The position numbers and the translations under genes were made by a program. Shown in pieces: positions 1 to 64,000 of a DNA stretch of 64,000 nt. The DNA lies in contig OX463809.1 of NCBI GenBank assembly GCA_949825045.1, positions 8,893,501 through 8,957,500 on the forward strand, read 5' to 3'. Within the stretch, counting starts at the first letter, position 1; the number at the start of each line of letters is the position of its first letter. The notes below the pieces were generated by a model that was not told where the DNA came from, ran no database searches, and saw nothing but the letters and a program-made list of their open reading frames with translations. The DNA comes from Argyresthia goedartella. Its lineage: Eukaryota; Arthropoda; Insecta; Lepidoptera; Argyresthiidae.

Positions 1-3000
1 ATGGTTGTCAAAAACATATCTCTGCTACCAGCATACCCCACATAGTACAAAAAGCACACAACCAATGCCCCTGTGTGGTTACTTATTGTGAGAATTGTGT
101 AACTGAAACATACATTAACCGGCAACCTTGTCAAACCAACATACCATCCACAACCACAAACCCAAAGCCACAGAATGCTGTGGACCAAAAGACTTGGCTT
201 ATAGAAAAGTATGAGCAAACCAAAACTGATGGGTGTACAGATGTCGAGAAATCTTCTCCAGTGGTAAAAGAGAAGAGAGAACCCACTGTTTCAGACCTTT
301 TCAAAATTATCAAACTCCAGAATGAACAGCTGCAGTTGTTACAAAAGAAAGTAGACCAGTTCATAGCTTCTAACAATAATGCACCTTTCAAAAACCATCA
401 ACAGCAGTTACCAACACAGTATGTGACTGAGAAAGTAGCCGTGCAAGCTCTCGAAAATAATGACCATAAAATCTCAATTGGTGTAATGACAAGCTTTGAA
501 ATGTTCCGCACATCTACAGTCATCAATAAAGAAGTGACAATGCAAACACACCAAAATGTACAATGCAATCGATCACAAATAAGTATCAAAGAAGTGGCTT
601 TCAGACAACCTGGCAACCCGAACTTTTTGGATGGAATCTCGCCTGTATCTAAAGATGCACAAGATAACTTTGCTAGGAATGGACAAAGGGTTGAAGAAGG
701 TTTACAGTGTAATATTCAACAACCTAATTTAGTTGAAAAAACACTGGATGAGATGAGTCTCTGTGATGTACAGGTAGATAATGCAACAACACCACTCATC
801 TCACCAGAGCAAACTATGTATTTAGATGTTAAGGACTACAGTGAGTAAGTATATCTTTTTGATTTTATTTGGACCTTAATAATGTCTTAATTGCATAATA
901 ATGTCTTTATGTATGCATACATAAAATACACAGATGGATATACATTTTAGGTTGTCTTTAGTAAAACATCTCTTCTAGCAAGCAATGACAACAAGTTTAT
1001 TCTAGCGGGTAGTAACTCTGCCCACAAAGTTGACGGTCCTGAGTTTGATTTCTGGTAAGGGCAAATATTTGTGTGTTGAGCATGAATATTCGTTTCTTAG
1101 TCTTGGATGTTTTCTACTCTATTAAAAATATCATTGTCTTGTACGCATTACATGAGCCTTATTGATCTTACTATGGGCCTAGTTTGATTTGTGTAAGATT
1201 GTCCTCTAATATTTATTATAATTATTATTATTAATGATCGACTGTCAGAAACTGTACCTGTATTGATTACAATATAGAGTTATAAATTAATTCAATTGTT
1301 TTATAACAGCTCCGATTCTACAAGTGATGACCAATCTAATGTTGGATGGACCTACTACAATAAAGTTATGGTAAACATAAAACTATTTTCTATTGCTTAT
1401 ATTTATCAAAGAATGTACATAGCAACTTACACACACAAACACAGCGTCACGCCTTTTATCATATGGGGTAGCAGAGGCACAGTTGCACCTATACACATTT
1501 AAAATATAATATGCGCTCTTACACATTTTATTTGGTTTCAGACACATGTGAATGGAATGCTGCAAGACTCTGATATGCCGTCTTCAGCAAGCGCCCTTTA
1601 TAGGGACACGAGGCAGAGATGTGTACAAATGCACTTTGACAAGACAAACATTAGTGTTACTAAAAGGTAATGAGACAAACATTTTTGGTCTGATAACTTT
1701 ATAACGGAAGAGAGGCCTTGCAGCGGGTGTGAATGGAGCCGTCTTACGAGGACGCCCAAGAAGGTCCTACAAGGTCAAATTAGCGATTTATTAGTGTAGG
1801 GGCAAAATAGAAGTACCCGTAACCGGCGAGCTTGTATGAAGAGACTTATGTTATGAATGTTGGGAAGCGAGAGATCTATGCCAGGATCATAGCAAGTGGA
1901 GGTATTTGTTTTTTGTTTTTAAAGAGGAAATATTTAATGCAATAAACGATATGGAGCACCAGGAGTTGCCATATGCAAACATCACTCCAAATATATAGTC
2001 CCTTAGCTACATTTTCTTCTATAGAATCATCTAAAAATAAAATGGAAGGCTATCTATATACATGTGTAAAATAATACTCTGACTGACTCACTGAATGATA
2101 TTTCAATAACTAGGACCTAGACTGCAAGGCTTTATCTATGAACATAAAATTGCAACTGTATGTTTTTCTTGTATGACGAAGACATCCGCCGTGAACCCGG
2201 ATCCGCTACAGGGCGCTGCTAGTAATATATGAGTAAAGCTAAGATAAAGCAACATATGTTAAAGAAAAACTAGACTTATATCGCCAGCTTATCGTAAACA
2301 CATTTTATTTCACTGCTCAGCTCCAAACTTATAAACGACGACATGGGGAATCTACGGGGTGGTAGAGAGACAAATAGATGTTTTACCCACACGTCTCTCG
2401 GTATCCTTTGAAGTTTCTTTACAAAATACTGACCCCCAGGTCAATTATCATCGGATTTATTTTCAATCAAATCCTCAACTTTTAGAGTGAAATTCGGCGA
2501 CGAGCCTCCTGTCGTCCATCAGCCCCAGCCTGCAAACCCCTCATCGAATGACACCAGCTTGAAGATGAACCAGCTCGCAGCCAAGTACGGCATAAGGAGT
2601 GCGCCTGTGCGGCATGCCTTGCAGCCGCCGATGGTGGCGCCGCCTACCGACCAGTCTTTTGCCACGCGGAACTATATGGAGCGTCATCAAATTATAGAGG
2701 GTAAGAGAGAGCATGTTTGATTATCATAAAGTTATTAGTTCGAAGCGGACCGACACTGTAGACGGCGTGAGTGTATGACCCAGACAGCCAGCGTAGTTAC
2801 GACGCGATTGAGCGAGTCAGCGATTATAGTATGTACCTACCGCTGATACGCTGTCCTACTCCAATATTGACTTACTAAGATCCTGGTTAATGAACTATCA
2901 GAATCCGATTTAAATGAATCAGACTTCTTCCGATTTCGACCTATCTATAATCTCAATGGGCTCAAGTAGAATCTGACCTGCTCCGCCCATAGGAGGAAAA

Positions 3001-5885
3001 TCTAACATTGCTTCTGGCCCCACACTAGGATACCCTGTGTCGTCGGAACCAGAAACAGCGATGTCACAAACATGTAAACATCGGGGATTTCATTGTCTTC
3101 CTCCCCAGCCGGGAGTCAAACCCGGGACCTCTCGCTCGGGAAACATAGCCTAGACTGCAATTCCACCGAGGTCGTCCTAGCTAGCCATTGTGCTAGCCGT
3201 GATGTTTCTGTATACACTGACGAGCAATGAAAAAGTTCCACCCACAAAATGCCGACAAACACCTTAATATCTCCTAAGACATAGAACCAATATTACGTTT
3301 ACAATATTTACGTTTTTAATTGGTAATATTCTGATGCGCTGTTAAATGTACTTCAATATTGCAGACGGTAATTTGGTGCTATGTCACTGGAACTTTTTCA
3401 TTGCTCGTCAGTTTACTTATAATTAATTCATAATTTCTTTATTGTACTGCAATCAACAAATTCAGAAAACTTATAAGATAAAAGTGTATAAAGTTTCTTA
3501 TGGGGATATCTCGTCCGTGCAAAGGTCCCCGTCACTCCAGGAGGAATGACCCGCAGTGTGAGAGGGACGGAATCGGGGAAAAATTACAAAAAGCCCTTTT
3601 TAAATTGATACAAAATTAACTAAAATATCTATGAAAATTTCTTTATTAGGTAATTTAGGTATTGTCAAAACCCATCTAAATAAATATTTTTGAGTTCTTG
3701 GCGCTATTCCAATTTATCAGAAAATAAAAAAAGTGGAAATTTAGACCTCATTTCAATAATTATTTCTATCTAGCGAAATTCCTCCAATGGCGTTTCTGTT
3801 ATTACAAAATCTAGAAAAAGGTCCCAAAATTGTTATATTAATATATTTAACTTGGAACTTCTTTTGAAAAGCAGAGAAATAACTTAAAAAATGACGATTT
3901 TGTCGATAAGGGCCAAAGGCATTGAGAATTAGACAAAGAAAACAAATACCCGTCGCATCGCGTCGAAGCAGACTGACGCATGCTCCCGCGCAGAGCCCCG
4001 CGGGGCAGCCCGAGCTCCGAGACCAAGAAAATTATAGAAAATATTACTAAACTCCTGTAATATTAACATTAAAAATAAAATATAACAACTAAAAATTTTC
4101 CCTTTTTACCTATTTTTGCGTGTAAGTTTCATATAGGAAACTGATTTCGTCTCCGAGCACTTGTTCATTTAGTTGAATAATAATGCATTGCGAAAAATAT
4201 TTTTAAGCATTAAAACAGATATCCGGTAATTTTAAAAGTCCATTCTTATCTCTAATAGACCTTTTATAGCATATATTTATCCTACATTTTTATGTTGTCT
4301 AGTTGAGCCTAGAATTGAAGCTAAAGATGCATCACTTTGTTCGCGCCCCTGGCGCTGGCCATATTTGATCCCTTAATGTACCTATTACATTGCTTTGTAC
4401 GCAAAGCTCAAGGATCCGTATCTTGCACGCAAAGCTCAAGGATCCGTATATTGTACGCAAAGCTCAAGGATCCGTATATTGCACGCAAAGCTCAAGGATC
4501 CGTATATTGTACGCAAAGCTCAAGGATCCGTATATTGCACGCAAAGCTCAAGGATCCGTATATTGTACGCAAAGCTCAAGGATCCGTATATTGCACGCAA
4601 AGCTCAAGGATCCGTATATTGTACGCAAAGCTCAAGGATCCGTATATTGCACGCAAAGCTCAAGGATCCGTATATTGATTGCACTGGGGTACCATAACAT
4701 AGCAAAAGGGCTTACTTTGTTGGAAATTGTATTTGTTTTCTTCACTTAATTAGGGTTCCGTACCCAACGGGTAAGAACGGAACCCTATTACTAAGACTTC
4801 GCTGTCCGTCCGTCCGTCCGTCCGTCCGTCTGTCGACAGGCTGTATCTCAAGAACCTAGCTAGCTAGAGAGTTGAAATTTTCACAGATTATGTATTTCTG
4901 TTGCCGCTATAACAACAAATACTAAAAAACAGGATAAAATAAATATTTAAGGGGGCTCCCATACAACAATACCACATACAAACTTATGGATGCACCTGGT
5001 TACGTACATGGAGTGTGAAAGTAACCGCACCAATAACATTGTAAACAATATTTTGCTGTGTAAAATCCAAACTATTCACTCCACACCATCGCTTCCATTG
5101 AACGGTGGTACGGAACCCTTCGTGCGCGATTTAGACTCGCACTTGACCGTTTTTTTTGTTTAAACAAGTAAACCGACAAATTGTTGTGAATTGATCGTCA
5201 ATGTTCTTTCTTATTTATGTTTCATAAGTACCATGTAGTTCATCGTCCTCTTTGGAGTTATAGTTTTTACTGGCCTCCGTTTTAGAGGGTTATTCCTATT
5301 AACCTCTGTGACGCTACCAGCCTACTTATACAGCAACACTAACGATAGGATTTTTTGGTAAAAAATAAAATAATCCGCACCCTGACATACAATTTATAGT
5401 AACTTTGACAGCAAATTATCAATGAACCAAGTGACATACATGTTTTCATATATTTTGCCAGACCTGTATCTAAATATATAAAACAAAGTCGGGAGTTATA
5501 CCACTTATAACTCAAGAATGGCTGGACCGATTTTAATGATCTCTTATTTGTTGGATTCTTTTCCACCCCGAATAGCAGAATAACTTTTAAAACATCGTTA
5601 AATTGATGGGGGAAAAATTAGGTTTGGAAGTCCGCCATCTTCCGCAATTGAAATCTCACTCATCATTGAGTGTAAAGGCGGTACGTAGTTCGCGGGGTCA
5701 GCTAGGCAGCAGCATATAAGCAGGCCTATCCCCTGCCACTCGCTTAACGTGACGGGAGCTCCTGATGCATTGGATGACGCTTTCCAGGTCCACAGCCGTA
5801 CGTCGGCAACGTACGCTTGCCTGCTCTGGAGATGCCGAGGTTTCTTGACATCACAGCCTTGAAACAGCAGCCGAAACTTTTATAG
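1..5885 (+). CDS. ana2: STIL/Ana2-like centriole duplication protein, 3' part (5 exons)
   Basis: Spliced gene, open at the left edge. Exons with GT/AG junctions and continuous phase: 1-844 (frame from base 3, donor GTAAGT), 1310-1370, 1542-1666, 2486-2700, and 5788-5885 with stop TAG at 5883-5885. STIL/Ana2 proteins are scaffolds that recruit SAS-6 and bind Plk4 to start procentriole assembly. Visible support: a short central coiled coil (residues like LQNEQLQLLQKKVDQF, near 325-365), a conserved block around DDQSNVGWTYYNKVM plus the following exon (the position of the STAN region), and a C terminus ending LDITALKQQPKLL, which resembles the STIL-family tail. Junction phases match across all four introns, which supports one transcript. 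Intron 4 (2701-5787) carries a SINE, a MITE, a minisatellite and other repeats. The start codon lies outside the window. The family call is from motif memory, so orthology to Drosophila ana2 is inferred. Confidence 0.72.
3005..3176 (-). mobile_element. tRNA-derived SINE, copy 1
   Basis: Degenerate member of the family also seen at 8911, 10671, 36560 and 46341. On the minus strand it begins with a tRNA-like head (B-box-like GGGTTTGACTCCC) and ends with the shared body ACCAGAAACAGCGA / CACACTAGGATACCCTGTG (read on plus). It sits in intron 4 of the STIL/Ana2-like gene. Confidence 0.75.
3215..3413. mobile_element. Tc1/mariner-like MITE with TA target site
   Basis: About 199 bp bounded by 26-bp inverted repeats (3216-3240 against 3388-3412; the core starts ACTGACGAGCAATG) and by TA on each side (3213-3214 and 3414-3415). 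It has no coding capacity, and the interior is A/T-rich. It is intronic. Confidence 0.8.
4397..4676. repeat. 28-bp minisatellite, ten units with 56-bp alternating register
   Basis: Ten head-to-tail 28-bp units, each containing CAAAGCTCAAGGATCCGTAT. The second base of the unit alternates T/C without exception, so the true period is 56 bp repeated five times. Only the first unit carries a TATCTT for TATATT change. All three forward frames are open because 28 is not divisible by three; this explains the overlapping open frames and is not evidence for a protein. Confidence 0.95.
4752..5163 (+). repeat. Lepidopteran GGGTTCCGTACC dispersed repeat, copy 1
   Basis: Begins AGGGTTCCGTACCC, then TACTAAGAC, a TCCG/TCTG microsatellite, GGGGGCTCCCATACAACAA, and ends with GGTACGGAACCCTTCG plus GACTCGCACTTGACCG before a T run. 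The second copy at 49474-49868 has the same order. It is non-coding and terminates in poly-T, as SINE/LINE-derived repeats do; the superfamily is not established here. Confidence 0.8.
5469..5705 (+). mobile_element. Helitron-like non-autonomous element, copy 1
   Basis: Starts TCTAAATATATAAAACAAAG and ends GTTCGCGGGGTCAGCTAG, matching the TC...CTRR end pattern of Helitrons. A shorter relative lies at 11129-11328. No TIR or target duplication is seen. It lies just upstream of the last STIL/Ana2-like exon. Confidence 0.5.
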
Positions 5886-5933
5886 GTACTATGATGTATT
5901 TTATAAATTATATTTAGATGTATTTTGTACAAA

Positions 5934-5939
5934 AATAAA
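5934..5939 (+). promoter_or_regulatory. poly(A) signal of the STIL/Ana2-like gene
   Basis: AATAAA lies 49 bases after the stop codon in an A/T-rich 3' UTR, the expected place for the cleavage signal. Confidence 0.5.
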
Positions 5940-8910
5940 ATGTGTTAATGGAACAGACATTTATTTTAAACCTCAGATAAAATAACAGTTCACTACGTTT
6001 CAATAGAACATTTCACTGGATCGATACATTCAATAAATTGGACATGGATACAGGGTTATAATGGAATCTAACCAAAATGAATATTAAGTCTTGACTAATA
6101 AATACTGTAAAATAAAATTGGAATGATAATAATAAACTAGCATACATCTAAAATAATCCCCTCATATTTTATACGTAATTATAACCCTGTATACACTTAT
6201 TACATAGTTTTATGATTTTTATATAGTGCTCTGGTTTATAATTCATTATCACATTATTAGTATCATTGATCCTCATCAATATTCAAATATTTCTTATAAT
6301 AGGCCTAGTAATACAAATAAAAATAATTTGTGTTTTGCTATCATTCGGTATAAATATTTTTTTAAATATTTATTAATAACAATTATGCATATATTTTTCT
6401 GCTTTTAATTAAACTTTTCTCACATTGGCTTGTACTTCCAATTTTGGCCTACAAAAACATACAATTCAAATAATATTTTAGTACATTATATAATTTTCAC
6501 TAGACACTCAATTTGTTTAACAATATACCTATATGTATGTGTATGCATATAATTTTTATTTATACCCTCCATCCACTCTTTATAAAGTAGTGCTGTCTGT
6601 TGGTTCTTTCTTTGGTAAATCTTCTACACTACACATTTCCTCAGCGCACATCTCCATTATACTTAGCAATTAAATATCTTTTTCACTCCACTGCTCGGAA
6701 ATGTGGCAAAAGATGGTCGGTCTGTAATGGGGCCGCAAAAGGAAACTTTAACAAGGGTAACAAAAACATATCAACAGGCCAGAAAAAACATTGTTGGCTT
6801 GTTTTGTTTGTTATTGTTCTGTCAGATGTTAACAGATGGCGCTTCATGCCGCACATGTCAAGCCGCTGGATGTCGGTAAAAGCGTGTATCATTCCGGCGC
6901 GTCGGTATAATCGTGCTTGAGGTGTGCTGTCAAACGCGGAAGACTGCGGACTCCGCCAGGCGGAGCCACAAACATAATTTACCTAAAATTTAATTTTCTG
7001 TATATTTAATTGTATTTCCTCGCAGTAGTCGTGCAATATCTCGACCTCGATGTAAAGGCCTCGCCTCATCGCCTGCGGCTCGGCCCTTAAACTCACTCGT
7101 CCATCTATTGCTCACTTTCCAGCCTCTACAAGAATGTACTATACTAGGTAACTTATTACAGTTATAAACTGAATCTCTATCGTTTATTTTATCAGAAAAC
7201 CTTTATCTCGTCCCGCGTCGAGTGCAGTATTACCATAGAATATATAGTAGGTAAAGATAAGTTTGATTATACTTAGTTTTCAATTCTCTTGCATCGCAAA
7301 AAGTTTTAATTATTTAAATCTAAAAAAGGAACCGAAAATACGTGGATGGCACTTTTTCTGATCTCAGGAAAGTAGACATGAACATATTACAAACACAACT
7401 TACTAATATCGGCCTCGAATGCACAACCGACCACCCACCCAATCATGCTCTCACTGTCACTCGGGAAATGATACCGTTAGATATCTAAGCGGCAGTTGTG
7501 CATCTGGATATAGATGTTTATACAACTGTTATGTAGAGAAGACTATTTACACTATGTACATAATTATCTTGTCTGGATTTTTCACTTGTTTGACTAGACT
7601 GAAACCCGTTAAATTATAATATCATGGATCCTAATGTAATGTTACCCATTACCTTCTTCGAGAAAACGTATTTACAGACATATTGGTCATACTCTACAAC
7701 AAAAGAACATGACCAAAGATATAAATAGGTATTAATCTTACTTGTTTCAACTTGCAACCAACCACACCTACATTAGCGTAGCGGTCGCCATTCGCGCGAA
7801 TCTGCATTCGTAAGTGGCGACATAAACGACTTGAGCATTCTTAGGTTACCCATATCTAAATAGGTATATATCATTTGTGCACTAAGAAACAGTCATAAAA
7901 TCCATAGATCCGTATTTAGATTAGCATTTATATCTACTGATTTAATTACGCTTGTAAAATTCCACTATAACATGTCATATAACTAGGATTTATAATCCAT
8001 CTAAGTTAATTCTATAGTAACCATCGTCCACGATCGAATAAAAGTCTTAAATTAATTACTAAGAATTTCTTCAATTGTGACGATTTTGCCTATCCCCTTG
8101 AATATCCGCGGAATATGCTGTGGAATTCGAATGATACTGTCACACAACTCTTAGCACGCTATCGATCCGATTGAATTTAAATCCAATTCTAGACCAAATT
8201 TTATTGGAACTAGTCGTTATCATGAACATGATAGAAATATTCGGACCCCACAGAAACCCCTTTCGCCTTTTTATCTAACGAGGCGGAAGGGGGGGCTCAA
8301 AGACGCAAATATTCCAGAGGAGTAATCAGTAACAACAATCAACACACATATAAACTTGTAAACATTGTATTTGCTTCAACCATAGCGCCTAACTGAGTAC
8401 GTTCCTGCGGTAATGGAACTAGAGCGATGTGGGATGTCATTACATTCAATGCCGGCACAACATTGAAGTTTCTTGCCATACAGAAGTCATGAGAACACAG
8501 GAAACGAAAACCCCTCTCAGCACTCAACTACCGAATGAATCCTATGTAGTCAGAGATGCGCTATGAAATATAAATTACATGTAATTGTGCATCTTTTCAA
8601 CTAAGTATTTCTACTTCGCTTAAATAACAGTATCGATTCGCTTATAGTGTCTCATCGCTGGGCGACTCTCCGCCGCCTCTCGATTTGCTTTCCAGTCTCA
8701 GCTCTGCCAGCCTTTGCTTTATACTATTTGGCCTGGAATTACATCGACTAAATTATTACTATGAAACATAAAACAAGTTGAGGATAATTGATCTTCTCCA
8801 TCTTTTCCGATTTCCGTTTTGCCGCCATATCAAACTCGTAGATAATCAAACAAATAAAGCGCTCCAAGACCGGCACGACCCAAAGTTAAACAAAAAAAAA
8901 AATTTTTTTA
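5940..8910. other. Intergenic, A/T-rich, no gene recognised
   Basis: Space between the convergent STIL/Ana2-like and GARNL3-like genes. 6100-6600 is very A/T-rich. The short open frames at 6600-6920, 7419-7619 and 8339-8527 lack splice context, codon signature or recognisable domains, so I do not call them. Confidence 0.6.
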
Positions 8911-9100
8911 TACAGGCACATGCATTTGCCCCTGGCCCCAAACTAAGATGACCTGTGTCGTGGGAACCAGAAACAGCGACTTCACAAACATATAAACATC
9001 CAAGATCTCGGGATTTTTTTTCCAACTCAGCCAAGATTCGAACCCGGCACCTCTCGCTTGTGAGGCAGAGCATCGTACCGTAAGGCCACAGAGGTTGTCG
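8911..9100 (-). mobile_element. tRNA-derived SINE, copy 2
   Basis: Same family as 36560-36779. The minus strand carries a B-box-like GGTTCGAATC and the body CAGCGACTTCACAAACATATA (plus sense, shortened here). It lies immediately downstream of the last GARNL3-like exon, possibly within its 3' UTR. Confidence 0.78.
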
Positions 9101-9170
9101 TCGTCGTCGGGGTAGTTGTCCAATACTCCGGCAACAAGAGCGCGCTGAACTGCGAGCGACGTCATCTGGA

Positions 9171-12100
9171 TCAAGAATCCCCAGCGGTAGTCATTAGCAA
9201 AGAATACCTTTCGGAGAAGTATGAGGGGACGACGTGGTCGGCCGACACGGACTGCCGCTGGTAAGTGCCTGCGCTGAGGTTGCTCTGCGGAATCTTGTAG
9301 ATGCGCACGCATCGCGAGCTGTTCTCGGGCAGGACTGCGGGGGGAAACCACACCTCGTTTTGTAGTACCAAGTAATTACAGGCTGGAGTGGTATGGTCTT
9401 TAGTACTAGTGAGTTCAACTTTCATCAAACCTAATGCTCTTAGTATAAGACTAGGAGGTCTACAGTATTAATAAGTTTCTCTATGACTAGGAGGTCTGGT
9501 ATAGTCTATCTCGATCGCAAATCGGTTTTGATCGATAATGGTCCCTGAATCACGATCCACCTCTAACATGAATTAACTTTGTCAGGTAAAGTAAAAATGG
9601 TTGACGTAATGTCCAAGTCGACGAGATTTCACTGGGAGTGGCTGGCACAGGTCCGTGAGGATTGGCGCTACATTGAAAAGAACTGCCCAGCACTGGGTCG
9701 ATAAGTGCTGATCATGATGATGATGACAAAGAAGGTTACCTTGTGGGGAACTAGGCGGGGAGACAGGCGCCATGCGCTGTAAGGGCGGCCGCATGTTGTC
9801 ATGCTCGGAAGACACGGAACTGCTGCGGCTGGACGCAGAATTGGTATCTGACGTTCGGTTGTTCTGAACGCTGCATCTGGAATGAATGATTAAATTACAT
9901 GGGAATTATAGCACGAGATCGAGAGTCAAACTCCACTCCCTAATGAAAATTTAGGGTGGATAAGGTCACTGCTCCCTTCTGATCTCTAAAATAATCTGAT
10001 AAATGCTTTAAAGGTTAGGGGACACTACATTTTGCTACTTGATTTAGGGTTAGAGACTCCGTCACATGGTCTGATCGCTCCTTAAAGTTTAAACGTGTGC
10101 TATTCGCGCCCAACATCTAGTTAGCTCTGAAGTTATTAGAGCGCGTTCTCCGCTGATACATGCTTTTTGCTGTTGCGGCGCCAAACGCAGCAACTTTAGA
10201 ACGAAATATCTCGGAACTGCAGTGAGCCCACCTGTTTTCCACATTCTCGTCGTCCTCCGCCGAGTAGGGTGCGCCCTGTTTGCTCAGGCTCATCTGTCGG
10301 ACCAGCTCGTAGTCCTGCAGACTCAGTCCCAGGCATGGGTCGATCTCGCGTCCTAGCGGCACGTACTCAGGTGCGCAGGCTACGTAGAAGATGTCCTGAA
10401 AGCCAAATCATCTATCGAACAAAACTAACTAAACCATTGAGAGCAGAACTTCTTGGTCTAATAAATATGGCTAACGCTGCCTGACTGACTAAGAGACTAT
10501 GCCTGCGCCACATTTATGCCTGAGTAGTGAGCAGTACGGGAGGGGTGTTTCGTGATGTCTATCACTGGGGGATCGGCATAGCATGCATCACCCCCGCACC
10601 ACTAATGCAGAAATCTAGGGGTGACATGCGAGTAGATACATATGTACATACATTTACGTAAAGGCTACATACATTGCTTCTGGCCCCACACTAGGTTACC
10701 CTGTGTCGTGATAACCAGAAACAGCGACGTCACAAACATGTAAATATCTAAGGCCTGGGTTTTTTCCTTCCTTGCCAGCCAGGATTCGAACCCGTGTCCT
10801 CTCACGTGTTAAGTACAGCCTCGAGTGGTACACCACAGAGGTCGCGTCTCCAATCTAAAACTACCAGGCCTGACTTAACAGTAGTCGACAGATGTACTGC
10901 CAGCCAAAACGAGGAAATACCGACGTGGTATACAATTCAACTTACCCGCCTTCCACATAACACCTTGAGTCCTGGTATGCACGCGGCGTGAACCAAGGAT
11001 CCGTTTGCGACTAATCTTATTTCTAACAAGTCTTCAGCAAAGGCCATTATATAGGGGAATGCACACACTGGAAATAAACATAACGTGTTTTGTACATGGT
11101 GAAATTACTGCAAAAAGAGGATGAACAATCTAAATATATAAAACAAAGTCGGGTTAGTTACACCACTTATAACTCAATAACAGCTGGACCGATTTTTATA
11201 AAGAAAATCTTTATAGAAATACTGCAAAACTTAAATACACAAAAAAATCATTGATAGAAAGAACTCCGCAATTGACAGCTCACTCATCATTGACTGTAAA
11301 GGCGGTTTGAAGTTCGCGGGTCAACTAGTAACACTATAAACAATTTAATCCACTGCTGGGTCTAAAGGCCTAACGTTAACCAATTAACAGATAGGCCTCT
11401 CCCAGCAGTGGGTGAACATGGGCTGAGTGTTGATGATGATGGGTCTGATTTGTCATCTTACCTACAGCTGCCGGCACTGTAGTCCAATGGAAATCGTATT
11501 CAGAATCGCTCTCCAAGCCCCTGCTTGTCAATCGCTCAAAGTGGCACGTATCTGCAAACATTAACACATAATCTTATTACTTAGTGCTAAGAAAACAGGA
11601 AACAAACAACTTATTGATTTTAAAACACATACGATTGTAACAAAGAACTATTTGACCATCTAGCTCGTCGCCAATTCGTAATGCGTTTACTAAAGTGCCT
11701 CTTCTTGCTCCATCGTCTGTACTTTCTGCTCTTTTCACTGCCTGAAATGAAATAACTTATCTGGTAATAAAAATATAGGAGCCTTAGCCTAGCTAGAGGA
11801 ACTTAGTCAGTTAGAGAACGATAACAAAAGGTATTGGTAACCCAAGTAGTTTTGATGCGCATTTGTGATTGCTTAATTTAACATCAAATAATCGACATGA
11901 TATCATAGCAGTCTCTTGCCCCCATGAATTTACCGATGTTGTATGCATAAGGCTACTTAGTTTCTAGACATCATGCTTGGAAAAGTAGCATACCTGTCCA
12001 GTACCAGACTCTAGGACTTCCCAATGCTGCTTGTAGCCAACCACCATGAACCCGACTTCGCCTTCCATTACTTTGATTAGTATAGGCGATTCGCTCAGTT

Positions 12101-14102
12101 GGATATCCTGGAAGATAAAATCCAGTCAGAAAAATCCTGAGGATTGAGGACTTCAACCATTGTTATAGGTATCCCAGTGAGATGTACTAACCCTGATATG
12201 CGTAAATTCAAATCCCATCTCGCTTTCAGCTTTCGGTTCCTCCAAAAGTAGCAGAACTCTTCTTCCCACAGCTACCGCTAGCATTGTCTTACCACCTTCT
12301 GCAACAACATTTGTGTATTAGTCTTCTACTACAGTTGATAGATGATGATCACTTTCCATAGCCCAATACACTTCCTAGTCATGTAAGATGATGTGATGAT
12401 GATGTCCTTCGTCTCATCACCATATCAGCTTGCTTCAGGCCAATTGGGTGTATGCCTCTCCAAAGCACGTTCAGCACATTCTCGTATTTTTTTGGATTTC
12501 TGGACCTCACCTTCGTCTGCGCTTTGATAAGATAACACTGATCTGATTGGAACACATCGAATAGTATGGGTCGGATGCCCGAATACTATCAGAGCGCATT
12601 ATACATTACTCACCAGTATCAAGCAGATCAAAATAATGCGCAGTCTTCGTCCTCGGCAGTCTCGCGTGCTTACAGTCCTGTAGAGGGCGCATCGCCCACG
12701 CGCCTGCGCACAGCTCGGCCAGTGGCAGCGCGTACAGCCCCGCGCCCCCCGCGCCGCCGGTGGTGCCGCTCCCCGAAGCGCCTGCGCGCGCACCGACGCG
12801 GAACAAGCCAGCGCGCTCAGTGACCCGGGCGGCGCGCACGCAGCCTTCCCAGCGGAGGACGACGCGGGTGGTACCGCTTTCTGGAAGTATGGCCGTACAT
12901 TGAGCAATCACTGAACTCGCTTGTAAAAATGAGCCTTGGGTTATTGTCGCTTTTTTTTTTAGGGGATTTCCCTTGGTCTTCTTTAGGTTTCCTCCTCTAG
13001 ACTCTCAGAAGATCGGACGGAATCTCCATTTGGATAAGGTAAAGATGGGAAATCTGGAGAATGGGAGCTGTTATCGCTTAACTGGGGAGGGAAGTGGGAG
13101 GTTATACTCGGCCGTTTCTGACCGCGCGGACGTCGAGGAGCTATCGCGATTCGCATAGCCATTTTTGTAGTCCCCTTACCCAGAGAGGCGCATCAGGTGA
13201 GGAGAGGTGATGTGCGGGGCGCTTGGGGGGCTGCGCATGAGCCTTGATTGGCTCGCCAGTCGCACTGTGTCTCTCGCATCGATACAACGTTCCACAGGCG
13301 TCCGAAGTACAGTCGATAGTTATTTGTGAGTGAGATTGTTATATTTTATGTACAAGCTTTTTACAGACAATGGAGGGCCCTAGTAAGTACAATTGTCAGA
13401 TTAATCATGATAGACTTATCGAGACTCGAGGATGTGTCGCGCGGTTTCGTTGTCTCGTATAATGCGGTGGGAAAACCCTTGATAAGAACTAATATTATTT
13501 ATTAAATTTTTATTTTTTCTTTTAAGTAGCCTCTACGGCGTCCCACTGCTGGGACGGCTACTTAAAAGGCCTCACCATTTCGGGCACACACATCCCTATC
13601 CTTATTTATTAACTTATTGTTATAAATTTATTGCATGCATAGAACATACCAGCCACACACTCACATATCGTCAAACATTATTGCCTCACAATAATGATTA
13701 TTTGTAGCGATAACAAAGTCGTGCGCGACAGTACCTATGCGCCCCCCTCCAGGCGGCATTCAAGGGGCTAGAAAATTGGCGATAGCTATAAACTAAGAAA
13801 ACGAAAGGCCATTCGGCACAATAGACTTTTGACACTGTCTTTCGTGATAAAACCACGCTGTTGCCACACATATCAAAATCGCGGGGCAAAAGCGCGATTT
13901 TTAACCACCGCCGTGTGCAAGGGCCCTGATCTGATGTCTAAGACGTTCGTTTGTAAATAAAACTGACCTTCAAGTATGTAGGTATTAGAAGTGGTGGACA
14001 GCAGCAGGCGTCCCTCGGATAGCTGCTCCGCACAGATGGGCGTGGCCGGCAGCGGAGCCGCGCGCCAGACGCGGCCTTCCCAGGGCGCTCTTCTCAAACT
14101 AC
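9171..14102 (-). CDS. 3' exon cluster of the GARNL3-like gene (CNH domain and tail)
   Basis: Ten closely spaced exons encode most of the CNH domain. Phases run: 14102-13968 (2 in/1 out), 12880-12614 (2/1), 12298-12192 (2/0), 12107-11994 (0/0), 11741-11633 (0/1), 11551-11462 (2/1), 11067-10946 (2/0), 10395-10232 (0/2), 9876-9740 (1/1), 9382-9171. The 12614-12880 exon is unusually G/C-rich with a Gly/Ala/Thr-rich loop (residues such as GSGTTGGAGGAG) inside the beta-propeller, likely a surface insertion. The tail has an Asn/Ser run (TSDTNSASSRSSSVSS) followed by PVSPPSSPQ, typical of disordered, phosphorylatable sequence. Confidence 0.7.
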
Positions 14103-17100
14103 CTGAGCCTTTGGATAAGAATGTTGGAGTTAGTAGGAGTTTACTTCGGTTTAGCGGAATGGATCATAAACTGTTTGCCTGATAAGATCAGGAAAATCTG
14201 GCATTTGCTTTTGTGCCAGCCTCACACACATATCGGCCGTCACAGAAATCTTATCACGAACTTAGATCCCGGCCAGAATAATCAGGTTGCTGATGGTTGA
14301 GAACGTGGTGAACCTCATCTAAAATCCCGGTTTTTCGAAAACCGGCGGATCTACCCGGCAGGTACCCGGCGTATCTGCTCGCCAGTCGCGCCCGCGGTCT
14401 ATACTGTACATTGTGTGACATGAAACGGGCACGGATATGTCGGGTACATCTAGGGTTACCATAACTCCGGAATTGTCCTGAGATCTCCGGAATTCAGGAA
14501 TTTTCAATAAAACCGAGCAAATCTTCAATATTGGATTTTTTGTCTGTCAGTCCAGAACTATGTGGTTGAAATAACGAGTCAATTTTAATATTACTTGACA
14601 CTGTCAATGTCTTTTTCCTATGTTTTTCCGATGATATGTGTTTTTTGATGTCACCAGCTCTTTTGAATTTAATTGAAAAATGGTTATTACATATTGTACA
14701 AAACGCTTCAGTAGGTTCTCTACCCTCTTTCATCATTGGAAATCTTTCTTTTAAAACACCAGTGAATGTATAAACGTACCGTGAACGCTTGCTGTTTGAA
14801 GACATTTTATTTTACAACTTTTAACTCGTATCGTATTGGTTTATAATTATCGTTCGTCTCCACCACGCGTGTGCGCAGAGCGAGCGTAAGCGTAGCATCC
14901 AGTCTTAACAACATTACAAGCCAAACTGACTTGAGGGGCGGCGGGAGGTGGGGCGCGTCGCGGTGCGCGGGTGGAGTAGGTATCGTCGTGTGCGTGCGTT
15001 GCGCTGGCGTGTATGTGGTGAGGTGATTAAACAAATATTAAAATTGTGACTTCTTATTGTAAATATAGGTTGTAGAGTTTCATTACGTTTTAATTGAAAT
15101 TACGAATAAATCTCAGGAATTTCCGATTCAAATCAGGCCTAATCTCCGGAATTTTCATTTTTCTATATGTTCGATTCCAAATCGATATTCGATCGATGGT
15201 TTCTGAACGGTCATTTTAATTTGACGTTAGCTGTCAATCTGGCAGTTTTGAGAACTGACGGACGAAAGCCCTCGCAATGTAAACGCGTTTTGATTAGGGT
15301 GTTGAAATTAAATCGCAGGGCATCTGGAATGTATTCGGGATTCCCTCAGGATTGTTAATATAGCTGAGTGTGCCGTTGTCTCTCGAACCAGATAAAGTTC
15401 GGATTTTCGTGCCCGATTTGTATTTACCAGTAGAAACATAACCTGTGTTGGACACTGTGCTCACCACGCTGGCCCGCCAGTCATACCTGGTTGGCTGAAG
15501 AACCTGTCTACCAAGAAGAGCCTAGGGTGCGCCCGGGCCTTGCAGAGAGACAGGAGGTTGACGGGACCGAAGCACAGACCAGGTTAGATCTACCCCACAT
15601 AACTTCAGCTCGGTGAATCGCCGACGTTCATCACTTCTTGGCACCTGATCGTCACGCTACCTCGTAGCTCATGGGCCCCTACGAGGTCATTAGGTGCTGA
15701 GAAGCCTGAACATTTTGGTAGCAGAGCGTGGTTTCCTGAGATTTGCAGCCGTCAAGGGCTCCAGGAAGGCACGATTTGGGACTATCAATCTGTAGGTATA
15801 GGCGGTTAGGTAACTTGGTTGTTCCTATATCCACATAGATTGGTAGTATTGTAAGCTATAAGTCTATTGCTGGTAGTAGACAGACAGATATTGAATTGAA
15901 ATTACCAGTTAGTCAATCTATTAGTGGTCTAGTAATGCTATTGAATGAATGTTTTGGTTAACATAGGTAGTTACATCTATTGATAGCAGGCTATTACATT
16001 GTTTTCAGTTTATAGCAATTTATAACTTGAACTAATATTGACTATCTGTGTGTGTTATAATGATAAAGGGAAACTAAATTGTTATTTACAGAATTTATAT
16101 AGATATAAAACTCGGTTCCTATTGTTTAAGGAAAACAACATTGTCTAAGTTATAGTTTAGGGTTCCCTCGTTTGGGTTATAAACTGGAGGGTCCAATAAA
16201 ATTGAGTTACTGCAAATTGTTGTAATGGTACACGAGAGTCGGTACATTTGATGCTTCATTTTGCGTGACAGAGGGCTAGCCCAACGCCGCGCTGTTTTGA
16301 ATACGAGAATCGGTTCAGATAACGTTTGGGGGTTTTGCGTAGCTCAGTGGCAAGTTAGCAAAAAACAGAGCCGACGCGTGGGATGGTTCGAGGAAGTTTA
16401 CAGGTCAGGTTTTTTTTGTCGCATTCCTGCGAGATGTGTAGAGATCAGAGCCGATTTGGCTGCGCGTTGAATAAAATTATGAATAACTAAATAATGAAAG
16501 GTTATTATGGAACGATACGGAGAAAGCTATTATGTTGATTGCAAATATACAATTGCGATTGAGGTATGGAATGGAGAGTCTGACACGACTAGTATGAATA
16601 GCATTCTAGTGGTCTTTGCTGCGCGCGCCTAGCGGTCGGGTATGCTTAATTAATCGCAACAAGCTTTTATTGGTCAGCGATCAACAGATTCTGTGTATCG
16701 GCAGTACCAAATGATTTGAGTGATAACCTACGGTTGATCATAGTGAATATGCGTACACACAATTTGTAGAACGGCGGATCTGCATGGCATGGTTGAAAAT
16801 AGACCCTGTGTAGTTAGTGATAAGAAGCTTCGCTTGGGCAGAGCGTGTTCGCAAAGGACGCTGTTTTTTTTTCTTTCAGACATGTGGGGCGTATAAATAC
16901 AAATGGCGGGGGAAAGGAGAGCATTCAGTCTCAGCGTCTAGCTACTGTGACAGTCGTCTTTCACGAGTTCTAAACAGTTTTGTCTGCCGTGTTACGCGTC
17001 AGAACTATACGAAATTGTGATTGCGAAGTTTCAGTGGGTTTTCGTGAGTGTCTGAAGCGCCGAGATATACCTCGGTTCCTATCCTTTATATCAACCTACC

Positions 17101-20100
17101 CCAAATTCCAAAACTATCCTTGGGTCGTTAGATAAGAACTTGTAAGTCAATTATCTGAGTCTGAGTCTGGGCTTGGAGCGACCCTAAATTCCTTTTTCAT
17201 TCACCATAGGGTTCCTGGATTGGCTCTTAGGATATTCGCAGTCTAATCCTCTCCTCATTCCTTTCGAGTAGCGAGTTTTGAAATTCCCACACACACAGTC
17301 ATTAAACATACAAGCACATTCAAATCAAACTCAACCATTTTCGAGTGGTGTCGATAATGGACGTGGTATAACACTAGGTTTTTAGACTAGGCTAGACAGG
17401 AGTTTAGTTGCGGCTAAACCTAGGTTGGCAGGGCATAGGGAGACTGTTTGATCGATGAGGTTCCGCGGATGGAAATAACAAATTCAGAACAAAGTTAAAC
17501 CGGTGTCAACACAGATAACATATCCTGTTGATATTTTGACATTTGAGTGTTGTCGGGGACGCGCGAAGAGATCAATTTACAGTCTAAAGTTCCTTGTTTA
17601 GGTCCGGGTAGGTGGTTTGCATTGCCTTGGGTCAGGTTGGATTCAAGTTGCATCTTTAAATTAAATGTAAATTTCGCTGGAGGTCTAATGTGTAGGCTGA
17701 GTCGGTATATATGATTAGGCTCAGTCGAGGCGTGCTGCGGCTAGTGGAATTCATAGTTCGGTATTTATCGAACTATGCACTTCGCTATGGTGTGGGTTAG
17801 ATCTCCTAAAGCAATAATGCCTACGTTTCGATAACATCCAGCTCAATTTGCGCAGAGTTGAAGGTTTCAAAACGTTACGGACCTTTTGAGGTAACCGCTA
17901 GTTCAGAACCCATTTCGGAAAATCAAATCGCAATTGTGTAAACCGGTCTTTTCGGATCGTTATTGCCGTGAACCAAATATATAATTGGAACCACCACAAG
18001 CCGCTACTAGCGAGCACATGAAATATCATTGAGTACTCACGTCGTAAAACTACGACGGATATCTATACGATATCACAAACAAATATTATAAACTGTGGTC
18101 GACCACTAAAAGAAGTTCCAAGCGCCCATATATACAAAAACCAAATGGTACCATCACACATAAAATATAACAACGATTGATCTGGCGCAATACACCGCTG
18201 AGTGATGCGAATTACCGGCTCGCGGACATATATGCTTTCTCTGTCTAACTTGAAACTGTAACTTCCTGAACCAAACTTCGCTCGACTATTGTACGCCTAA
18301 CGAACTTCTCAACGAACGAGAAATTCAGACTTATCATTCTTAACTTACAAATCTTACAGCTGAATCGGGTCCTCTCATTTTGGGATAGATAGAATAGACG
18401 ATCATAGCTACTGATAGCGGTGGCTTGACCTTAGCCTTTGTGCCGTTATAGATTTCTGGTGCCGAGACCGAAGGATATCCTAGATAGTCTGATACCTAGA
18501 TATTCTAAAAGAATCAAGGTCTAACGCGTTACTTTTAAAAATAACACAACGTAGAAACGATTTTAAACATTTCAGTTTTGTAAATAAGAAATAAGCAAAA
18601 AAAAAGGGGCATTGTTTTCAGACGAGCTACGGCGGTTTAGTGTTCAGGAATAATGGCCGGCCGGCTTAGAAAAAACGTTAGTCGGGTAGTATGAGACAAT
18701 TCACTTTTGCAAACAAGTGAAATGGCGTCAGGACAGGTGTTATCTGAAATAGTGAATAGATTAGACAGTTTGGAAAGGGGTTCTAGCGCAAGCAATGCTA
18801 GTAGGACTTCGGACAGACAGACTGACAGACAGGAACTAGAGACGTTTGAACAATCGGTAGAAAAACGTCAATCATGCATTGTGAAAATGACACAGAAGTT
18901 GCCGACATTCGATGGGCGGAGTTCGGAAAATCCGATGATTTTCTTAAGAGATTTAAAGGCTTATATTAAAGTCTCGGGAGATACTTCGAGGGCTTTGATA
19001 TGGGCAACGGATAGTTTGGTAGGAATTGCAAAAGTTCGAATGAGCATATACAGAGACTCATGGCGAACTTATTCGGATTTTGAAAAAGATTTCAGAGAGG
19101 TATTCTGGGGTGATAATGAACAGGAATTAATTAAGCAAAGATTCCTAACTGCGAAGATTGATTCTAAGAAAGGACAAATTATGGAAGAATTCTTTGCCAC
19201 TCAATTGAATAGCATATATGAGCTTACGATACCGTTTACTGATACGGAGAAAATCAACACGATTTTCAGACAGTTACTTCCCGCTGATATTCAGGTAGCG
19301 TTTTTTGCTAGAAAGGAACCGATGCCTATACGGAATGCGGTCGAGTTCCTTCGGCATTTAGAACGGAATGTCGATGGGGGATTAAGTGCGTTGCATGGTT
19401 CTGAGACAATGAATACGAACGACGTAAGGCGGAATAGCTACATGCGTGGGCAATATCGAGCTATGCGGGTAAATACGTTACGTTATAACGCTGTGAGTCG
19501 TAGGAATAATTATAACGCGGGAACGAAGGCGCGAAACGAATTTGGGACGCGCGGTCGCGGTTATTTTCGCGGTAGAGGTAGACAGCCTCGGGCTAGTTTC
19601 AAGGCAATAAGGTTCCAAAGGGGCAATGATGGTTCAGATAATACAGAGGCAGGGCAAAGTTCAAGTGACAGGAATAATGCGATAAATCAGAATTCAAAAA
19701 ACTAGTGGACTCGCGCGGGTCGTTCGCGCTCAGATATTTATTACGGTTTGGGTGGACAGCCGATCAAATTGAAAAAAAGCATAGACTGTATGATTTGTGT
19801 AATTTGGATTCGAACGTGGGTGTGAATCAATTTATTCAATTATTAGCGCATAAAGCGCATGGATATTTAGAGGCCGTGTGTTTAGAGGAAAAATCTAGAT
19901 CGAATTGTAGAGATCGAAATGACAGACGTTTACATACGATATTCAGAGACGACGATTCGACTGAGTGTGGGCGCGATTTATGTAGTACCTTGACATTACC
20001 TGAGATAGATGTGCGTATTGGGAATATTGTTGTAAGGAGTTTGATTGATTCGGGGAGCGAAATCAGTGTAATAAGTCGGAGAGTGTACGAAGAAGTGTGC

Positions 20101-23100
20101 AGACAATTGGGAAAACCGACGGAAATACCGATTCCAAGTTTGAGAATCACAGGTGCATTTGGAGTCAGTAAGGAAAAGGTTGATAAATTAGTAACGTTAC
20201 CATTAACAATAGGTGAATGCGTTATCGATACTCCAATGCTAGTATTAACAAGGGTGCCTAAAGATTTAATTTTGGGTTTTGATTTTATACAACAGACGCG
20301 AGCCAGTTTAATGTGTGAGGGTAATAAGAGGCTAATTATACGAAGCGCCGGGCGGATGTGTGAAATACCATTAGGTACTGGCCCTAATCAGGATTCTTGC
20401 TGTTGTACAATGGAAGTACAGAACCAAGATACCAGTAGAAATATGATAGAGGAATATGTGAATAATTCATCAATACCTGTTGAACACAAAACAAAGTTAT
20501 TGCCGGTGTTAAATAAACATGCAGAGTTGTTTAGCGATAGGGTAGGTCGGACAAATAAATATATACATGAGATAAAAATGAGAGATGAAACGCCTTTCGT
20601 AAAACGAAGCTATCCCATACCGTTCGCATATCGCGATAAAGTAACAAAACGATTGGAAGAAATGGAACTGATAGGTATTATTAGCAGGCAATCTACGGAT
20701 TTCAGCAGTCCATTGACTTGTACACTAAAGAAATCAGGAGAGGTCCGTATATTGCTAGATGCACGACAATTAAACACGGGAATGGTTGGGGAGGTTGAAA
20801 CCACACCTTTAATGAGTGAGATATTGCAATCCGGGCGCCGGATAAACTACATAGGGGTTATTGATATCAAAGATGCGTATTTTTCTATACCATTATCAGA
20901 CGAATCTAAACGATACACGGGTTTTGTATATCAAGGCAGAAGTTATGTTTACAACGTTTTACCTCAGGGGTTGAAAACCAGTGTGGGTTCATTTTCGGGG
21001 GCGATGGACTTAATTCTAGGGCCAGAGGTTAGGTCATATTGTTTAAATTTTGTTGACGATTTGGCAATTTTAACTGAGGGTGACTTCGAACAGCATTTGT
21101 CTCAAGTGGACACGGTTCTGAGTAAATTGAAAGACGCGGGCTTCACATGCAAACTAAAAAAATGCGAGTTCGCACAAAAAAAGGTCAAGTTATTGGGGCA
21201 TATTTTGTCTACACAAGGTTTGCAATTGAAACACTTAAATTATATCCGTCACCCAGAACTGTCAGGCAATTGAGGGCGGTTTTGGGGTTCATAAATTACT
21301 TTCGGAGGTTTATAAAAAATTTTGGAACGTTAACACAGCCTTTGTTCAATTTATTACGGTCTGGAGTCAAGTTCGTCTGGAGTGCGCAGGTGCAAAGTGC
21401 TTTTGACGAGATAAAAGAACAATTCTTAGAAAGTATAATTTTGAGTCAGCCATTGGCGGGAAAAACATATTATGTTCAATGTGACGCCAGCGCTATAGGA
21501 ATTGGGGGCTATGTTTATCAATTAGATGATTCGGGCCAGGAACGAATTATAGGGTTCTGTTCGCAGGCATTTAAGGGGGCTCAGACGAGATGGGCTATCA
21601 GTGAACAAGAAATGTATGCAGTTATATACACTTTAAAGCGATTTGAGATATATTTGCGGGGAGAAAAGGTTATTATTAGAACTGATCATAAAAGTTTGAC
21701 GTTCATTAAGTCGTGGACTTTATTGGGGGCACGCGTAACTAGGTGGGTTATGTTTTTAGAGCAATTCGATTACGACATAGAATTTGTGCGAGGGACTGAT
21801 AATCAAATTGCGGACACGCTAAGCAGGCAAATAGCGGGACCTGGAGGTATGATTGACAGTACAAATGTTCAGCCGGGGATATTCTGGTTTCAGGCATCGA
21901 ATACCGCAAGTGTTATTTCGAGTTTACGGGACATTGCGAGATTACAAAGCGAAGATGAGCGGTTAAATCGAATTAGCGGTTGTATCAGACGTAGTGTGGT
22001 AGATACGGGAACGAGAGGGTTTGAAAATTACAAGCTAGTAGGTGATACGTTATATTTTCACGTGCCGAAGCGGAACGTACAGTTGCTAGTAATTCCGAAA
22101 TCACTACAGGAGGAACTAATTTTACACATACATGAAGAAATAGGTCACTACGGCAGATATAAAATATTAGCACTGATGAAGGACAGATATTATTTTCTTC
22201 ATATGAGTAGGGTGATTAGCGCGGTGATAAGAAGTTGTGACATATGTCAAAAGGTCAAACCAAGTACTAACAATACCGTTGGTCCTTGTACACCGGTGTT
22301 GGCGGAAAGGTTGGGTGAGAAAGTTTTCTCGGACCTTTATGGGCCATTGCCCGTAGGTAAATTCGGATATCAATATATATATGTGATTCAAGACGTGTAC
22401 AGTAAAGTAATAAAATTATATCCAATGCGAAAAGCGACAGGTAGGAGCGTGCTCGCTTGTACAAAGAGATTTCATAGGGAAATACCTATCGAAACTATAA
22501 TTACGGACTCAGGACCACAGTTCATATCGAAAGTTTTGGAATTTGGACTCAAACAGCTAGGGATTCGAGTCACTCATACGTCGGTGTATTGTCCAAATTC
22601 TAATAGCGTAGAAATAGTGAATCGCGAGCTAGGTCGACTGATTAGAACTTATTGCGGCGGAAGTAATCGTAGTTGGGTCGACGTGTTACCGGACATTCAG
22701 AATTGCTATAATAATATCGAACACACAAGCACAGGCTTTGCGCCTAATGAGTTAGCGTTTGGTAGGCGGGAACCGTTAACTATTGACAAGGAATTAGGCG
22801 ATGAATGGTTATTAGGCCATAGTGTGCGAGATACGGAACAGGTGCGGAATGTAGCGATAGAAAACTCTAAAAGTTCTAGTGAACGACGTAAGCGACAGGC
22901 AGACAAACGGCATAAGTTAGAAGTCTATCGTATAGGTGATTATGTGAAACTTAAGACTTTTGTGCGTTCAAATAAAGAACATAAAATCATGCGGAAATTT
23001 TCATTGTTGTATAAAGGGCCTTATGTTATTTCGGCAGTGATATATCCGAACTGTTATACTTTAGTAGATCCGGGTTCAAATGAGATATTGGGTAATTTCA

Positions 23101-26100
23101 ATACTATAAATATAGCCAGGTATTATGTGAGGACGAATAAGGGCGTAGATAAATAAGATAGTGTATAAAAGTTATATAATTAAGCTGTAAGCTGTAAATT
23201 TGAGTAACTACTTTGTAGACTTAAGGATCTTGCATGGTTTGGAAACAAAAACAAAAAAAAACAAAAAAAAAAAAAAATTGTAAGTATATATATAGTAATA
23301 CGAATTAGGATAAATTGCGGGTAAGCGAGGTTGTATAGTTAGATAGATAAATAAGATAAGACAGGAGAGAACTCAATCGAGTTGTGTAAATATTATATAC
23401 ATAATTGACAGATTCATCGGTCTGTGTACATGATTTGAGATGTCCGTACATATAGAGTAGATATGGACAAAGCATGGGTAGCATAGTGGTAATGAGATCC
23501 TTGCGCCATGTTAACTGAGATAAACAGTGTCTCAAGGTCTGGGAGGGGGCTGTAATGGTACACGAGAGTCGGTACATTTGATGCTTCATTTTGCGTGACA
23601 GAGGGCTAGCCCAACGCCGCGCTGTTTTGAATACGAGAATCGGTTCAGATAACGTTTGGGGGTTTTGCTTAGCTCAGTGGCAAGTTAGCAAAAAACAGAG
23701 CCGACGCGTGGGATGGTTCGAGGAAGTTTACAGGTCAGGTTTTTTTTGTCGCATTCCTGCGAGATGTGTAGAGATCAGAGCCGATTTGGCTGCGCGTTGA
23801 ATAAAATTATGAATAACTAAATAATGAAAGGTTATTATGGAACGATACGGAGAAAGCTATTATGTTGATTGCAAATATACAATTGCGATTGAGGTATGGA
23901 ATGGAGAGTCTGACACGACTAGTATGAATAGCATTCTAGTGGTCTTTGCTGCGCGCGCCTAGCGGTCGGGTATGCTTAATTAATCGCAACAAGCTTTTAT
24001 TGGTCAGCGATCAACAGATTCTGTGTATCGGCAGTACCAAATGATTTGAGTGATAACCTACGGTTGATCATAGTGAATATGCGTACACACAATTTGTAGA
24101 ACGGCGGATCTGCATGGCATGGTTGAAAATAGACCCTGTGTAGTTAGTGATAAGAAGCTTCGCTTGGGCAGAGCGTGTTCGCAAAGGACGCTGTTTTTTT
24201 TTCTTTCAGACATGTGGGGCGTATAAATACAAATGGCGGGGGAAGGGAGAGCATTCAGTCTCAGCGTCTAGCTACTGTGACAGTCGTCTTTCACGAGTTC
24301 TAAACAGTTTTGTCTGCCGTGTTACGCGTCAGAACTATACGAAATTGTGATTGCGAAGTTTCAGTGGGTTTTCGTGAGTGTCTGAAGCGCCGAGATATAC
24401 CTCGGTTCCTATCCTTTATATCAACCTACCCCAAATTCCAAAACTATCCTTGGGTCGTTAGATAAGAACTTGTAAGTCAATTATCTGAGTCTGAGTCTGG
24501 GCTTGGAGCGACCCTAAATTCCTTTTTCCTTCACCATAGGGTTCCTGGATTGGCTCTTACGATATTCGCAGGCTTATCCTCTCCTCATTCCTTTCGAGTA
24601 GCGTGTTTTGAAATTCCCACACACACAGTCATTAAACATACAAGCACATTCAAATCAAACTCAACCATTTTCGAGTGGTGTCGATAATGGACGTGGTATA
24701 ACACTAGGTTTTTAGACTAGGCTAGACAGGAGTTTAGTTGCGGCTAAACCTAGGTTGGCAGGGCATAGGGAGACTGTTTGATCGATGAGGTTCCGCGGAT
24801 GGAAATAACAAATTCAGAACAAAGTTAAACCGGTGTCAACACAGATAACATATCCTGTTGATATTTTGACATTTGAGTGTTGTCGGGGACGCGCGAAGAG
24901 ATCAATTTACAGTCTAAAGTTCCTTGTTTAGGTCCGGGTAGGTGGTTTGCATTGCCTTGGGTCAGGTTGGATTCAAGTTGCATCTTTAAATTAAATGTAA
25001 ATTTCGCTGGAGGTCTAATGTGTAGGCTGAGTCGGTATATATGATTAGGCTCAGTCGAGGCGTGCTGCGGCTAGTGGAATTCATAGTTCGGTATTTATTG
25101 AACTATGCACTTCGCTATGGTGTGGGTTAGATCTCCTAAAGCAATAATGCCTACGTTTCGATAACATCCAGCTCAATTTGCGCAGAGTTGAAGGTTTCAA
25201 AACGTTACGGACCTTTTGAGGTAACCGCTAGTTCAGAACCCATTTCGGAAAATCAAATCGCAATTGTGTAAACCGTCTGGTCTTTTCGGATCGTTATTGC
25301 CGTGAACCAAATATATAATTGGAACCACCACAAGCCGCTACTAGCGAGCACATGAAATATCATTGAGTACTCACGTCGTAAAACTACGACGGATATCTAT
25401 ACGATATCACAAACAAATATTATAAACTGTGGTCGACCACTAAAAGAAGTTCCAAGCGCCCATATATACAAAAACCAAATGGTACCATCACACATAAAAT
25501 ATAACAACGATTGATCTGGCGCAATACACCGCTGACTGATGCGAATTACCGGCTCGCGGACATATATGCTTTCTCTGTCTTACTTGAAACTGTAACTTCC
25601 TGAACCAAACTTCGTTCGACTATTGTACGCCTAACGAACTTCTCAACGAACGAGAAATTCAGACTTATCATTCTTAACTTACAAATCTTACAGCTGAATC
25701 GGGTCCTCTCATTTTGGGATAGATAGAATAGACGATCATAGCTACTGATAGCGGTGGCTTGACCTTAGCCTTTGTGCCGTTACATTGTGAGTAAGTATCG
25801 TTCCGATCATGTCGTTATCTGAAATCCAGAAGGGTGTTTCTAAGGAACTCAGATGGTTTTCTTCCGCACACGGTCTGATAGACCGTTTAGATAGGCATGA
25901 TGTGCTATTGGAGCGGTCTATGGACGTTAAGGAACGTTACAATAGGGTGCTCGAATTGTCCGCGCAGGCGGAATCAGTTGATGGTTATGCACCTGACAGG
26001 CTGTCACGGTTGATAGGGGATGTCGACCAATGTATGGAGATGGTATCAGCTGCTATCACGCAGAAGGCTGCGGACATACGTAGACAGCGCGAGTCCAGCC

Positions 26101-29100
26101 ATGATGGTGACATTGAAGCACCTCTGCCGCATCAGGGATCGGGGTCCAGGTTACCTGCCATAACTATGCCTACCTTTGACGGCGTGTCCGGTGAACGGAT
26201 GAGCTTCATCAATCTGTTCGACAGTTTGGTGCACATGCGATCGGACATTACCAAGTCTGTCAAGATGGCTCAGCTGGTGGCAGCATTGAGGGGTGAGCCT
26301 AGGGAGCTGGTCGCTCATTTGACAGTTACGGAGGGTAACTATGAGACGGCCAGGCAATTGTTGGTCAGACGTTACCACAACAAACGGAGGTTGGCCGATG
26401 CCCAACTGAACCGTTTGTTTAGCATCCCGGTTGTGAACAAGGTCGGGGCCATACAGACGGAGGTTTTGAACCCATTGTTGTCCGTCACCAAGGCTCTAGA
26501 GAATCTTGGACTTCCGGTTGGTGAATGGTCGTACTTACTGTTGTACATTGTACTTTCCCGCCTACCCGCTGACGTGCAGACTCGTTTCGAACAGTCTCAC
26601 GGGAGGTCGGCCGAGGCCCTGCCCGCCTTCTCCGACTTGGTCGGATTTTTGGAAGAGGAGGCTCGACGGGCAGAGAATTTGGGGTTGACGGTCACCCATC
26701 CTTCGGAGCCACAGAGAGCTGCGGTCCTTCCTCCGACGAGGAAGGACCGCACCAACCGGCAGTCATATGGGACTGTGAGTGCATTGACCCCACATGGTGA
26801 GACCTGCCCATGTTGTAGGCAGATTGGCCATGCTGTGGCCAATTGCAATAAGTTCGGGGAACTTAGGGTTCAGGGACGGCGCCGGATGGCCAAGCAGCGG
26901 AGCTGGTGTTTCCTGTGCCTCGGGCCACACATGGCTAGGGACTGCACGCGCACACAAATGTGCGGATATTGTGGTGGGGCCCACAACAATCTGTTGTGCA
27001 TGAACCGGTCCGGCCAACAGCCACCACAGGGCCGTACCCAGGGTGACACGGCATGGGGCCCTGAGAATTCGTTTGCGACTCGGAGCGCAACTCAGGGGCC
27101 AACGTCCCCACGTGCACAGGGCAGTACTAGGGTGCAGGGCCGCACTCAGGGTCATTATATGGGGGGCTCTGAGTTTTCAGTTGCGACTCAGCATCCGACT
27201 CAGCGGGACATTGGGTGTGTTGAGCAGGCCGTAACGGGCGGGTGGCATGGGACACCTTCGAGCTATGCGGGTGCGGTTCGGACGCCGCCTCAGTTGTCGC
27301 CCCGCTCGTCGCCTCGTCCTCGTCGGTCACATGTGATGTCCCCCCCGCTCATGGAGCGGCCACGGTTGAATTCACGCCCACCCCCCTTTACGGGGCGTCG
27401 TAGGGTGGCAATGGAACCGGCGCGTGGGCCATTTGTACAATGGGACCCTCTGGCGTATAGCTGCATACCTGATCGGTTACAGGCAGAGTGGGGCCCCGGG
27501 GGCCCTCGCTAGGAATTTGCGGCCCAACAATTTGTTGCCCCCCAACCGGAGACGGTGGTGTTACCGATCGCCTCTGTGCTTGTTTGGGATTTGGCGGGCA
27601 ACCCAACATACGTTCGCGCCCTATTAGATTCTGGAGCTCAGGGCTGTATTGTATCGAATGATTTAGCAAAATGGTTGGGCCTCAAGGTAAATAGGTATAA
27701 TAAATCAATACGGGGCGTGGGGAATGTTACGGTTACGAATGTAGTTGGTCAATCGGTGATCACGTTCTCTCCACGTTATGACATTTTGACAAAAACATCC
27801 GTGCAAGCTTTAGTAATGACGCATGTCATGGGCAGACACCCCTTGGTGAAGTTGAATCCGGCCGTTCGATTCCTGACATCAGGACTCAAGTTGGCGGATC
27901 CCGATTTTGACACTCCAGCCCCGGTCGACCTGCTACTGGGAGCAGACGTTCTGGGTAGGTTTCTGTTGTCGGATCGGCAAGTTCTTCAGCCGGATGGGTT
28001 GATTGCTGTGGATACTAAGTTTGGTCACGTGATCATGGGTCCGGCATTGCCAATGGTTAGGCCTGCCGAGTCAGATGGCATACTTATTGGCTCAGCGTTG
28101 TCAGACGCTATCCAACGTTTCTGGGAGATAGAGGAACCTCCCACCGTTCGTCGAGTCGACGCAGACGAAGAAGAGTGCGAGTTGTTTTACCAGAATAGTA
28201 CTGGTCGCCTTCGTTCTGGTCGTTTTGTAACTCGACTGCCTTTCAGGGCCGATCGACCGCCACTAGGAGAATCTAGGAAGATGGCTGAGACGAGATTGAT
28301 GTCGATGGAGCGTAGGATGTCAAGGGACGCCGTATTTAAACAAAAATACGTCGATTTCATGAGGGAGTATGAGTCGTTAGGACACATGTCGGTATCGGGT
28401 GTGGACTGGAGATCTGAGGATCATTGTTTCCTTCCACACCATGCCGTCCTGCGAACCCCTACCGGCAAGATTCGAGTTGTTTTTGATGGGTCAGCACCTA
28501 CCTCGAACGGGATGTCCCTGAATCAGTGTCTACATTCGGGACCCAAGTTGAGTCGTTATATTTCGGATATTCTCACGAGCTTTCGGAGACACCAGTGTAG
28601 GAAGCAGGAATAATTACGCGTCGAAAAAGTATGCGAATCGAAATGTCAGTGACTCTTATGTATAATGACATAATGCTCATTTCATCTGAACTCGAAAACT
28701 TTTTCACTCTGGTAATTATTCCTGCTTGAGCCACATATTGTATTTGTCGCAGACATTCGGATGATGTTTAGGCAAACGGTAATTCATCCGGCTGACAGAA
28801 GGTATCAGTTGATACTTTGGCGTGAGACCACGGCCGAGCCAGTCAAAGTCTATGAGTTAAACACGAACACGTATGGGTTACGGTCTAGCCCGTATTTGGC
28901 GATGCGTAACCTGCGGGAGTTGGCGTCGCGTGACCGTGTGAGCTATCCTAGAGCCGCCGCTATCCTGGAGCAAGATTTGTACGTCGATGACGTCTGCACA
29001 GGGGCAGCCAGTGTAGAGGAAGCTCTGGACCGACGTGACGAGCTCATTCAATTGCTGGAACGAGGCGGCTATGAACTACGCAAGTGTATGTCCAACTCCC

Positions 29101-32100
29101 CTGAGTTGATGGCTGGTCTCCCAGATGAGTTTCAACAAGACCCGCACGTTTTTGAGAATCCTGACAACCCTAACATGTTGTCAGTGCTTGGAATTCAGTA
29201 CCGGCCCGTCCATGATGAGTTTACCTATCGGGTGGTTTTAGAAACACCGAAGGCCTGGTCAGTACTGTCAACGATTGCGAGAACGTTCGACCCGAATGGA
29301 TGGATTTCTCCAGTCACCTTTGCTCTCAAATGTTTTATGCAAAGGCTATGGGCGGCTCAGTTGACCTGGGACACCCACCTCTCAGGTGATTTGTTGACTG
29401 ATTGGACGCGAATGTTCACCTCGCTATCGGACATAAATAATGTATCGCTGCCGAGGAAATTGGTCCCTGCTGGGGATTACAGGGCAACCCTTCACGGGTT
29501 TTGTGATGCCTCTGAACGAGGGTTTGCGGCAGCGGTTTATTTGCGAACCGTCACCTCCACCGGGGAGGTCGACGTGCGTTTGGTTTTGGCAAAAAGCAAG
29601 GTAGCGCCTATTCGGACAAGGATGACGATTCCAAAACTGGAACTGTCCGGGGCTGCTCTTTTGACCAAACTTTTGAATCACACTCTAACAGTGTTGCGTG
29701 GGTCAGTGGTTTTGAAGGATACGGTGTACGCTTGGACGGACAGCCAGATTGTTTTGTGCTGGCTGAAGGCTTCGGTCCATAACTTAGAGGTTTTTGTTGC
29801 GAACCGTGTCTCCCAGATTGTGTCGTCTGAGGTCCCACTGACCTGGAGACATGTACCAGGAGAATTAAACCCGTCTGATTGTGCATCCAGGGGATGTCAG
29901 GCTCCTGAACTCGTTAGACACCATTAGTGGTGGGGACCACCCTGGCTTGCCAAGAGAGAATCGGACTGGCCCCACAGCCATGTAGTAGTATCTTCGGATC
30001 ATGGCCCCAGAGCGGCCGTGCATGTTACCCAGAAGGCTGAGGACCCTGACGCCGGGTTTCTGCTGGACCGGTATAGCTCACTTGACAAGTTGATAAACGT
30101 GTCCACTTGGATTAGGAGATTCGCTCGAAATTGTCGTACTCCTCGCGATCAGCGAACGTTGAACCCTATTCTGACTCCGGCAGAGCGAAACGAGTCGCTG
30201 TTGAATTTGGTCCGGTTGGTACAGTCCTCGAAGTTTGGGGCAGAATTGGAGATTATACGAAGTGGACGTTCGAAATTGAAGGGAGCCGTCGCGCGTCTCA
30301 ACCCCTTTGTTGATTCGACCGGGTTACTTCGGGTAGGAGGAAGATTGCGCAATGCGAATCTGTCGTATTCGGCTCGTCACCCACTTCTGCTCCCCAAGGG
30401 GGGACAGTTAGTTGAATTGCTGGTGACTGATCGTCATATTAAAGACGCGCATGCCGGCTGTAACTTGTTGTTGGCCACGCTCCAGCGGGAGTTTTGGATC
30501 TTATCTGCCCGCCGTGCCATACGGAACATCGTGTTTCCGTGCATGCCTTGTTATCGACTTAAGGCTGCCACGATGCAACCTCTCATGGGGGACTTGCCCC
30601 CTGATCGTGTGAATGAGGTCAGACCGTTTTCAGGTGTTGGTACGGATTTTGCAGGACCGTTTATGGTGAAGAGTTCACGATTGCGTACCGCTAAGCAATA
30701 CAAGGCGTACTTATGTGTGTTTGTTTGTTTATCCACCAAGGCGGTACATCTCGAGCTCGTTGCTGATCTCTCGACAGAGGCTTTCATTGCTTGTTTGGAT
30801 AGGTTTGTTTCTCGAAGGGGACTTCCAACTTTGATCCGCTCTGATAACGGCACTAACTACATAGGTGCGGAACGATACTTACGAGAGATAGTCAACTTTT
30901 TGAATGTAAATAAAGTGGATATTGGAACGGCCCTCTCCCGTCGGGGTATACAGTGGACCTTCAGCCCACCGATTTGCCCCCACTGGGGTGGGATTTTTGA
31001 GGCCGTAGTTAAGTCAGCTAAGACGCACTTGGGGCGTATAGTAGGTCAGACCGCGCTGACTTTTGAGGAGCTCGCGACATTGTTTTGTAAAATCGAGGCC
31101 GTTCTCAATTCGCGACCGTTGTGTCCGCTCAGCTCGGATCCAAATGACCTGGAGGCTCTGACCCCAGGCCATTTCTTGATAGGACAGCCACTTAACGCGT
31201 TGCCCGAGCACCCCTTCGAGGGAGTGAAATTGTATCGGTTGTCAAGGTATCAGATGTTGCAGCAGTTTACTCAGAATTTCTGGAAGCGGTGGTCGCTCGA
31301 GTATCTGCATATCTTACAACAGCGCCTTAAGTGGACTGACAAAACTAGCCCCCCTAGTGTTGGTGACCTCGTTCTGGTTAAGGATGCTAACCTACCGCCA
31401 CTACGTTGGCGCAGGGGGCGCATTGTTAACTTGTTCCCTGGCAAGGACGGGACCCCCCGGTCTGCAGAGGTTCTAGTAGGAGGCTCGGTTCTAAAACGAG
31501 CGGTAGCAACGTTGTCTCGGCTGCCCGTAGATTAGGGGACAGGTGGGTGCCTGTCCGGGCGGGTGATTGTTCGATTCCAAATCGATATTCGATCGATGGT
31601 TTCTGAACGGTCATTTTAATTTGACGTTAGCTGTCAATCTGGCAGTTTTGAGAACTGACGGACGAAAGCCCTCGCAATGTAAACGCGTTTTGATTAGGGT
31701 GTTGAAATTAAATCGCAGGGCATCTGGAATGTATTCGGGATTCCCTCAGGATTGTTAATATAGCTGAGTGTGCCGTTGTCTCTCGAACCAGATAAAGTTC
31801 GGATTTTCGTGCCCGATTTGTATTTACCAGTAGAAACATAACCTGTGTTGGACACTGTGCTCACCACGCTGGCCCGCCAGTCATACCTGGTTGGCTGAAG
31901 AACCTGTCTACCAAGAAGAGCCTAGGGTGCGCCCGGGCCTTGCAGAGAGACAGGAGGTTGACGGGACCGAAGCACAGACCAGGTTAGATCTACCCCACAT
32001 AACTTCAGCTCGGTGAATCGCCGACGTTCGCCGACTTCTTGGCACCTGATCGTCACGCTACCTCGTAGCTCATGGGCCCCTACGAGGTCATTAGGTGCTG

Positions 32101-35100
32101 AGAAGCCTGAACACTATAACACTATATGGTAACCCTAGGTACATCCGTGCGTGTAAGCCTGTCACAGATATCCGAGATACATCCGACGGGTACCTGTCGG
32201 TCTCATCCGTGCGTTTATGCCTGTCTTATGATTGAAACGCTGCGAGATACCAATACATATAAAAAATCACCAAGAAATAGTAGTTTTGATTGATTGCACA
32301 TATTAAAATAAAGTATAGTATAGAATATAGAAAGTCCCTCAATTTTCACTTATAAGAAGAGATTGAAAGTGCATTTCCTTTCTCTTCCGTAAAAGGTACC
32401 ATATTTATGTAGGTATATGTATTAGTAGTTTATTTGACTGCCACATAATGCCTAATTATGTACAGTTACATACACTAGTTTATCTACACACATATCATAA
32501 GCTCTCTTTGATGTGTTCAGGAACCGCATGTTCGACCGGCATTGTGGCATTAATCATTGCTCTGCAGTTGTTTAGCTTGTTCAGTAGTACCAACTTCACA
32601 GACAAACTAGGGGCGGCACGCAGGTGGGCGTCGGCCCACTTTGGTACATTATGGTCATAATGTATCAATATTCAGATAAGAAATGAGTTTTTACCAAGAA
32701 GTTTATCATTATGCTGGTCGTAACGTGTGGTTTTTGTACGCAGTAAAGAGGGTTTATGATACGTGTGTAGATAAAATTTATTATAGTTTATATATGTGCA
32801 TGCTATATCTATATATTGTATTTTATGTAGTTGAAGTATATATTTTTATTTTATTTGGTATGTGTAGTTTATATATATTTTGAAAGTAATTTTCGTATAT
32901 ATGTATTATGAGTTTTATTGCGAACTAGGAATGTCCGGTATCATAAACTCTCCTGTCTTGCCTAGGTTTGCTGGAATAAATCTCTTTTTAAAGATAAGCT
33001 CGCCTTTTCTTATAACATTTCTTGTAACTGTCTGTAACTTTATATTATCTGTGCGATAAAGAATATGAATTTTAATATGGAATTAACTATGGCAATTCAA
33101 ACTCAAAATGTTTATTGCGTCATTATGGTGGTTACAAGGTTCCAACAACAATATACCCTGTTAGGGCACTGCAAAAACTACAATAGTACATTATGATACA
33201 AGTGTGGTATGTTGGTCATTACACTCGAGTTCGGCTCAGGCTTAATGGAGACGAGAAGTGCAATGACCAATGCTCACGTGTTTCATACGACGTTTTTCAA
33301 CACACTTGCGAGGAAAAGTAAATAAAACTAACGAAATGCAATACTGTGAATAAACTTAACAAACAGAAACCCATTTAAAAGATGGCGGCCGTAATTTTAT
33401 TTTTTCGCGCGCTCAGCGCTGCATGCGCGCGCAAGTCTGAGATAAGGGCACCGGCAAAGTAGCTAATCAGCCACATATTTATAAATTTTGAAATTGGGTA
33501 TTTGTAGGTAAAAATACACCGTCAAAATATAAATACCAACAAGCTAACAAGCAGTTTCATGAAATTTTTTAATTATTTATCACATTTTGAATTGAATTTT
33601 ATATTTACGCAAATAACTACTTAGCTGTTTTCGAAACATTAATACTTCTTGCTAATATTTAAAAAGATATGTAATGAAAAGGCACTAGTGCGATAATGTA
33701 ATGTAAAAGGCACGGCATGGGTAATATTCTGCATTATCAGTGTAAATACGCTGTAATAAGACCTACTTTACGAGCAGGTGTGTTGAAAAAAAACTTACGT
33801 ACTTAGAAATGTACTTTAATGTAATTACGCATATTTTTGTAGCTATCAGGGAGTTTGTTAAAGATATTTAGGGACATAATATATGCGTTGAGATGATTGT
33901 AATGTCATGTCGATTTTGGGTAACAATAATTTATTTTGATTTCTGAAAAAATTTAGGGTGGCTCTGGTTTTATAAGTTTCATTTTCAGGATAGTTTCTTA
34001 CAAGCTTTATTATTTCCAATATGTAAATAGCAAAGAGGCTATCGTTTGAAGTTTGGTTTACAGCTGTCTGTAGGTCTGATGTTGGCTATGATCCTGATCA
34101 TTTTTGTCTGTAGTGTAGAGTTGTGGCGCGTGAGTGCTCTTACCCCACAGTATGACGCCATAGAATAGTAAAGGCAAGAGTGTGCATATGCGTAATATGT
34201 TGAAAGGGCAGTTTCGATGTTTGTAGACTTCTTTACTTCTCTTAGTGCGTATGAGAATTTACGCAGTTTACCTTTAATTTTTCGAACAGGGGACTTCCAA
34301 TTTCGATTTAATCTAAAATAATACCTAGCAATGTAGCTTCTTTTATTACTTCTATCTTAATATTGTTGTAGCTAAAAATGTGTAAGGGGTGTTTTTGGTG
34401 TGGGTAAAAGGTAATAAGTTTAGTTTTATGAGGATTTATTTCAAGGTTATAATCAGTTATCTAGTCAGTTATTTTGTCAAGGCATATCTTGAGTTTGTCA
34501 TTTACGAGTTCATTGTTTTTGTGTGAGGAAACCAGAGAAATGTCATCAGCAAATAGGATACAAGGGTCATCGAGTATTTTTGGTAGATCATTAATATAGA
34601 TGAGAAAAGGAAAGCATCCGATTACTCTACCTTGAGGAATAGAGGCGTAAGTTGTTTTGCTATTGGATCGGGATTTCGTGATTTCTTTTGACGTCTTGTG
34701 TTCTGTTTGTTCATCTCTGTTGTATAAATAAGAGGTAAGCCATTCGTAGGCTTTACCTCTTATTCCTACACCGTGTACTTTTTCCAACCGTATATCAAAT
34801 TGTACTTTATCGTATGCTTTCGTCATATCAATTATTCTTCATTTTCATATTCTTTATTTTGAAGTATGTTAAGGATTTCCTTAGTAAATCCGTAGACTGC
34901 AAGGATCTATTTTTGCTGAAACCATTTTGGGAGTCATGAAATATTTTAAAATGATTAAAAGTAATGTTTTTTATTTTATGTAAATTAATCTGTAAATTAT
35001 TATTATTCAACCATTCATTTGCACAAGTTATTGCATTATTAATGTCTGATTCGTGAAAGGAATCACTTAATGGCGCATCGGTAGTCATCAGGATGAAATA

Positions 35101-38100
35101 GAACTAAACGACAATTTATACTATACTATATTTATTTATAATTTTGTATAGGGTTTTATTGGATTTTCTGAGCTGCTCTGGCAGTGAACCATCTTCCTGC
35201 CCCGTGGTTGACTGATGCAATCAAGGCTTTAGTGGCAAAATGAACCCTTGCCAAAGACGTTGTAAGAGAGACCCAACAAATGAGAATTTCCTTGCATCTA
35301 AACGCCTTCGAAACTTGTGCAACCGTAATGCGTTGCGCGATGCCAAGGGGCAGCATCACATTTATGAGTGCATAGATGCCTCAGCTCAGGTTTGGAGGTT
35401 TCTCTGGTGTTGGCAAGTCCCAGGACTCGTCTTCAGATAATGTCGATCTCAACGGTCTCAACCAGTTCTTCTTCCTGTTGTCCCATTTTCCACATCATAT
35501 TTTGATGATCATCAGAAATTGAGCTGGAGGACTTAAGAATTGTTGATGTCTACCCCACGCTATGAAACATAATACAGATATGACGCGGTTACAACAACCA
35601 AAAGCCCTACATACATAAACACAAATGCCCTTTTATTGCTGTAGCGCCATCGTTAAGCCCTTTTATCAAAATATATATGAAGCATGTGCGCTGTCGTCTA
35701 TCTAGCGGCCGGATTCAACTAAGTAGCAGCCAAGGATTGCTGAAATCGATGTTAAATATTTTTAATACCGAAATATCTTACCCGTCTTCCCTGTTCAGCT
35801 CTGTGGTACGAAACGTCGCCCCTCACATGTTCGCCGTAATGACTCCTGGACTGACTTATTTGGTATATCACCAGAGCATATATTATTAGGTCGTATAAGT
35901 GGAGTATGGGGAAGTTGTCCAGGACGTTTTATCCGAAACCTTTTTACCCTTGATTTGAAGGCTCCCGTTGTAGTTATCGGGAAACAGAGCTCAGTACGGA
36001 GTTTCGTGGTTGTTATGAAAAATGTAAAACTAAATCGTTTATCAGACACAAATATTTTTACTCGTTTAAGTATTACAAAACCAACACAGGTAAAATATAC
36101 CATTAACAACCTATTTAATCTATAAATAGATTCCCATTGTGATATTTAACAATGGGAAACTTAAAATATCACACACGAATGTTTTTATAATGAAGAAAAA
36201 TATCGCCTGATAAAAATCAATATCAATCTTTTAAGCCCTAACGGCCTTACTAATGAGAGAAGTTATTCACGGTTTAACTTATATTGTGTTTAGTCTTGCT
36301 TTGACATTTGACATTTACTCGACATATGAAAAGGATAAAACACGTTAAACCGTGAATAACTTTTTTTATTAGTAAGGCCGTATGTATCCTGATTTATTTT
36401 TTTGGTATCGATTTCTCAAACAGTCCTCTAATATACTTATAGCCTAGGTTTCACTTTTGACAAAAAGAAAAAAAAAACCAGCAAAAGTTGCTTTGCTAGT
36501 CTGTTTAAAACTAAATAATTTATTTTATTTTATTGACATTTTTTTTTTAACATTTACATACAGGCACATACATTGCTTCTGGCCCCACACTAGGATACCC
36601 TGTGTCGTGGTAACCAGAAACAGCGACGTCACACACATATAAACATCCAAGACCTGGGGATTGTTTTTTTTTTTTTTTTTTTGTTTTTGTTTTTTTTTCA
36701 TTACCCCCAGCCGGGGATCGAACCCGGGACCTCTCGCATGGTAGGCAGAGCCACAACCGCTGCGCCACAGAGGCCGTCGACAATTGATATTATAAACTAC
36801 CTAATGAAAAATATAGTTGACGTCAGAAGAAAGATTTCGTAGGTAAGATTTCTTTAGATTTTAGATAAATCGACAGAAAATGAGAAAATCGCATGCAATT
36901 GTGAGACGTTTAGTGTGAACGCGGCCTATGTCAACTGGCAAAGTGGCAGTTTTTTGCAGCGAATTATGGGATAGCCTATTACATAAATCCGTCTGTTTGA
37001 TTGGAATTAATATCCATTAACTGAGCATACTGTGACAAGCATTTTACCACGTCTCCCGAAAATGTGCAAACTATCGGCAATGCTTTCTTGTGGGTTCCTC
37101 AACCCTAGGCACAGGACTCAATCAAGCCAACTCAAATCCGGCACGTACTTTCGATACCCTTAATCTAAATGAAACCTACCAGTAGAGACAAGACTGGTCG
37201 GCGCGTCTCCTCTCAACACGGCGTCCAGCTTCAGCGCCTGCCCGCAGTGCAGGAAGCGCTCGGTCCGCGCTGCGCCCGCGCCGCCCGCGCCGCCGCCCGA
37301 CCACACGTCCGAGAGCGCGCGTCGGGATAACATGGGCTGGAATATTGGAGAGGGAGACGTTTTGTTTACCAAGAGATTACGTTTTCCGATTCAGTTTAGT
37401 ATTTTGAAGGGCATTCCATGTAACGGCAAGAAAAGCGACCAAGTGCGAGTCGGATTCGTGGACCGACAAGGGTTTCGCACAACAAATATTTTGTGAAGAA
37501 TTACAAATCAACGGTTTTCAGAATTTTCTCTTTACTTTTGCTGTAAGACCTTGCCTGGTGCCAAATTTCATGATTGGTAAGTGGATTGCTAGGTCAACTG
37601 GAAGTACCATAAAGGTTTTGACCCTTGCGAGTATCAAGCAAATTCAGCAATCTTCAGCACGCCTTCCAACCTCAAAATAGCACCTTCGCCGCTTGATTTT
37701 GGGTTCTCCAGGCGGAAAAATTAAAGGCTTTACGAACCTCGCTACGACTCCGCCTTCGGCTCGTGCCGTAAACTTCTCGGTTCGTAAATAATTCGCCTTT
37801 GCGTACTCGTACGAAATGTACTATTGATTGCGTTGACCTTGAAGTTTTTTTTTTACAACTCTAAGGGACTAATGATTTGAGTAAATCATATTAATTTCTA
37901 CTTTATACCTCCAGAAGGTACAGAGCTTTATAAATTATGTGTAGCTTAGTACCTATGCATTAAGTTATGCCTAATTCAGTACGTTGGATAGGTATAACTT
38001 TAGAGAAAGCTTGTTACAGGTTTGCAATCTCCCAAACACAAGGTTAGTTACAGTTAACACAAGCCAGCAACGAATTACATGTCATTTGAATGTAAATTCA

Positions 38101-41100
38101 TTTTAATGTCGACCTGGGGCGCTAGTTACAAGTAGGATTGCAAATTCGAGGAAAATGGTAGGTACAGTCAGGATCACCTAAATGTGAACACGCAAGCTAC
38201 TCAAACAGATCTACTCATCTTAGAGAACTAGAAATTTCTACACAGCGGAATTGATGCTAACATCCTCTGCGTCAATATTATCTAAGCACAATTCAATCCG
38301 ACAACGGCGTGCTTACGTCTGCGTCTGATGCTGACTGTACCTGCCAAGTATATGAAATTTGGAGATAACCTTGCCGATCGGACTTAGTTGTGTCCTTGTA
38401 TCGTGATCCAGTCAGATAAGCTTAGCTCAACTCGACACAAGGGGCCGGTAGTTTAGTATTCGACCTGTTAGTTATTCAGTCGATATTAGGCAGCAGTAGC
38501 AAGGTTGTAAGTAATAGTTTCTTAGATTAGGTTCAGTTAAGCTGTAAAACACTGGTCAACATGTGCTAGAATTTTTACAGCCGCATGATACAACTATGCA
38601 TATATAGCGAAGAAGTGTAAGGTTTGAGTTTAAATCGATATTTTATTCGAGTTTTTCGATATCGATTTATAACCAAAATGGATGGGTATCGATGGACTCG
38701 AGCGATGACTGGATCGGAAGGGGCGGCGAGTGGCGGCATTCTGTGTTTGGCGGCGATATTGAGTGGTCGTGTCAACTGTAACGGATCGGTAGACTGAAAT
38801 AAATATCTTGTGCAGTATATTGGAAGGGAGTTATACTACAAATCAGAAGCGGGATGTACATCCCCACATTTTTGAATTGATGACGTGTTTTCAAAAACTT
38901 AACCTCTCGTAATTTCAAACTGTAGGTCTTCCTTGATACAGACTATTGCTCTCGGCTTTAACACCATATTCCATTATTTTGATACAGTTTGACGGTTATA
39001 GGATAGGGAAAAATGATAAATCGGTGGGTCAAATTGGTTTTGATTTTCGAAAACGTTATGTACATCAATATATATTGAATGAGTAATACAAACCCATGCG
39101 CAGCGAGCGAAGCCATAGGTCCATGTATCCACCATTTGAATAATGACAGTTTAGTGATCAAAAATATCTGAAAACGTGATATTTCATATCTGTCACATTT
39201 CCAAAAGGTTTTCAAGGACCCTAGTTTGGTTAGACCTTATTTTTGGGACCTGCCAAAGTCAAAATCATATTATGACTCAGGTGAGGGTGTGTCGTGCATG
39301 AAATTTTAACCACTAACAATGTATGTATACCCTTAAATCCGTCAAGGACCGTAAGGTCTCGGAAGGATTAAATTATGGTTTATCATGGATCCTGTGGGGT
39401 TTCTTAAAGGGTACCAAAAATGTCATCAAATTCACGCTAAGACGCACCGTTTCCGAGATATGGCAGATTTTACCAATTTTTGTTGTTTGAACAAATTCAA
39501 ACCCATAGTGTTGCTTGTGAGTTCTAGACTATGGAACAAGAGGGAAAGGGAGCACGCCGGCGGTTGGCGACGCCTGGGCCAAGCTCAGCCCCACCACGTG
39601 ACGCTGAAGGCGACAGAAGTTCGACGAGACAAAGTCGTAGCCGTCAACGCAGCGACGTGCACGCGAGCAGCTACAGAGGCCGCACCCACCATCGCAGTCG
39701 GAGTCCTAATCATGTGAGCGAGGGCGGCCGGAGTCTACTGGAGAAAGAACGCGTGTTGGAGCGGGAACGGGACAGAGTAAGACGCTTGGAAGACGAATTA
39801 GATCGCGAGCGGAGCCGTTTGCGTTCTAGGTCAGGATTTGGAGCGCACTCACGACACAATCGTGAGATAAGTCGTGTGCGTTCCAAGTCTAGGATACGTG
39901 ATCGCTCCCGACTTAGTGTAAACGATGACCGAGGTTCATCTCCGGGCCAAACAAAGAATCAATGCCCTCGAGCTGACGACCGCGGTGAGCAGCAAGGTCG
40001 CCACGAACTTTCCAACGAACCTTGTACTCGGTCTAACCGTAGGTCTGGTAGTCCAGTTTTTTCAACGAAAGACGTTATTAATATTTTGAATTCAATGAAA
40101 CCTTAGCCATCAACGGTAGCACAGAGTTCAAACAAATTAAATCATAAAAATATTTTGCCTGAGTTTGACCCATCGTCGAAAAATCAACGGATAGACATTT
40201 GGCTGCGAAAAGTGAACGAGTGTTCTACAGTTTATGGCTGGGATGATAAGAGAGTTGTACACTTCGCGATGCAGAAACTCAAGGGGTTGGCCAAGACTTG
40301 GTACGAGGGGTTAAATTCCATTCTGTTTAGTTGGTCGGAGTGGCAGGCAAAACTATTGACAGCCTTCCCCTGCGAACAGAATTATGGCCAATCCCTGGAG
40401 GATATGTTAAAACGTAAGAGCAGAGCCAATGAACCTATTGAGGTGTACTTTTATGAGAAGATCGCCCTGCTGAACCAATGTGACATCGATGGCAAGCATG
40501 CGGTCGATTGTGTTATTCACGGACTAAGCGACAAAACTATGAAAAGTAGTGCCCTTGCATTACGATGCACGCACCCTGATCAGCTTCTGCAGTTTCTTAT
40601 GAGCAATAAGGAATTGGCCCAGACGGTACAGCAAACGGAACGGTTCAGTTTTAAAAATAGGCCCGCAAACGATAATAGATCCACCAGTAGCAGTTTAGAT
40701 GGTAAGAGGCTTAACGCTGTAACGGACAATTCCGGATTGATCTGTTTTAATTGCAGGGAGCGCGGTCACCCCTTTATGAAGTGCTCTAAACCTTTGATAA
40801 AGTGCATCACATGCCAAAGATTTGGCCATAAATCGGATAGTTGCAACTTTAGGCCTCAGAGTAGAAATACAGAGCAAACTACACCCAAAACTATGTGCAT
40901 TTCGGCTTCCCAATCAAACTCAAAATATATAAAGGCGGTGACAGTGAATGGATCCCAGCTTCAGGCTTTTGTAGATTTCGGTAGCGGAGTGGCATTAATG
41001 GCTAAATCGATATTATCAACATTAGGACTCGTATGTGACAGTGGAGTAGTACCTTTGAAGGGATTTGGTAATGAAATTGTCCAGTCGGTTGGAAGCGTTC

Positions 41101-44100
41101 AGGCCAACTTAGTAGTTGACGGAGTAAAAGCCGAAGTCAAGTTTCATGTCGTGGATGACCGTTTCCTAGAAGCGCCGATACTTATTGGTCAATCTTTCAC
41201 TGAACAACCACATGTCGTTGTGTATAAGAATTCAGAAACTCTTAAATTCTTAAGCTTTGAGGATGAGATGCCTTTCGCTGATACCAACCTGGAAGAGGTT
41301 CAAAACGTCAGAATAACGGCTTTCTCTGGTATTCATGTTCACGGTCCGGCGACAATTACGGCGGTCACGGAACCACGTATAAATGGCAATATCATTATCA
41401 GCAGCAAGGTTGTAGGAAAACTGACAAACCAGTACACCATTTATGGAGGCATATACCGCGTGTGTAACGGTATAGTAAAAATCTGTGTTGCTCCCATCTC
41501 GCCTCAGCTTCGGTTGATAATGGGAGTAACACTGTGCCGTGCCACGAAAATTTTAATAGTAAACCGCATCTTCCCTGAGTCGGATGTGTTAATAACTGCT
41601 CATAGTGATATTGACGAGAGTTTGGTTCGGGTAGGAGACAGTGCTGACGAAGCAGACAAAAGAAGACTTTACGACATCTTACACAAATACAAACACTGTT
41701 TCGCTTCTACCTTGAAAGAGTTGGGGTGCACGAACGCGGCCGAAATGTCGATTGAAATTAACAACAAAAAGCCTATTGTATATCGCCCTTACCGCTTGTC
41801 GCACAAAGAGCGCGAGCAAGTGCGGACCATGGTGGGCGAGATGCTTGAGGCTAACGTTATTAGGGAGTCTACATCAGAATATGCGAGTCCGGTCATTTTG
41901 GTTCGTAAAAAGGACGGAAAACTGATATTGTGTATAGACTATAGATTACTCAACTCTTTGACAGTGAAGGAACGGTACCCGATGCCAATAATCGAGGACG
42001 AAATCGCCCGCTTATCTGGACAAGCATATTTTATTTCCCTCGACTTGGCATCGGGGTACTATCAGGTCCCTATATCGGACGCTTCAAAGGCCTTGACAGC
42101 GTTTGTGACGCCGGACGGTCAATACGAATTCAATCGTATGCCGTTCGGCCTCGCAAATGCCCCCGCGGTGTTTCAGCGAATGATGCACAAAGTACTGGGT
42201 TCTGCGCGATATAGCGAGGCCACCGCGATATATATATAGATGACGTGCTGATCTATGGCAGGGACAAGGAAGAATGTTTGAGTCGATTGGAGCACGTACT
42301 TGAGTTGCTGGAGAAAGCCAAGTTAACGTTAAACTTATCCAAATGCGAGTTTCTAGCAGATAAGGTGGAATATTTGGGCTACGAAATTAGCGCCTCCGGC
42401 ATAAGGCCGGGAGACAAGAAGATCAATAGTGTCATACAATTCCCACGTCCGATCAACCAGCACTCGGTGCGACAGTTTCTGGGTCTGGTGGGATATTTCC
42501 GCAAATTTATTCGGAATTTTGCGCAAATAGCGCATCCGCTGAATAAGTTACTTAAAAAGGATTCGACGTGGTGCTGGTTGGATGAACAGGAAAATGCTTT
42601 TAGGGAGTTGAAAGAACGCTTAACTAATCGACCCATTTTAGCTATCTATGATCCAACAGCGGAGACGGAGCTCCATACAGATGCCAGCAAAATCGGTATT
42701 GGTGGGATCTTGATGCAAAAACCTCTGGCCGGTGGGGAGTTCCGTCTTGTTGCGTTTTATAGTCGTCAGACCACGCCAGAAGAAAAGCATTTCCATGCTT
42801 ATGAATTAGAAACCCTGGCAGTGATTTGCTCCCTTAAGAAGTTCCGCGTTTATCTCTTAGGCCAGGAGTTTAGGGTGGTAACGGATTGTAGTGCATTACG
42901 CAGCACTTTCGTAAAACGTGATATAATACCCCGGGTAGCACGCTGGTGGCTGTTACTACAGGAATTTCAATGTTCCATAGAATATAGGGCAGGCTCTAAG
43001 ATGGCACATGTGGACGCGTTATCACGCAACCCTATACCAGATGAGGAAACCATTGATGTGTTAGGACAGTATCCGACGGTGATGTCAATAAGTAGCCACG
43101 ATTGGCTACAAACTCTGCAATTGGGAGATCCCGAGCTATGCAGAATAAGAGACATTATTTCGTCGGATGTTGATGTCGATGATCTAAAATATATCAGAGA
43201 CAACTACTTGATTCGAGAAAATCAACTATTTAAAATGATTGACGGGGACGACAACAACATACGGTGGGTGGTTCCTAAGGGGGCGAGATGGCAGTTGTGT
43301 CGACTAAATCACGATGATATTGGGCATTTTGGCATGGAGAAAACTCTGGAGCGGATAAAAAAGTCCTACTGGTTCCCAAAGATGTCCAGATTTATAAAAA
43401 AGTATGTACAAGCCTGTGTTCAATGTGCATACGCGAAGAAAAGTACAGGCGCACCAGAAGGATTCTTAAATACTATAGAAAAGGTCGAGGTTCCATTCCA
43501 CACCGTCCACATCGACCATCTCGGCCCCTTCGTGAGATCTAAACGGGGAAACTCTCATCTATTGGTTATCGTAGAAGCCTTTACTAAATTCATTTTCATA
43601 AAACCAGTGAGAAACACGAACACTCAGAACGCGATGCGTGCGTTGGAGGACGTGTTTTATACATTCAGGTTCCCGGATCGTATTATAAGTGACCGTGGCT
43701 CCTGTTTCACATCTCATGCTTTTCGAAGGTTTTGTTTAGATAAGGGTACCAAACATGTATTAAACGCGGTGCCTAGCCCGCGCTCTAATGGCCAGGTTGA
43801 GCGGTACAACCGCTCAATCTTGAATTCGTTGACTGCTCAAAATTTAGACAGCAATGAGAAAGTATGGGATGAGAAGATAGGCGCTGTACAATGGGGATTG
43901 AATAACACCATCCAAAAATCCACTGGCATGACTCCTGCAGAGGTTATGTTTGGGACGTCGATGAACGCAGAACTCGATCCTAAACTCAATGAAATTAGAC
44001 GGATCACCCGTAAAGATATTGATGTCATAACTATAAGAGAAGAGGTCAAAGAGAAAATCCAGAATAATCAAATAAGGCAGAAAGAAAATTATGGTCAAGG

Positions 44101-44742
44101 TAGGAAACCAGCTCGATAGTATAAAAAAGGAGACTTAGTCAAAATTACAAAAGTGGCGTTCAACAATGATGGAAAGAGTACGAAGCTCTTGCCTTCATAC
44201 ATAGGACCATATAAGGTGGTCATAGTATTGGGGAACGATCGTTATAAATTGGCCGCGATACCTGGGTTAACTGGTAGTAAGAATAAACGTAAAACTACAG
44301 TAGCGGCTGATCGAATGTTGCCCTGGGTTCCCATTGCGGCTTTGGAGGTACAAAGCGACTGTGATGACGATGATATTGGATGTTCTGCTCCAGATATTGA
44401 TGAATGTAATATTGAGAATTTTTACTTTTTTATTTGATTGGAAATTTATATTTATTTTATTGATTATATACAGAAATATTAAAATAGATAATAATATCAA
44501 TTGAATAACTGGTTCCACCGTTGGAAGTGTTTCCATTGTGAGTGATGGACGCAATCATGCTAGAATTGGATGGGTTAGTACGTTTGTGTCTATTATACTT
44601 AATAATGATGGTTTCAGTTGTTGCTAGAATTGGATGGTATAGCAGAAACTGCTGTATTGAATTGTATATTTGAGTACCTCGTAATTGGCGTAATATCTTA
44701 TAATGTCACTTGTATATAATACTAAAAGCTGTAAGGTTTACC

Positions 44743-44785
<43 letters not shown>

Positions 44786-47700
44786 ACTGTTCCATTATTA
44801 GAGGATATTTTATTGATTATATACATAAATGTTAAAATAGATATTGATATGAATTGAATCAATGTTTCGTCAGTTTGTAACTATTATGAGTGGTGGACGC
44901 AATCATGCTAGAATTGGATGGGTTAGTAAGTTTGTGTCTATTATACTTAATAATGATGGTTTCAGTTGTTGCTAGAATTGGATGGGTTAGCATGAACTGT
45001 TCCATTATTATAGGTGGCCAATTCTTAGCTAGAATTGGATGTGTTAGCTAAAATTGGATGTAATTTTGCGAGAATTGGATGGGTTTGCAAAACCACTATT
45101 GTTTATCTGTGTGACAAGAATTGGATGGGTTTGTGGCAAAGATAGATTGCGATTGTCTTATTGGTTGGTACTGCAAGAATTGGATGGGTTTGCAGGACTT
45201 ACTTTGATGAATCCATTATGATTATGTTTTATTATTTTTGTAAATTTACAGATAATTTATTTGTTTAAGAATGTCTCCCCTCGCCGAGTGTAAGGTTAAG
45301 CGTTACACCTGGAACCGTGTATGGGGACATACACGAGGTCAGGATGGACGAGTGTAAGGTTTGAGTATAAATCGATATTTTATTCGAGTTTTTCGATATC
45401 GATTCATAACCAAAATGGATGGGTATCGATGGACTCGAGCGATGACTGGATCGGAAGGGGCGGCGAGTGGCGGCTTTCTGTGTTTGGCGGCGATATTGAG
45501 TGGTCGTGTCAACTGTAACGGATCGGTAGACTGAAATAAATATCTTGTGCAGTATATTTGAAGGGAGTTATACTACAGAAGCTAAGTGACGATTTCACGA
45601 TACGTCATCACGCACTCATTTGAATGTATCTGTGAATCACGCCTTCTCTTTAACACAGGCTTGCATGGCGTATCGTGAATTCGACTTTGATCTTCTTTGC
45701 TTTACCTGTACGGTTCTACTATGCATAGCCGCTAAATACAGTTAAACTCAACTAAAATACTACATCTAAGGTTGCCTGTCGGCCAGATAGCGGTCATAGC
45801 CACATCATAAACTTGATCATTTAAATTTATTTTAATGAAATGGTCTGAAAGGGTTGAATTTGATGAAACATTTCTTGTTCTATACTACCCAAAGTTTCTG
45901 TAACATACATATCGAACTAACACGAAGACTATTCGGGGGTTCGCTGCGCTCGCCCCCTTTAGTCTTTACCTAAGCTACCGTAATGTTTTTCCCTAAAAGA
46001 TTTCTTCTTTCTATGAAAGTTCTAATTCAACCATGGTTGGCCATTTGATGATATGGTCAATTCTAGGATATGGTTACGACAGAGACATTTAACATGACCG
46101 CGGCTGTCAAAAAGGTGTACTTTTTTTTTTCTGCTCGACGCTTCTCGGTATTAGTCGCCGAAATTAGTTGTTAACGTAGACTTAATAAACTTCTAGACAT
46201 TATTCGCAACACATGAAAATCCTAACAGATTTAAACTAAGGTTTATGAGATGATATTTGTAGGGTTTTGACACAGAGTAAGTAAGTAAAGCAAAGAGTTT
46301 CATTCATCCATGGGTTTTGACATAGAGTCATACACACAAACATTTATATACAGGCACATACATTGCTTCTGACCCCACACTCGGATACCCTGTATCGTGG
46401 GAACCAGAAACAGCGACGTCACACACATAGAAACATCCAAGACTTGGAGGTTTTTCCTTTATCCCCAGCCGGAGACCTCTCGCATGGTAGGCAGAGCCTC
46501 AGAGGTCTCAATTAAGGCATTTGTCATAATAAAGTCAATATATTCGATTTATTTATATTTGGCTTTGTAAATTTGTTTATAGGAAATTATTAATAAATTC
46601 TGCAACAACGAGCGATCGTGTTGCATCTGCCAATAATATTAGACAGGGTAAAAAGCTTGATGCACAATCACGCGAAATTGTAAATATTGTATGTGTAGCG
46701 TATGTAATGTATTTAAAAGTTATGAAAATAATTATTTTCAAAAAGTCCTTCAAAGAGTTCGCGGCGCAACAGGAATTAAAAAGATATGTTGCTTCTGAAA
46801 TATAGATATGAATATAACCACTGTCAAGCTGCTGTTAGAAAAAATCGAGATGCTGGGACCTGAAGAATGGACCAAAGTTTGTAATGTCTATACCAAAGTC
46901 TACTGTGACTTGTACTATTAGGTATTCTGTGCTTGGGTACATTACTTTTTTCTACTTTATGGTAAGTATAGTATTGTGATGAATATATAGCAACGTATAT
47001 TTCTATGCCGATAAAAGCTCGAGCGGTAAAAAATAATAATCGTATTGAACGCGTATCTGACCTATTTATCTAAGGCATATTTAAAATGCATAAGTGGACG
47101 ATAAATAGGATAGCAGAAAGGGTTTTACCTAGTTAAAAGTTAGTACTCGTAAAACTGCCAAACGGCAGTTGGTTGGTTAAAATCAGACACTTAACAAACT
47201 CTATAGACCGTTAATTAAATACCGACGTTTAACCAAGTCACTAGCATTTTGATTTAAATAAAGCATCGTCGCAAACGTTTAACAATCTGGCGATGCAAGA
47301 TGGCGTCACCACAACAGCTGATTTGCACAGCTTTTAACAGGGCAAAACATTGCGGTAGCATAGGTGAAGGGTTAAATCCTTCCTTATCCTTCGTGTTAGG
47401 TTGAACATGTAAGAACAACAAAAAATACTTAAAACATAAAGTTAAGTACTCGTAATAAAATATTTATATTGTATATGTCTTGTTGCCTAGGAACGTTTAG
47501 ACAACTCGTTAAACGTTTCGTTCACTTACTTGTCTGACGGAATTTCAGTGACTTGGTTAAACTTCGGCATTTAATTAACGGTCTAGAGAGTTACTTAAGT
47601 GTCTGATTTAACCAACTAACTGCGACGTCTATACTACCTATACATAAAGAACTGTGAAAGCCTTGGTTTAATTCGAATAGAAAACATCATGCATCGTGCT

Positions 47701-48164
47701 ATTGATGAAGCGTGATTCTAGTGGGGTGTAATTAAGTCAATTTGTTGTACTATGAGAACTACCGTATGTTAGCACAGATTAGGCCATTAAGTTTTCATGG
47801 CCTTTTTACAATTAGATTAAGATTAAGTATTGTCGAATTTTCAGTAAACGTTGTGCCAGGATGAATAATAGATGCGTGCCCATTGTTCCCCAAAGAAAAG
47901 CCTTAATTGTGTTTGTGTCAGCTAGCACAGTATTTTCCCTAGCGGAGGGGAATTAGGAGACTGGAGAACCTCATATTATTAATGATCGTCACTTCTACGA
48001 AAGGAGGTGCGATTCGTGCATGGTGAATATACAGGACTCACCACCTTATGATCGGAGCAGTGTTCGGAGTAGATGTCTCGGATTAGAGTGTCCAGCGTAC
48101 GTTGCCGCTTCAGAGCAAACGTGGGAGTTTGGAAGGCTGCTTTCTCTCCATTCATTAGTTTTAC
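9171..48164 (-). CDS. GARNL3-like Rap/Ran-GAP and citron-homology (CNH) domain protein, spliced, 5' end not found
   Basis: Twelve minus-strand exons with GT/AG junctions and matching phases: 48045-48164, 37180-37336, 13968-14102, 12614-12880, 12192-12298, 11994-12107, 11633-11741, 11462-11551, 10946-11067, 10232-10395, 9740-9876, and 9171-9382. The last reads to a TGA at 9171; an alternative donor is at 9207. At least one join (48045 to 37180) may lack exons in between. The first exon reads like the end of a Rap-GAP domain (LMNGEKAAFQTP, KRQRTLDTLIRDIY). The CNH part contains GLYALPLAEL, MLAVAVGRRVLLLLEEP, QHWEVLESGTGQ and AFPYIMAFAEDLLEIRLV. That domain pair is known in GARNL3, a putative Rap-family GTPase activator. 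The C-terminal exons are Ser/Pro-rich. The introns hold every LTR element at 15-45 kb. The paralogue assignment is inferred; the CNH domain is the firmer call. Confidence 0.65.
9586..9735 (+). mobile_element. LINE 3'-end fragment with ATG-repeat tail
   Basis: Plus-strand reading gives WLAQVREDWRYIEKNCPALG then a stop and a (ATG)n tail near 9716-9726, the pattern of lepidopteran LINE ORF2 ends followed by a short tandem tail. Only the extreme 3' end is present. It lies in an intron of the GARNL3-like gene, antisense to it. Confidence 0.55.
10671..10846 (-). mobile_element. tRNA-derived SINE, copy 3
   Basis: Body CACACTAGGTTACCCTGTG and CAGCGACGTCACAAACATG (plus sense), with minus-strand B-box GGTTCGAATCC. 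Intronic, same strand as the host gene. Confidence 0.8.
11129..11328 (+). mobile_element. Helitron-like non-autonomous element, copy 2
   Basis: TCTAAATATATAAAACAAAG start and GTTCGCGGGTCAACTAG end, inserted between A and T (a helitron habit). It shares the block ACCACTTATAACTCAA with copy 1 and has an internal deletion relative to it. Confidence 0.55.
11340..11445 (+). repeat. Short LINE/SINE 3' tail fragment
   Basis: Contains CCCAGCAGTGGGTGAACATG followed by TGATGATGATG, the standard lepidopteran non-LTR tail, preceded by an inverted CCACTGCTGGG block. Intronic. A related fragment with CCCACTGCTGGGACGG lies at 13537-13560. Confidence 0.5.
14494..14805 (-). pseudogene. BED-type zinc finger N-terminal fragment of a hAT transposase
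   Basis: 103 residues from a good ATG, with C-x2-C...H-x4-H spacing in FCTICNNHF...HISSEKH, the pattern of BED/ZBED-like fingers at the start of hAT transposases. The frame stops 40 bp before the left TIR. The catalytic RNase-H-like domain is absent, so it cannot act as a transposase; at most it is a DNA-binding fragment. Confidence 0.65.
15168..15712 (+). repeat. BEL/Pao 5' LTR
   Basis: 545 bp, TG...CA ends. It differs from the 3' copy essentially at one spot (around 15630), implying a recent insertion. Confidence 0.92.
16221..18450 (+). repeat. Gypsy 5' LTR (2.23 kb)
   Basis: Contains a core promoter at 16892-16930 and an A/T-poor leader-like 1.5 kb after it. The small open frames inside (16261-16470, 16817-17020) recur in the other LTR and look non-coding. 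Confidence 0.92.
16892..16930 (+). promoter_or_regulatory. LTR core promoter: TATA box plus initiator
   Basis: TATAAATA at 16892-16899 and an arthropod initiator TCAGTC at 16925-16930 (A+1 at 16927, 35 bp from the first T). The same pair recurs at 24222 and 24255. It sets U3 at about 0.7 kb and leaves about 1.5 kb of R/U5 leader. Confidence 0.65.
18722..19705 (+). CDS. gag: Gypsy Gag (capsid, RG-rich tail, no zinc knuckle)
   Basis: Starts at ATG 18722 (MASGQVLSEIV). The middle has the retrotransposon capsid pattern (LPTFDGRSSENP, AYIKVSGDT, FREVFWGDNEQELIKQRF). The C-terminal 90 residues are basic with RGRGYFRGRGRQPR in place of a CCHC knuckle, so RNA binding is presumably through the RGG-like tail. 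It stops at TAG 19703-19705, directly after a slippery heptamer. It is intact, with no internal stop. Confidence 0.85.
   Translation: MASGQVLSEIVNRLDSLERGSSASNASRTSDRQTDRQELETFEQSVEKRQSCIVKMTQKLPTFDGRSSENPMIFLRDLKAYIKVSGDTSRALIWATDSLVGIAKVRMSIYRDSWRTYSDFEKDFREVFWGDNEQELIKQRFLTAKIDSKKGQIMEEFFATQLNSIYELTIPFTDTEKINTIFRQLLPADIQVAFFARKEPMPIRNAVEFLRHLERNVDGGLSALHGSETMNTNDVRRNSYMRGQYRAMRVNTLRYNAVSRRNNYNAGTKARNEFGTRGRGYFRGRGRQPRASFKAIRFQRGNDGSDNTEAGQSSSDRNNAINQNSKN
19696..19702 (+). promoter_or_regulatory. -1 ribosomal frameshift site A AAA AAC
   Basis: In the gag frame the heptamer reads A|AAA|AAC and is followed at once by the gag stop TAG. A -1 slip enters the pol frame that is open from here. 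The sequence is a canonical X XXY YYZ site; I did not verify a downstream pseudoknot. Confidence 0.75.
19705..21273 (+). CDS. pol: Gypsy Pol, first segment: protease and reverse transcriptase
   Basis: Entered from gag by -1 frameshifting. An aspartic protease with SLIDSGSEISVIS (active-site D-S-G) lies near 20035-20090. RT follows with IDIKDAYFSIPL, LPQGLKTS and the catalytic FVDD box near 21052-21063. The frame is lost near 21215-21240 in the RT thumb (one-base indel) and ends at TGA 21271. RNase H and integrase continue in another frame, so the copy is probably inactive. Confidence 0.85.
   Translation: MDSRGSFALRYLLRFGWTADQIEKKHRLYDLCNLDSNVGVNQFIQLLAHKAHGYLEAVCLEEKSRSNCRDRNDRRLHTIFRDDDSTECGRDLCSTLTLPEIDVRIGNIVVRSLIDSGSEISVISRRVYEEVCRQLGKPTEIPIPSLRITGAFGVSKEKVDKLVTLPLTIGECVIDTPMLVLTRVPKDLILGFDFIQQTRASLMCEGNKRLIIRSAGRMCEIPLGTGPNQDSCCCTMEVQNQDTSRNMIEEYVNNSSIPVEHKTKLLPVLNKHAELFSDRVGRTNKYIHEIKMRDETPFVKRSYPIPFAYRDKVTKRLEEMELIGIISRQSTDFSSPLTCTLKKSGEVRILLDARQLNTGMVGEVETTPLMSEILQSGRRINYIGVIDIKDAYFSIPLSDESKRYTGFVYQGRSYVYNVLPQGLKTSVGSFSGAMDLILGPEVRSYCLNFVDDLAILTEGDFEQHLSQVDTVLSKLKDAGFTCKLKKCEFAQKKVKLLGHILSTQGLQLKHLNYIRHPELSGN
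21215..23156 (+). CDS. pol: Gypsy Pol, second segment: RNase H and integrase
   Basis: Continues pol after the frameshift: LRAVLGFINYFRRFI (RT thumb/connection), RNase H with CDASAIGIGG, SEQEMYAV and RTDHKSL, integrase with an HHCC finger (H-EEIGH...CDICQ), and catalytic core D (FSDLYGPLP), D (ITDSGPQF), E (SVEIVNREL). The C terminus has a basic GDYVKLKTFV and PYVIS-type end. No envelope-like ORF follows; 23157-23550 holds an A-rich run (23247-23278) and the polypurine tract. Confidence 0.85.
23551..25784 (+). repeat. Gypsy 3' LTR (2.23 kb)
   Basis: Direct repeat of 16221-18450. It differs at scattered single bases and by a 4-bp insertion near 25277. Confidence 0.92.
25809..27512 (+). CDS. 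gag: BEL/Pao Gag
   Basis: 567 codons from ATG 25809. Order: coiled N-terminal region, DUF1759-like capsid (LPAITMPTFDGVSGE, QLVAALRGEPRELV, LLVRRYHNKRRL), then Cys/His clusters CPCCRQIGHAVANC, CFLCLGPHMARDC and CGYCGGAHNNLLC typical of BEL elements, then a Gln/Thr/Pro-rich linker. It ends at TAG 27510-27512, after which the same frame continues into protease; see findings. The Gypsy insertion ends just 20 bp upstream of the start codon. Confidence 0.88.
   Translation: MSLSEIQKGVSKELRWFSSAHGLIDRLDRHDVLLERSMDVKERYNRVLELSAQAESVDGYAPDRLSRLIGDVDQCMEMVSAAITQKAADIRRQRESSHDGDIEAPLPHQGSGSRLPAITMPTFDGVSGERMSFINLFDSLVHMRSDITKSVKMAQLVAALRGEPRELVAHLTVTEGNYETARQLLVRRYHNKRRLADAQLNRLFSIPVVNKVGAIQTEVLNPLLSVTKALENLGLPVGEWSYLLLYIVLSRLPADVQTRFEQSHGRSAEALPAFSDLVGFLEEEARRAENLGLTVTHPSEPQRAAVLPPTRKDRTNRQSYGTVSALTPHGETCPCCRQIGHAVANCNKFGELRVQGRRRMAKQRSWCFLCLGPHMARDCTRTQMCGYCGGAHNNLLCMNRSGQQPPQGRTQGDTAWGPENSFATRSATQGPTSPRAQGSTRVQGRTQGHYMGGSEFSVATQHPTQRDIGCVEQAVTGGWHGTPSSYAGAVRTPPQLSPRSSPRPRRSHVMSPPLMERPRLNSRPPPFTGRRRVAMEPARGPFVQWDPLAYSCIPDRLQAEWGPGGPR
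27513..28613 (+). CDS. pol: BEL/Pao Pol, protease and RT N-terminus
   Basis: Same frame as gag. Protease with ALLDSGAQGCIVS (D-S-G) near 27617-27655 and LLLGADVLGRFL. RT begins with RVVFDGSAPT and LNQCLHSGPKL and is cut at about 28596 by a small palindromic MITE whose sequence supplies the stop. Confidence 0.85.
   Translation, partial: EFAAQQFVAPQPETVVLPIASVLVWDLAGNPTYVRALLDSGAQGCIVSNDLAKWLGLKVNRYNKSIRGVGNVTVTNVVGQSVITFSPRYDILTKTSVQALVMTHVMGRHPLVKLNPAVRFLTSGLKLADPDFDTPAPVDLLLGADVLGRFLLSDRQVLQPDGLIAVDTKFGHVIMGPALPMVRPAESDGILIGSALSDAIQRFWEIEEPPTVRRVDADEEECELFYQNSTGRLRSGRFVTRLPFRADRPPLGESRKMAETRLMSMERRMSRDAVFKQKYVDFMREYESLGHMSVSGVDWRSEDHCFLPHHAVLRTPTGKIRVVFDGSAPTSNGMSLNQCLHSGPKLSRYISDILTSFRRHQCRKQE
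28597..28732. mobile_element. MITE with 16-bp inverted ends inside BEL RT
   Basis: Perfect arms AAGCAGGAATAATTAC (28602-28617) and their inverse (28712-28727), with imperfect similarity continuing inward (GAAAAAGT...ACTTTTTC). It splits RT motif FRRH from IVFVADIRMMFRQ. The exact ends and target duplication are not resolved. The net insertion keeps the reading register. Confidence 0.7.
28733..29927 (+). CDS. pol: BEL/Pao Pol, RT catalytic core and RNase H
   Basis: RT resumes at VFVADIRMMFRQT, then GLRSSPYLAMR and the catalytic LYVDD box near 28978-28992. BEL-type RNase H follows (GFCDASERGFAAA, MTIPKLELSGAALL, AWTDSQIVL, HVPGELNPSDCASRG). TAG at 29925-29927 interrupts, and the same frame continues downstream with WWGPPWL, a conserved BEL segment, so this is a nonsense change rather than a natural end. 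Confidence 0.85.
29928..31535 (+). CDS. pol: BEL/Pao Pol, integrase
   Basis: In frame with the preceding segment. HHCC-type zinc-binding segment (HAGCNLLLATLQ...CMPCYRLK), catalytic core D (VGTDFAGPF), D (IRSDNGTNY), E (GGIFEAVVKSAK), then the BEL C-terminal block TPGHFLIGQPL, W...YLHILQQR and VGDLVLVKD. Stop TAG at 31533, 32 bp before the 3' LTR. All three catalytic residues are retained. Confidence 0.88.
   Translation, partial: WWGPPWLAKRESDWPHSHVVVSSDHGPRAAVHVTQKAEDPDAGFLLDRYSSLDKLINVSTWIRRFARNCRTPRDQRTLNPILTPAERNESLLNLVRLVQSSKFGAELEIIRSGRSKLKGAVARLNPFVDSTGLLRVGGRLRNANLSYSARHPLLLPKGGQLVELLVTDRHIKDAHAGCNLLLATLQREFWILSARRAIRNIVFPCMPCYRLKAATMQPLMGDLPPDRVNEVRPFSGVGTDFAGPFMVKSSRLRTAKQYKAYLCVFVCLSTKAVHLELVADLSTEAFIACLDRFVSRRGLPTLIRSDNGTNYIGAERYLREIVNFLNVNKVDIGTALSRRGIQWTFSPPICPHWGGIFEAVVKSAKTHLGRIVGQTALTFEELATLFCKIEAVLNSRPLCPLSSDPNDLEALTPGHFLIGQPLNALPEHPFEGVKLYRLSRYQMLQQFTQNFWKRWSLEYLHILQQRLKWTDKTSPPSVGDLVLVKDANLPPLRWRRGRIVNLFPGKDGTPRSAEVLVGGSVLKRAVATLSRLPVD
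31568..32113 (+). repeat. BEL/Pao 3' LTR
   Basis: 546 bp, preceded directly by a purine-rich GGGCGGGTGA tract and followed by the CTATA duplication. Confidence 0.92.
32138..33680. other. Intron sequence, no feature recognised
   Basis: A/T-rich intron of the GARNL3-like gene to the right of the hAT insertion. The small frames at 32448-32660 and 32683-32883 have no domain or splice support. Confidence 0.5.
33690..35100 (-). pseudogene. Non-LTR (LINE) reverse transcriptase fragment, rearranged
   Basis: Minus-strand RT motifs: MTKAYDKVQFD, IPQGRVIGCFPFLIYINDLP and the catalytic FADD box (34535-34555 region), continuing with YNLEINPHKTKLITF after a TAG at 34461-34463, then a finger/tail region toward 33700. 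Upstream on the same strand, NEWLNNNNLQINLHKIKN (normally after FADD) precedes QNGFSKNRSLQ (normally before it), so two RT pieces are joined out of order. Several frameshifts; inactive. Jockey/CR1-like by look. Confidence 0.7.
35150..35510 (+). pseudogene. LINE ORF2 fragment between endonuclease and RT
   Basis: Plus-strand reading APWLTDAIKALVAK, then after a frameshift RCKRDPTNENFLASKRLRN and W-FL..GVGKSQDSSS, the linker block seen in Jockey/CR1-type ORF2. Opposite orientation to the neighbouring LINE at 33690-35100, so a separate insertion. Confidence 0.6.
36241..36381. mobile_element. MITE with about 37-bp inverted ends
   Basis: Ends ACGGCCTTACTAAT and ATTAGTAAGGCCGT; a second inverted block AAGTTATTCACGGTTTAAC sits just inside each end. 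About 141 bp, non-coding. Confidence 0.8.
36560..36779 (-). mobile_element. tRNA-derived SINE, copy 4 (best preserved)
   Basis: Minus strand: GGCCTCTGTGGCGCAGCGG (A box) and GGTTCGATCCC (B box), then the body ending in CACTAGG..., with an internal poly-A (poly-T on plus). It defines the family; internal Pol III promoter elements look intact. Confidence 0.88.
37180..37336 (-). CDS. Linker exon of the GARNL3-like gene
   Basis: 157-nt exon between a TATTCCAG acceptor and a GTAGGT donor. It encodes a segment beginning PMLSRRALSDVW followed by a Gly/Ala-rich stretch and ending LRGDAPTSLVST. Its phase (0 in, 1 out) joins correctly to the exon at 14102. It is G/C-rich like exon 12614-12880, in contrast to the A/T-rich surroundings, and is separated from the next exon by a 23-kb intron full of nested transposons. 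Confidence 0.72.
37433..37500 (-). repeat. Fragment related to the GGGTTCCGTACC repeat family
   Basis: AAAAGCGACCAAGTGCGAGT followed by CGGATTCGTG and AAGGGTTTCGCAC matches, inverted, the GACTCGCACTTGACCG end of the repeats at 4752 and 49474. Confidence 0.5.
38163..38339. mobile_element. Mariner-type MITE
   Basis: TACAGTCAGGATCA (38163-38176) against TGATGCTGACTGTA (38326-38339), one mismatch, with TA at both ends. About 177 bp, in the intron between exons 37336 and 48045. Confidence 0.7.
38616..38840 (+). repeat. Gypsy (38.6-kb element) 5' LTR
   Basis: 225 bp; contains AATAAA near 38800 and ATCGAT palindromes around a TGGATGGGT core. 1.8 percent different from the 3' LTR by eye. Confidence 0.93.
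39531..40106 (+). CDS. gag: N-terminal SR/RE-rich Gag extension
   Basis: 191 codons from ATG 39531. Almost entirely Arg/Ser and Arg/Glu: SSTRQSRSRQRS, HHRSRSPNH, then a charged helix KERVLERERDRVRRLEDELD, then RSKSRIRDRSRLS. This resembles splicing-factor SR domains rather than a usual matrix region. TAG at 40104-40106 separates it from the capsid, but the frame continues open (40107 on), so the two were probably one protein. Role inferred: RNA binding or nuclear targeting. Confidence 0.65.
   Translation: MEQEGKGARRRLATPGPSSAPPRDAEGDRSSTRQSRSRQRSDVHASSYRGRTHHRSRSPNHVSEGGRSLLEKERVLERERDRVRRLEDELDRERSRLRSRSGFGAHSRHNREISRVRSKSRIRDRSRLSVNDDRGSSPGQTKNQCPRADDRGEQQGRHELSNEPCTRSNRRSGSPVFSTKDVINILNSMKP
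40107..42239 (+). CDS. gag-pol: Gag capsid, zinc knuckles, protease, RT (first part)
   Basis: In frame after the TAG. Capsid (RIDIWLRKVNECSTVYGW, LKGLAKTWYEGL), two CCHC knuckles CFNCRERGHPFMKC and CITCQRFGHKSDSC near 40743-40850, protease-like AFVDFGSGVALM where Phe replaces the usual Thr/Ser of D-T/S-G, RT with RPYRLSHKERE, LVRKKDGKLILCIDYR, SLDLASGYYQVPI and MPFGLANAPAVFQR. The frame is lost in an (AT)n run right before the YIDD box. Confidence 0.85.
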   Translation, partial: PSTVAQSSNKLNHKNILPEFDPSSKNQRIDIWLRKVNECSTVYGWDDKRVVHFAMQKLKGLAKTWYEGLNSILFSWSEWQAKLLTAFPCEQNYGQSLEDMLKRKSRANEPIEVYFYEKIALLNQCDIDGKHAVDCVIHGLSDKTMKSSALALRCTHPDQLLQFLMSNKELAQTVQQTERFSFKNRPANDNRSTSSSLDGKRLNAVTDNSGLICFNCRERGHPFMKCSKPLIKCITCQRFGHKSDSCNFRPQSRNTEQTTPKTMCISASQSNSKYIKAVTVNGSQLQAFVDFGSGVALMAKSILSTLGLVCDSGVVPLKGFGNEIVQSVGSVQANLVVDGVKAEVKFHVVDDRFLEAPILIGQSFTEQPHVVVYKNSETLKFLSFEDEMPFADTNLEEVQNVRITAFSGIHVHGPATITAVTEPRINGNIIISSKVVGKLTNQYTIYGGIYRVCNGIVKICVAPISPQLRLIMGVTLCRATKILIVNRIFPESDVLITAHSDIDESLVRVGDSADEADKRRLYDILHKYKHCFASTLKELGCTNAAEMSIEINNKKPIVYRPYRLSHKEREQVRTMVGEMLEANVIRESTSEYASPVILVRKKDGKLILCIDYRLLNSLTVKERYPMPIIEDEIARLSGQAYFISLDLASGYYQVPISDASKALTAFVTPDGQYEFNRMPFGLANAPAVFQRMMHKVLGSARYSEATAIYI
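42233..44119 (+). CDS. pol: RT catalytic end, RNase H, integrase
   Basis: Begins in the shifted frame with the YIDD box at 42233-42244. RT end (LGLVGYFRKFIRNF), RNase H (LHTDASKIGIGG, HAYELETLAV, VTDCSALR), integrase finger (HDDIGHFGMEK...CVQCAYAKK), core D (VHIDHLGPF), D (IISDRGSCF), E (GQVERYNRS). TAG at 44117-44119 interrupts; the frame is open after it. Confidence 0.87.
   Translation, partial: YIDDVLIYGRDKEECLSRLEHVLELLEKAKLTLNLSKCEFLADKVEYLGYEISASGIRPGDKKINSVIQFPRPINQHSVRQFLGLVGYFRKFIRNFAQIAHPLNKLLKKDSTWCWLDEQENAFRELKERLTNRPILAIYDPTAETELHTDASKIGIGGILMQKPLAGGEFRLVAFYSRQTTPEEKHFHAYELETLAVICSLKKFRVYLLGQEFRVVTDCSALRSTFVKRDIIPRVARWWLLLQEFQCSIEYRAGSKMAHVDALSRNPIPDEETIDVLGQYPTVMSISSHDWLQTLQLGDPELCRIRDIISSDVDVDDLKYIRDNYLIRENQLFKMIDGDDNNIRWVVPKGARWQLCRLNHDDIGHFGMEKTLERIKKSYWFPKMSRFIKKYVQACVQCAYAKKSTGAPEGFLNTIEKVEVPFHTVHIDHLGPFVRSKRGNSHLLVIVEAFTKFIFIKPVRNTNTQNAMRALEDVFYTFRFPDRIISDRGSCFTSHAFRRFCLDKGTKHVLNAVPSPRSNGQVERYNRSILNSLTAQNLDSNEKVWDEKIGAVQWGLNNTIQKSTGMTPAEVMFGTSMNAELDPKLNEIRRITRKDIDVITIREEVKEKIQNNQIRQKENYGQGRKPAR
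44120..44437 (+). CDS. pol: Integrase C-terminal domain after TAG
   Basis: In frame with the previous segment: KKGDLVKIT, then LLPSYIGPYKVV and DRMLPWVPI, the usual Gypsy integrase C-terminal fold, ending in an acidic tail. Natural stop TGA at 44435-44437. Confidence 0.75.
   Translation, partial: YKKGDLVKITKVAFNNDGKSTKLLPSYIGPYKVVIVLGNDRYKLAAIPGLTGSKNKRKTTVAADRMLPWVPIAALEVQSDCDDDDIGCSAPDIDECNIENFYFFI
44455..45000 (+). repeat. Imperfect 3'-UTR segment duplication with TAAA microsatellite
   Basis: About 190 bp (44455-44650) is repeated at 44810-45000 (shared GACGCAATCATGCTAG, GTGTCTATTATACTTAATAA, GGTTTCAGTTGTTGC), separated by a (TAAA)n run at 44743-44786. Explains why hairpins 1/2 and 3/4 come as pairs. 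Confidence 0.85.
44558..45195 (+). other. Array of eight hairpins with constant 13-nt loop
   Basis: Loop GAATTGGATGGGT (minor variants) closed by different complementary arms: 44558-44580, 44622-44644, 44906-44928, 44970-44992 (TGCTA with TAGTA or TAGCA), 45025-45051 (TTAGCTA/TAGCTAA), 45064-45092 (TTTTGCGA/TTGCAAAA), 45114-45134 (ACAA/TTGT), 45171-45195 (CTGCAA/TTGCAG). A ninth core at 45051 has lost the arms. All lie between the pol stop and the 3' LTR, hence in the genomic RNA. Confidence 0.85.
45353..45577 (+). repeat. Gypsy (38.6-kb element) 3' LTR
   Basis: 225 bp. Just upstream is an inverted GTGTATGGGGACATACAC; no long polypurine tract is obvious. Confidence 0.93.
45582..46340. other. 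Intron sequence, nothing recognised
   Basis: No open frame, splice-bounded exon or repeat end that I can support between the Gypsy and the next SINE. Confidence 0.5.
46341..46509 (-). mobile_element. tRNA-derived SINE, copy 5 (internal deletion)
   Basis: Shares CACATACATTGCTTCTG and CAGCGACGTCACACACATAG (plus sense) with copy 4; most of the B-box region is deleted between CCCCAGCCGG and AGACCTCTCGC. Fifth copy, again on the minus strand. Confidence 0.78.
47166..47622. mobile_element. Foldback/MITE with about 85-bp inverted arms
   Basis: Left arm CAGTTGGTTGGTTAAAATCA... (47166-47250) is matched inverted by 47540-47622 (TTTAACCAACTAACTG end). Shared inner blocks AGACCGTTAATTAAAT and TTTAACCAAGTCACT. 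457 bp, no coding frame, about 420 bp 5' of... downstream of exon 48045 in transcript order. Confidence 0.75.
48045..48164 (-). CDS. Exon with Rap-GAP-type C-terminal segment (GARNL3-like)
   Basis: 120-nt exon, phase 0-0, acceptor ATTTGCAG and donor GTGGTGAG. It encodes 40 residues starting VKLMNGEKAAF and ending YSEHCSDHK. The NGE-A...F...RT pattern resembles the last helix region of Rap-GAP domains. It points to a gene carrying Rap-GAP plus CNH, hence the GARNL3 call. I found no upstream exons between here and 59702. Confidence 0.6.
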
Positions 48165-49030
48165 CTGCAAATCATAATTGGGAATGTCAGTTTAGTTGCT
48201 GCATAACGGAATGACTCAGGGACTTGGCCAATTAGAATATCGTTTCAAACTTCTAGCCACGGGAACTTTAGTGGCGTAGATAAACCGGAGTTAATCGTTT
48301 TGGAGATTATCTAGTATATTGACACTGTAAGTTGGGGTACAATTCCAATATATTATCCGTATTAAATCGATATAAAGTACGTGCCATCAAGACTGTAAAA
48401 AAAAATCTATAATTAATTTGGGCTACCTATATCTCTGGTTTAGTGCTCGGGAAATTACGGACAGGGACTATAGAATAGCACGAAATATCAAACATGATAT
48501 AATGCAATAGCCCAGAAAACAATGTTACAGGGTCACTTTGTATATGTATTTGTATACTTAGTATGTTTTGCACAAGCATAGGATAGGCGAAAGGAGTGAA
48601 CTCGTGAATAGGGTTCATTATTTTCGGTCGAATAAGCGAAGGTGTAACCCTGTTAGGGTTACGATGTCTGTCAAATGAAATGTCAAGGTTTATGAACGCT
48701 TTGCGAGGTGATGGTGTCACTGATATACCTTCGATACAACAGAGCCTTTCTTTAGGTGTAAATTCAAGTGTTAAAATAGTTTATCATTTATGTTGGATCG
48801 TTTGTTCTGAATAGAGTCTTGTGTAGTTGAATGTTTTAGAACAATGCCAAAGGGTCCGGATGGAACGACAGTAAATTTACCGACTGAACCTTGATTAAAT
48901 AGTAGTTAGTAGTCATATAGTACTTCTGATACAAGCGGCAAAGTAGAGTAATATAGTAAGCAAACGAAATAGACTGGCGTATAAATTAAAACATTATAGT
49001 GGTCAGACGTATTTGGCACCACTTTCACAG
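48165..49030. other. Upstream intron, nothing recognised
   Basis: The minus-strand frame at 48427-48720 has no domain or consistent splice sites and is not called. Confidence 0.45.
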
Positions 49031-49034
49031 GACA

Positions 49035-49165
49035 TATATATATGGGACTATAAAACTTGGCAATAGTACCGGGAAATCCAGAACTGCAAAAACCGGGATT
49101 TTCCCAGTTCTGAAGATCGTGGGATTTTTAAAACGATACCCGGTCCGTTCGGTATATTCGGGGAA
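49035..49165. repeat. ACCGGGATTTTCCC-type repeat fragment
   Basis: Contains GTACCGGGAAATCC, AACCGGGATTTTCCCAG and ACGATACCCGGTCC. A related, inverted-looking stretch lies at 56440-56530 (CCGGGATTCCCGGTTCTCG). These could be two ends of one old DNA transposon split by the CsRn1-like element, but no TIR or TSD was resolved. Confidence 0.35.
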
Positions 49166-49473
49166 AAAATTTAGTAGACAATTTCAGTTGTACCTATTAT
49201 CCGCGCTTAGATGTTTATTAGCTTCTTGTTCACTGATTCTAACTCAATTATTTGGTTAACCAGTGGTTAGAAGTTATGTAAAATGTCATTTTCGAACATG
49301 GTGTTTGAAAAAAGAAAGAAAAAAGTGATTTAGTGATTTTTTATCTGTATACAATCAACAAAAAACTAAGAAAAATACGAGCTATTTCGCTCTGTCCACT
49401 ATTTAAACGTTCTGTTTATTTCTTATTGTTATATTCGAAATTCCTTGACGCGCTGTATTTCCACATATTTTTA

Positions 49474-49527
49474 GGGTTCCGTACCCAAAGGGTAAAAACG
49501 GGACCCTATTACTAAGACTCTGCTGTC

Positions 49528-49562
<35 letters not shown>

Positions 49563-49868
49563 CACCAGACTGTATCTAATGAACCGTGATAGTTAGATAG
49601 TTAAAAATTTCACAGATGATGTATTTATTTTGCCGCTATAACAACAAATAAAAAAAGAACAGAATAAAATTAATATTTAAGGGGGCTCCCATACAACAAT
49701 TCTTTTAATACCACATACAAACTTATGAATGCACCTGGCAACGTATATAACTTTGTAAGCAACATTTTGCTATGTAAAATCCAAACTATTCACTCCACAC
49801 CATCCCTACCATTGCACGGTGGTACGGAACCCTTCGCGCGCGAGTTCGACACGCACTTGACCGTTTTT
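49474..49868 (+). repeat. Lepidopteran GGGTTCCGTACC dispersed repeat, copy 2
   Basis: AGGGTTCCGTACCCAAAGGG, a TCTG/TCCG microsatellite, GGGGGCTCCCATACAACAAT and a GGTACGGAACCCTTCG end followed by CACGCACTTGACCG and T7; same order and length as copy 1. Confidence 0.8.
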
Positions 49869-50597
49869 TTTAATTATGTAGATTTAGCTAATACTGATTC
49901 CGTAAAATGACCTTCATTTATCACTCACTCACTGATTGACTAACTAAAGATAATCCAAAACCTCTAGGATATTTCCAGTATACTAAGTAAAAACGGATAC
50001 GGTCAAGTACGATTCAATTTCACTGCAAATCGTCGTAAATGCACAATTAACTTGGTTTTCATGTGATTTCCTCTTCAGTTGTCCAGCACACATAGCAAGC
50101 CGACCCCAAGGGGAGTTTAGACGAGGGAAAGTGAGGGACAGAGCTATGCGATACACATCTGACATGACAGGGTGAGATTTAGTTAGCTGACCATGTTTGG
50201 GAATGATAGCACCCATAATTACGAACAACTTTCCCCAAGAATCATATGGTCGTAAACGAAAAAATAATGGGTTTGCTATAGTAGCTTGTAATCAGCTGAT
50301 CGGGTCAATGTACTGAGGGACATTTTTTTTCTTCATTTGCGGCCATATATTTTTCCTGAGGAAAGTTATTCATATTATATTATATTATATTGTTTATACT
50401 ATATCGTTCATATGTATCCTGAGGAAAGTTGTTCATATTGATGGGTACTATCATTCCACAAAATATGGTCGGCTAATTAAAGGGATGCTACGGGTGCAGT
50501 TGTTGCAGGAAGAACCCTTTCTTTCAGTTTGTATGGAGACTGGCATTTTTACCTTCGTTGAAAAATCTTGAGTTATGCGGCCAGAGTTGAAAACCAC

Positions 50598-50632
50598 CGA
50601 TATTGTGAGATTTTATAAATCTCACAATATCG
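50598..50632. other. Perfect 35-bp palindrome
   Basis: Arms CGATATTGTGAGATTT and AAATCTCACAATATCG (16 bp each) around TAT. Flanks are not repeated elsewhere in the window. Confidence 0.8.
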
Positions 50633-50961
50633 AACATCGCAAACGCGCACGTATCTACAATAATTTTACATTTTGTTAGTAATTTAGTAAGTTAGCGAGT
50701 AAAAGCCCTATGCTACTCCCATGGTGTTAAAAAAACTGCGAAAATCTGGCACTTGCTGCAGGTTTTTTCGAGAAATTATCTTAAGGAATCATTATTATAT
50801 ACATACAGAATGTTTGGTTAATCGATACAGATATTGTGAAGGGTTAAAGTAAACGCCACTTCTAATAAATTCAAACCTATAATACCCTATCCGAAAATTC
50901 ATGGGTAATATAACCTTTTAACTCTTTTTGTTTCAAAATTTGTCATACATGTATTGATAAT

Positions 50962-51179
50962 TGTGCCAGCCATCCCTTATCATCACGGACTAAAGTATCG
51001 TCGAGATAAGTTATTGGCTGACACAGAAAATCGACATCACGTACCGGTTTTGGTACGTGATGATTATCGAGGACGATTTATATATAAGAAGAGTTATTTG
51101 TTAAATAAAACTAGACTGTAACTGAGCATATTCCAAGCCTTTTATTCCGTCTCCCGTAGGTTGCCACAACGTTGGCAAA
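50962..51179 (+). repeat. CsRn1-like 5' LTR
   Basis: Includes an 11-bp hairpin CATCACGTACC/GGTACGTGATG around GGTTTT, a TATATAAG motif and AATAAA. Same length and sequence as the 3' copy. Confidence 0.93.
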
Positions 51180-51229
51180 GTGGTGACCTCGACGTTTGTA
51201 TATCAAGCAACCTTCGGTTAAGCAGCAGC

Positions 51230-52021
51230 ATGTCGTCGCCTGTGAAACAGAACCCGTGTGCAGCTACCCTAGAAGTGCAAGCAATCAGCACTTCGTCTAA
51301 AATCGCAGACTTCTGGAAGGACAAGCCCCGGTTATGGTTCGCACATTTTGAAGCAGTAACCACCCCCCAGAAGTTAGGTGACGAATCCAAATTCCACCTA
51401 GTCCTTACCAAACTAGCCAAAGAGGAAATCGAACAAGCCAGTGACATAGTGATTTCCTTATCAGACAGCGGAAAGTACCAGAAGTTAAAAGACAGATTGA
51501 TTTCGACATATGAAGAATCCCCGCATCGCAAATTCCAGAGATTATTCACGGACACCGACCTCGGAGACAGAAAACCGTCACAGTTATTAAGAAAAATCAA
51601 GGAGCTTGGGGAAGGTCAAATCAATTACGAAACTGCAAAAATGTTTTGGCTAAAACAATTACCGACCTCCTTAACCTCAATACTTTCGGCAAATAAAGAG
51701 AAAGGAATTGACGATTTAGCCTAGATGGCCGACAATATTTACGAAGTCTCGAGCTTCGAACAAGTTGCTGCGCTAAGCAGGGTCGACGACCCAGTAACGC
51801 AACTAACTGCCGAGCTAGCGAAAGTAAAGATTGAGTTAGCTGCAATTCATAATAACAACAATCGTCGGCAGTTTTATCGCAGTAAGCTATTCTCAAGTTC
51901 ACGGTCAGGAAGCCCGTTTCCATTCCGGAGAAACTCGAAGTTATGCTTTTATCATTCACGTTTTGGCAAGAGAGCTTTCAAGTGCGAGGCTCCGTGTTCC
52001 TGGAAGCAACAGGGAAACTAA
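51230..52021 (+). CDS. gag: CsRn1-like Gag
   Basis: ATG 51230 (MSSPVKQN). Capsid with FWKDKPRLWFAHFEA, KFHLVLTKL and LLRKIKELGEG, the CsRn1-type Gag pattern. TAG at 51722-51724 interrupts but the frame stays open as MADNIYEV... to the CHCC motif CFYHSRFGKRAFKC...C at 51944-51997. Ends at TAA 52019; protease continues in another frame, so a small indel lies near 51998-52060. Confidence 0.85.
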
Positions 52022-52029
52022 AGCGGGCA

Positions 52030-52855
52030 TGCACTGAGGCGGAGCTGTGTGCTTTTTCACAATTTCATCGCCTATTTATCACAGACAAGAAGACTGGAGA
52101 AAAATATTTGATCGATACTGGCGCGAACATATCTGTACTTAAACGCAAGCTGAAGCATTCCGGGAAAACAGATTACTCATTACATGCTGCCAACGTTTCA
52201 AAGATCAGCACATATGGAGAACGATGTTGTGCCCTTGATCTCGGGCTTCGAAGAACTTTTAAATGGAACTTCGTGATCGCCGATGTCAATACCTCTATCA
52301 TTGGAGCAGATTTTCTGGAGCATCATGATTTATGGGTTGATTTACGCAGAAAAAGGCTGATTGACAACACTACCCAACTATCATCCAGAGGTAGAACCAT
52401 AATAGCAAACCAAGCCACTTTAAGTACCATTGATGGGAGTCTTGTTATCGCAGACTTACTTCGGAGATATCAGCGCATCACCGTACCCACATCTTTGAAG
52501 ATTAGTCCCAAGCACAACGTTCAACATTTCATAGAGACGCATGGCCCTCCGGTCGCTTGTAGAGCCAGGCCTCTCCCTCCAGAAAGGTACAGGACGGCTC
52601 AAAAGGATTTCCAGGACATGATGGATATGGGAATATGTCGACCGTCAAACAGTTCATGGGCCAGTTCTTTGCATATGGTGAAGAAGAAAAATGGTGAATG
52701 GAGACCATGTGGAGATTATAGAGCCCTGAATAATATAACAGTCCCTGACCGGTATCCACTCCCACGGTTACTAGATTTCACTTACATTCTCAAGGGGAAA
52801 CGCATTTTTAGCAAAATCGATATCCGGAAAGCATATCATTGCATACCTACCAATG
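52030..52855 (+). CDS. pol: Protease and N-terminal RT
   Basis: Protease KYLIDTGANISVL (canonical D-T-G) near 52105-52143 and GADFLEHHDLWVD. RT begins ARPLPPERYRTAQ, SSWASSLHMVKKKNGEWRP, CGDYRALNN and IDIRKAYH, then loses frame within about 10 bp at 52845-52855, where the neighbouring frame picks up the RT palm. Confidence 0.85.
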
Positions 52856-54583
52856 GCTCCAGAAGATATTTCCAAAACAGCCATCATCACCCCCTTCGGT
52901 CTTTTCGAATTTCCGAGAAGGACATTTGGACTTCGGAACGCCGGTCAGACTTTTCAACGATTTATGGACTCAATATTCAGACATCAAATATCTTCACAAC
53001 GCGGCGGAGCATCTTATCAAGAGCCAAAGGATGAAAACATATCAGATTTCACATTTTGTTTCGTCGACGACATCCTTTGTGCATCAGAAAATGAAGAGCA
53101 GCATTGCAAACATTTGGAGATAATTTTCAAGAAATTAGATGAACATGGTCTTACAATGAATCTGGCAAAATGCGAATTCATGAAGAAGGATATAGATTTT
53201 TTGGGGTATCATGTATCCTGTAACGGGATTTCCCCCACTCAAGAAAAACTTGAGGCTATAACCAACTTTCCTAAACCAGAAAAGGTGAACATGTTGCGAA
53301 GATTTTTGGGTATGGTTAATTTCTATAGAAGCAGCATCCCAAAAGCGGCATTTTATCAAGCAGAGTTGAACAAATATTTACATGGCTGCAAGAGGAACGA
53401 TAAGAGTGTAATTAAATGGACCAAGACAGGGGAAGAGTCTTTCGAAAAATGCAAGGAGCTTATGAAAAATTTAGCAAGTTTATCTCACCCTGCTAATAAT
53501 GCATCCATCTCGCTTATGACTGATGCTAGCAATGACTGCGTCGGCGCCGTTTTGCAACAAAAGGAGGATGGTGAATGGAAACCCCTCGGATTTTTTTCAA
53601 AAAACCTGACACAGACGCAACAAAAATATTCTACGTATGATCGAGAGCTTTTGGGTATCTACCTAGCTGTGAAGCATTTCCAAAGACTCGTGATAGGACG
53701 AGATTTTACTATCTACACAGACCATAAACCAATCACTTTCGCATTTTCCAAAAAACCAAATATTGATGACCCACCTCGGAGAATTCGTCAACTAGACTAC
53801 ATATCACAGTATAGCACAGACATAAGGCATATTAGCGGATCAGACAACGTGGTTGCAGATGCCTTATCAAGGATGATCGAGGAGATAATCAATCCTTCAG
53901 AAATTGACTTCGAGGAAATGGTCGAATTTCAACGCACGGATGCAAATCTTAAAGAGCTTTTCAAGAAATCAAATCTGACATTATCCAAGTTTAGTGTGCC
54001 CGGCAGTAATTCCCAGCTATATTGCGATACCTCAACCGGGCAACCGAGACCGTATGTTCCTGCAGTATTTCGGAAGAAAATTTTCGACGCGATTCATGGT
54101 TTGAGTCATCCAGGAAAACGAACCACACGAAAAATGATTTCAAAACGATTTGTTTGGGATAACATGAACAAGGAAATAAACGAGTGGTGTAAAACATGCC
54201 TATCATGCCAGAAATGCAAGGTTACTAGGCACACTATTTCACCTATCGGCACATTCATGCCCGCTCAGCGTTTTGAGCACGTGCATATAGATATCGTCGC
54301 CCCCCTACCTACAAGCCAAGGTTACAGATTTCTGCTGACTATGATTGACCGTTGCTCTTCTTGGCCTGAGGCATTTCCCTTGAAGGAGATTACTGCGGAA
54401 AAAGTCGCTTCATGTTTATTCCAAGGGTGGATCTGCAGATTTGGCCCCCCCCTCCGGCTTTCCTCGGACCGTGGAAAACAGTTCGAATCTGAGCTTATTA
54501 AATCCTTGGCGAGGTTAATGGGAACGGAAAAATTACGAACAACAGCCTACCACCCGCAATCCAATGGAATGGTGGAGAGATAG
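52853..54583 (+). CDS. pol: RT palm, RNase H and integrase core
   Basis: TAIITPFGLFEFPR, FGLRNAGQTFQRFMD, catalytic FVDD (near 53060-53072), thumb LRRFLGMVNFYR, RNase H (MTDASNDCVGAVL, YDRELLGIYLA, YTDHKPI), integrase finger (HPGKRTTRKM...CLSCQKC), core D (VHIDIVAPL), D (LSSDRGKQF), E (NGMVER). TAG at 54581-54583 directly after the catalytic-Glu helix start. Confidence 0.87.
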   Translation: MAPEDISKTAIITPFGLFEFPRRTFGLRNAGQTFQRFMDSIFRHQISSQRGGASYQEPKDENISDFTFCFVDDILCASENEEQHCKHLEIIFKKLDEHGLTMNLAKCEFMKKDIDFLGYHVSCNGISPTQEKLEAITNFPKPEKVNMLRRFLGMVNFYRSSIPKAAFYQAELNKYLHGCKRNDKSVIKWTKTGEESFEKCKELMKNLASLSHPANNASISLMTDASNDCVGAVLQQKEDGEWKPLGFFSKNLTQTQQKYSTYDRELLGIYLAVKHFQRLVIGRDFTIYTDHKPITFAFSKKPNIDDPPRRIRQLDYISQYSTDIRHISGSDNVVADALSRMIEEIINPSEIDFEEMVEFQRTDANLKELFKKSNLTLSKFSVPGSNSQLYCDTSTGQPRPYVPAVFRKKIFDAIHGLSHPGKRTTRKMISKRFVWDNMNKEINEWCKTCLSCQKCKVTRHTISPIGTFMPAQRFEHVHIDIVAPLPTSQGYRFLLTMIDRCSSWPEAFPLKEITAEKVASCLFQGWICRFGPPLRLSSDRGKQFESELIKSLARLMGTEKLRTTAYHPQSNGMVER

Positions 54584-55180
54584 CATCGTTCGCTGAAGGC
54601 GTCTCTCATGGCAAGGAACAGTAAGGAAAATTGGGTAAAAGAATTACCAATCGTCCTTCTTGGCCTAAGAAGTTGTTTACGAGACGACACGGGTTTGAGC
54701 GCCGCGGAAATGGTTTATGGAGAAACAATAAGGCTTCCCGGGGAATTCTTTGGTGATTCTGGCTTGCGATCAACGTATCACGACTACGTGCAAGATTTGA
54801 AACAACGAATATCAAAAAACTGCTCCGTTCCGAGGAGAGAGAATCACCAAAACAAGTATTTCGTCCACCCCGAGTTAAGCTCCTGCTCTCACGTTTTCAT
54901 CAAGAGAGAAGGTGTCGCCAAAGGTCTGATTCCTCCTTATGAAGGGCCTTACGAAGTTCTACGACGAACGGCGAAATATTTCGTCATCAACAAGAACAAC
55001 ACCGTCGACACATTTTCGATTGATAGATTAAAGCCAGCTTTCCTACCAGCAGATCAGCCGACTTCCATCACGTTCCCGCAACCAACGAGCAAAGCGGAAC
55101 ACTCAGTTGTCGAGTCAGCACGATCAACAACGTCCAAGTTTGGTCGACAGTACAAACAAACGTTGAGATTCCAACTTTGA
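54584..55180 (+). CDS. pol: Integrase C-terminal part
   Basis: Same frame: HRSLKASLMA, WVKELPIVLLGLRS, LSAAEMVYGETIRLPGEFF, and SHVFIKREGVAKGLIPPYEG with PYEVL, then IDRLKPAF, the usual end of CsRn1-type Pol. Natural TGA at 55178. Confidence 0.85.
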   Translation, partial: HRSLKASLMARNSKENWVKELPIVLLGLRSCLRDDTGLSAAEMVYGETIRLPGEFFGDSGLRSTYHDYVQDLKQRISKNCSVPRRENHQNKYFVHPELSSCSHVFIKREGVAKGLIPPYEGPYEVLRRTAKYFVINKNNTVDTFSIDRLKPAFLPADQPTSITFPQPTSKAEHSVVESARSTTSKFGRQYKQTLRFQL

Positions 55181-55197
55181 TGACGGCACTCGTTTGG

Positions 55198-55234
55198 TAT
55201 AAATAGCGAATTGGTAAATCATAGAGTATCATTC
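55198..55234 (+). promoter_or_regulatory. Internal TATA/initiator pair upstream of the small ORF
   Basis: TATAAATA at 55198-55205 and initiator TCATTC at 55229-55234 (A+1 at 55231, 33 bp from the TATA start), the arthropod spacing. It lies between pol and the small ORF, 43 bp before its ATG. Confidence 0.5.
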
Positions 55235-55273
55235 GCTATTCAGTAAACCAGCAGGAAACGCAACGAAACCACC

Positions 55274-55527
55274 ATGGGCGGATATAACTCCAAGGAACAA
55301 CTAACCATGACCCAAAACAACGGGATACAAGACGCCACCAAATTGACGGAAAATATCGCCGAGCGGAGGTGATAAAAGAGTTCAACGGTCATCGGGAGAT
55401 GATTCTTGCGACGCTCGGGATCCTCACCATACTAGCGGCCATCGTGTTCTTCATGGTGGCCAACCGTTTTTTAACGGAAGAGTTGGCGCCGCACTCCGGA
55501 AGAGGGGGATTACCTCAGCCTAGCTAG
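55274..55527 (+). pseudogene. Small accessory ORF: myristoylation-type start and one hydrophobic segment, frameshifted
   Basis: ATG 55274 in an ideal Kozak context (ACCACCATGG). The first frame starts MGGYNSKEQ, a fit to the N-myristoylation pattern G-x3-S, and ends at TGA 55370 after 32 codons. An overlapping frame that is open to TAG 55525 encodes a 20-residue hydrophobic stretch at 55402-55461 followed by a short charged tail (FLTEELAPHSGRG). Read together they suggest a small single-pass membrane protein broken by one indel. I do not recognise the family; the position is where some Gypsy elements carry env, but this is far too small and lacks glycoprotein features. Confidence 0.55.
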
Positions 55528-55636
55528 TCGCAATGTATAGTATTATTTAATTTAAATGTTTTCGTGCTTTGTTTTTTTTACTTTTCCATTTATCGTAATT
55601 TACTCAATATTGCCTTTTTGTAAGGGGGGGAGTATC

Positions 55637-55854
55637 TGTGCCAGCCATCCCTTATCATCACGGACTAAAGTATCGTCGAGATAAGTTATTGGCTGACACA
55701 GAAAATCGACATCACGTACCGGTTTTGGTACGTGATGATTATCGAGGACGATTTATATATAAGAAGAGTTATTTGTTAAATAAAACTAGACTGTAACTGA
55801 GCATATTCCAAGCCTTTTATTCCGTCTCCCGTAGGTTGCCACAACGTTGGCAAA
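55637..55854 (+). repeat. CsRn1-like 3' LTR
   Basis: Identical to 50962-51179 as far as I can compare. Followed by the ATAAT duplication. Confidence 0.93.
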
Positions 55855-55859
55855 ATAAT

Positions 55860-57240
55860 GAAAAAATAAATTACTTTAGATAACTCTTTGACTGTCGTTA
55901 TTAGTTAATACATCAATGATTCTGTGGTGTGAAGTTGTATTAATTTTGAGTAAGTGAGCCTTCTCACATGCTGAGAAAACTTACACAGATTTTAAAGTTT
56001 ATGATAGCGATTTATCAGAAAAACAACTTGTTATAACAGGTATTCCACTTGGAAAAATATTGACACCGAATGGGCAAACAAAGTTATAACAATAATTGTA
56101 AGATAGGTGTCGAGTACCCTAGAAGGCACAATGATCATTTTTGAAGGGAGAATTCAAAATGAAATAACTTTAACGTTAGATATGCCAAAAAGTAGGTAAA
56201 AAGTAGGTAGTTACGTGCTCTTTGCATTAAAAATTAGGGATTATTATTAAGAGCAACTTTATATTTGTTACGTGAAATTAATCAAAATGATTATTTATTG
56301 ATGATTTTTTAATATTAATAGTTATTTTGCAGTGTTTCAATCATAAGCCTTAGCTACAAACAGGTTATGTTTGACACATTCTAGCCCAATGCTCCTGTGT
56401 TTTAATTGTAAATATATATAATATATTTCAATCACTTGCGGGTACCGAGAGAACCGAAAATCCCGGGAATATCTTCCTTTTCTGATGACGAGTACCGGGA
56501 TTCCCGGTTCTCGACAACCGGAATTTTTAGATTACGTATGTAAAACTAAAGTATAGAGCAATTTCTAGGGGCGATTAAGTTGTTTGCAGCTACGATTTAC
56601 TTAATTATTGAAATTAATTAGGCCGCAGCGTCGCACGGCTCGGCTTTTTAATATTTTTACGGTCATATCGTAATGTTTATAAGTCCAACATCCGGCCTTT
56701 ATGTGGCTTTTAGCCAATGAAAACGGATTTTATTCATCAACATTTTATGATAGTATATTTGCTGCACGAAATGGACTAGGAGGATTAAATAACTAGCTTA
56801 CCATGGGAACAACTATGACTCTGCCTCCCCGAAAGGGAAAACGATCCAAGAAATACCTATTTATTTGAAACACCGACAAACCGCGGCTTATATTTAGAGT
56901 CACAGTCACCACTTCCGTATTTACCACTCTGTGGTATTTACATAACGTTGCAAGCTTCCGAAAATCAGCAGCAAATTAAACAATATCCTTTTCCTGATAG
57001 TCTAATCAGCGGGGTTACCATCATCACCAATCAGCTGTGGGGCCATCAACAGTTGATTGATTATTTTTCATAGATTTTGAGCTTTCTAACCAATAAGGTT
57101 CAAAATCGCGGGCCATTTTTCGATCTACCCACGGACATCGATTCAGATGTATTCAAAACAAGATCATCATCGCCATGGCAACCATTTCCATTACAATTCG
57201 ACATCATGGGCTTTATTCACCTAATACCACAGACACTGAA
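55860..57240. other. Non-coding, degenerate repeats only
   Basis: No supported gene. 56440-56530 holds CCGGGATTCCCGGTTCTCG-type repeat sequence; the remainder is A/T-rich. Confidence 0.45.
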
Positions 57241-57254
57241 AGAAGAGAAGGCCT

Positions 57255-57435
57255 GACTTACTCACTGACTCATTAACGCCCAGCCCAAACCCGGCGACAT
57301 AGAAAGCTGAAATTTTGCATAGACGTTCCATTTATAATGTAGACAAGGCATAAGGGCGAATTTTCAAAAATTCCACCCCTAAGGGGGTAAAATGGGGGGT
57401 GGAAGTATGTATGAAAGTCCGTCGGTTTTGAAGTT
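57255..57435. repeat. CCCCTAAGGGGGT dispersed repeat, copy 1
   Basis: TTCCACCCCTAAGGGGGTAA, GTATGAAAGTCCGTC and TTTGAAGTTAGG occur again, shortened, at 58597-58665. A common lepidopteran interspersed repeat by appearance; class not determined. Confidence 0.6.
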
Positions 57436-57599
57436 AGGACCATCTAGCGTGCGGGTCATTAAGATGATCTACTTCTCCCTCTCCAGTCTTTTTTCGCATA
57501 TTGCATACCTGCTTGGGGTGGTGCGTGTAAAACTACAATGATACCACTAGACAGAGCACAAAGGCCCTTACTAAAAGTAAGCACCAACCGACCATATAG

Positions 57600-57905
57600 G
57601 TATCCAGCTGAACAGCTTGATCAATGGGGGTGATGTCGGTCAGGCAATTATTTATTTACAAAACAATCTTAAATACCCACTCAAATATACCAGAAACCAA
57701 CAGACCTAGAATTGAAGCCAGACGTCGCAAAGACAGAGTATGTGAAATATCTAGATTCAACACTTTCTTTGCCCACAAGTTTCCTTGTTTGTTGGAGAGC
57801 CACCTCTACAATAAAGCGAGCGTGCGGAATGGGATACTACAGCTAAATCAATATCAAAATAACCTCTCAACAACCGAGGGTAGTTGGGACGGGTCGCGAT
57901 TTTGA
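57600..57905 (+). pseudogene. LINE ORF2 C-terminal fragment
   Basis: SVRQLFIYKTILNTHSN, PRIEARRRKDRVCEISRFN, FFAHKFPCLLESHLYNKA resemble the cysteine-poor C-terminal segment after RT in Jockey/CR1-type LINEs (basic RR block then a F-LYN motif). Truncated at the 5' side. Confidence 0.5.
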
Positions 57906-58596
57906 TCCTTATGCCATGGTAATAAAATTTAAAACCTGTAACGGAGAAGTGGCTTTATCTAACGCCGGTGGTGTTCAAGAGGTTATGACGACGAAACGGA
58001 AAGGTTGTTTGTTTTGTTTGTTTATATATATATATAAAAAGAAAACTTCGAAAATGTATGTCAATTTCTCCATTTTGATTTCATAATATTATTTACATAC
58101 TTTAATTTCACTTGATGGTTAATTAACTCCAAATTTTATTAATTTTGTTTTCTTCATAAAGATTAAGTTTAAGATGTATTTTATTTTATAAAAATAGGTA
58201 AAAATATTGTATTCCAATTTAAAACATTTCATATTTTAATTTACTTTTTGTCTCGAGCTTTAAAAGCAAATTTTATTTAAGTAATTGTATTCAAACTACT
58301 ATGATTAATATTTTATGCTTATTTCAATGTATCAAAACTAAAGAATACAACAATAGATTATAATAAACTTAGGAAGAGCCTTTGATGGCTATCTTACAGG
58401 CTTTTTTAGCTTAGTTAAGGCATCAAGAACCACCAAACTGTACACCTTAAGCACCCCATTCTCCCTGCTGAAGGATGTCAAAATATTGTATATACTATGT
58501 TTCATGAAGTATACACTGAGTTTCATCAATTTTTTTGTTCAGGCTGACGATTGAAAATTAATGAACACTTGTCTCAGCGATTTTTTTATATTCTAC

Positions 58597-58665
58597 TCCT
58601 AAAGGGCGTAAAATAGGGGTTGCAATTTTGTATGAAAGTCCGTCAGATTTGAAGTTAGGAAAGAG
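58597..58665. repeat. CCCCTAAGGGGGT dispersed repeat, copy 2 (fragment)
   Basis: CTCCTAAAGGGCGTAAAATA and GTATGAAAGTCCGTCAG match copy 1. Confidence 0.55.
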
Positions 58666-58986
58666 ACTGTAGGGACCCCGACATAGCAGGGGCCTGACTC
58701 CTGGGCATGGGTAATTCCATTTTTTCCCCTCCAACAAAAAAGAAACCGGTAGAACTGCGATCGTTTATGAAACAATTTAACTGTATTTATTTGTGCAATA
58801 CTATCTCTTGAAAACTGTGCTTTTCAGCGCAAATATCTTGTTTCCAAATTTACTAAGTTGTTAGCTATTCTAATCTTTTCTAAATTGATATTTTAATTTC
58901 TTCGTTAGAAAGTGTGCATTTCAGCGCAAATCTTTTCTGTACTCCGGCTTAGTTTAAATATAATTAAACTTGCTTTCTTTATCACT

Positions 58987-59130
58987 ATGACTGTTGAATC
59001 ATTGAACTTTGATGAGACTATAGTGCCTCACACCGTAGTTCCCATACTTGGAAACGGGGCCTGTCTGTTTCGGTCACAGATATCGAGAGATAGGCCCTTG
59101 GCGCTAAGCTTGTATCGGAACCAGTGTCGC
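58987..59130 (+). pseudogene. OTU-like cysteine protease remnant
   Basis: VPHTVVPILGNGACLFRS resembles the OTU active-site segment (D-G-x-C-L-F-R), with the first Asp replaced by Asn and no downstream His region. Probably a fragment of a transposon-borne OTU domain. Confidence 0.4.
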
Positions 59131-59422
59131 CGAAAACTAAGAACACGCATACATTTACACCACTCGTACATCAATCCCTCCGCTTTTATTGGTCAGTGCA
59201 ATGTCATGCACCTATCGTCCGAACACACCCACACTACCGCAGGTATACTAGCTAGTCGAGCTAGTGTTGGGACAATGCAAGGACAGCGTGTATCATCGAT
59301 CGATTATAATTTATAGACACTGGTATAGACAGTCGTATACAATGCCGGGTTCTATAAATAAAATAGTAAATTGTTTGTAAATACGACATATTTATTTTAC
59401 AAGAAATACCTATTACTGTGTA

Positions 59423-59600
59423 TACAGGGTGTAACAGATGCGGGGTGACAAGCCGAAAAGAGTTGTTTGCGACATATTTTGAACGATTTTCTCTATGAAT
59501 CTGATTTGATCAGAGCAACTTTATTTTTTACTTCCCCATACAAATCAGCTGACCTGCAGCTCGGCCCAAAATGTACTGAAAAGTGAAAAACAATGCTGAT
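59423..59600. repeat. ACAGGGTGTAAC repeat
   Basis: Starts ACAGGGTGTAACAGATGCGG; an end motif widely seen in insect interspersed repeats. The right end is not resolved. It lies just downstream of the transposase stop. Confidence 0.4.
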
Positions 59601-59701
59601 CAAATCAGTTTAATCAAGAAAGATGTTCAGAATGATGGCCTTAACAACCGTCTTTCGGCATATATACCCTTTCTGTAAAATCCTGTACAGTTAAATACTA
59701 T

Positions 59702-62700
59702 CTATTGACCAGAAAAATGTAAATATTTATTGAGAACTTGCCGTTTTGACAATTGAGGCGTAGCGTTTTTTGCCAAGTAATGCAGTCTTATATTGGTATA
59801 TCTTTCCATTACAGCTTTTATCAGTAATATTAGATGATTATCCATTGGGTTTTGTTCGAATTGGTGAAAATCTATGTCGTTGAACAGATTCATGCCAATG
59901 AATCGGGGTAGTGCTTTAGACATTAATGATTGTTTTAAATTTTTAACCCTAACCTTTATTTTGTCTTTGGTAAGCACAGTTGATTTTATGATCACTTCCA
60001 TGTTTTTGCAAATTGTTATAACGTCATGGGAAGGATATATTAAGCCGCCTTTATCCTTGAGTTTTATAAACTTATGTGTAGCGCGCTTGTGCATACGTCG
60101 CATTTCACAGTTTTAATCAGAGCATGAACAACGAAGCCAGCTACGTAAGTTATGGTTTGTGAGCTGTATTGTGTTAGAACATCAACCATCATTACTACTT
60201 CTTCGTCGAATACTGCCATTTCATGTAATATATTTATGTCGTCACACTCTTCATCTCGTAATCGGGGATCGATAGTGTGGTTGATGCGAACAGCCGATGA
60301 ACATGTCAGAAGGGACATCTTTTCGAGTGCTCGGCAGTTCCCACTGTCCACGTCTCGGAGTTCTGACTTGACCATCAATTTTTTGTATATTGATTTGAAT
60401 TTTCGTGCTGTTGGGTTTGTATTACAACCCCCGTGGCCTCGGATTTGGCCAAAAAGCAGCTCAAGATGGTCCTGACTAATCTTGTAAACAGGGAAGTAGC
60501 TTAGTTTTCGTTCTTTTTCAACTAGCCGAACATACAAATCTTTGAGGCTCTTTATACAGATCAAAAATCCGACAAAACCAGTTTTCCTCGATGAGTCAAT
60601 TACTGCCGTACCATCCACAAGCTTCAATTTTTTCAGGTAATTTTCGGCTTTTTCCAGAAAATCAAAGATTTCAACCTTATTTTGTTCACAGATTGGCTTT
60701 TTGTAATGTAACTGGGCTACATGTCTGGAGTTCAATATATCAAATAGATTGTTGACTATTTTCAGAAAGTTGACTGTGCCATCGACATTTTGAAAACCTG
60801 GTAAATTTAGTTCTGAGCAAAATGTTAATGCGACTGCCACACTGGTGCTGAACAATTGGGATGCCAATCTCACTTTCATTTTCTGGTTTTTAAAGAATAT
60901 GTGGACTCGACGCAATTTGTTAGCTAAGTGCATCTTTTCTTCTTCTTGGACATCGTTAATTTTTTTTAAATGTGCCCATTCCACTTCTTTTTGGGTTTCA
61001 TCAACAAAGCTTCCTTTGGCTTCAAAAGCATTCCTCAATAACTTCAACATATGACATGGATCGGGAAAGATGAAGATCGGTTTCTTTGTAACGGGATGTT
61101 CGAAATTTGTTTTTAAGTCTTCTATGTTCAGTGAGCACCCAAGTTCTTTAGTCATTGTCATATTTGCAGGGCAGCCGTCAAAAGTAAGTGATGTTATTTC
61201 GATTCCCGTTTCTTGTAACAGTTCAAGATATTGTGTAACTAGATTCGCTCGTTGTTCTCCAGTAACACCAGCGACTAGAAAATACCCGACAGGTATCTTC
61301 CAAGGGGCATTAATTGCGGTTACTAGAAAAACTAGAGCTTCCTTTGCCTCGGGCAAAGAATCTGTATCGGCCATTTTGAAATTGCATATATCTACATATC
61401 CATGCATATACTCACCGTCCCACTCTACACGACGGCGAATGGCCATTTCATCGAGTACAACATTACACACCAGTGTATAATCTGTATTTTCAACTTTCAG
61501 CTTGATAGCTTCAAATGACTCCTTTGTAAACCCGGGGTCGGAGTCAATCGCCTCGTACCATTTCCTTATGGTGCGAACGTGGGGAAGGCAAGATTGAAAC
61601 TTTTGCCGCACATATTCGTAGGCCTTAGGCGAATAAAAATGAAGTGTACAGGCAAAAGTTCTCAATTCTGCTGAGTATTTTTCAGTGGATTTTTTGTCGA
61701 CAGATTGTTTTTTCTCACATCGTTCAATGAGATCAGCCACTCCTACACCTAAACCTTCTAATTGTGTGACTTGATCAGAATTAACTAATTTTTGATCTTT
61801 AAGATCTCTCAGAACATCCTTCATGTTTAAATTTTTTTTGCGGTAGCGGCTGTTTTGTTTTTGAAGAGTTTTAATTTTCTTATTTTTTTGCTCGAGTACG
61901 ATTTCCAATTGGTCTATCCGATGGCGCAGCTTCCTCTTGCGTGGGGTCTCGAAAATGCTGTGATTTTCTTGGTCCTTGTCCTGTAATTTGTATGTTTAAT
62001 TTAGTTGCTGTTAGTCTTCTTATCACAGGAATATGAATGGGCGATAGAAGTATGATAAAGAAAGAAAGGTACCTTTAAATTAAGATAAATTGGGATCAAA
62101 TGTGCCTTTGCCACCCCGCATGGAAAAAGGCGTGACACTATCTGTATGTTTACTTTTATAAAATTAAATAAAATTACAATTCAAATAATAATTCAAATAC
62201 ATTTCTTACATTTTCATTACCTACTCTGTCCGTGGTCAGCAAAGACGGTTCTTCAGACTCAGCTTGTTTTGATGTCTAAAAATAAAGATGTAAATAAGTA
62301 ACCCGAAGATTTTTATAAATTGTTTTAATTTGACCCGATTTACATCATTGCCGTCATCTCCTTCAGACACGCATTCATTCAAATGTGTTTTCTCTGGTTT
62401 TATGGTATCCTGAGACAAAAAGGTGCAAGCAATCAGTATTCAAATACGTATCACGCAGTTTTTCATGTTAAAATTTCAAAAAAATACACCTGATCGCTGC
62501 TATCTCCTACAGAGACGCATTCATTGATATGGTTTTTCTCTGGATCTCTGGTACCCTAATAAAATAAGATGCATTACTTAAAGTTATATGTAGTTAGTAA
62601 AGGAATTTATAATTTCAAGTAGATATTCAATTAATAATCTAGAAACAGTCTTTTTATAGTGGTATGGTGTAAGAAATATTTTAAACCTATCCATTGTATG

Positions 62701-64000
62701 AAATTAAATATAAATTACTAACATGAGACATCATAACTGGTATTTTCATCGTTTGCACTGCCCATGGCCACATTCGCCTGTATTTCTTTAATTTTTGAAA
62801 ACATTTCTCCTCGAAATGAATTGAGCATATTTTACATTGTTTTTATGGAAACCAGCGAGGCCCTCTCATTACCGCTTCGATCCATTTTTCTTTTATTTTT
62901 GGTTCACTAGGAAAACTGAAACATTGATTAGCGTAATAAAATACATAACTTTATCATTGAAGCAAATCGGAACAGTAAATATAAAAATCAAAATGGCGTC
63001 CAATATTCAAAATCTGACATCTATATCATAATTGTATTCTAACCGGGTCCCCAGATATCGATTTTGAAGTAAATCGGACCAGTAACTACGAAGTTCGAAA
63101 TGTCGGCAACTTTTTCAAAATATGACAGAATCATGATTGGACCTCAACCGGATCCCCAGATATAGATTTTGAGTCAAATCGGACTAATAACTATACAACC
63201 CCCTTATCCCGACTTTTTTGCGTCGAAATTACCCGTGTATTCTCCGTTCACAGTTGTTCTGCCTCCAGAGACCCCTTTGCCTCTCTTCTTTTTTTCAACA
63301 GAATCCTTACAGCTAGAAAGAGAGGCAAAGAGGTTTATGAAGGTAGAATAACTGTGAACGGAGTTCATTCTGATTCGGACTTAGCCGAGAAATTCTCTTC
63401 GGACCTGACTGAAAGCATCGGAATTTCCGATCAATACTTATAACACCCCATTATCCTTCGTCGGGCGAGGTTTTAAACAAACTTAAAATCTAAACTGCCT
63501 GTTTGGCAATCATTGGAATAACTAACAATAAACTTACGTATTATGAGTAAGAAAATAACTATATTATTACATTAACTATATTAGTAATTGCGGAATGATA
63601 AAATCTATCGATTCAAAAACATAATTCTCCTATCAGTATCCCCATCACTATATGTCGACTCTGTTTGCGTGTGACAGTTCGCCTCCGTATCACGATGCAT
63701 CTTTGCTTTCGTACTTAGATAACTGTGAAATATTCATTGCGTGTTAGCTTGGCAATACGAAGTGAAATTAAGATACAAAACAAGCAATGTAGCAACAAAC
63801 TTAGCTAGAACAACATGACATTGTCACTTTAATGTCAATTCGTGACGAATTTTCCGCGAATGATTTATTTTCGTAATAATGTTTATTTCTTGTGTTTTAA
63901 GAAGAAATAATAGTTAGAATGAGACTTACAAGTGATATGTGACACCGGCGTTCTTGGAGTTCACCATCTCGCTTCTATTTTTGCACGTGAGTATTGCACA
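59702..64000 (-). CDS. THAP9/P-element-type transposase, spliced, partly disabled
   Basis: Six exons, minus strand: 63930-64000 (continues off the edge), 62723-62915, 62490-62555, 62344-62409, 62225-62275, 59702-61980. Exon 1 begins CAILTCKNRSEMV (C-x4-C of a THAP zinc finger); exon 2 gives FPSEPKIKEKW, KQCKICSIHF (second Cys/His pair) and ends the THAP. A coiled coil (KNKKIKTLQKQNSRYRKKN) follows, then a P-element-type transposase core: YKMA-like YVDICNFKMADTD, LTFDGCPANMTM, FIFPDPCHMLKLLRNAF, DHLELLFGQIRGHGG. Defects: in-frame TAA in exon 2 (62843-62845) and a one-base frameshift near 60075-60090, after which the C-terminal 120 residues (FIKLKDKGGLI ... LNKYLHFSGQ) are in another frame. Such proteins cut and join DNA (P elements) or are domesticated (THAP9). 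Confidence 0.78.
62344..62555 (-). repeat. Tandem duplicate 66-nt exons in the THAP9-like gene
   Basis: Exons 62490-62555 and 62344-62409 are each 66 nt, phase 0-0, and encode related peptides (PEKNHINECVSVGD and PEKTHLNECVSEGD). The intron lengths and acceptors also look similar, so one exon plus intron was duplicated. Their phase makes both skippable without loss of frame. Confidence 0.75.
62960..63200. repeat. Imperfect tandem repeat in intron 1 of the THAP9-like gene
   Basis: AAATCGGA(A/C)CAGTAA... and CC(C/G)GATCCCCAGATAT-GATTTTGA blocks recur about every 100 bp, roughly three times. Confidence 0.5.
63244..63361. mobile_element. Foldback element, 118 bp
   Basis: CCGTTCACAGTTGTTCTGCC at the left is matched inverted by a right arm ending CTGTGAACGG; inner arms CTTTGCCTCTCTT and AAAGAGAGGCAAAG also pair. 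MITE-like, intronic. Confidence 0.7.

Follow-up and report, generated by a model that had tools for sequence, protein, structure and literature searches.

The 3' untranslated region (UTR) of a decayed Ty3/gypsy LTR retrotransposon carries an array of eight hairpins that share a nearly constant loop on stems of different sequence. The element lies in the window, that is, the whole stretch of 64,000 nucleotides of Argyresthia goedartella DNA analysed here. Selection on the hairpins is well supported by comparisons between the units. We tentatively propose, from the sequence, that the array serves as a cis-acting, multivalent RNA element; its loops would be read, probably by the element's own Gag, for packaging, a reading that we consider not quite an even bet.

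The element is assigned to Ty3/gypsy by the order protease, reverse transcriptase (RT), RNase H and integrase between its LTRs. These have TG...CA ends and are flanked by a 4-bp target duplication, as read from the letters, and form a 227-nt repeat at 98% identity (4 of 227 positions differ, two chance bases included). The features of the element are the following:

38616..38840, forward strand: 5' LTR, with TGTA...TACA ends, preceded by the target duplication GAAG at 38612-38615
39531..41250, forward strand: Gag region and protease, with an RS/RE-rich N-terminus, two CCHC zinc knuckles and an aspartyl protease
40155..44437, forward strand: Pol, with protease, RT, RNase H, integrase and an SH3-like tail, by Pfam hits
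45353..45577, forward strand: 3' LTR, followed by the target duplication GAAG at 45578-45581

The reading frame of Gag and protease is interrupted and is described in its present state, and Pol is spread over several open frames with its domains in the Ty3/gypsy order. The protease gave weak Pfam matches, below the cut-off of that database. The two CCHC knuckles of Gag were recognised by eye in the translation, and they would indirectly fit a candidate reader of the loops. Among the named matches of pol the best are lepidopteran: Parnassius mnemosyne (71%), Plutella xylostella (67%) and Manduca sexta (65%). Searches of viral and prokaryote contigs with pol gave no match at first, and then only two distant ones (L121 and L122, 28-30%), which are without the array.

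All eight cores of the original prediction were found between pol and the 3' LTR, all on the forward strand (six exact, one with one mismatch and one with two). At a tolerance of two mismatches the window holds 11 core matches, against a mean of 1.78 and a maximum of 6 in 100 shuffles. The two loop variants are also present, ending in GGTA in U2 and in GTGT in U5. The array is composed of:

44548..44590, forward strand: hairpin U1, loop 44563-44575
44615..44651, forward strand: hairpin U2, loop 44627-44639 (variant GGTA), outer arm changed by an inserted repeat
44646..44786 (boundaries approximate), forward strand: dispersed genomic repeat with a (TAAA)11 tail, sitting in the array
44896..44938, forward strand: hairpin U3, loop 44911-44923, block duplicate of U1
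44963..44999, forward strand: hairpin U4, loop 44975-44987, block duplicate of U2
45018..45057, forward strand: hairpin U5, loop 45032-45044 (variant GTGT)
45064..45092, forward strand: hairpin U6, loop 45072-45084
45102..45146, forward strand: hairpin U7, loop 45118-45130
45163..45203, forward strand: hairpin U8, loop 45177-45189

U1/U2 and U3/U4 represent one duplicated block (131 nt at 90%), so that the array counts six independent hairpins and not eight. The stems pair and differ in sequence, as had been predicted; their lengths had been listed too short, since they extend over 12-16 positions with mismatches. When the arms are paired ungapped from the loop outward, each unit has one to three mismatches in positions 1-12, and Watson-Crick or G-U pairs occupy 11-14 of its 16 positions. 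U6 has eight continuous pairs; U5 has seven, then six more, by eye, with one C bulged. The loop is nearly constant, although its length of exactly 13 nt did not hold: in seven of the eight units, sense folding forms one more pair, G-U, within the 13-mer, which closes the loop to 11 nt, AAUUGGAUGGG. The supposed ninth core without arms (about 45051-45060) is in fact the 3' arm of U5, in which, by eye, CCAATT pairs with AATTGG. The dispersed repeat interrupts the outer arm of U2; of 46 matches (40 of 131 candidates scored), 33 begin where this repeat begins.

A covariance model of the eight units gave no further match on either strand of the 64 kb at E values up to 5, and a generic array detector revealed no second array elsewhere in the window. 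The LTR motif AAAATGGATGGGT (copies at 38675 and 45412) was considered as an extra unit and rejected: it differs from the core at two positions, which is close to the chance level in the window, and folding places it in a stem rather than in a loop. A kissing partner for the loop within the element was also rejected, the longest complement being only 8 nt; complements at least as long arise for 124 of 500 shuffled loops of 13 nt and for 85 of 500 shuffled loops of 11 nt.

Comparison of the six non-redundant units showed that 13 of 16 stem pairs are changed on both sides, with a covariation score of 0.621 against 0.254, reached in 0 of 500 shuffles; in slid registers the score is at most 0.231. 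For all eight units, both sides differ in 9 of 12 pairs, with a score of 0.595 against 0.227 (0 of 500). When the arms are permuted among the units, no other assignment pairs as well as the true one (1/720). Identity between independent units is 92% in the loop, against 29-32% at arm positions 5-16 and 27-30% in the sequence immediately outside. Simple duplication followed by drift is thus hard to hold, since the loop is constant and the arms have diverged and are still best paired in their true assignment. Selection on hairpins with a frozen loop, as originally proposed, is supported by the between-unit shuffles, the slid registers and the permutation.

These figures also bear on a functionless origin, in which tandem duplication of a hairpin and template switching that perfects inverted repeats would have left the array as a mutational by-product, as in the plant Ogre elements. 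Such elements of the Ogre/Tat group have hypervariable 3' UTRs of this kind, as outlined in PMC7004042, and the duplicated block fits the same process. The fixed length and identity of the loop beside the diverged arms and surroundings argue against it, because template switching would not be expected to hold a loop constant; in addition, the block duplicate differs at 1 of 48 paired sites against 8 of 51 sites outside. We regard this origin as very unlikely.

In the 1.1-Gb genome, all 27 exact core 15-mers fall within six clusters of the family of the window or its fragments, a search by exact core that may miss decayed copies; the reversed-pattern control gave one match. The clusters hold two to ten units each, with 30 further units in the five other loci, and this variation in number between insertions is what a by-product of duplication would give. 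Two other copies have LTR pairs that differ at one site, and at two sites plus a gap, indicating that the array travels with young insertions. Two further partial pol copies, C19 (93%) and C24 (96%), are close in sequence to that of the window. The 30 units (21 distinct) exceed shuffles in pairing and in covariation score (0 of 500 each); their both-sided changes and further pair types do not (194 of 500 and 175 of 500). Among four copies, paired columns vary no less than columns outside (4/78 against 15/203, p 0.60), nor do loop columns (5/52 against 15/203), a lack of slowing that also speaks for a functionless array. No constraint is visible among copies of this family, which are too alike to answer the question of covariation across independent copies. 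In viral contigs, the 15-mer scan gave at least 120 stretches with one core each, none of the 80 listed having convincing arms, and the two-core pattern gave no matches.

The search with pol listed 72 matches, with loci given for 30; of the other 42, C18 alone was followed downstream (as L134). Four of the 30 loci (L173, L174, L183 and L188) form a sister family with pol about 70% identical, in which frozen-loop hairpins recur with a different but related loop. L174 presents seven hairpins with the loop GAAGGAGGGT, and 10 of 16 pairs are changed on both sides (0 of 500 shuffles). At arm positions 5-12, the true assignment ranks 1/720 both in L174 and in L183. The inner positions 1-6 do not separate true from permuted arms (48/120 in L174, 30/120 in L183) and are uninformative because the inner stem is identical in most units. 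The number of units differs between L183 and L188. By eye, the loop of this family is similar to that of the window's family.

Repeats downstream of pol are more widespread than these arrays: in 29 of the 30 related loci, repeated 9-mers exceed all 40 shuffles, in a stretch that can include the LTR, and this excess is again compatible with duplication as a mutational by-product. A hairpin array in every sister family was rejected, as the repeats of L187 and L191 are at chance by arm permutation. Units of the L177 type were not accepted as an equal array; their stem is 4 bp long (138/5040 for the inner five positions), and their outer pairing falls below permutations. The 3' UTR repeats of L187, L196 and L198 show no sense structure (z of 0.5, 2.2 and 0.5), which, together with the chance pairing in L187 and L191, indicates that some relatives can do without such an array. 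L175 and L190 fall in between, with a sense z of -2.6 and -2.7.

The evidence on the strand that folds is mixed. The array could act at another level, either through antisense RNA or minus-strand cDNA that folds, or through a DNA-binding protein on the clustered core, as in an insulator. In local folding the antisense loops are more open (0.73-0.97 against 0.28-0.67 in sense), and the array of the window has a stronger z in antisense (-4.6 against -2.4 in sense; -5.7 against -2.8 in separate runs). U2, U6 and U8 have hairpin pair probabilities below 0.5 in their sense context. The ratio of G-T to A-C mispairs is the same within units (14:5) as across units (80:29), with no strand signal and hence no preference for sense. 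On the other hand, the sister array region folds better in sense (z of -8.0 against -5.0 in antisense, 25 shuffles each), as does the L177 array. Among copies of the window's family, wobble conversions read in sense give G-U and not A-C in 6 of 7 cases at positions 1-12 (one-sided p 0.06) and in 8 of 11 at positions 1-16 (p 0.11), a lean toward sense that is not significant. A site on double-stranded DNA, moreover, needs no paired arms, whereas the flanks of these cores pair far above permutations and slid registers. Action at the antisense or DNA level appears unlikely, and sense RNA, rather than antisense RNA or single-stranded cDNA, would be the folded molecule.

If sense RNA folds, the same array could be read by a host RNA-binding protein, as a nuclear-export, stability or localisation element comparable to the constitutive transport elements (CTE) of simple retroviruses, or as a host-factor sponge. 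The covariation serves this possibility equally well, and export elements with multiple stem-loops are known in retroelements, as presented in PMC11379458. A conserved host reader would also allow the loops of the window and sister families to be alike while their 3' UTRs give no match across the array at E below 0.05. However, at 24 of the 30 loci neither loop occurs in an array of such kind, which would be odd if all elements needed it; a host motif did not emerge, and at gathering scores the window has no Rfam match, a result that does not settle the case of a transport element. A host reader is possible, although we lean against it.

In the favoured reading, with Gag as the candidate reader, each hairpin would offer the same G-rich loop, the stem being free in sequence as long as pairing is kept, and the several copies would provide avidity. 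The two CCHC knuckles of Gag may bind unpaired purine- or G-rich loops, and this binding would mark the RNA of the element for assembly. Both the reading of the loop by a protein and the choice of Gag as that protein are inferences here. In mouse mammary tumour virus (MMTV), the single-stranded purine stretch GGAGAAGAG is required for Gag binding and packaging, according to PMC8096270, and the nucleocapsid (NC) of HIV-1 uses a [UUUU]:[GGAG] element, according to PMC7395439. For Ty3, packaging is described as relying on UTR or POL sequences that are not precisely defined (PMC4974528). Against a 3' location, the packaging signals of HIV-1 and Ty1 are placed at the 5' end (PMC7395439, PMC4974528). 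A further and doubtful step would take the loops as family-specific addresses that change between families together with the portion of Gag that binds RNA; each family would then assemble on RNA of its own.

If this is true, the retroelement would carry its identity as a readable, multivalent code in the array. How Ty3/gypsy elements choose their own RNA is poorly known, and the review PMC4974528 describes the packaging sequences of Ty1 as well as Ty3 as not precisely defined. A compact array with a fixed loop and natural variants in copy number, matched by the array of the sister family with its related loop, represents a directly testable candidate; should Gag read it, the finding would bear on the choice of RNA cargo by domesticated Gag proteins.

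Compared with known systems, the array has several stem-loops with a common loop motif on different stems, as packaging signals do. The multiple packaging signals described for RNA viruses, enterovirus E among them, and for hepatitis B virus are likewise many RNA sites with a common motif, read there by the capsid protein; for hepatitis B virus, the sources report stem-loops with the loop motif -RGAG-. Those signals are scattered over the genome, whereas the hairpins of the window are clustered; the hepatitis B motif is shorter than the frozen loop of 11-13 nt, and binding is shown there, while the present array is known from its letters. Retroviral Gag/NC sites (MMTV, HIV-1), as described, also present an unpaired or weakly paired purine- or G-rich stretch and are read by Gag, but they lie in the 5' part, in contrast to up to ten near-identical loops in a 3' UTR, seen so far as sequence.

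The Drosophila gypsy insulator is a cluster of Su(Hw) sites in the untranslated region of a Ty3/gypsy element. It shares the clustered core, but at the other end of the element and with another core, and in the present array the flanks pair.

In plant Ogre/Tat elements, the repeats that follow the coding region and precede the 3' LTR are likewise family-specific and variable in number, according to PMC7004042; the element of the window shows such repeats without belonging to the plant Tat lineage. The Ogre repeats are presented there as monomers in tandem from which satellites arise, unlike frozen-loop hairpins with covarying stems. Retroviral export elements (CTE/RTE), of which the CTE recruits the NXF1 pathway for the export of unspliced RNA, also have multiple stem-loops in retroelement RNA, but an array of identical 13-nt loops is not among the features described in the excerpt of PMC11379458. 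A literature text search for the letters of the loop returned no related report, judged by titles and the start of abstracts. The arrays of frozen-loop hairpins in the 3' UTRs of these two related Ty3/gypsy families suggest that a protein reads the loops, perhaps the coat protein of the element itself.

The array lies in a Ty3/gypsy element, whose pol piece (42245-44119) has its best named matches all in Lepidoptera (Parnassius mnemosyne 71%, Plutella xylostella 67%, Manduca sexta 65%). The LTRs present 4 differences in 227 compared positions, and the flanking target duplication, read from the sequence, is GAAG. The domain order in Pfam is protease (weak match), RT, RNase H, H2C2 and integrase, in a coding region broken at several places. 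The Gag part has an arginine-rich N-terminus and, by eye, two CCHC knuckles, CFNCRERGHPFMKC and CITCQRFGHKSDSC.

Features of the element that carries the array (window positions)
38616-38840, 5' LTR
44563, plus strand, core of hairpin U1, GAATTGGATGGGT or a variant, as in the seven below
44627, plus strand, core of U2
44911, plus strand, core of U3
44975, plus strand, core of U4
45032, plus strand, core of U5
45072, plus strand, core of U6
45118, plus strand, core of U7
45177, plus strand, core of U8
45353-45577, 3' LTR

Directly 3' of the 5' LTR, a perfect 14-nt palindrome, GGGATGTACATCCC (38851-38864), occupies the expected place of a dimerisation or primer site; the usual TGG primer-binding start was not seen after this LTR. 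At the other end, an inverted repeat, GTGTATGGGGACATACAC, is found in 45317-45369, where the 3' UTR runs into the 3' LTR. This stretch, possibly the polypurine tract region, recurs at 89% over 54 nt in the gypsy relatives L176-L182, within the 12 highest-ranked matches. The array is split by a dispersed repeat that has a (TAAA)11 tail (44646-44786); when the 3' UTR was searched against the genome, 33 of the 46 listed matches were to this repeat, at 94-99% identity. Elsewhere in the window are a Pao-type element (15168-31867; 300-nt repeats 16.4 kb apart, Pao peptidase and integrase), with a nested gypsy element apparently inside it between 16221 and 25578; a third gypsy-like element (50962-55861; 225-nt LTRs at 99%), in which the array detector found no array; a 614-aa ORF with P-element/TNP-like transposase domains on the minus strand (60064-61908); and a tandem array of 28-nt period (4339-4730).

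One block is duplicated, as U1/U2 and U3/U4 (131 nt, 90%), which leaves six independent hairpins. In an ungapped count that starts at the loop, 76 of the 96 positions in these six units (16 per unit) form WC or GU pairs; the pairing of the original prediction is present, but its inner 4-8 pairs understated the extent, and what it took for an armless ninth core belongs to U5, as its 3' arm. In 7/8 units RNAalifold added a G-U pair, which reduces the loop in sense RNA to 11 nt, AAUUGGAUGGG. As isolated 47-nt sense segments, each compared with 500 dinucleotide shuffles, U1, U3, U4, U5, U7 and U8 folded with P of 0.002-0.058, and U2 (P 0.078) and U6 (P 0.42) were weaker.

The predicted combination of covarying stems and a conserved loop was confirmed in the six non-redundant units. 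Over 16 pairs, 79.2% of the cells were paired, both sides had changed in 13 pairs, and the covariation score was 0.621 against 0.254 (0/500 shuffles; slid registers at most 0.231). For all eight units over 12 pairs, the values were 83.3%, 9 pairs and 0.595 against 0.227 (0/500; at most 0.186). Loops were 92% identical between the six units (180/195), inner arms 44/60 and 43/60, arm positions 5-16 only 52/180 and 57/180 (29% and 32%), and sequence outside the hairpins 16/60 and 18/60 (27% and 30%). When the 3' arms were permuted, the 32/48 WC pairs at positions 5-12 occurred in the true assignment only (1/720; mean 18.0), while the value for the inner four positions was reached by 12/720 assignments. 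The outer arms are about as divergent as the sequence outside, yet they pair best as a set in their true assignment. Between the duplicated blocks, differences fell at 1/48 paired, 2/6 stem-mismatch, 2/26 loop and 8/51 outside sites. That the whole array is a by-product of duplication is the last-ranked reading, and we consider it very improbable.

The assembly searched has 1,108,636,262 bases in 89 contigs (window, C3:8893501-8957500). The 15-mer AGAATTGGATGGGTT occurs 27 times in 1.1 Gb, all within six clusters (6, 4, 4, 2, 7 and 4), and its reversed-pattern control once; a covariance model found 30 units in five other loci (4, 6, 2, 8 and 10). Copies present one to three A-B blocks (U1/U2 type) followed by C-D-E-F (U5-U8 type), which is missing from the fragment L131 and from L133, shortened by deletion. 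LTR pairs read in two copies are nearly identical (C30, 1 site different; C18, 2 sites and a gap), so the array accompanies young insertions. The 30 units (21 distinct) exceeded all 500 shuffles in pairing and covariation score, but not in pairs changed on both sides (194/500) or further pair types (175/500). In the four copies with C-F, no slowing was seen in paired columns (4/78 variable against 15/203 outside, p 0.60), nor were loop columns (5/52) less variable than outside; stem-mismatch columns varied in 3/18.

Because genomic transcripts of LTR elements carry the array in sense, sense RNA is the natural first candidate for folding. Wobble conversions among copies gave sense G-U against A-C counts of six to one at positions 1-12 (one-sided p 0.06) and 8 to 3 at positions 1-16 (p 0.11). 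The mispair ratios of this family are neutral (14:5 within units, 80:29 across); its loops are more open in antisense, where z is -4.6 against -2.4 in sense (25 shuffles each, as for all z with both strands). A role at the DNA or antisense level, ranked third, is kept as an unlikely reading.

A protein search of the same genome gave at least 72 matches (71 of 25,832 candidates scored), and 30 loci were read with 1.5 kb downstream. L171 is the window's own locus; among L172-L200, the window's array is in L172 only, and a sister family (pol 69-70%) has its own array, with seven units each in L173, L174 and L183 and three in L188. Most units have an inner stem GTGA/TCAC, a loop GAAGGAGGGT or variants, and differing outer arms. 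In the seven units of L174, 84.8% of cells were paired, both sides had changed in 10/16 pairs, and the covariation score was 0.548 against 0.221 (0/500 shuffles; slid at most 0.213); arm permutation gave 1/720 for positions 5-12 and 2/5040 for positions 5-16, and did not set the true assignment apart for positions 1-6 (48/120). The z of L174 is -8.0 in sense and -5.0 in antisense. The two families align at the pol ends (215 nt, 71%) and, for L173/L174, in the final stretch 5' of the 3' LTR (73 nt, 70%, E 0.001), with no match across the array at E <0.05; by eye, the loops line up as GAA..GGA.GGGT.

3' UTR repeats look common in the gypsy group, and hairpin arrays do not. In 29/30 loci, 9-mers seen at least three times beyond the pol end, in a stretch that can include LTR, exceeded all 40 shuffles; L193 had no such 9-mer. 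The repeated words vary from family to family, and L187, L191, L192 and L194-L200 carry others, including CCATGTGATTGG and GGTTACAAGG (11-12 times each) and AATCGTTCG. Arm permutation of the L187/L191 repeats was at chance, and folding gave no sense structure in L187, L196 and L198. The L177 type has 4-bp stems, CTCC/GGAG, around AAAAGTT or GAAAGTC, lacks outer pairing, and has z of -6.3 in sense and -3.5 in antisense. Sense z was -2.6 in L175 and -2.7 in L190, the latter with -6.3 in antisense.

A frozen loop on stems that change freely and still pair would be expected of a protein that reads the loop, and multiple copies may provide avidity. The element's own Gag is ranked first as putative reader, at somewhat under an even chance, because the loops of both families are G- and purine-rich (AAUUGGAUGGG; GAAGGAGGGU in the sister family) and there are precedents. 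In MMTV, Gag binding and packaging require a single-stranded purine stretch with GGAG and AG as key parts (PMC8096270); the first NC site of HIV-1 is a [UUUU]:[GGAG] element (PMC7395439); and in Ty3, UTR or POL sequences govern localisation and packaging, with Gag sites not precisely defined (PMC4974528). A host export or localisation factor, ranked second, would read the same loops and is a rather less likely candidate. The accessible parts of the open-licence literature gave no counterpart for a clustered array of covarying hairpins with a single loop in a gypsy 3' UTR, which is weak evidence of absence. The nearest kinds described there are multiple packaging signals (PMC7793301, PMC7612645), retroviral export elements (PMC11379458) and, in Ogre elements, hypervariable repeats in the 3' UTR (PMC7004042).
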